DNA of 64,000 nt from Fulvia fulva (lineage: Eukaryota > Ascomycota > Dothideomycetes > Mycosphaerellales > Mycosphaerellaceae), in NCBI RefSeq assembly GCF_020509005.1, contig NC_063024.1, forward strand, positions 1,922,001 to 1,986,000, written 5' to 3'. The notes under the pieces were generated by a model. The model searched no databases. It was not told the origin of the DNA and saw nothing but the letters and a program-made list of their open reading frames with translations. Shown in pieces: positions 1 to 64,000 of the stretch (the stretch's first letter is position 1; each line of letters starts with the position of its first letter). The position numbers and the translations under genes are program-made.

Positions 1-3000
1 TCTATCGACAGATAACTAAGAGATAATATACGAGATCCGGTATACGAAGGAGTTATAGGAATGGGCTAAAGCTAAATATAAGAGAAGACTTCTCGCTACT
101 AGAAGAAGTTTGCTTTAGCAATACACTAATTTCGTAATGACAGAGGACTAGTCAATAGATAACGCCTAGTAGGAGCTTAGCTCAATTGTAAGGAGGGCTG
201 TTTTAATCTCGCCTTAGTTCTAAGACATCAAGACTAAGGACAGAAAGATCTAGTAACTCTTAGTAGCTCTACTAGACTCGTTTGGCTCAATTCGCGATAC
301 AATTGATGCCTAGGTAAATCTCTTACTATAAGACATTCTTATAATTCTTAGGGAGAAGTAAGAATTAATGATTCATTAAGGGATAGCTATGTTCGCTAAG
401 AAGGGTTTCTAGGGCAAGCTTACGTACTATCTCTATAATAGTGACCATTTTTTAAGCAAGTGCCCACACCTTTCTATAGCTTAGTAGGCTGTTAGGAACA
501 AGGACAAACTAGCTAGGGTTACCTACCCTACTAAGAGATAACCGTTACTATCTCGTAGGAGGTTATTATCACTAAACCTTCGTAATGTCCTTAAGGTAAT
601 AACGGACCTTATAAAGTAGATAAAGGAGAGCCGTAAGCCAAAGGCCTCCTCTAGTAAGCCTATAAGGGCCTATACGACCTAGGAAGACGTATCAGACCCT
701 AAGATACTATTAGAAGATAATGATGTTGATGAGGTTGCCTATTCTACTATAGAAGCCAAAGGTAAGTACCCCTCGTCCGAGTAGTTGCTTGACTCTTATA
801 TATCATTATATATAACTGACCAAGATTCACTATTTAGGACACTAAAGCCTCTTTAAAAGAGGAAGTAGATCAAGGTTAGGGGTGGCTATCTATAAGCTAT
901 ATATATAGGAAGTGTAGTAATAGGTAGTCCTTCTAGAAAGCAAATTGTCTTAGAAAATGTCCTGTTTGTTCCTAGCCTTAGAGTTAGTCTTGTTTCGTAG
1001 AATTAGTTTAGCTAATAGTTTGCTATCTAACTACCTAGTTTCACCCTAAAATCCTTGTCTAGTAAACCCGTTGTCTAGACTAAACTTCGAGGAGGAGTAC
1101 CGTTTATCTACTCGATCTCGGAAATTCTTAAGCTATAGCATACTAGTATACTCTCTTAAGAACGTGACGGTACCGCTATAGCTAACACTAAGTCTGAAGA
1201 TCAGTAGGAGCTATAGTATAGAAGATGTACACACCTTGGCAAGGGACTGCTATAAAACCTATATAGAGTTACTAACAAGAAAGATCCTATTCCTATTCCT
1301 TCTGAACACCAGAATTGTAAGGTCTGCTCCCTTATAAAGATAAGGAAGTTCAAAGGACCTACTATAGAGAGGAAAGGGGAGAGGCTGGCCCTTATCTCTA
1401 TTAACATCTATAGGCCTTTTTAGGGCGCAGTCTCTAGGCTAGGATACAAATATTAGCTTGAGATTATAGACAACTTCTCTAGGAAGAAGTGGGTAATCCC
1501 TTTAAAGGCTAGGAGCGACGCTCCTATAGCCCTATAGGATTAGAAGGTCTAGGCAGAACGGTAGTCAAGGTGCTTTCTATCTACGATCCGTAGTAATAGT
1601 ATAAAGGAAATTCTCGCCTTACTAAAAGAGTAGGAGAAGGAGTTTAGTACTTAGATAGACACAACCAATGCCTATAACTCTCTTTAAAATAGACCTATAG
1701 AAAGGTCAATTTAAGCCTCTAAGAATATAGTCCGGGCTATAATTAAAAGCTCTAGTATACTAGTTAAGTTCTAGCTAAAAGCTTTATAAGTATAGACTAT
1801 AATTAGAAACAGACTGCCTAATAGTCCGATCATTAATAGTATTGCTCTTTTACTAGAAGAAGCCTTTACTAGCTAAGTACCGTTAGTCGACCATTTCCGC
1901 GTCTAGGAATACAAAGCTATAGTCTATATAGACCTAAGAGCCTAACCTTAAGGCTTAAGGAGAGACAAGTTGATAAACCGAGGAAAAGAAGCCGTGTTTA
2001 TAGGCTACTTAGAAAACACTACAAAACAATAGCTGTTCTAGGATCCCGACATAAAAGCTATAAAAGCGTATAGTCACGTCGACTAGTTTAAGAATAAGAA
2101 GGGGGGAGATATAGATCTTAGTATCACCTTTACTAACTAGCCGAGTCGAGCGCTATAGCGCAATCCTGTTAGGAGGAAGCCCTTTAGGGCGAAATTTTCC
2201 GATAGGGGATTATTAGAGACACCGTTACGAAGGCTAGGAGAAAATATTAAGGCGGATTTAACACTGTCGAAGGCCGATAACGGTAGATCTATACAGAACC
2301 TACCTAAGTCATTAACACTATAGCAACCGCTATTTGTACAACTTCCCCCTCCCCTAAAGGACATTAGGGAATACTAGAAGTTTAGAAATTATAGTACTCT
2401 AATAAAAGAAAAAGAAGATGTCGTTCAGTTCGACCTATCTAAACACCTAGCGCCACCTCAGGTTATAGGCAATAAGAGGTCAAGGGGGGACGGAGATAAT
2501 AACTCTAAAGAGTATAAGGCTAAACACTATAAGGCTCTTATCGCCTAGATGTTCTATCTAGACCCTATAATAAGCTAGGTAGAGGAGATTCTGAACGACG
2601 TAGAAGAATATATATTTGCTACTATTAGGCAGGCTATAGCCTATTAGTAGGAAGTGCTAATCCCAAAGTCCTATAAGGTAGCCGTAGGAGACCCCTAATA
2701 GGGATATATATAGAGAGAGGCAATCGAGAACGAACTTATTACCTTAGTAAGCAATAACACCTAGGAAGTAGTTGTACCGCTAAAGGGTACGAATCTAATT
2801 ACTTCTAGGTAGGTCTTTAATGTGAGAAGAATAATTAGTGGAGCTATTAAGAAGTTTAAGGTAAGACTAGTTATAAGAGGGCTTTTATAGAAATATAGGG
2901 TTAACTTCGAAGAGACCTTTATACCTACTATTAGACATAATACTCTCCGAGTATTTATAGCAGTAGTGTGTAAGAGAGATCTCGAGATATACCTAGTAGA

Positions 3001-3876
3001 TATGAATAATGCTTTTACCTAAAGTAGCCTTCTTAAAGACATCTATATAATCCTACCCCTAGGAGTTAAAGCACCTCTAAACATAGTGTTCAAGGTCCTA
3101 CGAAGCCTTTATAGGCTTAAGTAAGCAGCTAGAGACTAGAACAAGCTCTGTGTTACGAAGCTAGAGAAGATTAGATTTACCTAGTCCTAGGTAGATCTAT
3201 GCCTACTTATCTATACGGATAGAGACCTTATAGTCCTTACCTATATAGATGACATACCTATTGTAGCTCCGAAGCTATTAGATATTTAGTGGTTTAAGGC
3301 TAAGCTTAGAAAAGTGTTTAAGATTAAAGATCTTAGTGAACCTACGAAGATCCTTAGAATAAGGATTATAAGAGATAGGTCCTAAGGCACTTTAAAGCTT
3401 AATTAAGGATACTATGTCTACGCTAACTTAGCCAAGATGAACATAGCTAGAGAGAAGGCTACGCCAACCTACTTGCCTATAGAGAGCTACGAGCATTTAG
3501 TACCTACGGTACCTATAGATAAGAGGTGTAACAAACAGGATTACTAGAGCTATAATAGTACCTAGATGTAGCTAATAACAATGACAAGGCTAGACTTAGT
3601 ATTCCCCCTTAGAAGAATTAGCTCTTTTGTTACTAATCCCTCGTAGTAGTATATCAAGGCTTTTAAGAAGCTCTCCCGATACCTACGGTCGTACCTAGAC
3701 CTAGGTCTTATATATAGAAAGGGAGGGGGCAATCTCTAGGGATACTCGGACTCTGACTACGCTATAGACAAAGTGGATAGAGTCTTAATTCTAGGATACG
3801 TAGAGTTTCTTTATAGATTACCTATGTCCTAGATAAGTAGAAAGCAGAAGTCTATTATAATATTAATAATAGAAGC
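1..3876 (+). mobile_element. RIP-degraded Copia retrotransposon, left part
   Basis: Conceptual reading of the + strand follows, with many stops, the same protein as the intact Copia polyprotein at 4178-8809. Examples are the protease region near 775-830, the integrase region near 1200-1750, and the reverse transcriptase from about 2690 into RNase H near 3870. Tryptophan and glutamine codons have become TAG. The changes are C to T at CpA on either strand, while CpG is kept, which is the RIP pattern. No usable ORF remains. The element starts outside the window and is cut at 3876 by a younger Copia; it resumes at 9494. Confidence 0.9.
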
Positions 3877-4112
3877 TGTTGAAACAGGTACGGGTGGATG
3901 GCAGCGGAGTGGAGTAAGAGATCAATCTTCAACTGACTAATAGCACGAGCATGCAGCAATATATCAGGAACCAATATGTTGATTGTGTTAGATGTCTATC
4001 TAAGCTAAAGGGGAGAGAAGGTATCTCCCTACAAGCTGAGTCATTGTGGATGCCTCAGGCTGCCAGATCACTTCCTGATTGTTGACTCCCTTTGAGATGC
4101 TACATCTTAACA
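3877..4112 (-). repeat. 3' LTR of Copia-B
   Basis: 236-bp terminal repeat, identical by eye to 9258-9493. On the + strand it starts TGTTGAAACAGG and ends ATCTTAACA. Confidence 0.95.
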
Positions 4113-4177
4113 CTCCCACTCATCTCGTATGGGAGGTTACAGTCTGCTCACTTCCTGTCAATAGTACTTGGACCTTT

Positions 4178-7100
4178 TTATGACAGGTTCAGCTGGCTTA
4201 CAAACCTCTGGAAGTGTGGACCAGTCTTTGGTTTTGTAAACCCGTCTGCAACCATCTCAGAGGTTGGGGTGTACTCAACAGCAATAAGCCTCCTCCACCA
4301 AAGTTTCCTAACAGCGTTATAGGCAATGTCAATGTGCTTCGACTTGTCATGAACATGTGCATCTTTCACTAGGGTGAGGGCAGCTTGATTGTCACCTCTT
4401 AATTGGACTGGTCTCAAATTTGATACAGTCTCCTGGTTTCCAGTGATTCTTGGTTGATGGGAACAGTCTCCCACTAACTCTGGACAATCCATTTCCCTCA
4501 GCAGTGAAGCTAGGAATTGGGACTGCTTCGCACATGCATTCATAGCCATGTATTCAGCCTCCATTGTGGATGTTGCTACAGACTTTTGCTTCTTGCTCAT
4601 CCAAGAAACTGGTGCCCCACAGAGGAAGAAGACATACCCAAGGATTGAGACTCTGTCTGCTTTGTCCATTGCATAATCAGAATCACAGTATCCAATAAGG
4701 TGTCCTTTTCCAGACTTTGAGAACTGAAGTCCTAGATCAGGGTATGATCTTAGGTACCTAGTGATCTTCTTCAAAGCCTTCATGTGGTAGGTGGATGGGT
4801 CACTCACAAATGAGCTCATCCTTCCTAGGGCAAAAGCAATGTCTGGCCTTGTGATTGTTGCTGGCCACATCCAAGTACCATTAATACTCTGGTACTCTGC
4901 CTTGTCACACCTCTCATCCATGTGGCTTGAAGGTTTGAGGGCCTCATAGCTGTCCATGGGTGAGTGTGTAGGTGCTGCCTTCTCATGGTTCATTCCCATC
5001 TTGGCTAGGCTGTCCCTAACAAAGTGTCCTTGGTCAAGTTTCAGGATTCCTCTCTTCCTGTCCCTTGTGACTCTCATGCCAAGGATCTTTTCAGGTTCAC
5101 CTAGATCTTTGATCTTGAAGATCTTGCCAAGTTCTCTTTTGAACCAGAGAACATCTGTCAACTTTGGTGCAGCAATTGGAATGTCATCCACATGTATAAG
5201 GATTATGATCTCCCTCTTCTTATGGATAAGTAGGCATGGATCCACTTCTGACTGTGTGAATCCAATCTCTCTGAGCTTTGACACACAGAGTTGATTCCAA
5301 TCTCTAGCTGCTTGCTTAAGTCCATACAAGCTTTTGAGGATTTTGAACACCATGTTTGGTGGAAGCTCAACTCCTGGTGGTGGTAACATGAAGATGTCTT
5401 CATGGAGGGTGCTTTCTGTGAATGCATTGTTCACATCCACTTGGTGAAGATGAAGATCCTTCTTACACACAATAGCCATAAACACCCTAAGGGTGTCCTG
5501 TCTTACTGTAGGTGCAAATGTCTCCATAAAGTCAACACCAAACTTCTGTGAGAAGCCCCTTGCAACTAGTCTAGCCTTGAACTTTTCAATAGCTCCACTA
5601 ATGCTTCTCTTAATATCAAAGACCCATCTTGATGTAACCAGATTTGCTCCTTTTGGTGGAACAGAATTTTCCCAGGTGTTGTTACTCTGTAGAGCATCTA
5701 GTTCCTTTTGGATTGCTTCCTTCCAAAGATGTCCCCATTTCTTGTCATTCACAGCATCCTTGTAGGATTTTGGAATTGGGACCTCTTGCTTGTATGCAAT
5801 GGCTTCTACAGTTGCTGCAAAGGCCATTTCCTCAACTTCTTCCAGGAATTCGCTATCCCATGGTATTGAACTGTCCACTGATTGCATGGCTGCAAAGAAA
5901 GCTTGGTGAAAAGCAGCAAGGTTCTCTGAGAGGTCCATTGCTTCTCCCACTTCAGTGGTTAGTTCAGGCTTAGGGACCATGGATCTTGGGGCTTTCTGTT
6001 TCATGTCATAGCCCTCAACATCATAGTCAGCCTTTCTCTTTCCAAGGGATGATTTAGGGACCGTCACTTGTGACCTAGTAACGTCTATTTCCTGGGGATC
6101 TAGAGAGCTTCTCTCAATTGGCTGATCGATTTTCTGAAATTCCCCTACGTTCTCCGGAGGCTGGGGAAGTTGCACAAACAGCTTTCTCGGCTGAGCGACT
6201 TTAGGGCTCTCAATTGGCTGATCTATTTTGGGGGGGCTCTGATGGACGCCTGAATGGTAGGTAGATTGTCCTAAGGATACGTTCTTCCTCGGCCTTCCTA
6301 AGGGCTTCCTAGCTGGTGCACTGCTTGGTAGATTCAACGTTGGAACATTGAGACCTATATCACCTCCAGGCTGGTCCTCAAAGAAGTCTGCATGTGTGTG
6401 TTGTTTAACAGCTCTCATGTCTGGTTCCCAAAAGAGCCAGGCTTTAGCTGTGTTTTCAACATACCCAATAAACACTGCTTCTTTACCCCTATTCATTAGC
6501 TTGTCACTTCTTGCCCATTGAGGTTGGGATCTTGTGTCCATATAGACAACAGCTTTGCATCCCCAAACTTTCAAATGGTTGATGGTCGGTTTGATACCAT
6601 CAAAAGCCTCATCTGGTGAAACCTTGAACCCATCGTAATCTGGGCCATTTGGCAGTTTGTTCCTCATATAAGTTTGGGCCTCTAGTGCTTCAGGCCAAAA
6701 TTCAACCGGCATTTTAGCCTCTTCAAGCATTGCCCTTATAGAGTCCTCTGAGGTTTGTATTGACCTCTCAACTGGTCCATTCTGTAGAGAGTTGTATGCC
6801 TCAGTCGGCTCGAGCCCAATCCCCAAATCCTTCTCCCACTGCTTCACTAATGCAATAAGTTCTTTTGCATTGTCAAGTCTTACTGCTTTCAGCTGCGCTG
6901 ATGATTTCCTCTCTGCTTTGATCTTCCAGTTCTGGAGAGCAACTGGAGCATCTTCTCTTTTCCTAAGAGGAAAGGTCCACTTCTTCCTAGAGAAGTTGTC
7001 AACAATCTCAAGCCAGTATTTGAATCCTAGTCTTGAGATTGGTAGTGGGCCACATATGTCAATAGATACAAGGGCAAGTCTTTCAGGTCTTCTCTCTGTA

Positions 7101-8809
7101 ACTTTGCCTTTGTACTTCTTCATCTTTGCTATTGAGCATACTCTGCACTGGTGAAAGCCATCCTTAGGGATAGGAATGGGTTCTTTCAAGTCTGTTACCT
7201 TGTGAAGATTCTGGAGCAAATTCTTCCCAAAGTGTGCAAATCTTCTATGCCAAAGCTCCCACTGCTTCAGGTCGGTCTCTGATTGAGCAGTCACAAAGGC
7301 ATTCTCCATTGGTGGTGCACATGATGAGTAATGTGCCCGTTCTTGTAGGAGAGGAGAAATCTCATCAATGAATGGAACCCCCCCAAGGAGCTTTGTCTGG
7401 ACAACAGTCTCACCAGAGGGGGAAACAAGAGAAAATGATGGAGGTTGCACACCAAACTGCTTGCTAAACTGGTTCCATGAAACCAGGTTCACTCCTAGCT
7501 TGGGTACAAGCAGGACATCTTCCAAAACAACTTTTCTGCCAGCTCTCCCACTCATCTCTGCATTCCCAATATGAGTGGCCAATAAAAACCCACCTCCCAC
7601 TTTGATCCATTTCTTCCTTGTCAAGGGAGTCATAGATCTAAAGAGGCAGCTTTGGTCAGTCATATGGGATGAAGCACAGGAGTCAAGTAACCACTCTGAC
7701 GAGGGGAACTTGCCTTGGACTTCTGCAGTTGAGTGAGCCACTTCATCATACTCATCATCATCAGACATTGTCTCTGGGGATGAGCTGCATGGTGACTCTT
7801 GGGCGGAGAAACCTTTTCCAGTCTTCTTTGCTTTAGAGGTATAAGACTGGGCCTGGTTCTTCTGGAGTGACAGCATGTCAGAGCTGAGTTTCTTCACCAT
7901 TTTCTTAAGTTCTTCCATAGAGGACTTCTCTCTTGGTGTCCTCCTTGAAGTGGGTGGTGGAGTTCTCTTCTTCTTGACATGTGTTGTATTCTGGGAAGAT
8001 GGTGGTTGGGAATGAGATCTAAGGACCTTTCTTGCCTCAGGCAAACTAGGGCAGTCCTTGATCAGATGATCCTTCTCACAGAGAAGGCAGGAGAGTGGTC
8101 TTGCTAGACCTGAGGGCTTGACCCAGGTGGCTGCCATGCCATACTCAGCCTTAGAGGGATCCAACCTGGCTTCTTGAGCTTCAAGGATCTTTAAGGTCCT
8201 TTCATGATCCATCTTTGGCTGAGCCATGATAGTATCCCTGGCTACATGGTAGTCAGGTGGCAGTGAGCTTAAGAGCTGGGTCATCCTCACATCAGCTTTC
8301 CTGTAATGCTGACCCTCTGGGTCAACATCAGCAATCCTTTTTCCAAGAGAAACCAGGTGTGTCCATGCAGATCTGATGGTGAGCTCTTCACTCATCTCAA
8401 AGGTCACAAATTGCTTTGTGAGCTCATGTGCATGGGTTGGTAGCACCTGGCTATACTTGTTCCAGAGATACACCCACTTCTCAGCAGCTCTTCCAGATTC
8501 ACATGAGCCCTCAAGCTCAAATTCATCTTCTTCTGTGATCCTACTAAGGATACTGAAGTTGCATACTGCATTGTGTCTTGTCCATGTTGGCGTATTGAGG
8601 ATCTCTTTGGTTGTAGCCTCTTCTTGGAGTTTCAGAGTCTTGCCCTTGATGTTGTCAAAAGACACTTCCATTAGGTCATCAATTGCAAAGAATGCTGATT
8701 GGCTCTCCATCTTGTATCTCTGAAGGTTGAACCATCTCTTCCAATTGTCCCTCCCAAGAATTGGGATTTTGCCTCCCTTCTCCTCTGTCTTCTCTTGGTA
8801 TGAATCCAT
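4178..8809 (-). CDS. Copia Gag-Pol polyprotein (1543 aa)
   Basis: A single ORF encoding capsid, protease, integrase, reverse transcriptase and RNase H for a Ty1/copia retrotransposon. I chose the ATG at 8809; eight further in-frame codons lie upstream without an ATG. Visible in order: a Gag domain; a zinc knuckle CLLCEKDHLIKDC, with CX2CX3HX4C spacing; protease WLLDSCASSHMTD, where the usual DSG/DTG is DSC; the integrase zinc site (H, H, CRVC); integrase core acidic residues in SIDICG, RLDNAKE and NGPVERS; reverse transcriptase ARLVARGFSQ and HVDD in place of the usual YVDD; RNase H with GYCDSDYA, STMEAEYMA and DNQAAL. Length fits a complete copia polyprotein and no stop or frameshift is present. 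It ends 65 bp before the 3' LTR. Confidence 0.95.
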   Translation of the reverse strand: MDSYQEKTEEKGGKIPILGRDNWKRWFNLQRYKMESQSAFFAIDDLMEVSFDNIKGKTLKLQEEATTKEILNTPTWTRHNAVCNFSILSRITEEDEFELEGSCESGRAAEKWVYLWNKYSQVLPTHAHELTKQFVTFEMSEELTIRSAWTHLVSLGKRIADVDPEGQHYRKADVRMTQLLSSLPPDYHVARDTIMAQPKMDHERTLKILEAQEARLDPSKAEYGMAATWVKPSGLARPLSCLLCEKDHLIKDCPSLPEARKVLRSHSQPPSSQNTTHVKKKRTPPPTSRRTPREKSSMEELKKMVKKLSSDMLSLQKNQAQSYTSKAKKTGKGFSAQESPCSSSPETMSDDDEYDEVAHSTAEVQGKFPSSEWLLDSCASSHMTDQSCLFRSMTPLTRKKWIKVGGGFLLATHIGNAEMSGRAGRKVVLEDVLLVPKLGVNLVSWNQFSKQFGVQPPSFSLVSPSGETVVQTKLLGGVPFIDEISPLLQERAHYSSCAPPMENAFVTAQSETDLKQWELWHRRFAHFGKNLLQNLHKVTDLKEPIPIPKDGFHQCRVCSIAKMKKYKGKVTERRPERLALVSIDICGPLPISRLGFKYWLEIVDNFSRKKWTFPLRKREDAPVALQNWKIKAERKSSAQLKAVRLDNAKELIALVKQWEKDLGIGLEPTEAYNSLQNGPVERSIQTSEDSIRAMLEEAKMPVEFWPEALEAQTYMRNKLPNGPDYDGFKVSPDEAFDGIKPTINHLKVWGCKAVVYMDTRSQPQWARSDKLMNRGKEAVFIGYVENTAKAWLFWEPDMRAVKQHTHADFFEDQPGGDIGLNVPTLNLPSSAPARKPLGRPRKNVSLGQSTYHSGVHQSPPKIDQPIESPKVAQPRKLFVQLPQPPENVGEFQKIDQPIERSSLDPQEIDVTRSQVTVPKSSLGKRKADYDVEGYDMKQKAPRSMVPKPELTTEVGEAMDLSENLAAFHQAFFAAMQSVDSSIPWDSEFLEEVEEMAFAATVEAIAYKQEVPIPKSYKDAVNDKKWGHLWKEAIQKELDALQSNNTWENSVPPKGANLVTSRWVFDIKRSISGAIEKFKARLVARGFSQKFGVDFMETFAPTVRQDTLRVFMAIVCKKDLHLHQVDVNNAFTESTLHEDIFMLPPPGVELPPNMVFKILKSLYGLKQAARDWNQLCVSKLREIGFTQSEVDPCLLIHKKREIIILIHVDDIPIAAPKLTDVLWFKRELGKIFKIKDLGEPEKILGMRVTRDRKRGILKLDQGHFVRDSLAKMGMNHEKAAPTHSPMDSYEALKPSSHMDERCDKAEYQSINGTWMWPATITRPDIAFALGRMSSFVSDPSTYHMKALKKITRYLRSYPDLGLQFSKSGKGHLIGYCDSDYAMDKADRVSILGYVFFLCGAPVSWMSKKQKSVATSTMEAEYMAMNACAKQSQFLASLLREMDCPELVGDCSHQPRITGNQETVSNLRPVQLRGDNQAALTLVKDAHVHDKSKHIDIAYNAVRKLWWRRLIAVEYTPTSEMVADGFTKPKTGPHFQRFVSQLNLS

Positions 8810-9242
8810 AATAAATTGGATGTAATGAAACAAGGTGTGTATGTTCCAAGGTGGTGGCTCAGATCCTGCTGAGGCTTCTGGTGTAGAATGGGAAAGTTCG
8901 TAGGTGTGGATACCAAGGCCTGCTTGGTAAAGTAAAGAAGGAGCGGTGTGAAGTCTCGGGGCTAGGACACAGGTCTGTCTCTCCTAGCAGAGCTTCAAAT
9001 GACTTACTTGAAGTCCTTCTTGATAGTATCTCAATGCAGTTCTGCCTACAGAGTATCTTCAAGGTATTGGCTTTGAGTAAGCCGCACAGAGTCCTTGTCT
9101 GGGTTACCTATCACTTAGTATCGAACTAAGCTCCTTGATAGGATAGACGGGGTAGACTTCTGATTCCCAGATGTTTTCTGCTACGATAGCAAGGGATACA
9201 AGTAACCTGTACTGATATAGGTTGCTCTTATTCCTGCACAAA

Positions 9243-9257
9243 CCCGGGCTCATAACC
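9243..9257 (-). other. Primer-binding site of Copia-B, half-tRNA type
   Basis: Directly internal to the 5' LTR the minus strand reads GGTTATGAGCCCGGG. It is not complementary to a tRNA 3' end (no TGG start). Its complement, CCCGGGCTCATAACC, looks like the anticodon arm of initiator tRNA-Met (GGGCTCATAACCC in yeast). Drosophila copia and yeast Ty5 are primed by a 5' half of initiator tRNA-Met ending in the anticodon loop, so the same priming is inferred here. Confidence 0.7.
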
Positions 9258-9493
9258 TGTTGAAACAGGTACGGGTGGATGGCAGCGGAGTGGAGTAAGA
9301 GATCAATCTTCAACTGACTAATAGCACGAGCATGCAGCAATATATCAGGAACCAATATGTTGATTGTGTTAGATGTCTATCTAAGCTAAAGGGGAGAGAA
9401 GGTATCTCCCTACAAGCTGAGTCATTGTGGATGCCTCAGGCTGCCAGATCACTTCCTGATTGTTGACTCCCTTTGAGATGCTACATCTTAACA
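9258..9493 (-). repeat. 5' LTR of Copia-B
   Basis: 236 bp, identical by eye to 3877-4112. It is the upstream LTR relative to the minus-strand ORF, and the leader between it and the ATG is 448 bp (8810-9257). The flanking GAAGC at 9494-9498 is the target duplication. Confidence 0.95.
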
Positions 9494-9912
9494 GAAGCTA
9501 AGTTTATCGCTATAAACGTAGCCGTAAAGTAGTCACAATTTCTTACTACTATCCTTAGGGGAATAGGGTGCCTAGAACTAGTAGGAAAGAGCTCTTTCTA
9601 GCCGAGTATAAGGGTAAGTAAGGGCACTGTTAACGAGCTAAGGCTAGTCAAGCTTATAGGTAATAACTAAGCCGCTTTAATACTTATTAAAGATGCCTAT
9701 ATATATAAAAGGTCAAAGTATATTAATGTTATATATAACTATATTAGACATCTCTAGTAGTAGAAGAAGATTATAGTAGACTACTACTATATAAAGGACA
9801 TAGCTACTAATAGGTTAATAAAGCCCCTTAATAGCTAGTAGTTCTAAAACTTTGTAAGGTAGCTCTAGCTTATATAAAGGGATTGTAGGAGACTATATAG
9901 CCTAAGTAGGAG
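9494..9912 (+). mobile_element. RIP-degraded Copia retrotransposon, right part
   Basis: Continues the element of 1-3876 after the nested insertion. The sequence just after 9494 aligns with the RNase H segment EAEYMAMNACAKQSQFL of the intact Copia, and the next 350 bp with its C-terminus, all with CpA to TpA changes. It stops at the 3' LTR that begins at 9913. Confidence 0.85.
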
Positions 9913-10058
9913 TGTTAAGAACATATAGGCCGTAGGACAAGTATATAGGTATAGGTGTGTTATATAACTAGATCACGTGACTAGGGTTTGCTAGCCTATA
10001 GGCTAGTAAACATCCGGACACCTAGTATCTACCTACACTAATACCGGCGATACTATAT
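9913..10058 (+). repeat. 3' LTR of the degraded Copia, first segment
   Basis: Starts TGTTAAGAACATATAGG. It is split by the Gypsy element (10059-16197) and the LINE (16210-21502), and its remainder is at 21503-21596. A truncated copy of the same LTR lies at 51311-51526. One CACGTG motif is kept near 9975. Confidence 0.8.
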
Positions 10059-10502
10059 TGTCATGGTCTCCCCACAGAGTGTACAGAAGGTGGGGACAGA
10101 AGAGCCTCAGAGCGCTCAGAAGTCGTCAAGAAGTGACAGTCCAGCTTGGTGTGTGAGCGCCAAGAATCACATGCCCCGCAACATTCACTACGGGACCCAG
10201 CCCTCCAAATTCACCCCTCTACCAAACCTTGAAGCACGTGGAAGACTCGGAACGTAGGGCAGGTTGGAATAAGGTTTTGAGCAAAGCTGCTAAGCGCGGC
10301 TTCGCACGGGTTAGCCCTGTTGATGCGGGGGACACGCACTAGCGAGGGTCGCGTATAAATATCTGGCCTTCCCCAGGCCTCTCTTGCTTTCTTCGTCTTT
10401 TGTTTTGTGTAGCAATCATACCATACCCTTTTGCACCTGCACTTCGCACCTGCATTCTCGCTTTCACCCTTGCATCTCACAGGCCAGGCTCTCGCCCTGA
10501 CA
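10059..10502 (+). repeat. 5' LTR of the Gypsy element
   Basis: 444 bp, TGTCATGG...CCTGACA. It holds a TATA box (TATAAATA at 10354-10361), so transcription probably starts some tens of bases downstream. Confidence 0.95.
10354..10361 (+). promoter_or_regulatory. TATA box of the Gypsy 5' LTR
   Basis: TATAAATA in a GC-rich context inside the LTR. A pyrimidine-rich stretch follows, including GTCTTTTGT at 10395-10403, a likely start region for the element transcript (inference). Confidence 0.6.
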
Positions 10503-10504
10503 TC

Positions 10505-10513
10505 ACAAAAGAC
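10505..10513 (+). other. Possible self-priming site of the Gypsy element
   Basis: ACAAAAGAC lies 3 nt inside the 5' LTR edge and is the exact reverse complement of GTCTTTTGT at 10395-10403, about 40 nt after the TATA box. No TGG typical of a tRNA primer site follows the LTR. Tf1-type elements prime from the folded-back 5' end of their own mRNA, and this arrangement fits that model. A 9-nt match alone is weak evidence. Confidence 0.4.
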
Positions 10514-10544
10514 CAACAAACCGTCAACCACTCGAGTCATCCTC

Positions 10545-11705
10545 ATGGGTGACCACGCCACCGATAGAGGTGTCAACCTCGACAACCAAGACACTCCATT
10601 CCACTTCAGTGAGTGGACTGACATCCCCTTCTCGAACGCCGCTGCCTTCGGTGCCTGGGCAAACGCCAACCCCGACACCGCCTACGCTCTCATCAACCGC
10701 ACCGTCTCCTCTTTCCGCGAGACCGCCCAGCAGGTCGAGCAAGCAAACAACCAAGCAACATACCTTCAAGGTATTGTGAACACCTTCCAGAACCTCGCCC
10801 CGCACGCCGACGACAACCGCCGCCAGCACTTCTCCAAGAAGGTCAACGACCCAGACGAGTTCGACGGCAACAAGAGCAAGTTTGAGGCATTTGAGACACA
10901 GCTCACCATCAAGCTGTTGGCTAATGCCGACCACTTTCCGCAAGAGAAGGACAAAGTCACGTACGTCTTCTCCCTCCTTCGGGGAGACGCCGCGGCTCAG
11001 GTACAACACTACATCGACAACGCCACGCAGACTATCGGCTGCCCGGACGTCCTCACCTTGATGCAGGACCTCCGTGCTGCCTTTGGTGATCCAGACCGTA
11101 GAGCCACCGCCCAGAACGCCATCCACAACCTCCTCCAGAAGAACAAGAGCTTCGCCGAGTACCTCGCGGCCTTCAACCGCGACATCGGGTTCACCGGCTA
11201 CAACGAAGAGACCAAGAAGAGCACTCTCCGCCGTGGTTTGTCAGCAGAGCTTCTTCGAGCCCTCGAGGACAAGGACGTCGGTGCTATGAGCTTCCGTGAG
11301 CTCGTCGAGACCTGCCAGCGCCTCGACTCCAACATGAAACACACCGCCTCTCTCCTCGCTTCCCGTTCTCAAGGTCGTCAGCCTCGTGGTCCCGGAAGCC
11401 ACTTCGCTGCTCCACTAGGCGCCGCCGCTCCTACGGCTCTCCCCCCCGTCTCTGTAGGTGACGCTATGGATCTCAGCGCTGGTGCCGCCGTCCCTCGAGT
11501 CCAGGGCCTCGTCAACGGTAAGCTCACTCCCGAAGAGAAGCTTCGCCGTCGCCAGGCCGGACTCTGCACCTACTGCGGCGGTCCAGGCCACATCGCAGCC
11601 AACTGTCCGCAGCTCGCTGCCCGTAACGCCCGCAACCCGGTTCGCGGCGCTGTCGGCGCTATCGAGCCTGCTCCTGCTGCTCCCGCTGAGCAGGAAAAAG
11701 CCTAG
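10545..11705 (+). CDS. Gypsy Gag protein (386 aa)
   Basis: Capsid and nucleocapsid protein of the Gypsy element. The ATG at 10545 is the first in frame after the LTR; the frame is open further upstream, but only inside the LTR. The middle carries a retrotransposon gag domain (about residues 100-250), and the C-terminal part has one zinc knuckle, CTYCGGPGHIAANC (CX2CX4HX4C), for RNA binding. It ends with TAG at 11703-11705. The pol frame overlaps by only 16 nt in the -1 frame, so Gag-Pol is probably made by frameshifting. Confidence 0.9.
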   Translation: MGDHATDRGVNLDNQDTPFHFSEWTDIPFSNAAAFGAWANANPDTAYALINRTVSSFRETAQQVEQANNQATYLQGIVNTFQNLAPHADDNRRQHFSKKVNDPDEFDGNKSKFEAFETQLTIKLLANADHFPQEKDKVTYVFSLLRGDAAAQVQHYIDNATQTIGCPDVLTLMQDLRAAFGDPDRRATAQNAIHNLLQKNKSFAEYLAAFNRDIGFTGYNEETKKSTLRRGLSAELLRALEDKDVGAMSFRELVETCQRLDSNMKHTASLLASRSQGRQPRGPGSHFAAPLGAAAPTALPPVSVGDAMDLSAGAAVPRVQGLVNGKLTPEEKLRRRQAGLCTYCGGPGHIAANCPQLAARNARNPVRGAVGAIEPAPAAPAEQEKA

Positions 11706-14700
11706 GTCTTCCTCATCGACGCGATGAAGACCAAGAACAACGTTTACCGAAAGTGAAGAGAGGAAAGAAGTTGAGGATCAATACAGCACAGCTAGACCTG
11801 TACGACGAGACGGGCAAGGACCACGCTTGCAAACCGTTCGTCACGAATGTAAATATCGGCTCAAAGAAACTCTCTTCTTCCAATCTCACTCTCATGGACA
11901 CTGGCGCACTAGGCGAGTCTTTTATGGACTATAAACTCGCGACCTCTCTCAACCTCGAACCCCAGGAACTGAAGTACCCTCGCACCCTTGAACTCTTTGA
12001 CGGCACGGAGACTACCACTGGTAAGATTACTCATGTTGTACACACGTCAATCACCCTCGGAGGCAAGCGTATGTCGATCACCAGCTTCCTTACGTCCCTA
12101 CCGCATCAGAAGTTTATCCTCGGCCTCCCCTGGTTCAGACGACACCGACCTATCATCGACTGGACTTCCCTTACTATCAGCTTCCCTCCAGAAGTTCCTC
12201 CGGCACCTCCGCCTTCTCCGCCGCCTCAGCGCGGTCCTGAGTATACCAAGATCTTCCAGGTGAACGCCGCTGCCTTCACCACTGCTGCTAAGCAGCCCAA
12301 AGCTCAAGTCTTCGCCGCCTCTCTCCGCGATATCGACATCGCCCTCGAGAAGCTCGACAAGAAGCGTACACCTACCGACCCTACTACGAAGGTCCCTCCT
12401 TGGGCACACCACATCCTCCACGTATTCGATGCTAAAGCCGCAGACGAGCTGCCTCCTCATCGCCCTCACGACCACAAGATTGAGCTAGAAGAAGGTGCAG
12501 AGACACCGTTCGGACCGTTATATTCCATGTCCCGAGAAGAGCTTATCGTCCTCAAGAGATACCTCGAAGAGAACCTAAAGAAGGGGTTCATTCGAGCGAG
12601 CCGTTCCAGCGCTGGCAGTCCCGTCATGTTCGTCAAGAAGCCCGGCGGTGGTCTACGCTTCTGCGTAGACTACCGAGGCTTGAACGCTGTTACAAAGAAG
12701 AACCGCTACCCAATACCGTTGATTCAGGAGACGCTCGAGCGCCTCTCTAAGGCCAAGTACTTCACCAAGCTCGATGTCATCGCTGCGTTCAACAAGTTAC
12801 GAATGGCAGAAGGACACGAGTATCTCACAGCCTTCCGTACTCGCTACGGGCTGTTCGAGTCGCTCGTTATGCCCTTCGGCGTTTGTAACGGGCCTAGTAC
12901 CTTCCAGAACTTCATTAACGACATCCTTCAGGAGTTCCTCGATCAGTTCTGCACTGCCTACATCGACGACATCCTAGTCTACAGCGAGACCAAGGAGGAG
13001 CACCGCGAGCACGTCTGTAAGGTCCTTCAGAAGCTCGCAGACGCCGGCTTGCAGCTCGACATCGACAAGTGCGAGTTTGAGAAGACCGAAGTCAAGTTCC
13101 TTGGTTTGATCATTACCGCAGACGGCATCAAGATGGACCAAGAGAAGATCGACGCTATCGTCGAATGGGATGCTCCTACGAACGTCAAAGAGGTCCAGGG
13201 TTTCCTAGGCTTTGCCAACTTCTACCGCCGCTTCATCCACGCATTTTCGGGCGTGGTACGCCCTTTGACGAAGCTCACGCGCAAGGGTGAGAAGTTCGCC
13301 TGGACCGACGAATGCCAGGAGGCTTTTGACTTGCTCAAAGCGAAGTTTGTTGAGAACCCGCTTCTACGGCACTTCGATTTCGAACTGGAGACCCGTGTAG
13401 AGACCGACGCATCCGACGGCGTGGTGGGCGGTGTCCTGCTACAACGCCGCTCGCCTGAATCCCCCTGGTTACCTGTCGCCTTCCTCTCCAAGAAGATGAC
13501 CGCCACGGAGTGTAACTACGAGATCTACGACAAGGAGCTTCTCGCCATCGTCAAAGCTTTCGAAGAGTGGCGCCCCGAGCTCGAAGGCTCTGCTATGCCC
13601 GTCCAAGTAAGCTCCGACCATAAGAACCTCGTCTACTTTATGAAGAGCAAGCTGCTCAATCGTCGCCAGGCCCGCTGGAGCGAGTTCCTCTCCCGGTTCA
13701 ACTTCGTGATCTCGTACACGCCCGGCAAGGCCAACTCGATGGCCGACGCCCTTACCCGCCGCCCTGGTGACTCTCCAGTTGATCGAAGAGGGGGCCGGCA
13801 AATCGTAGGGCAACAAGTCATCAAAGAGCACAACCTCTCTTCCGAGCTTCGAGAGTACCTATCGAACGGCCAGCCTACGCTCGCCGCTTCCTTTGCTACT
13901 CTCGTGCTCGCTCCTGCCTACCTTGACGAGAGTGACGATGAATCCGAGCCTGAAGAATACGCCTCGGACGCTGAGGACTTGAACGACGATGAAGAGGGCT
14001 CAGTAACGACCGACGGCTCATCCGAATCAGACTTTGAGGGGTTTGATAATGAGGAGCAGCCCGAAGGCATTATGGCACGAGTACGAACAGCGTACGATGC
14101 CGACATAGACGCCCAAGAGTTAGTTCAGGCCCTTGGATCTGGCGCGAGGACATTCCCGGGCTTCTCGCTGTCCGAGTGCGAGCTCCAGGAAGGTGTCGTC
14201 TACTTCCGTAAGAAGCTTTACGTACCGCAGCCCGAAGGCTCTAATATCCGAGCTGAGATTCTTCAAATCATCCACGACTCCGCCTCTGGGGGTCACCCAG
14301 GCGTAGCCAAGACCCACAAGCTCCTCGCTAGGTATTACTGGTGGCCGCATTCCTGGAAGGACGTCCGCCGCTACGTGCTGAACTGCGCTACTTGCCGAAG
14401 AGCCAAAGCTAACCGCCACCGTCCCCACGGTCTCTTGCACCCTCTCCCGGCTCCTGATCGTCCGTGGAAGCACATCACTATGGACTTTATCACCGATCTT
14501 CCTCACGGCAAGACCTTCAGCGGCGTGAAAGCAAAGGCCCTTCTAGTGATCGTGGACCGTCACTCCAAGGACCGGTACATGATCCCGTGCTGGAGCATGA
14601 CCGCAAAGGAGACTGCTCGCTTGTTCTACGAATTCGTCTGGCGCTTTCAAGGCCTCCCGGATAGCATCACCTCTGACAGAGGCACCCAGTTCATCTCGCA

Positions 14701-15952
14701 CTTCTGGAAGCGTCTGTGTGCTATCCTGGGCATCAAGCATAACCTCTCGACCAGTTTTCAGCCACAGACCGACGGCCAGACCGAAATTACGAACGCTATC
14801 CTCGAGCAGGTCCTTCGTTGCTTCGTCGACTACCACCAGAAGGATTGGCCTCAGCATATCCCTGCGGTGGAGTTCGCTACTCGTAACTGGGACTCGGAGA
14901 CTACTGGCTACTCTCCCTTCTATACTACGAGAGGTTACCACCCTCGTACAGGCATGGAACCAGAAGAACCTCTCCCGCCTACCGAAGACGCAAACGAGCA
15001 AGCAGCAGACGCGTTCGCTACTATGCTCTCACAGATCCATGAAGAAGTTCACGACGAGATGGTGTACGCACAAGCAATCTACGAGGATCAAGCCAATCGT
15101 CGTCGCCAGCCAGCTCCCGACTACCAAGTAGGCGATATGGTCTACCTCAACTCTAAGAACATCAAGACGGACCGCCCCTCCAAGAAGCTGAACTGGAAGA
15201 ACCTAGGTCCTTTTGAGATCACCGAGCGTATCAGTTCACACGCCTACCGTCTAGCTCTTCCTGCGAACATAAAGATCCACGACGTCTTCCATCCCGTACG
15301 CCTTCGGCCGTCGGCTGAGGACCCATTCCCGAACCAAAACCAAGACATGCCAGGTCCTCCCGATGAAGTAGAAGTCGACGAGCCTATTAACCTACCTTCT
15401 GACGACTATGCCGTCCGCAAGATCCGGGGAATCCGCGCAGAGCCTAACGACGTTGAAGGACTACCGCCGATCAAGTATGAAGTCGAATGGCAAGGTTGCC
15501 CTGAGTGGGATACCTCATGGGAACCTATCCAACATATCATCTTCAATCGTCAAGCAATCGAAGAATACCACGCCCGCGCAGACGGCCCAGAAGTCAACAT
15601 CGGCAGGCTCTTCGAATCTGAGCTCTTCGACGGGGCTTACCAATGGTGTATCGACCATGACATCAGGCCTAGGCCTGGTACTGAAGCTGAACATCCTCGA
15701 TATGTGGAACTACTACGGCTTCGTAGGAACTCAGCTTTGTTCGGGGGGGCTACTGTCATGGTCTCCCCACAGAGTGTACAGAAGGTGGGGACAGAAGAGC
15801 CTCAGAGCGCTCAGAAGTCGTCAAGAAGTGACAGTCCAGCTTGGTGTGTGAGCGCCAAGAATCACATGCCCCGCAACATTCACTACGGGACCCAGCCCTC
15901 CAAATTCACCCCTCTACCAAACCTTGAAGCACGTGGAAGACTCGGAACGTAG
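11690..15952 (+). CDS. Gypsy Pol polyprotein with C-terminal chromodomain
   Basis: Enzymes of a chromovirus-type Ty3/gypsy element, in the -1 frame relative to gag. The frame opens just after a stop at 11687-11689. There is no ATG near the start, so it is probably reached from gag. Order: aspartic protease (LMDTGALG); reverse transcriptase (FVKKPGGGLRFCVDYRGLN, YIDDILVYS); RNase H (ETDASDGVVGG, YDKELLAIV); an acidic linker rich in D, E and S; integrase zinc site (H, H, CATC) and catalytic core (TMDFITDLPH, TSDRGTQF, QPQTDGQTE); then a chromodomain (IKYEVEWQGCPEWDTSWEP). Chromodomains can direct integration to marked chromatin. The frame runs 199 nt into the 3' LTR before stopping. Confidence 0.93.
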   Translation, partial: AGKSLGLPHRRDEDQEQRLPKVKRGKKLRINTAQLDLYDETGKDHACKPFVTNVNIGSKKLSSSNLTLMDTGALGESFMDYKLATSLNLEPQELKYPRTLELFDGTETTTGKITHVVHTSITLGGKRMSITSFLTSLPHQKFILGLPWFRRHRPIIDWTSLTISFPPEVPPAPPPSPPPQRGPEYTKIFQVNAAAFTTAAKQPKAQVFAASLRDIDIALEKLDKKRTPTDPTTKVPPWAHHILHVFDAKAADELPPHRPHDHKIELEEGAETPFGPLYSMSREELIVLKRYLEENLKKGFIRASRSSAGSPVMFVKKPGGGLRFCVDYRGLNAVTKKNRYPIPLIQETLERLSKAKYFTKLDVIAAFNKLRMAEGHEYLTAFRTRYGLFESLVMPFGVCNGPSTFQNFINDILQEFLDQFCTAYIDDILVYSETKEEHREHVCKVLQKLADAGLQLDIDKCEFEKTEVKFLGLIITADGIKMDQEKIDAIVEWDAPTNVKEVQGFLGFANFYRRFIHAFSGVVRPLTKLTRKGEKFAWTDECQEAFDLLKAKFVENPLLRHFDFELETRVETDASDGVVGGVLLQRRSPESPWLPVAFLSKKMTATECNYEIYDKELLAIVKAFEEWRPELEGSAMPVQVSSDHKNLVYFMKSKLLNRRQARWSEFLSRFNFVISYTPGKANSMADALTRRPGDSPVDRRGGRQIVGQQVIKEHNLSSELREYLSNGQPTLAASFATLVLAPAYLDESDDESEPEEYASDAEDLNDDEEGSVTTDGSSESDFEGFDNEEQPEGIMARVRTAYDADIDAQELVQALGSGARTFPGFSLSECELQEGVVYFRKKLYVPQPEGSNIRAEILQIIHDSASGGHPGVAKTHKLLARYYWWPHSWKDVRRYVLNCATCRRAKANRHRPHGLLHPLPAPDRPWKHITMDFITDLPHGKTFSGVKAKALLVIVDRHSKDRYMIPCWSMTAKETARLFYEFVWRFQGLPDSITSDRGTQFISHFWKRLCAILGIKHNLSTSFQPQTDGQTEITNAILEQVLRCFVDYHQKDWPQHIPAVEFATRNWDSETTGYSPFYTTRGYHPRTGMEPEEPLPPTEDANEQAADAFATMLSQIHEEVHDEMVYAQAIYEDQANRRRQPAPDYQVGDMVYLNSKNIKTDRPSKKLNWKNLGPFEITERISSHAYRLALPANIKIHDVFHPVRLRPSAEDPFPNQNQDMPGPPDEVEVDEPINLPSDDYAVRKIRGIRAEPNDVEGLPPIKYEVEWQGCPEWDTSWEPIQHIIFNRQAIEEYHARADGPEVNIGRLFESELFDGAYQWCIDHDIRPRPGTEAEHPRYVELLRLRRNSALFGGATVMVSPQSVQKVGTEEPQSAQKSSRSDSPAWCVSAKNHMPRNIHYGTQPSKFTPLPNLEARGRLGT

Positions 15953-16197
15953 GGCAGGTTGGAATAAGGTTTTGAGCAAAGCTGCTAAGCGCGGCTTCGC
16001 ACGGGTTAGCCCTGTTGATGCGGGGGACACGCACTAGCGAGGGTCGCGTATAAATATCTGGCCTTCCCCAGGCCTCTCTTGCTTTCTTCGTCTTTTGTTT
16101 TGTGTAGCAATCATACCATACCCTTTTGCACCTGCACTTCGCACCTGCATTCTCGCTTTCACCCTTGCATCTCACAGGCCAGGCTCTCGCCCTGACA
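15754..16197 (+). repeat. 3' LTR of the Gypsy element
   Basis: 444 bp, identical by eye to 10059-10502. The end of the pol frame (to 15952) is encoded by its U3 part. TATAT follows as the target duplication. Confidence 0.95.
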
Positions 16198-16209
16198 TAT
16201 ATATAGATA

Positions 16210-19200
16210 TAGGTCGACGACGAGAATCACCTATACGTAGTGTCGGCTACGAACCTCTCGTCTAGCTACGAGAGAGCTAAGTATTCTCACGCTAGAGCGT
16301 CGTAGGCGCGACGGGCGCGTAGCGTAGGCGAAGCCGCGGCGAATAGAGGACTACTAGTAAAACGGGTATAAAAACTATCCGACGAGCGTGTACTCGTATC
16401 GGGAGCGAGTCCCTCTTCTTTCTACGTATAAGAAGGGCGCGGAACCGTGGCCTATACGCTCGATAGGACACCTCTAGTATAAGTACAGAATTTTTACCTC
16501 CGGAGACCGTAAACCGAGCGGGCTAAGCGACGAACATTAGACGAGCGGACTATAGAACAACAACTAAGCGGACTATATAACGGCGTCGAGCGGACTACGA
16601 AACAATCTAGTGTTTACTAGCGGGCAATACGGTGGGTAGGTAGACACGCGACGAAGCCTATAAGGGCCTATTAAACACCCGGTATAGGAACGAGGGTTTT
16701 GCCTAAGGCACTACCTGTCCCGCTACATAACGCACCTAGTCTGACATAGTAGATTGCGACGAGGAAAAGACGATAGCCTAAGCAAGGAAAAGACGGCTAT
16801 TAGGACGGGGAAAAGACGTATAATACAAGTAGATTAGTTCTATAATCGGGGAGGATCGAGGGCAGGGTAATAAGGAACTTTATATTAGTTAGTAGGTAGA
16901 AACGTAAGGAGTACGCTGCCCGGCGTAGTGTGTGCCCCGAGCAAACCTACGAGGTATAGACGGCCGCTTTCTAGAGATAGGCTACGGTAACGCGAAGGGC
17001 GTTAAAACCTAGGGCGTAGTATACACTAGTAGCGACGGCTAACACTGTCTATATAGCCCGAGAGGACGGATACGTATGTCGGTCAATAGAGAGCACTAAA
17101 GGGCTTAGGCCTATAGAGGTAGATATTGGCTTAAGGAGTAAATAGGGAGGGAGGGCGTAGAGGGAAGCTTTTGCTCCGGGCTAACCTCTCGAAACGAGGC
17201 TATACGGTAGTGCTAGATAAGTAGGAAAGCGCGGTTAAGACTTATCACCTTATCTCGTAGCTAGCTTACTAAATACGATTCCTTCCTTGCTACGATATGC
17301 CTAAGGAGTTTGACCTAACTAACTAGGGTCACCTACGCGCTCTCTAAGAGGACAACCCGGTCACTCTTAACTCTCTAATCCAGAAGGCGACTTGGCTCTA
17401 TAGGAAATAGCTAGAAGGCAAGAAGGCCTCGGCGCTAATAGTATAGCTACAAGACGCGAAAGCGGCGGATCTAGCGATAGAACAAGGCCTAGTCTAGTAA
17501 TATAGCCTTAAGATAGTAGAAAAGCACTCCTTATCCTTTCGTGTCCTCTAATGCTTCAAATGCTAACAGTATAGACACCAAACCTACACGTGTACAAACA
17601 AGCAGGCCTACTCGAACTATATAGGAGACTATATATCTAGGGACTATACATCGACTACGAGACGGTACGCGAACTGTCCGGGGCACTACCTATCGTATAG
17701 TACGGAATGCCTATAGCGGAAACTAGCGAAAAACAAGGCAATCACAAACAGAACCGTCGCCCTAAGATTCTACGGCGACCGTAAGGCTAGCCTATACCGG
17801 AACTAACTAGCGGCGGTCGGGTATAAGCGCCCTAGGGCCGAGAACGATATAAAGGATACGCAACCTAGGGCGTACGGGAGGCCACGTGCTCTGCTAGCTA
17901 CGGCGAGGGAATCTAACTAGGCCCGGCTCCCCTTTAGTATATAGCCGATAGGCGTAGACTAGGACGTATAGGGCAGTAGGACATAGGACGATATAGAGGA
18001 AATAATTGTCGATGCCGATGACTAGCCTCGACACGCTTAGTATTATCTAGTATAACGTCAACTATAGCGAGGATATAGTCTAGAACCATTTCCTACACGA
18101 GGCGGACCCGCGCGTCTACTACGTCCTTATAATCTAGGAGCTATAGATTAACCCGTACTATAAGAGACTAACGACCTATAAGTTACTAGGCTATACGACA
18201 TACCTACGAGGCGACGGCAGACCCCGTACGTGCTTCTATATTAGCAAGGACATACTAGAATCCGACTAGGAGGTAGTGTACTACGTAGACGAAGAAGGCG
18301 GGGGCGATATTACCTCCCTCTACGTAGGTAGCACCTAGATACACAACCTATATATACAACCGCTAGCCTCGAGGTCTAGCCGCGACCTAGGGGTCTATAG
18401 ACACCTAGACAGTGCGCTTAAGAGACAAGGGTGCTACATCGTAGTAGGAGACTTTAATATACACTACCCTTCCTAGGAAAGCCTTATACAGCCGCACCCT
18501 ATAGCCGACGAAGTACTCGACTTAATAGCGAGCAACGTAATTGCCCTTAATACCCCGAAGGACCTAGGCACCTAGAAGAGAGGGGGACTCTAAGGCACGA
18601 TCGACCTCTCCTAGATCTTAGATAGCTACTACTACACGGTAACCTACTATAGGATCGAACATAAACTCGAGGCGTCGTCAGACTATATGCTAGTTAGGAC
18701 CTCTATTACGACACAGATATAACGTACACTAGCGGGAACCCCTAAGCCAAACTAGGGAAAGGCCTACTAGGCCAATATCTAGGCGTACCTCGATGACTCT
18801 AAGAGGCTAGTCCAGATCGCGTAGTAGCAATATAACAGTAAAGACGAGATAGACGAAGCAGTCTAGGGGTTGACAGACGAAATAAGAAAAGCGACCTTAC
18901 TTCACGTTCCGCTTGCCTAACTAACGATATAGTCCAAACTATACTAGACGCCGGAGTACACTACGGTAGTAAGAGAAGCAAGGAGAGCCCGCCGGGTGTA
19001 GACGAGTAGCTATAGCGAGGAGGCCTAGAACGTATATAGGGAGGCATACTAATAGAAGAAAGCTATAATACGAAGGGAGAAAGTAGTCGGCTAGAGGGCT
19101 ATAGTAGAAGAAATCGCCGGCAAGCTAGAGAGGATGTAGAAGCTAGCGAAATGGGCCCGATAGGACCCTATATAGGGCCCCTCCTTCTCTATCCTAGCGC

Positions 19201-21502
19201 TATAATCGCCTAGTGGCCCGGTTAGCGACCCCGAGGCTAAGGCGCGTCTACTAGCTAGCAAGTTCTTCCCGCCCCTAGTCGAGGCTAATCTAAGCGATAT
19301 AAACAGCTCTACTCCCCTAGCCCCTAGCATCGCGGTCTAATAGGAGGTGTCCGAGGGAGAAGTTGCCGCTGTACTAAGGAAGTTACCGGCGAAGAAAGCC
19401 CCGGGGCCGGATAGGATCCTAAACGAGCTACTAAAGAAGTGTAGAGATCAACTAGCCCTAGTAGTTATAGCGATCTTTAACGCCTGCCTACAGACCGGGT
19501 ACCACCCGATAGCTTTTAAACAATCGACGATAGTGGTCCTACGCAAGCCGTAGAAGGAAGACTATACGTAGGTAAAGTCGTACCGCCCAATTGCGCTCCT
19601 TAATACTCTTAGGAAGGCGCTTAAGAAGCTAGTTATAACGAGACTCTCCGAGGCGGTAGAGGAATACTCCCTACTCCCGGACACCTAGATAGGTACGCGC
19701 CTATAACGATCGACGCTATCCGCGATAGAACTTATCACCTCTTAGGTAAAGGCCATCTAGTATAAGAATAGGGACAAGGTGGCTTCCTTACTTAGCCTAG
19801 ACATATCGGGAGCCTTCGACTACGTGTTATACCCGCGGCTACTCTATATCCTAAGGTCGAAAGGACTCCCTAAGTGGCTTGTCAACTTCGTACGGTCCTA
19901 CCTCCAAAACCGTAGTACGTCGATCCTAGTCGGCTAGTACAGAAGCCTATTTCAAGTAGTCTACACTAGAATCCCGTAAGGCTTAACGCTAGTACCTATT
20001 CTATTCCTCTTCTTTATAGCGACGCTGCTCCCAGCCCTAGAATCCTAGAACACCGCTACGAGCGGCTTCGTAGACGACACAAATATCCTAGCGTAGTCTT
20101 CCTCGACTAAGGAGAACTATAGGCTACTAGAAGAGAAGTACAAGATCTACGAGGACTAGGCTAGGAGGCACGGGGCTCGGTTTGCCCTAGAAAAGTACAA
20201 TCTAATACACTTTACGCGCCGGCTACGGTTCTACAATATATAAGCTTCTATCTAGATATAGGGGCACACGACTAACCCGGCAAATCAGCTTAGGATCCTC
20301 GGACTATAGGTGGACCCGGCGCTACGGTAGAGGAAGCACGTATAGGCAATATTACGGAAAGCTAAACAGAATATAGCATTATACTAGAGGCTCACTACGT
20401 CTATATAGGGGGCGGACTTCCGGTAGTCACGACTTCTATATACGGCTATTATACGGCCAGTCCTTACCTATAGCAGCCAAGTGTGGTCCTTAGGCGAGAG
20501 GGCCTACCTATCGAAGGGACTCGTCGCGCCGCTAGCGAAGATCCAAAACTAATACCTAAGGAAGGTCACCGGGGTATATAAGTCGACACTAACGAGGATA
20601 CTTAAGCACGAGACCGCTATACCGCCGATCGACCTATATATCTAGGGACTACGGACCTCCTACTTAGGCAAGTCGGCATAGTACCTAGTATAGAAGGATA
20701 TCGCTAGTATAGTCGTAAGGGCCCGCGAATTAGTACTAGCGTATAGGGGCATTCGACCCGGAAACGAGCCGAACTACCGGGTAAGGGACGAACAGCTAGC
20801 AACATAATAGGAAGGTAAGAAATCGTTTGTAGAGCAACTATAGAAAGAGAGGTAGAACAACTAGGTTATAGGGTATAGTAGACGCCCTTAGCTAGCGGGA
20901 TAACCTAAGGAATAGTTAGCTACAAAATCCGCGGTTAAGCACCCCCCGAAGCTCATCTACTACCGCCTTACGAGGGCATAGAGTAGTATAGTAACCTAAC
21001 TACGAAGCGAACATATCGGCCTCTAGGGGTACCTATTATAGAGGAAGGTTCTAGGATATACGAATACTAGCTGCCCCTACGGCTATCGCTCCTAGAACGT
21101 ACGGCACGTACTCCTCGTCTGTCCGAGGTAGTCGCTAGGAAGGGGGGAGTGGATAGTAAAGGCGAGGAACCGGACGATTAGGGCACTTCTTAACAACGCT
21201 AAGGACCTACGGCGTATTACGAACTAGATACTAGAGAAGGGCTAGCTAGAATAGTACCGCCTAGTAGGAACAGTGTAGGAAGAGAGGATACGACGTAGCG
21301 CGACGAGACCGGCTAGGAGCGGGGGCTAACGGGGTAGTGACATAGACTACGTACGTTTAGAGGGAAAGCTAAACTAGATAAGGAGTAGTCGGGGGCGGGA
21401 AGGGTTTTCACCTATTCGGGTTTCCCTTTGTACATAACAATAGATATATACCTATATAGGCCGGATAGGGTCCTAGAACAGGGGAATGACAAATCCATCT
21501 AT
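16210..21502 (+). mobile_element. RIP-degraded LINE, Tad-like
   Basis: Non-LTR retrotransposon flanked by the 13-bp duplication CTATATATAGATA. The left copy is split by the Gypsy insertion (10053-10058 plus 16203-16209); the right copy is 21503-21515. A first ORF region (about 16900-18020) has CCHC-like cysteines near 17550-17620. A second region opens near 18025 with an endonuclease-like start. Reverse transcriptase is clear in an ORF at 19347-19553 (KLPAKKAPGPDRILNELL) and near 20070 (GFVDDTNIL). A C-terminal cysteine/histidine segment lies at about 21070-21125. Stops are abundant. Assignment to the Tad clade rests on recall of domain layout only. Confidence 0.8.
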
Positions 21503-21596
21503 CTATATATAGATACACGCTATCCTATTATATCCTTCTTCGTCTTTCGTATAATCCGCCGTCTTCTACTACTACGTAACTCGTACCTATTTAATA
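21503..21596 (+). repeat. 3' LTR of the degraded Copia, last segment
   Basis: Completes the LTR begun at 9913. The text from ATAGATACACGCTATCC to CTATTTAATA matches 51435-51526. The original CA end has become TA. Confidence 0.75.
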
Positions 21597-22286
21597 GGAT
21601 CTCTTTTATTATCGATTTAAGTATATAGGCGATCAGGCTGGCCGCCTTAGGCTAATATAGGTATATTAGGGTCTAGTAGGGGAGTATAGGACGTTCTTAT
21701 CTAAATATACCGCCGGCTTAGCGCTTAGCTTTATATTTAGAGTTTTCTTAGGTAGCTTTTCTATATCTTAGATTTATACTCGCTAAGGTTCTTATAAGTG
21801 GACCCGTACTTAGTCACGTGATTAATAATCACGTGACTGGGCACGTGATCAAGCACGTGACTGGGCACGTGATCAAGCACGTGACTAATATTTCCTAGCC
21901 CCGGGCTAGGAAACATCTAGACACCTATATCCTTAATATTATTATACCTACGATACTTATATATAGATATACGCTATCTAGCTAGGTCCTTCTTCGTCGT
22001 CTTATATAACTTACCGCCTTCTACTACTACCTAACTCGTACCTATTTAACAAAAGAGAATAATTCTGAATCGTATAAGAGTATTAAGTTCACTAGTTCTC
22101 TATTTGATAGTAGTGAAAACGATTAATAAAGAATGCGAGTTAGTCGTGCCAAGACAAAATTCCTAGCTTACTAGTGTTCCTAGCTTACTAGTGCTTTACG
22201 TTATAGATAGGGGGGTATTTATGATAGGGTATACGCGATTATATAGGAATTAGCTCATTTACTCTAGCGTACGAGCTAAGGGGGTG
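21597..22286. repeat. RIP-mutated repeat remnants, with a related LTR fragment
   Basis: No gene is seen. About 21790-22044 resembles the 9913 LTR family (shared CACGTG, TAGGAAACAT and CTACCT...CTATTTAACA segments) and carries six CACGTG motifs at 21815-21883. The rest is AT-rich sequence of unknown origin, with a short direct repeat (TTCCTAGCTTACTAGTG) near 22160-22190. Confidence 0.55.
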
Positions 22287-22493
22287 TGTCGCGATCCGAG
22301 CGTATATATAGGCAATAGCCTATTATTAAAACTTGAGGCCACGTACGCTAAGAATCAGGTGACTGATTAGTCACCTACAGCCTCTTCAAGAGCAACACCT
22401 GTCCATTCTAGATAGACACATGCAATACACACTCTGCTTTTGAAACACCCTATATGAGCCCGTACAATAACTTCTCACACAAATAACGTGATA
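22287..22493 (+). repeat. Solo LTR of the third Copia family (Copia-C)
   Basis: A 207-bp sequence starting TGTCGCGATCCGAGCG, the same length and order as 58757-58963. It is much less RIP-mutated than that copy. No clear target duplication was found. Confidence 0.75.
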
Positions 22494-22738
22494 GCACGAA
22501 CACGCGCTACAGCACATTTTACTCCTAACAGTCTTGTAGGCAGCGCCTAAGCTTGAGAAAGGATAGCAGTGTAAGATACAATTTTGTTACGAACTACGCC
22601 GTTTATCTGGCTATAGAAATCTGTAGCTATCTACGTTCGCACCTACACCTGCGTCTTCTAGGCCGCTAATAACGATTTTGCTCACGATTGAGGGTAATAC
22701 AACAGCCCTCCAGCAGTACATGAACGACCCCTGTTCAC

Positions 22739-23839
22739 TCAATATGTTCGCACCAGCTTCTGCATGTTATATTCCCCCGCTGTGACATCATCATATTGCA
22801 AAGAATTTTTGGTCTCAAACTCCGGCAGAACGCAGACTGGTTCCTTCCGATCTGGTTTACCGAAGAATGCGATGGAAAAGCGCTCAGGGACGGCATCTGG
22901 GGGGCCTCCGATGTTCGAATGTGTCGGCGCAGTAACTTTGTGATTTGCTGATTTGAGGAGCCCGCCGGTCCAGTGTTGTAAGCAATCACCCACATTGAGG
23001 ATAACTTCGTGGGGCTTTGAGACGACAGGGTGGAAGACTCGCTCTTCTCGCTGATCTTCAACATACAATCCGCCTACATCATCTTGCAGCAGAAAGGTGA
23101 GAGTACCGAAATCGCTATGCTCAGCGATCCGGACGTTCCCACCGCCCCCTTTCAAAAGATCAATCTGACCTCAGGATAGTGAAGTAGGCGGAACTCATGC
23201 TCCTGGCCGTGATGCTTCTTGACGAAGAGATCGTTTGGAACACCAAGACCCATGGCTACGCACTCAAGGACAATCTTCAAGCATGCGTGATGTCGTGCAA
23301 ACGCTCTTTCCATCATGGGCCGGAAGCCAGGCAAGTACTGTGGACATGGCCAAATGTTCGGGAATTCGTGGTCCTCGGTGCTCCCCATATCATAAGTTTC
23401 CTAGCCTCGTCAGCTTGTATGTCACTGGCAGAGCATGACAACTCTTGGATACCTTCACGTCTTTGACTGCAGGCATCCGATAGACGCCCTTTTCGAAGCC
23501 ACTGATCCCGGAGATCGATTCTTGGCCCACATAGCTATATCCTCGGTGAGGATAAGGAGCTTGCGGGTGCGGTGCCGACAGTTTCTGGACATCGCTCAAG
23601 CGGAAAAAGCAACGAGTCTAAACTTTCTGATGAGCTTTACGTTATATCTCGTACTTGAGGTCGGACAACATACCAAATCAAAGAGCTCGTCGATCTCACG
23701 ATTTGACGAATCCAGTGACGCGGAGGCTAGCAACCAATTCAGCCGAAAACGCAGCCTTCTCGTCTGGTGTCCCCTGGGCGTATCGCGAGAAATCCAGAGT
23801 ATCAATGTGGTCGTCTTGAACACAGGCCATCCTTTGCAT
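22739..23839 (-). pseudogene. 2-oxoglutarate/Fe(II) oxygenase, isopenicillin-N-synthase-like, frame-broken
   Basis: Family members oxidise small molecules using 2-oxoglutarate and Fe(II). Probable start ATG 23839 (MQRMACVQDD). Two introns can be placed: 23618-23673 (GTATGT...TTTAG) and 23401-23452 (GTATCC...GCTGAC...CTAG). Between them lies APHPQAPYPHRGYSYVGQE, typical of the family. The C-terminal domain keeps the iron ligands HSD (AEHSDFGTLTFLL) and H (SANHKV) and the 2-oxoglutarate residues RFS (PERFSIAFF). Two breaks spoil the frame: near 23700, where the conserved segment after TGFVK (usually containing NHG) is missing and the frame changes; and near 23160-23175, after HYPEV, where one base seems lost. 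Sequencing error is possible for either. Confidence 0.65.
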
Positions 23840-24325
23840 CTTGACTCGAGGTGATGATTCTCTTGTGCATGGAGACTCACTGGAAATTGCCTCCTGGACC
23901 ATTGGACTTTTAAATCTCGAACATTCCTGAGCGCACCGAGATCAAGTGATGTCAGTGAACGGTAGGCAGGTGAAACATCCCACATCAATATGCAAAGGTG
24001 ATCCAGGAAGCATGAGCGGTAACATAGGTACGTCGAGCCATATATGCAGAAACAGTTAGGTAACCTGGTATGCTCAGCTTCTAGCGTGGGAAAAGTCCTA
24101 TAGATTGAGTCAAACAGTGGGATTGGCCGCTGATTCAGAAGATTATTGAGAAGGACTGCATAATCGACGAAGTATCATGTCAAATGGTCAGTCTGTCAAG
24201 AGATTCCTGGCCGTAGCTATGCATAGGCTCTCGGGCTGAGAGCCGTCCCGCGTTGTGGTGCATGTAGCATTCCGGGGAAGAATATGCGCTAAGAACCCGG
24301 AGATCTTTCTTAGAACTCAGGATGT
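23840..24325. other. Intergenic stretch, nothing recognised
   Basis: Upstream of the broken oxygenase gene. Ordinary base composition, and no supported ORF, RNA or repeat. Confidence 0.5.
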
Positions 24326-24326
24326 A

Positions 24327-24505
24327 CAGTGAGACCTCCGTTATAATGATGCGCCGCGGCAGAGCCGATGTATCGCTATAATGGAAATATCGTTCTACAG
24401 GGCGCCCAAATTGGTGGTGTTGACCCCTGCGTGGACTTCCAGATTGTATCGTTACAACGGAGATATCGTTATTCGGAGTAACGCTATAACGGAAGATCTA
24501 CTGTA
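24327..24505. mobile_element. Possible fragment of a pogo/Fot-like DNA transposon end
   Basis: Begins after a TA with CAGTGAGACCTCCGTTATAA and contains several related units: CGTTATAAT, TCGCTATAATGGAAATATCG, CGTTACAACGGAGATATCG and CGCTATAACGG. Such sub-terminal repeats resemble the ends of fungal Tc1/pogo elements as I recall them. No transposase and no opposite inverted end were found. A 157-codon ORF at 24381-24854 crosses it, is not family-like, and is not called. Confidence 0.35.
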
Positions 24506-25018
24506 TGTCGAAACCTGCAGCTCGCAAGTAGAATCAATCGGACAGTTGCTGCTCCGTAGACACGCAGGATCAGCAATACGAACGAACGACCGACACTCGA
24601 CTACAGTCTGTCTCACTCGAAGGCAATTCGTTCGCTCCCATACCGTTTTCAAGCACTGTACCGCGAGACTAGTACTACGGTGGATGACCATGTGGGAATC
24701 CCTCGTGTTGTATGTTTTGTTCTATTTGTCGCAGTCTTGCTTGTGGGTGGCCCGAGCTTCGGCGGTGAGTGAATCACCGGGATGTGGCCGAGCAAGATTT
24801 TTCAGACCCGGCACTCGGGTTATCACGACTTTCTGTGCCATGGCAGTACTCTGATTGGATGCTATCCGTCGTGTATGTCGAAAGCGCACTGTAGGTGTTT
24901 CGTGTTCTTTTTGCTCAGTACGGCCGGCCCCATTGTGAGATGACATATTGGAAAAAGAGACAGTGAAACATCATGTCGGCCTATTACGGGCTTCAAATCC
25001 TAGCAAATGGACGCCAAA

Positions 25019-25142
25019 GCCTCTATAGCTCAGTCAGTACTACGTTGAGTTGTGCTGTTGAGCGATCATACTGACAACCCGCAGGTGGTAGAGCGCATCA
25101 CTAGTAATGATGAGGTCTTCGGTTCGACTCCGAATGGAGGCA
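25019..25142 (+). tRNA. tRNA-Thr (anticodon AGU) with a 52-nt insert in the D-loop
   Basis: Acceptor stem GCCTCTA/TGGAGGC (25019-25025 with 25135-25141; one T-G pair) with discriminator A at 25142. D-stem GCTC/GAGC (25028-25031, 25091-25094). Anticodon stem CATCA/TGATG around loop CTAGTAA with anticodon AGT at 25103-25105. Variable loop of 5. T-stem TTCGG/CCGAA around TTCGACT. The B box GGTTCGACTCC is perfect. The D-loop is 59 nt instead of 7. Deleting 25033-25084 leaves AGTGGTA, a standard D-loop. The insert splits the A box, though TAGCTCAGTCAG still resembles one with a single mismatch. There is no insert at the canonical 37/38 site. It may be a working gene with a novel intron, or a pseudogene. 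Confidence 0.85.
25033..25084 (+). other. Intron-like insert in tRNA-Thr D-loop
   Basis: 52 nt starting GTCAGT, with ACTGAC 10 nt before the terminal CAG: the 5' splice, branch and 3' splice signals seen in the protein-gene introns of this window. GTCAGTA (25033-25039) and TACTGAC (25069-25075) can form a 7-bp perfect stem. Because GT flanks both ends, the exact edges are ambiguous by 2 nt. Confidence 0.6.
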
Positions 25143-25163
25143 TGTTCGCATGCTTGGTCTCCC

Positions 25164-25168
25164 TTTTT
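25164..25168 (+). terminator. RNA polymerase III terminator of tRNA-Thr
   Basis: Run of five T on the + strand, 22 nt after the tRNA end. This is a standard Pol III stop signal and suggests the locus kept its tRNA transcription unit. Confidence 0.6.
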
Positions 25169-25439
25169 GCTTGCGCTAGGATCCAATTGCATTTTTGCCA
25201 TTGCAGTGTGATTGGTGATTGTCGTGCTTTTCACGGTGTAGAGACTGGCAAAGTGATAGAGAGAGGGTGCTTTGAACCATGATCGTGGTTGCTGAGGTGT
25301 TCTGTGAGCCTCCTTTTTTGCCGACGGGCCCAATGCTCGTCCTGAGTACCTTACTGAAGCCTCATTCGAGATGTTCTCGTATCGGTCTCTACCCACCGCA
25401 GTTCCTGGCCCACATTGTCGCGCGAATTCGATTGATCAT

Positions 25440-26480
25440 CTACAACTCCTGCCACAAGATAGACAGAGCGTTTGCACAAGAGAGGCAACTCCTTATGGCG
25501 CTACTCCTCGATAGCCTTACGTTGGGCGAAGCCATCCACCAGTCGTCTCCGAAGGTATGATACGCGAGCCAAGTGATATATGCTTCTATCACGAATGGAG
25601 ACGCCAGAAGACAAACAAAGGTGAGATCCACTGATGCGCCGATGTAATCATGCTGCCGCGCCTCAGGGATGCCCTTGAACAAGAATAGTGCCGCATTGAC
25701 AGCCTGAATGGCGCAAAGCCCCTTCGTAGCGGCATAGTCAAGGCGGTCGTAGCAGTTGAACAATGGCACGCGGCAAATTGGACATGCTCTCTGGTATAAC
25801 TTGCCCAGAAGATCCAGACAGCCGATGCAGAATTGATGACCCCGAGGCAGATTGGCAACGGGATGTTCGCTGTCCAGGCAAGTTCTGCACTCTTCATCGT
25901 CCCTAGGCTCAACAGTCTTCAAATCGCGCATGAATGTCGCATGGCTTGGCAATTCGAGAGCGTCGAAAGACCCGGGGAGGCATGTGTAGACCGTGTATCC
26001 TATGGCCCGACTCAATGCCCACAGCGGCTTCGGTAAGTACCAGAGACTCAGACATGCAGTCCAGACGCCGATGTCGCGGAGTCGCAGTTGCCAGGACCTT
26101 CCTCGCTAGAAGACGAAGAGAAGGCACAAGACCGCGAACACGAGCGCTTGCACGTATGGCAGCAAGTCCTCGAACTTGGGCCGTGTGTTGACATATCTGA
26201 TAGTCACGGGCTTGATAGTGTATCGCTCCATGGCGGTGGTGTAGCTGCGACAAATTTGGAGCGTGATGATAGGTTGTCCTTTGACCCAGAAGCGTGAGAT
26301 AGATGTGTTAGGTCCGAGGATTATTGTATAAGAATGTCGGATCGTAGTGCAGCGACACGTCCTGGAGGAGGTAAAAGTTGTGCTTCAGAGGGTCGTTGTG
26401 TCGCAGCAGGGCGAAGATGGTGTTGACCTTCGTGCTGCCCGCTGGAAGTACCGCGCGGTCACTCCTTTATGTATTTCAAC
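25440..26480 (-). pseudogene. RING-type zinc finger membrane protein, decayed
   Basis: Reading the minus strand from about 26480, a coding-like segment (ALLRHNDPLKHNFYLLQDV...) is followed near 26290-26300 by a one-base frame change at NNP/GPNTS. The new frame then runs through FWVKGQPIIT, an ATG at 26231 and a hydrophobic segment (ALVFAVLCLLFVF). A TAG near 26106 breaks it before it continues to 25440. The continuing part holds a RING-like finger (CRTC...LPRGHQFCIGC...CPIC), in which the usual Cys before His is Arg, and two hydrophobic segments. The TAG could instead end a 48-nt in-frame intron (GTGCAA...CTAG), but the donor is poor and no branch site is seen. Homologous text may reach upstream to 26785. 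A RING would act as a ubiquitin ligase; activity here is doubtful. Confidence 0.5.
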
Positions 26481-26768
26481 ATTCGAGGTCATGAGTGACT
26501 GTGTGATAGCTTCCAGGTTGCTATGCCACCAGGGTCATGGTTGGTCTGAAGCGCTGATGATCTTCGATGATCGTGATTGGACAGGGTGCTCAGCACAGCC
26601 TCAGTGTGCCAACCAGCTGAGTCTGGGTATGAGAGCTTGAGCTCAACGTCGATACACCAGTGATGACCAAAGAGATCAAATGTTGCCTTGGATATCCACA
26701 CTTGCCGGCGAGAGCGAGAAGCTGGCTCGTCTTTTGCGCATGACACGGCATGCAATGCTGCTGCCTTA

Positions 26769-27971
26769 TCAATGTCCAGCCGCATGGTTGTGAATGTGCG
26801 GATACATCCCAGCGTCGTCAGAGCCTATTCCCGAAACGGTGTCATCTGCAATTGTCGTCGCACCTGTGAGAAGACTTGTCCTGACCTTCTCGTCGCTACC
26901 TCGTCTGATGGCATCGTCCATTTCCAAGTCGAGATATCTGCCGAGCTCCTCTACCAGCAATCTCTGCTCTTTCACTACCATTGGGCTCCACACCTCCTTT
27001 ACAAAGCTCATGCTCTCCGTCGCATTCTTCCTCCCTTCCCACATCAGCTCCCACTTCGCCAATGTCTCACCATCCTGGAAGCAGATCCCATAGAACCTGC
27101 ACAAGCTCTCCTGCTCAGGAACGCAATCGACAGCCTCTCTCAGGAAGAGCCACGGCCACATGTGCTCCCAGACACGGCCAGTGAAGTAATCGTGCCAATC
27201 GCTCATCTTCAACCACTCCTGACTCCACTCATACTGGCTTCTGTCCCTGCTCCGTATCTTGTCTCTTGTCACTGCGAACTGCGAGCAACAGGGACCTGCC
27301 ACGATCTCCGGAGCAGGAGGATCATCTCGGAAGTTATCAGACCAAGCCCATGCCACGAATGGCTCTTCTCTCTCGTTCCAGTCGTCTGGTGTCTTCGTGG
27401 TATTGATCCATGCAGGACACGCATCTTTCCAGCCGGTCTTTAGATTGAAGTAGCCTCTTTCCATCACAGCAGTCAGGTTGAGCCTGGACAGCGCAGTAGA
27501 CATGCTCTGCTGCAAGACCCCATCCATATGCCATGGGTGCTCCTCAGAATGCGTGAAGATCGTGATGTCCGGGAGGTCATCGTAGAAGTCGTACATGTAC
27601 GTATGGTACATCAAGGCCTCGCGACCTTTGTTAAGGATTGGAGGACGGTATCGCGCATTCGGATCGTCGCTAACATATCGAATGATGTTGAGGTTCGGGA
27701 TGGGAAGCTTCTTGGTCCAGGATATGTCGTCCTTGGCTTGTGACGCGATCACCAGGTTGACTGAGATGTTCGGATCCAGGTATGTGGTCGGAGGGTAGAC
27801 TGCCTTGCGATGTATCGCAGTGGACAGAACATTGTGGTGGAACGCTGGGATAACACGGAGTGTTAAAATGTAGACAATTGAGAGGACAGGAAGCAGCAGT
27901 ACGAGAGATCTAAGGCTGTTTGAGGAACGAAAGGGAACAATCATGGCTTTGCATCTGCAAAGCTGTCGCAT
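26769..27971 (-). CDS. DUF3431-like type II membrane protein (400 aa)
   Basis: A single-exon gene. A short basic N-terminus is followed by one membrane segment (about residues 20-42, LRSLVLLLPVLSIVYILTL), then a lumenal or extracellular domain. Conserved features match fungal DUF3431 proteins as I know them: LVIASQAKDDISW, YVSDDPNARY, NKGREALMYHTYMYDFYDDL, GPCCSQFAVTR and FTGRVWEHMW. There are several NxT/S sites. The family is uncharacterised and glycosyltransferase-like at best; I assign no reaction. A second in-frame ATG at 27944 is an equally possible start. Confidence 0.8.
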   Translation of the reverse strand: MRQLCRCKAMIVPFRSSNSLRSLVLLLPVLSIVYILTLRVIPAFHHNVLSTAIHRKAVYPPTTYLDPNISVNLVIASQAKDDISWTKKLPIPNLNIIRYVSDDPNARYRPPILNKGREALMYHTYMYDFYDDLPDITIFTHSEEHPWHMDGVLQQSMSTALSRLNLTAVMERGYFNLKTGWKDACPAWINTTKTPDDWNEREEPFVAWAWSDNFRDDPPAPEIVAGPCCSQFAVTRDKIRSRDRSQYEWSQEWLKMSDWHDYFTGRVWEHMWPWLFLREAVDCVPEQESLCRFYGICFQDGETLAKWELMWEGRKNATESMSFVKEVWSPMVVKEQRLLVEELGRYLDLEMDDAIRRGSDEKVRTSLLTGATTIADDTVSGIGSDDAGMYPHIHNHAAGH

Positions 27972-28516
27972 ACATTGTTGACAAGATCGACGATGTCGAG
28001 CGAGGTTCGTGTCCCGTGGAAGTGAAGCGACACCAGCAGAGCAGGGAAAGGAGAGGCTTGAGTTTCACGGCCTTCAATCTGCCAGCTAGAGCTTAGTGAG
28101 GCCATCGTCAATATTCAACGGGCAGAAGTTCCTCCGCAAGCACCTTCCATGGCGATCATCTTCTTCTACCTCCCATGTCCTTTCGCTCCATCACAAACAT
28201 CAACTCTCGCATGCCATCTCGTCGTTGCAACATCTCAACCAACGGCTATGTGTATGGGACCGCTTGGATGCGTAGCCTTGAGACAGCACATGCCACGCGG
28301 TTGAGCATGATGAAGGATGCTCTCTTCGACCGCATGAGCCGTCCAAGCCGTACTGCTGTCTCTTTGTAGATCTGGAGAGTGTCTTGAAGTTAGGTTTGGC
28401 CCTTCCATGCAGCCGTCGGCTACGAGTATTCTCGAGCGTCACTTATTACTCCGACGGCGGGGCAACAGCACAATGGAGGATGGAAAAGCGCCAACATCCA
28501 CACACATCTCACGATA
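27972..28516. other. Divergent intergenic region
   Basis: 545 bp between two divergently transcribed genes; likely holds both promoters. No defined motif or repeat recognised. Confidence 0.5.
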
Positions 28517-29376
28517 ATGCCAGGAACGCTCATCCTGTACGACTGCCCGAGCCGCTTCGGTACTGGTACTACGTGGAGTCCTAACACTTGGAAGAGTCGG
28601 TGTTGCCAATACGTCTTGCGCGATCTGGAGCACTAGCCAACTGACACCATCACAGCTCGCCTGTTGTTGAACTTCAAAGGCATACCGTACGAGACGAAAT
28701 GGATACACGGACCATTCGCAGATACAGCTGCACCTTTGTACGGGCTACGTCCTCCGTACCACAGCCGATTCACGCACTGACATGTACCTGAAGAGGCATC
28801 GAGGCCCATGACCCATCGTTCGGAGCATTGGCGCCTCACACCATTCCGTTCGTGACCTTCCCGGGTGGAAGACATCTAATGGATTCAAAGAAGATCGCAT
28901 TGGCGCTCGAAGAGGCGTATCCACCACCAGACTACCCATCAGCACATCTTGAAGTCCCCGTCCTTGCTCGTGTTGAGCAGGCTCGACTTGCTACGATGAA
29001 GTACTTGCAAGCTATTCTCGTACCCCGAATGCCCCGCGAGGTCTTGACGGGTACCGACATCCAGTTTCACCGCAACGCTCGCCTCAAGACGTATGGCATG
29101 CCATTAGAAGAGTACGAGGCAAAGTTTGGAGGCGAGCAAGCGTGGGAGAAGGCTGCACCTGGCTTGCAACAGCTTGTCGATGTTCTCAAAGAAGACCCAA
29201 GTGGACCATTCTGTCTTGGCTCGACACCGAGTTATGCCGACTTCATCATCGCAGCAATGTTGGAATTCGCGAGATGTGTGGGTGGTGGGAATTTGGAGAG
29301 ATTCTTCGAGTTTGACAAAGTATTCGAGAGCCTCTTTGTGGCGTGTGGCCCTTGGCTCAAGCGCAACGACGTTTGA
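28517..29376 (+). CDS. Glutathione S-transferase-like protein (247 aa, three exons)
   Basis: Exons 28517-28595, 28656-28737 and 28794-29376 give a continuous 744-nt frame. Introns: 28596-28655 (GTCGGT...CTGAC...ACAG, 60 bp) and 28738-28793 (GTACGG...ACTGAC...GAAG, 56 bp). Splicing restores SPNTWKTRLLLNFKGIPYET, the N-terminal thioredoxin-fold signature of fungal UstS-type GSTs, then FVTFPGGRHLMDSKKIALAL (cis-Pro/Ser region). An all-helical C-terminal domain follows, with FCLGSTPSYADFIIAAMLEF. Such enzymes conjugate glutathione or act in secondary metabolism. The substrate is unknown, and no metabolite cluster surrounds it. Confidence 0.85.
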
Positions 29377-29839
29377 GAGGACATTGACCTACACCAGATG
29401 AGGTGTGGTATGCTAGTAATCGAAGCTTGAGCCTACAAGGCACCTCTAGCTCCGATGACATGTCTTGGCGGAAACATTCGATGCTCTCCAAAGGTCCTGG
29501 ACGGTAATCAAAGCATGTCCTCATTTCAGCTGATAGTCATCAACTAGCAGACTGTATCCTCAAGGCGATTAATATAACTAGCCCGTCACTTTCACACCTA
29601 TCTTCCGATCTCAACACTCACGATGAAGCCAGCTTACCTCGGAATTCTGATCCCTCTTCTGATCATCTTAACCCTGGCAACTATCATCGGTATCATAATC
29701 TGGCGATCGCAGACCAGTGTTAGCAGGACTGCAGGACGCCGAGGAGACAGTACTGGAAGTGGTGAAGAGGTCTAGCCAAGTAGACCGCGCTGCCGCCTCA
29801 AAATCTCCCTCAAATATCAACGCTGCCTTTATCGAGACG
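29377..29839. other. Intergenic region with a short membrane-segment ORF
   Basis: A small ORF starts at ATG 29623 and encodes a strongly hydrophobic N-terminus (MKPAYLGILIPLLIILTLAT and onward), ending at a TAG near 29773. It overlaps, in another frame, the upstream extension of the next gene. It may be a lost 5' exon, a frameshifted start of that gene, or a separate small protein. Confidence 0.35.
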
Positions 29840-30688
29840 ATGATTGCACGACAGACACACCAAGCCTCGACGGCACAGGCTTCTCTGGAGAAGATCTTGC
29901 GCGACCAAGCAAAGAACCGACCGAGCCTCAGCAGCAGTCAAGGCTCGAACTACGAGAGCACACCCTCGAGGGAAGACGCTGTTATTGAAAATGTTTTGTC
30001 CTGCGTTACTGCAAAGCCAACACGATCCACACTCAGCAACGATAGCTACAGCAGAGAGGAGCGGATCCGGAGCTTTGTCGAATATGCTACATGTATCGAC
30101 TACCAAGTCAAGCCAAGGGTAGGTCTCTCGCAAGAAGAACGTCAATACTTTGCGCGCATTAACGACTGGATCCTGGAATGTCACAGTATCCTTCTCCACC
30201 CAACGCAGGACGATCGAGAGAAGAGTCGACTTATCAACTACATCTGGGGCCACGTCCACGAGCCATCCTATCGAGCAAACATAAGACCGGAATATACCGT
30301 GCGGGCCATCACCAGATTCTTCCAGTATCAGGTGTCTGGCAAGTACAAGGGCTGTGTCTGGGAAGTCATGAAAGATAGAGGCATCGGCGCACTTGCCCAC
30401 AAGTTGAGTACTGACATCTACGAGCTGATCCCTGCTGTCTTCAAGTGCCGCCCTTCGGATCTTGGGAGCTCTGTCCTGCGCCACGCTAAGAGCTGCCGAG
30501 ACGACTTCTTCCTTGCTGTCAATCGACCGGATGAGGTGCCATCGTGTCCGGATGCTTGGTCCTATCACAAGCAGGTCTGGTTCAGGCCCAATCAGATTGG
30601 TAAAGAGATAGCTAGAGAGATAGCTGCGGTCGAAGGGAAGGTGAAGGTAGAAGGAAAGGTGGAGGCAGGAACGTGTGCAATCATGTAA
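29840..30688 (+). CDS. Unknown protein with C-terminal CaaX box (282 aa)
   Basis: I do not recognise the family. The frame is open from 29695, but the first ATG is at 29840. The N-terminal part is polar and Gln/Ser rich (about residues 1-70). The middle is Arg-, Trp- and Tyr-containing and probably folded (EYTVRAITRFFQYQVSGKYK). The C-terminus has a lysine-rich stretch (GKVKVEGKVEAG) and ends CAIM. C-A-I-M with a final Met fits a farnesylation CaaX motif, so membrane attachment is inferred. An ATG-initiated ORF in another frame just upstream encodes a hydrophobic segment; a 1-nt change would fuse the two. An antisense ORF of similar length is present but lacks these features. Confidence 0.6.
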   Translation: MIARQTHQASTAQASLEKILRDQAKNRPSLSSSQGSNYESTPSREDAVIENVLSCVTAKPTRSTLSNDSYSREERIRSFVEYATCIDYQVKPRVGLSQEERQYFARINDWILECHSILLHPTQDDREKSRLINYIWGHVHEPSYRANIRPEYTVRAITRFFQYQVSGKYKGCVWEVMKDRGIGALAHKLSTDIYELIPAVFKCRPSDLGSSVLRHAKSCRDDFFLAVNRPDEVPSCPDAWSYHKQVWFRPNQIGKEIAREIAAVEGKVKVEGKVEAGTCAIM

Positions 30689-31299
30689 CATGTAAGGTTA
30701 GAACGGGACCGAGGGCTGAACGAAGGGGTGTCGGGGAGATAAGGCGGGGTATCTCGCGATCGTTACAGGAGTGAAGTTGTAGCGCAGCAATTGCTAAAGT
30801 AGTAGGAGCACTATAGCGTCTTGTCTCGAGCGGCTCGATAGCATTGAAGGGCCTAGGCCAGGTCCGCAGCGCTTAGTGTCACTATGTGTCTTCGAGAGCA
30901 TGGCGCTCACCTCTTGTGTCCTCGACGCTTTAAAATATACTCATCGAGATCTCGGCATGCGTGGAATCCGAAGCCACGATGTGGATTGGAGCATCTACCA
31001 TGTAAAGGCTAGACCACAGCAATGTATAGTTCCAGACGCCTTGGCAATAATCATGAGATGCCGACCCATGTCTCACAGTCACGTGCTTCACCAGCTGCCA
31101 CTACTACCTTTCTTATCTCAGCCTAGCGCCCGCGGCTTTTCCACTCTTCTACTCCGGCGCCTCCGATCTTCCTGCACGACATCCACTTCAACCACACGGC
31201 AGATTCCTTTATCTGCCGTGCTCCTCCCACCTACCAGGTCGCGCTCGCCTCGCCGAGCCTGGCGATGGACAACGGCGGCGCTCGCAATCCTCATGATCA
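30689..31299. other. Intergenic stretch, nothing recognised
   Basis: About 610 bp with ordinary composition. A short + ORF (30876-31355) runs into the next gene in another frame and has no family-like features. Confidence 0.4.
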
Positions 31300-31809
31300 A
31301 TGGCCACTCCGACTCCACTAACACCGCCCCCCTCCGAAGCTGGCAGCAGCGGTAGCGACTCTCACACAATTCTCGTGTACGATCCCGAAGAGATCAAACT
31401 TCTGGAACATGTCAAATCTATCCCGCTCACGATGGTCGAGGCTATGAACAACAAGGAATGGGACCGGTATGACACGTTTCTGGCGCCGTGTCATCGGAGT
31501 ACGGGGTGGCTTTATTCGGCGAAAAGTTTGAACAGGGCGGAGCTTGTGTTGCAGTTGACGGAGAATTCCAAGAAGAATCCGGGCTGGAGATGTGAGGCGG
31601 TGGATGTTATGCCGCATGTTGCGAGGAGAGGTGGCAAGGGTCAGATTACGAATATCGAAGTTTTGATTAATGCGAAGCATTATCATACGCCGGATCGGAT
31701 TGTGAGGAGTATGTGTTTGACGCTGGTGTTTGCGAGTTATTGGAACGCGGAGAAGGGTGGGTATGATTGGTTGTGTACGAAGCAGAAGATTGTGCCCGGG
31801 ATGGATTGA
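31300..31809 (+). CDS. Small NTF2/SnoaL-like protein (169 aa)
   Basis: Single exon. A Pro/Ser-rich N-terminus of about 25 residues is followed by a compact domain with the feel of an NTF2-like fold: an initial helix (VEAMNNKEWDRYDTFLAP), then strands including WRCEAVDVMPHVAR, GQITNIEVLINAKHY and LVFASYWNAEKGGYDWL. There is no signal peptide. NTF2-like folds serve as small enzymes or binding modules; no catalytic residue set can be assigned, so function is unknown. Confidence 0.65.
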   Translation: MATPTPLTPPPSEAGSSGSDSHTILVYDPEEIKLLEHVKSIPLTMVEAMNNKEWDRYDTFLAPCHRSTGWLYSAKSLNRAELVLQLTENSKKNPGWRCEAVDVMPHVARRGGKGQITNIEVLINAKHYHTPDRIVRSMCLTLVFASYWNAEKGGYDWLCTKQKIVPGMD

Positions 31810-32374
31810 GGCGAACGATGAATGTCCGTCCGGACGATCTGCCAGTCCACAAACTGTGCGAAAGGCCGAACTTCAGAAGCATGCTATATTCCACTGCCGA
31901 AGTCATACAGAAGCTTGCAGACCACAGTGCCTTCACCGCAGATCGCCACAACAAATCGAGCTACAGGCGACGGCGGGTCTATCGTCGCCATTGTGAAAGC
32001 TTCTGAAGCAGCAGACTCTCACCATTCAAAACCCGCCACCTGCTGCAGCTCGCATGCATAACTGCGACTTGGCTGAGAGTGAATATTTCATGCCGTTTCG
32101 ACCAATCACTATCCTCCTCGATCAAGACCAACCCGAGGACGAAAGGCGAAAAGTTGCCCGAACCCGAGTCACCAAGACCTTGTACGATATAGCATGCACA
32201 TTCCAGTGTAGAGACCACATGGGCAACCTGGACAGCGTTCTGCACATAGGGCAGCATTGACGAGCGGCATTTTCGGCATCACTGAAGGTGGCACATTTTG
32301 AAGACTTGCATGCCTTAATGATAATCCCCTGTACAGCGCATTTGTGATCCCTATCTCAAAGACATCCAAGCCCT
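31810..32374. other. Intergenic stretch between convergent genes
   Basis: 565 bp, presumably the two 3' untranslated regions. No repeat, RNA or convincing ORF. Confidence 0.45.
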
Positions 32375-34049
32375 CTAAACTGTCGGTCCACGCTTCACAT
32401 ACCTCCTCCCCTTGCCCCGTCCTGCGAACTTGCTCATCTTCACCACATATGGACCCCTCTCAATCGTGTTCACCACTACGTATCCACTGGGGAACGTGTA
32501 ATGGCTCCAAGTTCCGGCATACAAAGGAGCTCCTCCGCCGGGCATCGCATCATCTTCGGGGTAGATGTCAAAGAAGGCAATCTCCTCAACAGCAGAGCCG
32601 TCTGGCTTCTCAGGGATGGTGGAGACATCCAGAATGCGGAGGCCAGCGCCGTAGTTGGACTGGTAGGCTAAGCCGTCGTAGACGTATTGGTTGTGGTCCA
32701 CGCTGCGCACGCCAGATTTGTAGAAACCTGTGTTCTTGGGTGCCTCGAGGGATGTGATGTCCCAGATGTATGTGACGGGGAAACCATCGAGGGCGGGGGA
32801 TTCGGGGTTTGCGCGGGTTGGGGAGACGGAGCCCTCGTCGAGTTCGTCGTCCATTACGAGGTGGGTTTGCCACATTGGGTCCAGGACCCAGCCTTGGTGA
32901 GTGTATGAGGCGCCTTTGTAGGGGGTGCGGGAGATTATGGTGGAGGCGTTGGGGCCTTGCTTGTTGGTCACATCGTAGATGGTGAGGGTGTCCTCGTTGT
33001 AGCCATAGCAGATGTCGCGGCCGTTGTATTTCTTGTCGGGGCCGCGGTAGACGATGCATTGGGCGTCGTGGACGTAGCCGTCTTGAGGCGCGCAGCCTGG
33101 TGAGAAGGGCTTGGATGGGTCCTGTGAGGGAGGAAGAGTGTTAGTGTTTGCCCTGAATGGCCCGGAGGACGCCTCTTGATCTTGGGACTTACCTTCATGT
33201 CAATGAAGATCAAACCAGCAGCACAGCTGCTATTCCTCGGCGCCGAGCCAACAGCAACGGCATAGTTCAGCTCTTCGTTGGCCACTATATTATGCGACCT
33301 TCCGACCGGCATATCCGTGAACAGTCCAGTAAGATCGGTCTGGGTGCTGAAGGTCTTCGGGTTCTTTGGATCCAGCTTCAAGAGCTTCCGCATGTCAAAG
33401 ATCTGGACTTGGTGATCGACCGCTTCAGAGCCGACGACGAGGTAATCGCCATTGACCTTGATCTCACGCCAGATCGATGGGGAGGATTGTTGTGGGAGAC
33501 GGCCGACGTAGACGAGCTTACCGGCTTTTGTGACTTCTGCAAAGGCGGTGCCGTCTTCTTGGCCGATGGCGATGAATTCACGGCGGGAGTGCTTGTCGGT
33601 CCAGCCTACGGTGATGTTAGTGAGAGCACTTCATGAAAGCTTCGTGGAATGTACTCGCCCCAAGAGCCGGATCCCTCGCCAGTAGCAGACCCAAGCTCGG
33701 CATGAGACTTGAAGTCATACATATCAATGTCCTTGCATCTGAACGTCTGGAGTGGATCGCCCTTGACAGCTTCTGCCTTGCCGTTGATGCACTTGACGCG
33801 GTCTCCTTTGGGACCCTTGCCACCGAAGTTGCTCCACTTCTTGGAGTCGTAGTCGCCACGGGCACGGTGGACAGCCCATTGTGCCTAGTCTGAGTCAGTA
33901 TACTGTCACACTTTCTAGCCATTATTTCTTCTCACCTCCTTCTCAGCCCTCATCTCGGCCATGACCACACCAGACTTGTACTCTTCCTTCGTGTACATAG
34001 CGGCGGAAGCGAACGGCAGCACAGCTGCGGCGGCAGTGGCGAACTTCAT
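32375..34049 (-). CDS. Secreted choice-of-anchor B family protein (499 aa, four exons)
   Basis: Exons (minus) 34049-33936, 33884-33659, 33605-33193 and 33121-32375 sum to 1500 nt in one frame. Introns are 51, 53 and 71 bp. Introns 1 and 3 are GT-AG. Intron 2 (33606-33658) fits only as GC-AG (GCGAGT...CTAAC...GTAG), restoring GSWGWTDKHSRREFIAIG. N-terminal signal peptide: MKFATAAAAVLPFASAA. The body has LVIVD/propeller-like repeats (FIAIGQEDGTAFAEV, YLVVGSEAVDHQVQIFDMRK, ICYGYNEDTLTIYDV, GLRILDVSTIPEK), as in choice-of-anchor B proteins. It is probably extracellular; role unknown. Confidence 0.82.
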
Positions 34050-34275
34050 CTTGTCTGCTTACTTCGATATTCTCGTTCGAAAAGAAACTTGGACACAGCT
34101 ACTCTCCCCAAATCTCGATGGTCGCACTGCACTTTATACCTACCTGCTACTCCCCTCCCAGTGGCGATTTGCAGTCCGTATTGCATGCCTGGTTCCTGCT
34201 GCACTGACTGTTAGTGACAAACGTGGGCCAGTAGAGCGACTACCACTGCAATGATACCTTCCTAACAGAGTATCA

Positions 34276-34647
34276 TTAACTTCGAAGTTGCACACAAGCA
34301 TCTTCGTCGTATAGCATAGGCTTCTGGGCGGCGTCTTGGGAGTTTCTTGGGATGTCGTGCGAACCAGTTGAGTGCTGCATGATTGGGACTTGGCGATGAT
34401 GTTCCTGCCAAGGGAGCAGGATGCCCGCGTGCGTGGTGCTCGGCTTCGCCGTTGGTGTTTGCTGGACGAAACGCAAGATGTGCTGTGCGTTGACCTCCAT
34501 GTCAGGGGAATATTTCATATAGTCGTTGGTCTCATCTCTGTGATACAGCTGCAACGTGAGTAGTTGTGAAATGATCCGTAGGCCGACGATGTAGTGCGGA
34601 TACCAAAGGCCTTGGTAGAGCAGTGCACCCTGCCTCACTCCAATCAC
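34276..34647 (-). CDS. Hypothetical small protein
   Basis: A 123-codon ORF in the gap between two minus-strand genes. An internal start MKYSPDMEVNAQHIL gives about 80 residues. No signal peptide, membrane segment or family resemblance. Codon composition is not distinctive. It may be a chance ORF; the remainder of 34050-34882 shows nothing else. Confidence 0.25.
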   Translation of the reverse strand: MIGVRQGALLYQGLWYPHYIVGLRIISQLLTLQLYHRDETNDYMKYSPDMEVNAQHILRFVQQTPTAKPSTTHAGILLPWQEHHRQVPIMQHSTGSHDIPRNSQDAAQKPMLYDEDACVQLRS

Positions 34648-34882
34648 CTACCTATTCAAAATCTTCGAGAATACGATAGGTCGGAAGTAGAGCCCAAACA
34701 GGAAGGTTGTAAAGTTGTGCCCGCAAAGCAAAGTAGCTCGCGTGAACTTTGGCCCAGAGCCAAGACCGCAGCGCCGCTGCCCAGCCTGCAGGTCATGCAG
34801 TAGGTCCCAAGTCTTGAGCCGAGGAGTGTAACCAAACGATGCAGGTCGCCGACAACTCGTGCTGCTGTTACTTGGAGAAGGT

Positions 34883-35904
34883 TCAGTTCACGTCCACGAA
34901 CTCGCCAGGTCGATGGACTGCCCCAGTCGTAGTCGGGATGTCCCAGCTGCAATTCTGCAATGGCACCTTCATCTCAACAACCTGACTCCTCTCCCTCGAA
35001 ATCCCATAAAGACTCCCATTCCTCCCCTCATCCCATTCCTCCCCTCAGATCGATCCCAAGCAATACCCTGTCCAGCGATATCCGGAGCATCAATAGTCGC
35101 CACCCAGATGAGATCCGATCCAGCAGACGGTATCTTGATCACATATACCGCCGCTGCGTCATGGCCAGTAATGTAAAGCCACCCATCAGGACCAAAGCTG
35201 CCGCCGCTATTCGACATCGGGCTGAAGGACTGGTGAAGAGCCTCTGGGAATATCCAAGATCGTGCAACGCTCCAGTCGGGGCTGAATTGGACGAGCTGCG
35301 TGCGCATTGTGAGGCCGTAGGGGAGCATTTGGCCGGATTGAATGCGGTCGTAGTTTGCGAATGTGCTGGGATGATCTGTGAGTTGGATGTGGAGCAGTGA
35401 GTATAACATGACAGAGTCTTACCCAAACCACGTCCCGTTTGCATCTTGATCGATCCAAGTCAAAGAACCCCGATAGATGCCAAAGGCATGCGAGCCAATG
35501 TGCTCGAGTGTTGTCGCATTCCACATCTCGACACTGCTGGTGATGGGGCTTTGTGGATAGTTACTGTGTGGCGCGTAGAGGATGCCATCGATCACGACGC
35601 CGCCATCAAGATGGATGATTGGTCCAGTTTTCCCGCCATACCACTGTAGCAGCGACTCTCCGGTGGTCTTGTTGTGCTTGGTGATGGAGAAGTTGTCGAT
35701 GGAATAAAAGTGGTCGCGATCGACCGCCACACCTTGATTGGCATCTTGAGCGTCAATCTTGCGGACGGTCGTGCTGTTGAGCTTCAGCTCAGAGCCTTCT
35801 TCGCCAGTGAAGCTCGTGCCGTTGGTTGAAGCGTCGCATTGTGGTTGTAGCTGAAGTGTTGCAGCCGTGATGCTAAAGAGCCATACTGCCCTGCGGAAGA
35901 GCAT
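34883..35904 (-). CDS. Secreted beta-propeller-like protein, C-terminus frameshifted by a 17-bp duplication
   Basis: Two exons: 35904-35423 and 35365 downward; the intron 35366-35422 (57 bp, GTAAGA...CCAG) restores WFGTFANYDRIQSG. The start at 35904 gives a signal peptide (MLFRRAVWLFSITAATLQLQ). The body has propeller-style blades (NQGVAVDRDHFYSIDNFSIT, GPIIHLDGGVVIDGILYAPH, SFGPDGWLYITGHDAAAVYV, GQGIAWDRS) known from a secreted family of unknown role. At 35014-35047 the 17-mer TCCCATTCCTCCCCTCA occurs twice in tandem. As it stands the frame ends early at 34969. Without one copy the frame would reach a stop at 34883-34885 with a family-like end (VVEMKVP). The duplication is therefore the likely lesion. 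Confidence 0.7.
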
Positions 35905-36421
35905 ATTGTCTCTGATAATATGCTGAGGCGAGGATTCCGTTGAAGCCGTTGCCAGTGCAGTCTCGAATGTCAGCTTTGTACTCGCCATGAAGACAATGTG
36001 GTCGTATCGACTGATTGACAACCAGACCTGCCATATTCCGCCGCTTCGCCAGATCTGTGTGCCTTCAGCGACAATGAACCCAATTGGCCAGCTGCATTGT
36101 CCCACGTGCTAGCCACACCTCGAGGATCGGCGTCCTGCTTTCGAAGAAGAAGGGTCCATAGTGTTTGGCTCGTAGTACTCGCGACGTCTGTGAGTATTGT
36201 GAAGAACACAACGCACCTGGAAACGCATACATATACAGCGCAATGAGCAAGTTTGCTGGTGTAGTGTGATCTGTCGCGTGGTACTCGCTCGCTTGGCAGC
36301 ATGAGCAGCGAGCTGTGCGTGCCAGCTTGAGCAAGTAAAAGCTTGGCTGCTTAGATACGAAGAATGAGAGGCACATCCAGCTGATATATTGCAGGCTTCC
36401 GCGCATCAAGCACTGCACACT
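35905..36421. other. Intergenic stretch, nothing recognised
   Basis: About 520 bp between two minus-strand genes, including the promoter of the propeller-like gene. ORFs here overlap each other without family-like content. Confidence 0.45.
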
Positions 36422-37828
36422 TCATATCGGCAGAGGACTACCAAGTCCTGTCACAGTGTGTACTGGACAATCCTCCGTCAAGGGGATGAAGTTGGGCAGC
36501 GTAGGTAACGCATAGCGCGCGAGGAGGTCTGCACCCATGCACACGAGCGGTTCCGTAGGCGCAGGAAGGAAGATTTTCTTGTCATGTTGGTAGCGCTCGA
36601 TGTGCAGCGTCAACTCGTGCCATCGATGTCGATCGCAGCACGTCGTGGCCATGGGACATCTGCAACGAAGGACATGTCCAGGCCCTGTGACTTGTCCCTG
36701 ATCGATGGACGACGTGAGGCTCTGTGCTGTGATTGAAACTTGATAGCGGAGGTTGTTGCCGGCGTATACCATCTCTTTCCCCGCAACTTGTAGATGAAGA
36801 TCGAGATTTGGGCACTGTGAGAAGTCAGGGTGAAAGGCACCAAATCGAAGGAACGGCGGGCTGGGAGAAGCCAGCAGTATGACCAAGCATCTGTTGGTGT
36901 GCTTCTCATAGACCATCATGCCGGTGTTCACGTGGGTATGAAAATTAGTGCGGCTTAAGTGACGGACCCGCGGCTCTGCGTCGCTGCTGGTAGTATCTGT
37001 GTCGGCCTGCAGCAGTCGGAAGTCTCCATCGCCGTAAAATGCGTATCGTACTGCATGAAATCGCTCTTTGGTACTCTGGCTCAGGCGGAGACGGACAGAA
37101 TGTGTTGTTCCGTCAAAGGGTAAGGACGACGGTAGTACACGCGACCTGCGGGCATGGAAGAGGACATCGGTCCAGCCGCCGGCCTCGGGTTCCTGGCGGA
37201 CAAAGAATGTTTCCGCAACTGCCGTTTCGAACGTATCGGATCTTACAACCTTGTCGCAGCATATGCGGGCGAATTGGTTCGATCGCGAGACTAGCCTCCG
37301 CAGAAGTACTCCTGGTAACGAAGTCCTGAGCCCTTCAATTGGGTCGCAATCTAGCATGGCAAGGTACACTCCATGTGAGACTTTCTGCAGCGGCAATCGG
37401 ACTTGAAGTCCTTTGTTGGTCATGGAGTACGGCTGGGCTGCCGCGCGGTTCGCGATAGAAGCTGGTTGAATGTCCGAAGACGAGGCTACATCGTCGAGGT
37501 AAGCGTAGCACCTCTCGGCCTTCCGATACCAAGTGAACATGGAATCAACAGCCTCCTGCAGCTCCGCACTACTGCTTTTATCGATGCAGCAGGTGTCTAC
37601 CCACAAGTACTCCCAACCATCTCGTTGGGTCTGCTCAACCGCGAACAAGATCTTCTGAAATGCACGTCTATGCTGCGCGGTACCAGCCGCTATATCGGCG
37701 AAAAGCACTTCATCGTCCGTCCAGGTATGAGAAAGTATGATATACCGCGGAACATTCGCACCAAAAAACTCAACCAGCTTCAGCCTCACGTCGCGACTCG
37801 CGAAAGAAGCCACCTCCAGGAATCGCAT
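36422..37828 (-). CDS. HET-domain (heterokaryon incompatibility) protein, internally shortened (468 aa)
   Basis: Start ATG 37828 (MRFLEVASFASRD), the usual HET start. The N-terminal HET half is clear: RYIILSHTWTDDEVLFADI, RDGWEYLWVDTCCIDKSSS, AVDSMFTWYRKAERCYAYL. HET proteins trigger cell death or incompatibility when genetically different hyphae fuse. Normally the domain goes on with a Trp-rich strand (FTRGWTLQEL) and then a long middle region. Here, after about 20 residues, the sequence passes directly to a segment typical of the C-terminal half (YSMTNKGLQVRLPL), so some 150-250 residues seem to be missing without a frame break. A (TG)44 tract lies 34 bp before the start codon. It may be a hypomorphic or inactive allele. 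Confidence 0.75.
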   Translation of the reverse strand: MRFLEVASFASRDVRLKLVEFFGANVPRYIILSHTWTDDEVLFADIAAGTAQHRRAFQKILFAVEQTQRDGWEYLWVDTCCIDKSSSAELQEAVDSMFTWYRKAERCYAYLDDVASSSDIQPASIANRAAAQPYSMTNKGLQVRLPLQKVSHGVYLAMLDCDPIEGLRTSLPGVLLRRLVSRSNQFARICCDKVVRSDTFETAVAETFFVRQEPEAGGWTDVLFHARRSRVLPSSLPFDGTTHSVRLRLSQSTKERFHAVRYAFYGDGDFRLLQADTDTTSSDAEPRVRHLSRTNFHTHVNTGMMVYEKHTNRCLVILLASPSPPFLRFGAFHPDFSQCPNLDLHLQVAGKEMVYAGNNLRYQVSITAQSLTSSIDQGQVTGPGHVLRCRCPMATTCCDRHRWHELTLHIERYQHDKKIFLPAPTEPLVCMGADLLARYALPTLPNFIPLTEDCPVHTVTGLGSPLPI

Positions 37829-37859
37829 CTGCAGAGATCTCTCGGCTCCGGCTACTTGC

Positions 37860-37861
<2 letters not shown>

Positions 37862-37949
<88 letters not shown>
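37862..37949. repeat. (TG)44 microsatellite
   Basis: 88 bp of perfect TG/CA repeat, in the 5' region of the HET gene. Such tracts are length-variable. Confidence 0.97.
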
Positions 37950-37950
<1 letters not shown>

Positions 37951-38327
37951 TGTGAGTTCCAAAACAAAAAGATGACGGCACGTCTCTGCAGCGCCTTCGC
38001 AGGTCGCTCTCGCCGTCAGCCGCAGTGCAACATGGCGGAGCAAGCCACCCGGGCGCAATCCAGACCTGACGTGCTTTAGTTCTAGCGATGATACCTACTT
38101 GCATATTCGAGCCTTGGCGACATGTACGCTGGAAAGGCGGCCTCGATCGAAATCGGCCGGCGCTGTGATTACTATAGTGTGCTCAGAGAAGCAGTAAGTG
38201 TCTATACAATGCCCCACGCCCGATTCCAGCATTGCGTGTATGCAAGCCAAAGCACATGCATTGAAGCTTCGATCTGTATCTTGTTCCCATCCTCGAACGC
38301 CGTCGCTATGCTCAGAGGTAGATGCAT

Positions 38328-39362
38328 CTACCCAGCGATCAAAACCCAAAGCAGGAAGAATATCATCAGCACGCCAAACATCTTGGCCACCAGCCACCTG
38401 TTGCCTTGCACTCTGCTCCAGTACTTCATCAACTCTCGTTGTGCGCCTTCGACGTTATCCACCACATCGTCGGTATTGGCGTCGATTCGTTGGATTTGCT
38501 CGGCCTGTTCGCTAACCATTTGCGCGAGTTGTCCGAAGATGCCGCCGAGTTCGGAGATTGTGCGTTCGATGGCTTCTATTGCTTCGCCTCGCTGTTGGAT
38601 GTATGTGTTGGAGGAGCTGCCTTCTTCCATGAGTTGCAGTTGCTGCTGCGATGCTTGGCCTCCACCACTTGAGTATAACGCGGAACGATCGGAGGAAGGG
38701 TCGAGGGATAGGACGTCTGCGCCGTTCGATTGTGGTGGCTTCGGACTTGGTCCTCGTTGTGGTGTTGCGTATAAAGGGGAATCTGTCCTGCCGGGCCCGT
38801 CGCCGAGGTGCGATTGCTGCGATACGCTGCTGACGAAGTTGTCTTGTCGGCTTCTGCTCGCTTGGATGTTCTTCGTTCGTACTTCGAGCACTTCTTTGAA
38901 GTTCGCGCCAACATCGGCTAGGCGTCCTTGTAGTAGGACGACCACGTTCTTGTTGTGTTCTCCTTCTTGATCCACCTGCTTGCCTTGGTTCGTCTGCCTC
39001 TGCGTTTGCTGCAATTGCCCGATCTGCTGGTTCAGACCCGCCAGATCTTGCTTAACCACGTATGTGAGTTCCGCAATCTCGACAGGCCGGTCGTCAAACA
39101 GCGTCTTCCGCTTCGCCAGCTCTCCCAGCCTCTGTAGCTTGCCCATTGTGGCGGAGATGCCACGTCCAATCGCTGCGGCATTGCGCGCGAATTCCGAGCG
39201 CTGTTTCCTCGTGGGTGGTGTCGCTTGGCCATTTTGTTGCTGTAGTCGTGGTTGTGCTTGCGCACCGCCTGCTTTCCGTTGCCGCGCGAGGGACTTCTGT
39301 GCTTGTGCGAGGATGCTGCGGAACTCGGGCGTGCGGTCTTGTATGGAAGCGTGAGTGGCCAT
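38328..39362 (-). CDS. SED5: Syntaxin Sed5 (Golgi t-SNARE, 344 aa)
   Basis: Qa-SNARE of the cis-Golgi, needed for ER-to-Golgi and intra-Golgi fusion. The start ATG 39362 is in a strong context (ACCATGG) and gives MATHASIQDRTPEFRSIL, containing the DRTxEF peptide that binds the Sec1/Munc18 protein Sly1. A second ATG five codons upstream (39377) is possible. A three-helix Habc region follows, then a polar linker with SPLYATPQRGPSPKPP. The SNARE motif (about residues 245-310) is IQQRGEAIEAIERTISELGG, with the expected Gln layer in MVSEQAEQIQRIDANTDDV. One C-terminal membrane anchor: MFGVLMIFFLLWVLIAG. Length and layout match the family, without introns or damage. It is divergent from the next gene, with a 663-bp shared upstream region. 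Confidence 0.95.
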   Translation of the reverse strand: MATHASIQDRTPEFRSILAQAQKSLARQRKAGGAQAQPRLQQQNGQATPPTRKQRSEFARNAAAIGRGISATMGKLQRLGELAKRKTLFDDRPVEIAELTYVVKQDLAGLNQQIGQLQQTQRQTNQGKQVDQEGEHNKNVVVLLQGRLADVGANFKEVLEVRTKNIQASRSRQDNFVSSVSQQSHLGDGPGRTDSPLYATPQRGPSPKPPQSNGADVLSLDPSSDRSALYSSGGGQASQQQLQLMEEGSSSNTYIQQRGEAIEAIERTISELGGIFGQLAQMVSEQAEQIQRIDANTDDVVDNVEGAQRELMKYWSRVQGNRWLVAKMFGVLMIFFLLWVLIAG

Positions 39363-40025
39363 GGTGAGAGCGGACATGTGCGCGAGCCGTGAGGGAAGTG
39401 GTAGGCGTAGGGTCTATATGTGGTCGGGCGGGTGCCTCGGTCGCAGGAAACGATGCAGCGTCGGAGGCGGTTTCTATTCCAGAAGATGCTTCCATGCCGC
39501 TCGGAAAGCCGGTAGTGGACGCGCAGGGCAGCACCACAAAGACACGCCAACGCCGGACCACGACTGCGCGATTGACGCTGTTTCAGGCGTGTGGGTGGAA
39601 TTGTAGATCTCGGCCAGTGGCAGGATCATAGGAAGTGCGCGCCAGTAGTATGGCAGGAAATGTGTAGGGCAAAGGAGGGAGTGTCAATCGATGAATGCAT
39701 GCATGTCACACGCCACGCACGATGCCTGACATCAAACCGTCACCTACTTCTGAATCGCCTGGCCCATTCACCGGGTATCGCAGGGTCGACGCAGCAGGCT
39801 GTGCTTGAGCGCCGACGCGCGCTGAAACACTGAAACACCACTGCATTGGGCTCTGCGTGCTAGCTTCGCCTTCGCCTTACGTGGTCCGCAGTCCGCCTAC
39901 CCAGACACCCAGGCGGCATTGCGCCGCAGGAAACGCGACCGCTTTCGACACATCGCCAGATCATGCTGCGGCCCACATAGCTACCGACAGTGTGGGAGCC
40001 CTCGAGGCGACAACAACCAGAGAAC
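39363..40025. other. Divergent promoter region of SED5 and the giant disordered protein
   Basis: 663 bp with several short overlapping ORFs but no protein-like content. No canonical TATA recognised. Confidence 0.5.
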
Positions 40026-43000
40026 ATGTCGCACAACCAGCAACCCAACATTCCCGGCGGGCCAGTCTCGTTCAAAAGCAATCCGCAGCGGCACAAGACA
40101 CAGAAGTGGGTAAAGGCGCCGACATACGACTACGAAGGCGACGAATGGGCTGGGTACGATGATGGATACTACGGCTACGATGACCCACCACCACCGCCTC
40201 AGCCACAAGCACAAGCCCAAGCGCAAGCTCCATATCAGCAAGGACGCCCACGAGACCGGACAAACAGCTTCGATCGTGGCGACGAGGCGCGACAGTTCAG
40301 TGCGCCTGCTGCTCCTGCTTCATCTTCGGCCTTTCCGGTGTATGAAGAGCCGCGCAGACCCTCGCACGACTATGGAGCTGGACCTCGAAGCGCAGCGAGC
40401 GGAGCGCGAGGCAGTCATGACATGCCGCGCAGCAGAAGCAGACCGCGCGACTTCACCAACCCAGAGCAAGTCCCGCCACCGCTGTCTATGAGGCCCGGTG
40501 CCCCGCCGATGCCGCATGCCTCGCCTACACCCAACGAGTGGTTCCCTCCTAGAAAGAGCAGCATGAGAGGTGGCACGGCAGAAGCTGCCGCACAAGCCGC
40601 CGAAGCAAGAGCTATTGCAGAGAGCGTCACAAAGCCGCCCGTGTCAGCCGACGCGAACAATCCTGACAAGCCTCTGCCCATCATCAGGCCCAGTGACATT
40701 TACAAGCGGATAGCTGAGCGAAGGGCATCCGAAGCTGAAGAAGGCGGCAGGCCATCAATGGATACGTTGAACAGCGAGGTGTCACCGAATCAAGCCCTTG
40801 GGCTCGAACCCGTTGCTGAAAGCAGGGAGTCGAGGATGTTCATGGATCATCAGGTGCCAAATGTGGACACTGAGAACAGACAGCCCAGCAATAATGCTGC
40901 CTCTGGCCAGCTTCCAACTCTCCACACAGGTGCTGTAACTTCGGCATCACAGCCTGGACGATCAACGCTGACTCCCCGCGAGTATCGCGACACGAGCCCT
41001 ACGTTACCTCAGCTGGCGCCTGTATCTGGCTTTGGTGATGACTTCGCACGCATACTTGACGCTGGATCGGAAGATACATCGAGGGCAATTACATCACTAA
41101 ACACAGCTGGACTGTCTGGATCACAGACCACTTTCAGCTCCCTGCAAAACACGCCCACAGCTACTCGAGCACCATACGGTACCGATCCCGCCGCACAAGT
41201 TGCAGCAGAACGTCAGCACGATGTATCCGTAGATGCGATCGCCAACCAAAACTCAGCAGCGCTTCAGCACCAGCCTTCCTCCGGCTTCAGGTCGGCAGTT
41301 CATCAAGCTTTCGACCACGAGGGAGCCACGCCTCTGTCGCGAGACAATTCCGAGGGGCACGGCAGTACTGGTATCAACAGGAGCGACACGAGCTCGACAG
41401 CTGGTATCAGTCCTATCATGAGCAGAGTGCCGTCTGCAGCTACTGCAAAGTTCCAACAACAGCAGCGTATGGAAGAGACTGTACCCTCGATCGCGGAAGA
41501 ACCAACTTCTGCTCACACGCCTACAGCCTCGAGACCTGGACCTGGACTTCAAGGCCAACACAGGATCTCTCGCAAGCCGTCTCCGGGAGCTCACAGCCGG
41601 ACTGCCAGCGGAGAACGTCCTTCAAGCTTCGAGCCTGGATACCGACGAAGTCTGGATCCACCGAGTACTGGTACATCGCCAGCACGAACGCCTGAGCTCG
41701 AGACGACTGCAAACAAGCGACTCAGCGCTCCCCTGTCCGCAGTTCCAATGTCGGACAATGACGCACCAGACGTGGCGGACCAAGCTGCAGAGATGCCGGA
41801 CCCTCATCTCGAACCTGCCGAGACACCAGCTAGTGAGGTAAGCGATGTGCGCGACCTCGGAGGACCGGCAGCGTACAAACCGCTTCCTACAGCTACTCGA
41901 GGCAGGAGCGACACCAACTACAGTGAACGTGAGGCTGATCTTGCGGCGGCTGTCAACTCTTCGTCGGACAAAGGTGTTGCCTCGCCGGCAATCGCAGAGG
42001 CGCAGAGAGACAGCCAGAAGCTATTTCTAGAGACGCACTCTGGCACACCAAACCCGACATCTCCGCGCTCACCCAATGCTAGACTTGGGTCACCACTGTC
42101 CGGCACACCTGCACATGGAGGCCGTGCAGATAGTCCAGCGAAGAGTCGCAGCCGCGTTCGCGAGATTGCGCACAAGTTCCACCAGATCCACGAGCATTCC
42201 AGGCGCAACTCGGCTGCGAGTATCGGCTCGAACAAGTCAAGCTGGAGTCAGTTCAGCACAGATGCACCAAGGCTGAAACGACAGGGAACATCGCAGTCGG
42301 CGCTTGCTGTTGAGAACCCTGTCGCCGATCACGATGCGAGAGAACCCGTGGGGTTCGCAGCGCCTCAGCCACATCGGCCTGAGTTCGGACGTGAAGAATC
42401 ATTCAGACCCGATCTGCCCGGTGGGTGGATCAGTACTGCACCGACTCCCTCTGTCGAGACCCCGCCGCCAAACTCGGATGCTAGGGCGATGCATGAGACT
42501 TCACCACTGACGCCAACGATGCCACAAGGCCTCGAGCGTGCAACGTCTGACGACAACATCGACCTGACTCCGACTACTAAGAAGCATCAACTTCGGGAGT
42601 TACCTAACATGCCCTCATCGGAGGCGGTCCCTACACTACAGAGGGCGACGTCTGACGAGGTAGTTGACCTATCGCCTACAAGACACTATGAGCCAGAAGC
42701 GCAACCCGCAGCTTTTGCCACGCTGAAGCAACATGGCGATCAACTCGGGTCGTCGTTCATCTCACAGTATGGCGTCGGCCATCAAACGCGGGACTTTGCA
42801 TCGACCGCCCCTGCAGCTCCTGTTGACCAACCCGAAACGCAAGCCAAGGCCCCAACTGGGGCAATTTTCAATCGGCCACATCTCATGCGCCTTGACAGTG
42901 ACAGCACGAATGCACCGACAAGTGTAGCATCATCTGTGGCACCCACGCCTCCCGCGAAGGATACCCCCAGGCGAACCGCGCCCGGTTCCAGCGCTGCTGC

Positions 43001-44428
43001 TGGCGGTGAATACTTCAACTCGGTAGCGCCACTGAGGTTCCAATCGCGAGAGGCGTCGCCGGAGAATCAGCAAGGATCTCTCTCCCCACAACGACCGACT
43101 GTACTACCTACACTGTCAACCGATACTGGCAGCGACGACATGGACAGCGATCGCTTGCGCCATGAGATCGTGCGCAGCCTTGACCCGGTGAAGAAGGACG
43201 AGCTTAAACGCGAGAGCATCACCGAAGATGTCGAACGCACGCAAGACGCATTAGACGCGCCAAGCAACGAGCGCGGAATGGAACAAGGCAACACACCACT
43301 CCCAGCTGTGGAGGCCACTTCTACCCGCCCTGGTCTTCTGGACACCAGGTTCAGCTGGGAGAACAGGAACGGAGTCTTCTCAAGCCAGAAGGCTATACCA
43401 GAGCCAGAGCCTCGCAGCCCGAAGATCAAGCCTGAAATGGCGTATGAGCGTCCTCGTGACAAGGCTCTGCACGTCATGAATCCTGAAGACCAAGTCGACT
43501 CTCCCGCAGAAGGTAGTGCTCCAGTCCTCAAAGAACCATCGGCAGCTGAGCATGATCTGACGCATTCTGCTGCGCCTGTTGGCACAAACGACAATTTGGT
43601 TTCACCGATGACCAGAACTCAAGAGCTCTTATCACCCGAGACTAACCTGCAGCCGACTGAGACCAACCCCTCTCTGCAAGATCTGGCGCCGTCGCCGATC
43701 ACAGACGACGAGCCTCACTCTCGAAACTTGCCTTCATACTATGCTGGTGCTGACGATGATACGAGCGGTAGCGAGATACCACATGTCCCGGAGAAGAGTC
43801 ACGAAAATGCTTCGTCGATGGCTCCAGGTCCGGATTCGCCTTCAACGTCAAGACGAAGCGCACCGATACCGCCATTCAGGAACATCCTTGCCATGAAGAC
43901 ACCTGAAGAGCGCATTGCTACTTATAACGAGACGCGAGACACATTCGCCGGCATGAACACTGGGCTCGATGACTGGCTCAGCAAGATGCTCGAGACGCAT
44001 CCTGAGCACGCGAACCTGTCTACATCTCATACTGGTTTCAAGCCTCCAGCACTCCAGAGTCCCGGAACAAACACATTCAAGCGTGGCCACAAACCCAGCC
44101 CAAGCTTGGCCAACTTCAAGAACAAGTTTGCGGGCGGTGATGCACAAAGAAGCACCTCCATCGGCAGCACAGACGGCACCAGTGCAGCCGACAGCAAGCC
44201 TACAAGGAGCACCCTGGGCGATGGCAAGGGCGTCGACATGGAAGAAGTCAAAGCCAAAGGCAAAGAGTTCATGAAGAACGCCAACGTCCTCGGCGGCAAA
44301 GCCAGTCAAGGCGCCAAAAGCTGGTTCAACAAGTCCAAGAGCCGGCTTGCCAGTGGAAGTGGCAGTGTTCGCGGCGGCAAGAACGAGGTATGATCTGTTC
44401 CTTCTCTTTCTCGAACATCCCTCACTAT

Positions 44429-44461
<33 letters not shown>

Positions 44462-47400
44462 AGGCATACAAGCGGTTTGGCTTTTGGCTGAGACTGCTTC
44501 AGGGTTGATATTCGTGCTGGACACCATACAGCTGAGCGAAGGCGTTACTGGCGGGGCTTTTTTCCCTTATGGTGTTACGACATTGCCTCTCTTTTTTCAC
44601 CATTCCTGTGTATCATATTTTGAGCATAATGCCTTCCTCTGACTTGGCGCAAACACACACTTCACCTGCTGTTCCTCTTCCCTACATTGATCACATCGTA
44701 TACCCCGACCCATGATCTGTTTCTTGAGAATGAAAGAGATGCAAGCTTATGGTAAGTGCAGGCTTCTTCACCCCTCGTCAAGTCGAGCACTCCTGCTCAG
44801 GCGTCGCCTCTCAAATCTCGTACGCAGCAGTCGAGCCAGTCGATGCCTGCTGCATCGACGGTACCTGATGTGCCAGCTGCGGTTGCGTATAGCAATGTTG
44901 TTCCCATCTCAACACCGATGCGTCAGGACGCTATACCGAAGGATCCCACATCGGCCAGAGCAGCTACGGGGCATCTCGATCAGCCAGAGACACGACCAGC
45001 CACTGGAGAAGTGCAAGCAAGCACTACAATTCAGCTTCCCGAAATTCGTACGCCTCCAGCGCCTGGCACATCAGATTTATCGACAAATGAGACCAGGCAA
45101 CATCGAACTACCGAAGATGAAACACACAGCAATGAGGTATCAAGGAGTCAGCGCGATGCTAGTGTTCGAGCTGGTGGCCGTGACACGCCGATGAACGACC
45201 TCGTAGCCCACGATGAATCGAGAGATGACAGCTTCGTGAGTGCTGAGCAGGATCATGTAGTGAGCGGTCCTGTACCCGTCGATGCTGTGGGTGAGGAACA
45301 AAATGCGACTCACGACTCACGCGCGATTCAGGCTGCTACCAGAAACTCATTATCTGCGCAAGAAGCCGACGCTGGAACAAGCTCTCCTGCAGCAAGGAAC
45401 ATTGCACATGAGCCCGTTAATATATCCACGGCAATGCACGATCCCGATGCAGGGAGGACCTCACCTCTGCAGGAATCTGCACCTCTCGCGCTGACGAGGA
45501 CCCGAAGTCCGGAATTGGCTCCCGCGCGGATGGCTGCCGCAGAGTTTGAAGGTTTCGGCAACGCCACCATGAGCAGCCCAGCGGTGTCAGCCACGCTCGT
45601 ATCGCCGTCTATCCCAAATACTTTGCCCGCTGGCCTCACGTCGCCGACACCTCACTCGCTCTCACGGCAGACCTCGCGTTCGAGCCCGTTTCGCAAGAGA
45701 GATCGATCGCAGACTCCGTCCAGTACTCGTACGGGGGCAAGTGGAAGGCCGATTAGTCAGGCTTTTGGACGACTCAAAGATAAGGCCAGATCCATGAGTC
45801 GGTCATCGACCCGATCTGCTCGCAGTCGACCGGCTAGTTTGGCTCTTTCCAACCCGAATCTTGTCGGACAGAGACATGAAGATCAAGTCGCACCAGATGG
45901 CTCCGCTACCGCCACTGCTGACTTCGCGCTCAATGACTTATCCGACGTCGCTGTGCGGCCAGGCATGGGCGACCACACGCATATGGAATCGAGCTACTCT
46001 GGCGTGAATGCCCCGGACACAGAGCAGAGAGCCGCCAACGAGGAGCAGAAGCGACCAGACCCCAACCCACAGCGAACTCGAACGTCGAGAGTCATGTCAA
46101 TGGCCTCACCAGATCGCACGGAAGCCTGGAATGAACCCGACGCAACGATCCCGCCCAAGACGCCGACGAAGGAGCAGGCGGAGAGTCCGCGAAGGCTGGG
46201 TGTGCTGCCTAGTCCTGCGCCTACGACGGCGACGTTTGAGGGTGATAGAAGGGCGTCGCTAGAAGTGGCGAAGCGGCGAAGCAGTGCTGCGCCGTTTATG
46301 GGAAGGCAGAGCGGCGAGTTTGGGGTTGAACTGTTTCCTGTGCCCAGTGCTGATAGTCGTGAGGAGGAGAGGGCTGGACGGAGTGGGCAGCCTGATGAGG
46401 TTGTGTTCGGCAGTCCTGGAAACAAGCCAGCGTCGACGGTCGATCAGGCCGCAAAACCACAATCTCAAGTGGAAGGAACTACAACATCGAGCCTAGCGCA
46501 AGAATCGACCCAAGCCTTGTATGAAGGAACAGACTATCCCAGCGACAAAGAAGATGACAGCCGTCCGGCTGATCGACATCGAAAGTACGCTGGTCTCGGC
46601 AGAGTGATTGCTGCAGCGAGCGGATCGCCGCGACCAGGACCACACCAGCGTAAATTTAGTGACATTGAGCTTTTGCCAAGCCAGCGGCGAAACTCGGAGT
46701 TTAACGGCGGAAGGCCGGACAGTATGGCGCTCGCACCGCTTACGATACCTAGCAGCGAAAGCGTCAGTGCGAGGGAAGATGTGTATCAAGTCAGTCCGGT
46801 GACGATTGCGTCGGCGAAACCACAAGTCGCTTCGCCTTTGCAGCAGAAGTCGCCCGCTGCGGGAAGAGTGCCTTGGTCAGGAACTGGCGATAAGTATGAC
46901 ATTAGTGGTGTACATCGCGCTTTGAGTACCGGCCACGAGAAAGCGATCGAGAAGATGGAACGCGAGATTCGAGAAGCTGCTGCTTCTCCTGCCGCTGCAG
47001 AGGTACCCGTGGCAGCCATGAAGGTGAAGGCTAAGGACGATGACGCCAGGAGTGAGATTTCTGCAGAAGGTGGCGACCCGGACAGCTACCATAATACTAC
47101 AAGCCCTTCCAGACATTCGTCTGTGTCGAGCCTAGGAGCACAAGACAGAGGAGTGGCTTTGGAGCAACCAGCCATGTCAGCACAGACTGTACCGGCAGGA
47201 CCGATTAGTGGATCTTTGACGACATCGCAGAGTCAACCTGCGAATAGTGATGTGGATGCTGCGCAGCAAACACAGCCTGTGTCGACTGGTTTGACACCTG
47301 TGAAATTCCAGCAGCGATTTGCCAATCGACAGTACGCAGACCGGCGGCCGTTCCTGTGCGAGCGTCCATTGTCATATATGCCTGGGCCAAAGGATTCTAG

Positions 47401-49477
47401 CGGAGTGCCACAAGAGGAGATCTCCACTGGGATTGAGCAACAACCTGAGATCCCGGTTGATGTCAGCGCACTTAGTGGGCCACCAACTGGGACTCCTCCA
47501 TTTCAGCAGCATCCGGTGTTCCGCAATAGTGCTGTCGTCCAGCCGACAGAGTATGAGAGGCTTCGCCACAGCAGACAACTGAGTGGCGATGTCTTTGGCG
47601 GGTCTGTGCCACCTAGTAAGGTCACGGATCAGCACATGCTCATGGGCCTGGAGGATGTGCATGAGTATGGCACTGTGGGCTCTGAGCTTCAGAGGAATGA
47701 TCAGCAGCAGCAGGAACAGAAGCAGACACGACGACGCTCTGGCATTTGGGAAGCTCTTTCTTCAAGGCGGTCTTCTAGGATTGATAAGGTGGATTCTAGC
47801 AGAGAGAGCTCCTTGACACCACTTCCACCAAGCTATGTGGTGCAAGCTGAACAGTCGTATCAAGTTACGGAAGAAACTTCGAAGCCGAATACGCTGCGTA
47901 AGGTCCAGCGCGCTGAATCTAGTGTTGATCCTAAGAAGAAGCGGTTTTCGAGGCTTGGGTCGCTCTTTGGGAGGTCGAATACTTCTGCTGGTGACAGCAA
48001 GAAGGCGAATCTCCTTACGAAGAACGCTCCGCCGAGTAGAGAGGACAGTCTTCGAGCACAGACTCCTCCAACTTTTCGCCAGGGTAGTGGCACGGTGGTC
48101 AGGAATGTACCTCCAGCGAACAGCAGCTCAGTCACAGGCAGTGTGCGAGGCTATGAAGCGTACGAAGCTAGGCGGAGACAGGATCTGCCGGCTTTCCAAG
48201 CAAATGCCGCTCACATGCGCAGTGTGTCTGAGACGGCTCAGCAGCAGGAACGGACGTTCTCACCAGGACCACCGCCCGGTGCGACCGGTGCTGTGCAGCC
48301 TCCTCCAGAAGGACGGTATGGTCTAAGCTCAGCACCACAGCCTCGTGCACCACTACCACCAGAGTTTCGAAGACTGCATAGTTCTGGCAACAGCCCAGGA
48401 CGAGGACAGCCGCTTGCGAGAGTCCCAGAAGCTTTCAGGCCTGTTGATGCAAGCTTCAATCGATCTGTCGAGCCTATTGGTCCTCCGCCTGGTGGTAGTC
48501 GGCCGCCGACGTTTAGGAATTTCTCGAGCTCGAATGTACAGGAGCAGATTCCTGTTAGTGGGCAGGGAGCGTATAGTGGGCCGACGCCGAGTGCGTATAT
48601 GGAGCGTATGATGGATCCGAATCGAGTGAGGCAGATGTCGATTGGGTCTGAGGTGTCGCAGATGTCGCCACAGACGGCCAGGCCGTTTGGGTCGGATGGG
48701 TCTATCGCTATCTCGCCGATTCAGACTCGGGATACTGGACCGGTCTATGGAGTTCCGCGTGAGAATCGGGTTGGCTCTCTTGGGGAGGAGATGGCACGGA
48801 GTCCAGCGAAGGAGTACCATGATCAACAGACTCCGTGGTCTATCGATATGCCTCGCGCACGACAAGATGGAAGACGAATGTCCGGCGCTGAGTACAATGT
48901 CGAGCAGGACTACGACGTTACTGGTGCACCACAGCTCGAGTCAGGAAGAGCACCACAGTACCATCAAGCAAGAGCTTTACAGCCACAGTCACGATTACCA
49001 TACACACCGTCTGGTCAACTCGGCCCTCCAAGACCGATCCCATGGGAAGACGAACAACCAATCCGGCAACAATACATCGGTGGAGACGGCCCGTATCCTT
49101 CCTCACCGGGCGCATACGCACCACCACAAACGCGAAATCCGCAGTACGCAGGTCAACAGTACAATCCACAACAACAACGACAACTTCTACAGTCTTTACC
49201 ACCGAACCAGCAATCGTTACCACAGCAGAACCGCTACTACGCTTCAGCCCAGCCACAACAACAACAGCAGCAGCAGCAATCTTATCATCCGCACGCGCAA
49301 CCACGAGCGTTTGGGGGAACCAGAGGAGGCAGACCACCGAGTAGTGGGAGATGGCCTTCGAGCGGGTATAGTGGACGCAGAGATGATCCGACGGTGGGCG
49401 AGGAGGAGTTGATTATGAGGGGTGCTAGTTACCCGGGGCAGGAGTGGGATCCGAGGGCTGGGGGTGGGGCGTATTAA
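40026..49477 (+). CDS. Very large intrinsically disordered protein (about 3025 aa, two exons)
   Basis: Exon 1 is 40026-44387 (1454 codons) and exon 2 is 44762-49477. The intron of 374 bp begins GTATGA and ends GTGCAG; both exons keep phase 0. Exon 2 has no ATG near its start, supporting one gene. The N-terminus has a motif I recall from related fungal proteins (HKTQKWVKAPTYDYEGDEW), a Gln/Ala/Pro run, and PLPIIRPSDIYKRIAERRAS. The rest is low-complexity Ser/Pro/Ala/Gln sequence with many SP, TP and RRxS sites. Isolated ordered-looking islands include FQQRFANRQYADRRPFLCER and KKRFSRLGSLFGRS. The C-terminus is Gln-rich, then Gly/Arg-rich. No catalytic domain. It is possibly a cytoskeletal or polarity scaffold, but that is a guess. 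Confidence 0.8.
44429..44454. repeat. (AC)13 microsatellite inside an intron
   Basis: Perfect AC repeat 41 bp after the 5' splice site of the giant gene's intron. Confidence 0.9.
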
Positions 49478-50191
49478 TCAGGATGTGTGATCTGTGGAGG
49501 GGGGGGGTGGGCATGGATGGGGTGTTTTGGGAGTTTGAGAGGGAGGTGGGGAGGGAGGGAGGCGTGGATTTGGGGTGAGGTGAGGGTGGGGATATGCAGA
49601 GATGTGGAATGGGTGTGATGTTTTGATGTTTGATGGTTGTGGTTATGAGGATGCGTGCGTGGGGCGAGTAGTTCTAACTTGTGTAGGACGCTCGCTCCTG
49701 ATCTGCATAAAGGAATTGCTCGACTACCTAAGGTTCTACAGCGAGCCGACTGGCCAGGGAACTCACGTGCGATGTTTCCAGTATATCGAACTTGACGTCG
49801 ACGATACGGCGGTGCAGTGCCGATAAGCGAAGAAAGACACCCGCTTACCATTGGGACACTGAGCCTTGGATGGTCGGTGATAGCGACTGTCTATGAGAGT
49901 TGTTAAGGCTGTAGTCTTCACGCCAAGCGAGAAAGTGGCAGCATGTCGACGTCCGTCTTCCAATCGGTGAATGTCTGAATTCGATACCTTTCCGGCTAGT
50001 ACACGGGTCTCAAGATCATCGACGAAGAGATGCGCTACGGGCATTCATGAAGGACAAAATGTAAGGACCGTGAATTTCATCTATCTAAGCCACCGCCCTC
50101 CAGTGTCATTCCCAGCAAACACCGTTTTCAATCATTGACACGCCCTCTCTATCTTCACCCTCCCTCCCCAGGCCACATCATCCCGCTCTGT
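49478..50191. other. Intergenic region between convergent genes
   Basis: 714 bp. The first 150 bp after the giant gene are markedly G-rich (runs of 4-10 G on the + strand). No gene recognised. Confidence 0.5.
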
Positions 50192-50855
50192 CTAACACTG
50201 CGGCGTAGGCTCCACGGGCTCACCACCATTCCCCACCATAACATTGAACCCCTGCTCCGTATTCTGGAACGTACAGACGGTACTCTGTCCACCGCGAGAG
50301 CAGGCGTATCCATTGAGGGCTAAAATCGTAAATTAGCTCCAAACCCCCTTCCTGCTGCTTCCATGATGCTCAATGCACGAGATGACTCACCACCCTCAAC
50401 AATCGGCACGCCAGTGACATTAAACACACTCGGCGCCCGGTAAACATGATACCTCTGCACATCCAACTCAAAGTCCCCCGCGCTGCTCCAGGACTTGGGA
50501 GTTACCTAGTAACCACAATCGTCCCGTTAGCATTTGGTTCCTCGGTTTCTCCTCGTCTGGCCCCCTGATCCCCCTCGGGTCCTCGTCGGACACCTACCCT
50601 AGCGAAATGAGGCCATCCATCACCCTCACACTCCTTCCAACATGTCGGGACCTCAGAGCCAGACCAGCTAATGGAGCAGTTCCTCGGTGCTGAGCCTCCT
50701 TGCTCGAAATTTGCGGTGGGGTTGGAGATGGTGAAGGAGATGGCGTGGGATTCTGATGGGATGCGGATGTCGGTGGTGACGAAGGGGGAGAAGTGGAAGT
50801 AGAGGGCGTTGGCGGAGGTTGCTATGAGGGAGGTGAGGAGGAGGGAGGTGAACAT
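50192..50855 (-). CDS. Small secreted cysteine-containing protein (166 aa, three exons)
   Basis: Exons (minus) 50855-50598, 50505-50391 and 50319-50192 total 501 nt. Introns are 50506-50597 (GTAGGT...GCTAAC...CTAG, 92 bp) and 50320-50390 (GTGAGT...TTTTAG, 71 bp). Splicing extends the visible start (CSISWSGSEVPTCWKECEGD) into FELDVQRYHVYRAPSVFNVT and NGYACSRGGQSTVC, ending TPQC. Signal peptide: MFTSLLLTSLIATSANA. The mature part has six cysteines, likely three disulfides, and NxT/S sites. Related short secreted proteins occur in Dothideomycetes, but I cannot name a family. Its position about 450 bp from a RIP-mutated block is typical of effector-type genes; function unproven. Confidence 0.78.
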
Positions 50856-51310
50856 TGTGAAGGCTGGATGAGTTTGGTGTGGTGTGTGATGCGATGTACT
50901 GCTGTGTTCTGGTTAATGGGATACCTCGATACTTGCGAGCAGGCATGACTTTATACTTGCATTGCTGTACCTGCAGAGGCGATATGCATGAATGTTACTG
51001 TTCGTGTACTGGAGTGTCAGCTTGCAAAGCGTAGCGTCGAAAATTCTCGATAGTGCGACTGCAAGTACGATCTTTCATTGTCAGCGATGACATATCATGG
51101 TAGTGAGTGGCGTAACACGAGGTGCTGGTAGCACAATGATCGTTCTGTGTTACCGTGCAGTCGGAGGAGGCCGGCAAAGGTGGGTCGAGCATTCCAGCGA
51201 CTCGGCTGTATTTATAGCGAGCGTGAAGGCCTGCACTTCATGTCATCACTCAGGTGATGTTTTCATCTGTCAATGTCGATCGTCAGTCTGATCAACAAGC
51301 AAGTCATTCT
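50856..51310. other. Promoter-side intergenic region before the transposon border
   Basis: 455 bp upstream of the secreted-protein gene, with normal composition. The change to TpA-rich repeat sequence is sharp at about 51311. No gene seen. Confidence 0.5.
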
Positions 51311-51526
51311 CGTAGGTCAAGTATATAGGTATAGGTATATTATATAACTAGATCACGTGACTAGGGTTTACTAGCCTATAGGCTAGTAAACATCCGGACA
51401 CCTAGTATCTACCTATACTAATACTAGCGATACTATATATAGATATACGCTATCCTATTAGGTCCTTCTTCGTCTTTCGTATAATCCGCCGTCTTCTAAT
51501 ACTACGTAACTCGTACCTATTTAATA
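51311..51526 (+). repeat. Truncated RIP-mutated Copia LTR
   Basis: Matches the LTR of 9913-10058 plus 21503-21596 from GTAGGTCAAGTATATAGG to CTATTTAATA, but lacks its first 25 or so bases. It abuts unique gene-island sequence on the left. Confidence 0.75.
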
Positions 51527-51981
51527 ATATACTTAGATCTTTCGTAGATATAGACGTCCTTAACTAAGGTTAGAGCCGCCTAATTGTCCCCTATAAGACG
51601 TACTAGCTGTAGTTCGTTGACGGTACTCTTATTAGCTAAGACTATTAGTTAGAAAGAGTAGTCTCCTACTAAGTCTAGGCATTTTATTTCTCGGAGAACG
51701 GCCGCTAGGAATTAGGACTACTTTATAGTAGCGTTTATTACTATAAACTCTGCCTCTATAGTCGAGGTTACTATAGACTTCTACTTCTTACTTATCTAAG
51801 ATATAGGGGTGCTATATACTAGCTAGACATATCCTAGGATTAAGACTCTATCTACTCGATCTATCGCGTAGTCGGAGCCTAAGTATCCGGTTAGAACACC
51901 GCCGCTACGCCTCAATATAAATCCTAGGTCGGGAAACGACCTTAGGAACCTCGAGACCTTCTTTAGTACTTTTATATACCG
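51527..51981 (-). mobile_element. RIP-mutated Copia fragment (RNase H region)
   Basis: Follows, base by base with CpA-type changes, the + strand text of about 4330-4800 in the intact Copia, so the fragment is on the minus strand. Both ends are cut. Confidence 0.75.
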
Positions 51982-52216
51982 TGTTAAGATATAGTATCTT
52001 AAAGGGAGTTAATAATTAGGAAGTAATCTAGTAGCCTAAGGTATCTACGATAACTTAGCTTATAGAGAGATACCTTCTCTCCCCTCTAGCTTAGATAGAC
52101 ATCTAATATAATTGATATATTAGTTCCTAATATATGACTATATACTCGTACTATTAGTTAGTTAAAGATTGATCTCTTACTCTACTCCGCTACTATCAAT
52201 CCGAACCTGTTTTATA
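51982..52216 (+). repeat. RIP-mutated solo LTR of the Copia-B family
   Basis: Reads as the reverse complement of the LTR at 3877-4112 after C to T and G to A changes (TGTTAAGATATAGTATCTTAAAGG...). It lies between fragments in opposite orientation, and no target duplication was found. Confidence 0.75.
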
Positions 52217-52784
52217 GTATACTAGTATACTCTCTTAAGAACGTAACGGTACCGCTATAGCTAATACTAAGTCCGAAGATTAGTAGGAGCTATAGTATAG
52301 AAGATGTGTACACCTTAGTAAGGGACTACTAAGAAACCTTTATAGAGTTACTAATAAGAAAGAACCTATCCCTATTCTAACTAAATACATAAGCTATAAG
52401 GTATACTTCCTTACTAATATAAGGAAGTTTAAGGGACCTACTATAGGTAGAAAAGGAGAAAGGCTAGCCCTTATCTCTATTAATATCTATAGGCCTTTTT
52501 AGGGCGTAGTCTCTAGGCTAGGTATTACGGCTACGTAAGCGGCCCGCTTAGACCCGCGCTACCGGCTCACCTAAATAGGTAAAAGGCGAGGTCGTAAAGC
52601 TCGTAAGCTTCATACTAGCGGAGCCTTATCTAGGCTCACTTCGGATAATAGACTACCCTAAGTACCGCCGTGACACTAGGATATAAATATTAGCTTAAGA
52701 TTATAGATAACTTCTCTAGGAAGAAGTAGGGAATCCCTTTAAACGCTAGGAGCGACGCTCCTATAGCCCTACGGGATTAGAAGG
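52217..52784 (+). mobile_element. RIP-mutated Copia fragment (integrase region)
   Basis: Parallels 1138-1550 of the first degraded Copia on the same strand. It is interrupted by a solo LTR at 52523-52675 and ends where a Gypsy LTR begins at 52785. Confidence 0.75.
52523..52675 (+). repeat. Solo LTR with CTAGG target duplication
   Basis: 153 bp, TATTACGG...CCGTGACA (probably TGTTACGG before RIP), flanked by CTAGG at 52518-52522 and 52676-52680. The uninterrupted target is visible at 1436-1450. Confidence 0.7.
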
Positions 52785-55700
52785 TATTACGGTATAGCCC
52801 TACGGCCTACGGCCTTCGGGTTACGTAACTTCGTAAACATAACGTAACGCCTCGGCTCGGCAAACGTCGCGCTTATCTTCTATACGCGCCTTAGCTAGAA
52901 CTTCTCTTCTCCGTAGAACTTATTCGATTACTTAGCTACGACACCCTTTTACCTACCGAGAGTAGCCTAGACCCGTGTTATTAAGTTCTACTACTCTAAA
53001 TCCCTCTATAGTAAGTACGCGTATTATCGGCAATATTACCGACCGGTTTATAACACTTTAGTAGGAGTTAGTAAACAAGACCCCGAGTTCGAGGCAGATT
53101 ATAGTAGTATAATCGGGTGTCCTATATACGTAGGAAGTGTATAGAAGAGGAGGACACGATATAGTCAGTCGTAGACACTTTCGTAGGAGTTCGTCGAGAC
53201 ACGTAGGATCAATATTAATATCCGCCGAACCGTCGAGGATTCGAGATAGCCGCGACTATAGCTACCGATAATTACGAACCGTAACCGTAGTAGACCTAAT
53301 AGAATAATAGAAGTTAGACTGTAGTTAATAGCTAAGATCAGACCTACTAGATACGATAAGCGACGGCGGGTTAATAGTAGAAGACGGAAATTACGTATAC
53401 GACTCTTAAGACTAAGTACGACCGGCGTAAGCGCATTTACTAACAAGATAGAGGATAGGGTACATCGTCGAGAGTAGATAGGTAGGGAGGCTAGTACGCG
53501 CCGCTCGACCTATTATATACTATGCCCCTAGATCCTATAGAAGATAGCAAAGGCGCTCAGTTCTAATACGATCTATAAGTATTCAAGCTATATACCTACG
53601 AAGAGTTGGCGGCGTTATTTAAAAAGAGACCTGAAGCTTGGCTTGATGTCCTCGACTTTAGGATATAGATATATACTTATAGTAAGGCCTTACTTAAGAA
53701 CTCTCGCGACCGAGTTGTTAACCTAACGGGTAAGAAAGTCAACCTCTTTACAAGAAAAGGAGGACTCGGAAGAAGCGGCGGACATTATTAAAGGTCTGAC
53801 CGTTTAGAACGAGGAAAAGGATAGGCGAATTCAAGAACTAGAAGCTAAGGTATAGACTAAGGACGGCGATACGGAAGATGCTATAGCAGAAATCGAGAGC
53901 CTATAAGAGGATAACAACACTTAGCGTAGGTTAGTCAAGAGTCTAAAGTAGCGTATTAAGGAGCTCGAAGCACTTTAGAAGCAATAGTAATAGCCGGAGA
54001 GACTAACGACACTAGCTCGCTAGCCCTCTAAGCTATACGCCCTCCTAGATTTACGAAAGAAGGACGTAGGAAACACTCTAGGTGTTCGCGTCAATACGTA
54101 TATAGGGAAAGTCCTACTACGAGGGCTCGGAACTACGCTACTATAACGTACGGCTAGCGCGCTAGGCGGGCGTAGGTAAGAAGTCGAATTTATAGGTATT
54201 AATAACTTCGAGACCGCTTACGACGATAGTATCCGTAATATACGCACATCGACTCTATACTAGTTTATGTTAGGGGGTCTCGGTAGGTTCGGCGACGCTA
54301 ATAATACGCCTAATCTATACGCGCGTCCTTTTACCCCTACCCTAACTCTAGGTACGTAGTCTATAAAGTCTATTAACACATCTTAGAAGAACCCTATTAA
54401 GGTTCTACCTGTCTTCTACGCCGACCTAAAGGAAGACAAGGTCAGCTATATTAAGTAGTATAAGAAGGTTAGCAAGTACCTACTTATAGAACCTAATCGA
54501 TCGGATACCGAATTATATATTATATTATACGGCCTAGTAGGTACGAACGCTCTCGGCCGTATCCGACCTTATAAGCCCACTATTAAGCATTAGAATAAGG
54601 CTCTCGAGATCCTCGACTTATCGTATAGCGACTACTTCGAGAAGCGTCGTTACCGTAAGACCTTTTACGAACTCGAACAGAAGTAGGGTAAGAAGTTTAA
54701 CCTCTTCTATACGAAGTTTTCCGAGTATACGTACTACCTTAGGAAATATACTACTAAGGACGGGCGCGAAGAACTAATAGAGAACCTTAAGGAGAAGATT
54801 TTTCTACGTCTACGCGCGAAGATCGCGGGTATACGGTTTAGGAGCCTAATAGAGATAGAAGATACTCTCCGTAATATCGAGATCGACCTCGACGATATAC
54901 TACGCTAGTAGTAGTAACTACCTAGTAAGAAGCTAAGTAGAGGAGGCTAGACCGGTAGCTAAGATAACGCGCGACTAGGTTCCTCCGGTAGTACTAGAGG
55001 CGGCGGCGGCGGTCGAGGACCTATAGGTAAGCCGCGTAGCGAGCGTATAGACGAGAAGGTATACTAGTAGTACGATATAGTAGCCGCTAAGCGTACTAGC
55101 TTAATATATCGCAAGCTTACGAAGGATAAAGTAGCGTACTAGAAGGACAAGACGTTCTACTACGTATATAAGAGCCCGGACTATAACTAGTAGTACCGAT
55201 CTTACGAATAGTTCTAGTTCCGTAAGGGTAATACTAGAGGTAACGTAGCTACTACGGTCGACTAGAACCTTATCGACTTCGAACCCTAATAATAGAGAAA
55301 CGGGGCAACTCTAGACTAAGGCGTATAGTTTAGAGTATAGCTATTGTTACTATAGCTAACATTACGCCTAGTAAGGATCCTCCTAAGAACATCTACGAGT
55401 ACCTTATATTAGAAGAACCGAGTATATATCCGTTAGGCAAAGGCCCGCTAAGGATGTTAGAACCTACGCCGATACCCTAGTAACGAAACAAAAAGGTTAA
55501 CCTACTATAGCGGTAGACTTCGGAGGTAGATATACCTAAGGTTATAGATATCGAGACTATAAAGGTCGGAGTAATTAAAGTCGACATCCCGCTACGTAGT
55601 AATCGTCTTATTATATATAGCACCGTTAAAGGCAAGCCTACTAGATACCTAGTAGATCTAGGCGTATAGTCGATCTTTTGTAGCACGAAGTTTATAAAGG

Positions 55701-58700
55701 ATTATAATCGGACAAAGCTACCTACTCTATTTAGAATCGGTATAGTAGACCCGTCTAAGAAGAACGAAGCTACGGAGTACGTAAAAGCGACTCTAGACCT
55801 AAACGGTCACGTCGAAGAATTAAACTACTTTGTTACCGGCATTAAGTATAACTTCATTCTTAGTATACCGTAGGTATAGAAGTACCTACTAGACTTCGGG
55901 AACTAGACGAACACCGTTATATTTACGTCTTACTACGGAGACTATTACGAAAGAATACTAACGACGGTACGCTCTTAACTAGAAAAACAAGCTCGGTAAG
56001 AATAGCGTACCGATCGGACAGACGTAGCGGTAATTATAGGCATTGACATCTCGTCTATAAGTACTACGGAGGCCGTAGAATGTCTAGAAGATTAGCTTAA
56101 AGAGGGCTAATAACTATAAGAAGGCTACCTAATTTAGGAGTAGAATAACGACGCGCTACCTATAACTAAGGAGGAGGCTATAGAAGAAGTTAGTATATAG
56201 CTTAGCGCTATAGTAGCGTCCGACTTCTAACAATATATAAAAGGCAAAGACGAAGTAGACCTAGATATATCGCTTCCGCGTAAATTTAAGTCGCGACGTA
56301 AGGCCTTCGTTCTACGTATAGGAGACGATGCCTTACCTCCTTATCGTAAAGGAGACGACCTCGCTATCGACTTTGACCTAGGTACTAAGCTGCCTTTTGC
56401 TCGACTATATCTAATAAGCCTATAGGAGCTCGAAGTCGTAAAGAAGTATATCGACGACTTAAAGGCGAAAGGCAAAATTAGAGAAAGTACGTTACGTATT
56501 ATATCGCTAGTCATTATTATTAGAAAGCTAGGTAGTAGACTACGCGTCTACGTAGACTATAGAGCAGTCAACGCTATTACGATTAAGAACCGATACCCTA
56601 TCCCGTAGGTTCGAGAGATACTATAGCGAATAAGCGGGTGCTAATACTTCACCGTGCTCGATATTATTACTACCTTTAATAAACTACGTATTCGAGTAGA
56701 CGACGAATAGATAACTATATTCACCTTACGGTATAGGACCTTTAAGTACCTAGTAGTGCCCTTCGGATTATATAACGCTCCTAGCGTCTTCTAGGCCTAT
56801 ATTAACAAAGCCCTAAGGCCTTACCTTAACGACTTCGTCACCGTATACCTTAATAATACGATCGTCTTTAGTAGTATAAGAGAGGAGTATATAGAATATA
56901 TACTTAAGGTACTAGACTACTTCATCGATACTAAACTACTATTAGACATCGCAAAGAGCAAGTTTTTCTAGAAGGTAGTTAAGTACCTTAGTCTAATTAT
57001 TACTACCGAAGGTATTAAGATAGACCTAAAGAAGATCAAGACGATCCTCGAATAGGAGATACCTAGAAGCGTAAAGGACGTCCTTTCCTTCCTCGGCCTC
57101 GTAAACTTCTATTAAAGGTTCGTAGAAGGCTTCTCGAACATCGTACTACCTATAACTACTCTTACAAAGGGGGTCGGTAGTAAGGATAAGTCAAAGCGAC
57201 CTACGAAATATACTTAGAACTAGACACTAGAGTACTAGTAAGCTTTTAATAGGCTTAAGGCGGAGTTTACGAAGCAACTAGTACTATAGCACTTTGACCT
57301 AAGCAAGCCTTACGTTATCGAATACGACGCCTCTAATAGATATACTAGTAGCGTTCTTTTATAGATCGGAGAAGACGGACAGCTTTACCTAGTTATATAC
57401 TATTCGTAGTAGATAGATCTAGCTAAGTATAACTATAAGATCTACGATAAGGAGCTTATAGCTATCGTTCGAGCTTTTAAGGAATAGCGGCTAGAGCTAA
57501 TAGGTAGTAAGACTAGGGTATTGTCTAATCACCGCGGTCTATAATACTTTATAATTACTAAGTAGCTAAATCGCCGATAAGTACGATAGAGTAAATTCTT
57601 GTCCGGGTTCGACTTCTAGATCGAATACCGACTAGGTAAGCTAGGCGGTAAGCCTAATGCCCTAATACGCCGTACTTAGGACATAGACGTAATAGACGAT
57701 GTTAAGAACAGACAACAAACGGTCTTAAAGGAACGTAACCTCGCCCCTAAGGTATAGGAGTCTCTTAGAGTGTTAGTAATAATAACGTATACGAACGCTC
57801 GCGACTAATATTAGCTCGCGCTTACCGTACTTAACGCGAACGAGGCGTCTATTAAGGAAGAGATCGAGAACGCCTACGATTAGGACGAGCTCGTAGTAGT
57901 AATTAAGAAAGGCCTATAAGCTAGTAATAGTCGGCTACCGTAGAAATTAAACACGTATATTAATCTTAGCGAGTACGAACTAGAGCACGACCTGATTTAT
58001 ATTTAAGGCCGCCTCTACGTACCTAATAGTAGTAACATCCGCGAAGAACTTATAGCCGCTTGTTATAATGCCCCTATAGCCGGCTACCCGGGGCGCGAGA
58101 AGATATACGAGCTAATGACTCGTACGTACTATTAGCCTAGTATATAGGCTAACATCGTACGATATATAAAGAACTGTTATATATATACTAGAACTAAGGC
58201 TTTCTATAATACGTACTAGGGCAACCTTAAGCAAATCCTAATACCTAACGGTATATTCGAGGAAGTAGCCCTAGACTATATTGTAGTACTTCTAGACAGC
58301 TATAGCCCGGAGGGCGTTAAGTATAACAACATCCTTACCTTAATATATCGTCTTATAAAGCGCAAGTACCTTATACTAGTCGTCGACATAGAGCCCGAGA
58401 TAGCTATAGATATAATTATCCGCTACGTTATTAAGGATTAAGGCCTGTTCCGCTCTATCTACTTAGACCGCGGCTCGTAGTAGGTGAGTCGCTTCTAGAA
58501 GACGCTTTATAAACGCCTAGGCATTAAGTATAAGATGTCGACGGTATAGCACCCTTAGACCGATAGTTAGTCCAAACGTACGAACTAAGTTATAGAGTAG
58601 TACCTACGTATATACATCAATTACGCCTAAGACAACTAGTACGACTAGCTACTAATAGCGGAGTTTACTTTAAATAACATAAAAAGTACTACCGGCGTAT

Positions 58701-58756
58701 TACCGTTCTTCGTAACCTTAGGTAGAAACCTAAGAATAGAAGTTCTTAGTAGACCT
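52785..58756 (+). mobile_element. RIP-degraded Gypsy retrotransposon
   Basis: Starts with a probable 5' LTR (52785 to about 53055, TATTACGG...TAACA) inserted in the Copia fragment. Gag-like sequence follows from about 53500. Protease (near 55645), reverse transcriptase (RYPIP near 56590, then YLNNTIVFSS for YLDDILVFS near 56850), RNase H (near 57320-57480) and integrase (AGYPGREK, YYW near 58080-58140) can be followed across many stops. The 3' part is cut off by the Copia LTR at 58757. No functional ORF remains. Confidence 0.85.
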
Positions 58757-61700
58757 TGTCGCGATCCGAGCGTATATATAGGCAACATCCTATTATCAAA
58801 ACTTGAGGCTACGTACGCTAAGAATCAGGTGACTAATTAGTCACCTATAGCCTCTTTAAGAGCAACACTTGTCCATTCTAGATAGACATATACAATACAT
58901 AACCTACTTTTAAAACACCCTATATAAGCCCGTATAATAACTTCCTACACTTCTAACGTGATAGTTATAAGCCCGATTAGCGCTTACTAATATTCGCTAC
59001 GATAAGGAAGCCCTAAAGCAGAGTTTATATCGTTATAGCACTACTACTACAACTAGTACAGTAGTATCCTCTAGGCCTAGTGAACCCGCGTAGAACTTTT
59101 ACTAGCCTATAACCTATTTTATAGTTATGGCTACTACCGAGACGCCGGTAACTACCGGTGCCCTACCTTAGGGTACCGTAGTTCTAAAGAGCTATGACTA
59201 ATAGGACAAGTTTGACCGTTAGCTAGAGCTCTACGTAGAGTCTTTGAATGTCTAGAAGTATATAGATCCTTACTGACTAAGTAACGAGCTAATAGAGCCT
59301 ACTTACTTAACGTTTACGGAAATCTAATAAGCGTACACGGTAGGAGACGCTATATTAAGAGATCTTATTAAGCTACGATAAATAGACGTAGACCGAAGGC
59401 AACGGATATACGATATCTTTACTACTACGCGATTAAAGCTTATTACCTACCTTATCCGTACGACGACAGAGCTAGGGTAAGAGCTAATATACGGCTAGAA
59501 TACCCTTAGAGCGAAATACTAGGCTCTTAAGGATCAGTATAGTCTAGACGATATACTACGTAAGCGGTAGCTTACGCTTAAGCTGTCTAGGCTTTAGAAG
59601 GCTAGCGTACGTAGAATCGATAACTAGTACTTAGACTAGTTAGTTTTATAGACTAAGATGCTTAAGTATAACTACGCCGAGTACGACGACCTTAGTAGAC
59701 ACTTCCTACTTACTATTTAGTAGAAGTAGGCTCTAGCCTACGGTGCTTCTCTATATAACGAGTAGAAGCGTAACAAAATGTTACTATAAAAGCTTACTAA
59801 GCGTTACCTCGAATAGATACGCGACACTATACTAGTAATAACTAACGGTCGATTAGTCTTCGTAACCTTCTCCGGAGATACCTTAGTAGAAGCAGAGGAT
59901 GAAACAGCACCTATAGGTGCTAGTCAAAAGGAGGGTGATCGTGGTAGTAGCCGTAGTGACAACCGTAGTAATAGCCGCGGTAATAAGGGTCGTAGTAGTA
60001 GCCGCGGCGATAAGAATAAGGATAAGGACAACAATAGGCCAAGCGGCTACTAGAACATTACCGGCGAGCCTAAGGACACCTGTTATAAGGGCCTGTTCTT
60101 ATACGATATGATCAAACCCGATAAGCGCCTAGTAAAGGATTAGCGCTTAGAGTAGTAGAAGAAGTACTAGAAAAACTTTATTAACTACTGCTTAAGCGAC
60201 GACGGCGAGCGTCTACTTAGCGTGTTGAATGTAACAATCGCAAGGACTAGGAACGTAACAAGGCTATTACTAATGCGAAGAAGGCATTACTAAGCGATAA
60301 GGGCTTTGTTGGCCTTACTGTTCTTTCTAGCTCAATTAGCAAGTTAAGCGTCAACTTTAGGGATTGCTAGGTATATAATAACTGTTTAGACACTTATATA
60401 ATCAATCATTATGACTAGGAGGGTGTAGAGTTAATTGTAGAGCGCCTTACTACCTTAGAAATCTAGGCTAGAACAACCACCTTTCTAATTGTAGCGTTAG
60501 GGCGTGTTTATATATTAATTGAGGGCCATTTATTCACCTTACTAGATGTGGCTTACTGCCTAGGCTTTTATATAAACGTCATCTCTTACATACGTATAGA
60601 AAGAGCCGGACTCTAGTAGCACGGACGTAGCAATTCAATATAGTATAACGATACTAAATTGATAGACCTATACCGTACTACTAGTACAATCCCTTTCTTT
60701 AAGGTGGTTATACCACCTAAGTCACCTATCATTTACTAATAGCCTATAAAAGAGGGCCTAGTACTACCGAAGGTCACTAAAAAGATACGTAACGCGTACT
60801 TCATTAGTACTATTAGTAGGGGTACAAACATCGGCGATGAACCTACTAATAGCGTAGCATCTCTAACTACTTAAGAGGATAGTAACCGCACCGTTCTTGT
60901 AGTCATAAACAGTACTAGGGGTACTTAAGGTATAGCTACGTCTAGTAGGACGCCTATTAAACACCGAAAGCTCTCTAGCCGCTAGTAGCATCAAATCTTT
61001 AGTTATATTGGCGCTAAACGTATTAAGTAGTTGCCGCTTAGAGTTAAGGGGGTGATCATTAACAATAGTCCAAGCGCACCCCTTACTATATATTATAGAG
61101 CATATAGGCTTAGTAAAGCTTATAAGGTATATAATCGGTCTTAGCCTATTAGGGTAATGACCCTATACGGCTATATAGCTATAGACTTAGTAGAATTCAC
61201 TATCGCCTATAACGGTAATAGGTACCTCGTCTACTTCTACGATCTAGATACCTATAGACACTTCTAGTTTACTATTAAGAACAGGGATTAGTAATCGGTA
61301 TTAGCTTGCTTTAATAGCCTACTAAGCTTTATCAACTTTATTAGTCGTAGGTTCGTATACTTCTATAGCGATAACGAGCCCGCTATTAGGAAGGTGTTTC
61401 GCTTAGTCATTAATAATAACAAGATTAAATAGCACGTAACCGCGGAATACGCGCCTACGTAGGACCTAGTAGAAAGAGCTAGAGCTCTGATCATCACTAT
61501 AAGTAGAACTATTTGTATCTACGTACGATTGCCGGAAAAGCTTTAGCTAGAATGTACTATAGTAGCGGTATATATCCTCTAGCGATCCCCTATCTAGTTA
61601 AAGGGCTAGAAGACCCTATTCGAATTAGCAACGTGACGAATTCTAAACGTAGGTTATATAGTAGTGTATAGCTCCCTTGTATACGTGTTTATCTATAGAC

Positions 61701-64000
61701 TAGATTAGCCTAGTAAGAGCGAGAAACTCTAAGAGAGAGCGCTTATAGGCTACCTTATAGGATACGACTCTACTAATATCTACCGCGTATAGGACCTATT
61801 AAAAGATAGGGTTATACGAGTCAAGGACGTCCTCTTCGATAAGACTACGTTCTATAACCTATTACGCCTAATAGTAGGGTACACGACCCCTATCGAGAAT
61901 ATCGTAATAGCGGAACCGGCTAAAGAGCCTAAATAATACTACGACCTATATATCGCTTATTACGAGTAAGATATAGTATAGGCCGAGGGGGTGGAAGAAT
62001 AGGCTTAGTAGCCGTATACCTAACAACCTCGAGACGCCTACTAAAAGCTCCTTAGGTAAGAACTATACTGGCCGTAACACCGCGAGTTAGTAATATATAA
62101 CTAAAAAGACCGGTAAATCGAGTACGTAATAGATCACGTAACTCAAGACAATATATAGTAGTTAGTACCTAACACTACTAACTACTACGACACCCTATAG
62201 CAGTAGATAATAGATGCCCTTACCGTAGAAGACCGTAAGGAGATCATAGGTAACACGGACCCTAATCGCGAGCTATATCTATTCATATTTATACTACAAG
62301 AAGACGCGTTAATATATAACGCGTCTAATATACTACTCTTCCCCCTAGAGCTAGAGCTCTACACACTAGAGGAGTCTAACTATATAGTTATAGAGAATAG
62401 AAAGCGCCTACGAACGGCCTACTTCTACTATATACTATACTAGATTATAGTCGCTAATATAATTATCGGCTAGATGTCCGGTATACGACCTAGAATACGC
62501 GCCTATTGCGATAAGAGCAATCGAAGCCCTACACGAAGAGGTAACAGCCCTCTAAGGCGTGTTAAGACCACTACCTCTATATACCGCGATAACCTTCCGC
62601 CCGAACCTTCTAACTACCGAGCCGCTATAAAACACCGCTTCTCCTAATAGTAGATCGAAGCTATAGCTAAGGAGTTTGCTAAAGCCCTAGCAATAGGCAC
62701 ATTTAGATAGGTAACAAAGGAAGAGAAGGATTAGGATACTTAGTAAGAGGAGGGACTTTAGCTACTACTACCGTTTAAGTAGGTATATAAATATAAACTA
62801 GACGAGCACGGTATACTAAAGAGCTTCAAGGCTAGGCTATACGTAAGAGGCGATTTGTAAGGAACATACTTAGACATATACGCCGCTATACTACTAGTAA
62901 GCATGTTCCGCCTCTACTATACTATAGCCGCGAGCTTCGACCTAGAAGCCGAACAATTCGATGTTATTAACGCCTTCCTAAACTCGGACCTACTATATAC
63001 TATATATCTATAACCACCTCCTAGAATCGATAGGCCATCCTATAGATACGCCCTTAAGCTAGTTAAGGCCCTCTACGGTCTAAAGGAGTCCCCTTTATTA
63101 TAGTACAACTCCCTAACCGAGACGCTAGCCTCCCTTAGACTAGTACCCCTATCGGACTCCGAATATATCTACTATAACAACAAGGTTATGTTCTTCTTTT
63201 ACGTTAACGACCTAGTTATACTCTACTACCGTAAGTATAAGGCCTATACTACTAACATTAAGTAGCGGCTACTTACTAAGTACGAGATATACGAGCTCGG
63301 TAATCTCTCCTAGTTCCTAGGAATCAAGGTTACGCGCGATAGAAACAAGCGCTTACTATAGCTCTCTTAAGAAGACTATATTAAGAAGCTAGCCGCCAAA
63401 TTTAGTATATCTACGAATGTACGCAAAACGATAGTACTAGTAGATCAACACCTTGATTAGACCGTTCTAGAGGGTTATTAACCCACCTCTATCGCTATCC
63501 TTACGTACTAATAACGTAAAGGATCCCTTAACTTCGCCGCTATATATACGCGGCCTAACATTGCCTTTTCCTTATCTATACTATCGTAGTATCTAACTAA
63601 GCTAACTGAGACACACCTCAAGCTTATAGATTAGTGCTTGCGCTATCTCCTAGAGACTAAGAACCTCTACCTTATATATAGCGCTAGTAAACATATTACT
63701 GGCCTTTATAGCTAACTAGAGCACCTCGGTAGTAACTACGAGTTCTTTAGAGTATCGGACGCGTCCTACGGCATAAATAATAACAGGACTAGCTTAAATA
63801 GCTAGGTCTTTATACTGTTCGGTAGACTAGTAGATTATAAGGCATCTAAACAAATCACTATCACTAAGTCCTTAATAGAGGCTAAGCTACTCGGGCTTTC
63901 GTAAGCCGCCTTAGAGCTTATATAGTAGGAACGAGTCTTTGCTAAGATAGACCTTTAGTTCAATTAGCGTACCTACTTATACTACGACAACACGTAGACC
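58757..64000 (+). mobile_element. RIP-degraded Copia retrotransposon (Copia-C), runs off the window
   Basis: 5' LTR 58757-58963 (207 bp, TGTCGCGATCC...), followed by GTTATAAGCCCG, which looks like a RIP-altered half-tRNA primer site. A Gag-like start ATG lies at 59127. A protease-like region is near 60390, integrase near 61000-61600, reverse transcriptase from about 62690 (FKARLYVRG) with YVND for YVDD near 63207, and RNase H near 63700-64000. It is full of stops. It differs in sequence from the other two Copias. Confidence 0.85.

Follow-up and report, generated by a model that had tools for sequence, protein, structure and literature searches.

Nuclear tRNA introns are taught as substrates of the tRNA endonuclease. 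A tRNA-Thr(AGU) gene of Fulvia fulva, located in the 64-kb stretch of genomic DNA that we analyzed (referred to below as the window), raises the question of whether tRNA genes can also be interrupted by introns of the mRNA type. The split gene, discriminator A included, occupies positions 25019..25142 (+), as judged by direct reading, the parse of an intron-tolerant finder, and folding. Its first exon (25019..25032, +; GCCTCTATAGCTCA; direct reading and finder parse) provides the 5' acceptor strand and positions 8-14, and it is followed by a 52-nt GT-AG intron in the D-loop (25033..25084, +; GTCAGT...ACTGAC...CCCGCAG; direct reading and finder parse). This intron begins with the 5' splice-site-like hexamer GTCAGT (25033..25038, +) and contains the branch-site-like motif CTGAC (25071..25075, +), whose A residue at 25074 is positioned 10 nt before the intron end; both elements were recognized by direct reading and in our survey of inserts, and the AG of the 3' splice site (25083..25084, +) was read directly. 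The second exon (25085..25142, +; GTGGTAGAGCGCATCACTAGTAATGATGAGGTCTTCGGTTCGACTCCGAATGGAGGCA) comprises the remaining D arm, the anticodon arm, the T arm, and the 3' acceptor strand. Direct reading and the finder parse place the anticodon AGT at 25103..25105 (+) in a gene devoid of a 37/38 intron, and direct reading and a B-box pattern identify an uninterrupted B box, GGTTCGACTCC, at 25121..25131 (+). Downstream of the gene, direct reading and our analysis of T runs reveal a T5 stretch resembling a Pol III terminator (25164..25168, +).

Upon removal of the 52-nt insert, a cloverleaf with an AGU anticodon is the minimum-energy predicted fold of the joined 72 nt. Direct reading and this fold thus bear out what a preceding sequence-only reading of the window had described, a 52-nt GT-AG insert in the D-loop of a tRNA-Thr(AGU) gene. 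The extent that this reading assigned to the insert (25033-25084) fits its GT-AG ends, but the cloverleaf alone does not fix the joint; since a large number of placements reach equal scores (16 parses lie within 0.3 of each other), the exact joint in the D-loop is set by the GT-AG rule. Group I and group II introns require a length far above 52 nt, and no Rfam gathering match was obtained in the window. The first seven nucleotides of the intron (25033-25039, GUCAGUA) are exactly complementary to 25069-25075 (UACUGAC), which sets the 5' splice site against the branch region, and the fold predicted for the isolated intron pairs these two segments.

ARAGORN called no tRNA gene in the 64-kb window, and the Rfam tRNA model matched solely the 3' part of the Thr(AGU) gene (25081-25134) with 23.1 bits at a cut-off of 29. 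When the intron-tolerant finder was run over both strands of the whole window, it reported two rows, both corresponding to the gene at 25019-25142 (one of them includes a spurious extra upstream piece), and it produced zero matches on both strands of 90,750 bp taken from 30 other loci. Interruptions of this kind could explain why tRNA genes are missed by standard tools, as ARAGORN did with the window gene. Elsewhere in the window, we noted Copia-type and gypsy-type retrotransposon reading frames (4178-8833 and 10431-15952), two long open frames of 1467 and 1573 amino acids (39990-44393 and 44756-49477) that have no Pfam match at E 0.001, and a gene for a HET-domain protein. HET-domain genes are typical of Pezizomycotina.

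Among the outcomes that would mark the window copy as a pseudogene, the sequence-only reading had named several normal Thr(AGU) genes together with the absence of this copy from relatives. As to normal Thr(AGU) genes, our search of the genome sequence (67,169,167 bases in 14 contigs) pointed in the opposite direction. A BLAST search with the window gene identified two further Thr(AGU) genes: that on contig C7 possesses a single insert (GTGCGT...CTGACAAGTCAATAG), and that on contig C3 possesses two (GTGAGT...GCTAACAAAAAGTTCAG and GTATGA...GACTAACCTAAACACAG), separated by an 8-nt exon. The D arm is the site of GT-AG inserts in each of the three Thr(AGU) genes found. A pattern search for anticodon arms of the Thr(AGU) type retrieved the same three genes together with a single site at which the arm is unpaired; it yielded no uninterrupted Thr(AGU) gene among those that such a pattern can detect, i.e., genes without anticodon-arm introns or different variable regions.

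We then extended the survey to other tRNA genes, using Rfam, a tRNA-exon query, and B-box/terminator and D-arm patterns as seeds. The finder allowed GT-AG inserts anywhere in the gene and, in addition, a free 37/38 intron of variable length from which neither GT-AG ends nor a branch motif were required; it was run on 81 regions. In total, 58 GT-AG inserts of 49-62 nt (median 54) were found in 35 tRNA genes, each of which carries one to three of them. Since similarity and B-box/T-run patterns served as seeds, and since the Rfam seeding scored 63 of 1234 candidates, these numbers do not stand for a share of all tRNA genes. The affected isotypes are Thr(AGU) (three genes), Thr(UGU) (two), Thr(CGU) (one), Lys(CUU) (four), Glu(CUC) (five), Asp(GUC) (four), Gly(GCC) (four), Gly(UCC) (one), Arg(ACG) (three), Phe(GAA) (two), Met(CAU) (two), and one gene each for Ile(AAU), Pro(CGG), Val(CAC), and Leu(AAG). 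The inserts correspond to 34 distinct sites, which are distributed over the D arm, the anticodon stem, the variable region, the T stem, and the T loop; 31 of these 35 genes also possess a 37/38 intron. For several isotypes, every located copy is interrupted: 3/3 for Thr(AGU), 4/4 for Lys(CUU), 4/4 for Asp(GUC), and 2/2 for Phe(GAA).

We picked the list of 35 genes from the finder output, and all of its members have a GT-AG parse; L132, L025, and all regions for which no parse was obtained were left out. L132 was omitted since several decoy end pairs parse equally well there, and L134 was retained although it reaches a score of 56.0 uninterrupted, beside 62.9 with the intron. Thirteen of the 81 regions, L134 included, reached a parse score of at least 55 without a GT-AG insert; 12 tRNA genes parse cleanly in this way, and further insert-free ones are recognized by Rfam alone. 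The other 34 regions either lacked a clean parse or were left off the list; according to Rfam, this group includes tRNA genes, and it also includes loci that are not tRNA genes. An Arg(ACG)-like gene (L128) parses with a score of 53.1 without a GT-AG insert, and L025 has a Glu(CUC)-like Rfam match and no clean parse; we therefore do not deny uninterrupted copies of Arg(ACG) or Glu(CUC). The parse of the two tRNA-Met genes (L075 and L082) places an unusual insert of 40-41 nt close to the anticodon loop and is less secure.

Several loci encountered in the survey are recorded here as separate observations. Six near-identical tRNA-like genes (L016-L021) are found on six contigs (C1, C2, C5, C9, C12, and C4) with identical visible flanks and are perhaps carried by a mobile element. 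L104, L108, and L127 are related, small-gene-like stretches in which a T run is followed downstream by a B-box-like motif; Rfam gave no match to them at E values up to 0.5. A further group of tRNA-like loci (L089, L098-L101, L114, L115, and L125), some arranged as tandem pairs, possesses apparent anticodon-arm introns of about 70-90 nt; with respect to the Rfam tRNA cut-off, L089, L115, and L125 are above it, L098 is just under it, and L114 has no match. Finally, L022 (C10:3362228-3362361) was parsed as a tRNA with the anticodon GAT and a 63-nt intron in the anticodon loop, which may be a misparse; among eukaryotes, this anticodon is said to be found in Cyanidioschyzon merolae alone (PMC3978253, in part).

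The selection of genes by a GT-AG parse and the survey scoring, which favors a branch motif, bias these data, and the controls with flat scoring reduce this bias but do not abolish it. Under flat scoring with up to two inserts, GT-AG ends afforded a parse in 31 of 68 regions (L132 still counted among them), in comparison with 0-3 of 68 for 15 decoy end pairs; shuffled regions gave no parse (0/272). We also freed one insert at a time with regard to its ends, length, and place, while the gene start and the other inserts were kept fixed. The best placements included GT-AG for 50 of the 58 inserts (about 1.1 expected), and the eight freed placements that favored other ends count against our reading. 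In a separate version of this test on 16 single-insert genes, GT-AG was included in 15, and the GT-AG placement was unique in 5.

Further properties of the inserts resemble those of mRNA introns. CTRAY is present in 50 of the 58 inserts, and TTAAC, TTGAC, or CTTAC in six more, with the A always 9-13 nt from the 3' end; the survey scoring favors the motif, not its spacing. An intron in the GST gene of the window, deduced from the reading frame, is 96 nt long and has its branch A 11 nt before the end. The dinucleotide AG precedes 10 of the 34 distinct insert sites, compared with a background of 7%. The 5' splice sites are partly unusual, e.g., GTTCGT in 6 of the 58 inserts. Very short internal exons separate two GT-AG introns in three tRNA-Lys genes (TCGTG, 5 nt; L069, L072, and L084) and in a tRNA-Val gene (CGGT, 4 nt; L092). 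Known splicing rules would make the joining of exons of 4-5 nt very difficult, and this, like the unusual 5' splice sites, counts against a spliceosomal reading.

When copies of the same gene were compared (eight sets), the mature sequences were found to be 98.3% identical (88% for Thr(AGU) and 98-100% in the other sets), in contrast to 62% for GT-AG inserts at the same site; unrelated inserts are 55.5% identical, and the 37/38 introns of gene copies are 65% identical. From the difference between mature sequences and same-site inserts, it follows that the joined tRNA is the conserved part. Moreover, copies with and without a given insert agree once they are joined, as seen for the Gly gene on C3 and four other Gly copies, for Arg L119 and L117, and for Phe L122 and L121. 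Two inserts found in the Lys genes L069, L072, and L084 are missing from Lys L073, whose sequence agrees there save for one T-stem base.

These data bear on the possibility, also raised in the sequence-only reading, that the window gene is a decaying tRNA copy hit by a chance insertion. Insertions in the D or T arm of eukaryotic tRNA genes are usually interpreted in this way (PMC4090602, in part). As to the marks of a pseudogene, a decayed cloverleaf and functional copies elsewhere, we found an intact joined cloverleaf and, by pattern, no uninterrupted Thr(AGU) gene. The sister Thr(AGU) genes are interrupted as well, as is every located Lys(CUU), Asp(GUC), and Phe(GAA) gene, the exons are conserved across copies while the inserts have diverged, and GT-AG ends occur far above the decoys. 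We consequently disfavor chance insertions into tRNA pseudogenes and regard them as extremely improbable. The window gene is instead very probably a functional tRNA-Thr(AGU) gene in which a short spliceosomal intron interrupts the D-loop, as one member of a genomic set.

If the inserts are introns, the question arises as to which machine would remove them. Archaea, C. merolae, and nucleomorphs have tRNA genes with several introns at unusual positions (PMC4090602, PMC8450103, and PMC3978253, each in part), and non-canonical introns that the tRNA splicing endonuclease excises at bulge-helix-bulge motifs might therefore be considered in F. fulva as well, the more so as most of the surveyed genes (31 of 35) also contain 37/38 introns. 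A central four-pair helix is found in 4 of the 58 inserts, compared with 2% at random offsets, but the combination of this helix with an outer helix (at least three of four pairs) occurs in 0 of 58. The absence of the motif is by itself indecisive since many introns of the Guillardia nucleomorph have no defined motif (PMC3978253, in part). All 58 inserts are positioned outside 37/38, the site of eukaryotic endonuclease introns, and cutting by the endonuclease leaves the GT, the branch motif, and the AG unexplained; we consider it highly improbable. Their mRNA-intron-like length, the spacing of the branch site, the lack of a full bulge-helix-bulge motif, and the AG preceding the insertion sites point to the spliceosome. 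The spliceosomal type of D-loop intron proposed in the sequence-only reading is thus strongly supported by anatomy, and the pattern extends to the 35 tRNA genes surveyed.

Spliceosomal introns normally reside in Pol II transcripts, and on this ground, the tRNA genes might be parts of longer Pol II RNAs and be spliced there. The distribution of T runs argues against such a host transcript. A T5 run is absent from all 35 gene bodies, TTTT is present in 2 of the 58 introns where 7.1 are expected (8 of 1000 shuffles were as low), and a T run of four or more follows 3' of all 35 genes; because 20 of the 35 genes were found via T-run or D-arm patterns, the unbiased count is 15 of 15. With a T run soon after each gene, we judge the Pol II alternative quite improbable; the lack of internal T5 runs, the depletion of TTTT in the introns, and the T runs behind the genes lead us to infer that the genes are transcribed by Pol III. 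A TATA-like motif is found upstream of 17 of the 31 intron-bearing genes with enough upstream sequence and of 7 of the 12 uninterrupted genes, in comparison with 14% for points drawn at random from the window; the window gene has none within 75 nt. Since the motif is present in just 17 of 31 genes and missing at the window gene, genes with split A or B boxes still need a promoter answer.

Hence, the best reading of the inserts is that they are spliceosomal introns in Pol III tRNA genes, where they would exist alongside ordinary 37/38 introns. As judged from the T runs, Pol III would transcribe the tRNA gene up to the T run; as judged from the intron sequences, the GT-AG introns would be excised by the spliceosome through branch-site chemistry. 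The 37/38 intron, where present, would be taken out by the tRNA endonuclease and ligase, and the joined RNA would then fold and be charged.

With regard to the origin of the inserts, the sequence-only reading had suggested an introner-like element that landed in a Pol III gene, and F. fulva is indeed known for such elements (PMC4457414, in part). Introns 1 and 2 of a tRNA-Glu gene (L097), located in the D arm and the T arm, resemble each other so closely that 0 of 2000 shuffles scored as well. They are clearly related, and intron sequence has therefore moved within this gene by copying or conversion. Against recent introner-like elements stands our finding that the 16 of the 58 inserts that we queried in a single combined search match their own loci alone, with E values up to 10; hence, these are not recent introner copies. 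In addition, a size of 49-62 nt fits regular fungal introns (50-55 bp) and not the longer introner-like elements (PMC4457414, in part). Recent introner-like elements are consequently an unlikely source of the inserts, and the suggestion lacks support in this form. The introner-like elements of F. fulva nonetheless offer a parallel in the same species, since they likewise represent a gain of spliceosomal introns; they differ in that they are described from protein genes, as longer introns that exist in near-identical copies, and the word "tRNA" occurs 0 times in the available text of that report (PMC4457414).

In lichen fungi, spliceosomal introns are present in rRNA genes; these, too, are short introns with GT-AG ends that interrupt structural RNA genes in ascomycetes, but they reside in Pol I rRNA genes and not in tRNA genes. 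The U6 snRNA genes of fission yeast contain mRNA-type introns (Tani and Ohshima 1989, 1991, via PMC10484740, in part), so that mRNA-type introns in noncoding Pol III genes are already known. The tRNA genes of F. fulva share with U6 an mRNA-type interruption of a Pol III-transcribed noncoding RNA; the difference is that one gene is affected there and a set of tRNA genes in F. fulva. The single U6 match in the F. fulva genome (G000:C4:1169208-1169308) spans the full model and has no intron, which, like the tRNA genes free of GT-AG inserts, counts against our reading. The Thermoproteales, C. merolae, and the Guillardia nucleomorph likewise have tRNA genes with as many as three introns, located in the D, anticodon, and T arms (PMC4090602, PMC3978253, and PMC8450103, each in part), but in the available text, these introns are endonuclease-based, or very short with their removal left unexplained, and are not described as having GT-AG ends and a branch site. 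The canonical 37/38 introns occur in the same F. fulva genes but at another site and with variable length. The tRNAscan-SE 2.0 paper gives one intron as the limit for eukaryotic tRNA genes (PMC8450103, in part). We found no report of spliceosomal introns in tRNA genes in the mostly open literature that we searched; older or closed papers may contain one.

Taken together, our analysis suggests that the machine that splices mRNA is also needed for making tRNAs in F. fulva. We consider it rather likely that the spliceosome is an obligatory tRNA processor in this fungus, that Pol III precursors of many tRNA families pass through two splicing systems, that exons of 4-5 nt are joined, and that tRNA genes are still gaining and losing spliceosomal introns, with an intron also copied from one site to another within a tRNA-Glu gene. 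If this is true, the inserts would represent a new class of tRNA intron, and the supply of tRNA would be coupled to spliceosome activity. Gene copies with and without the same intron would provide a system for testing the gain of spliceosomal introns. Should essential tRNA genes need the spliceosome, this machine would be able to serve structured Pol III RNAs at a large scale.
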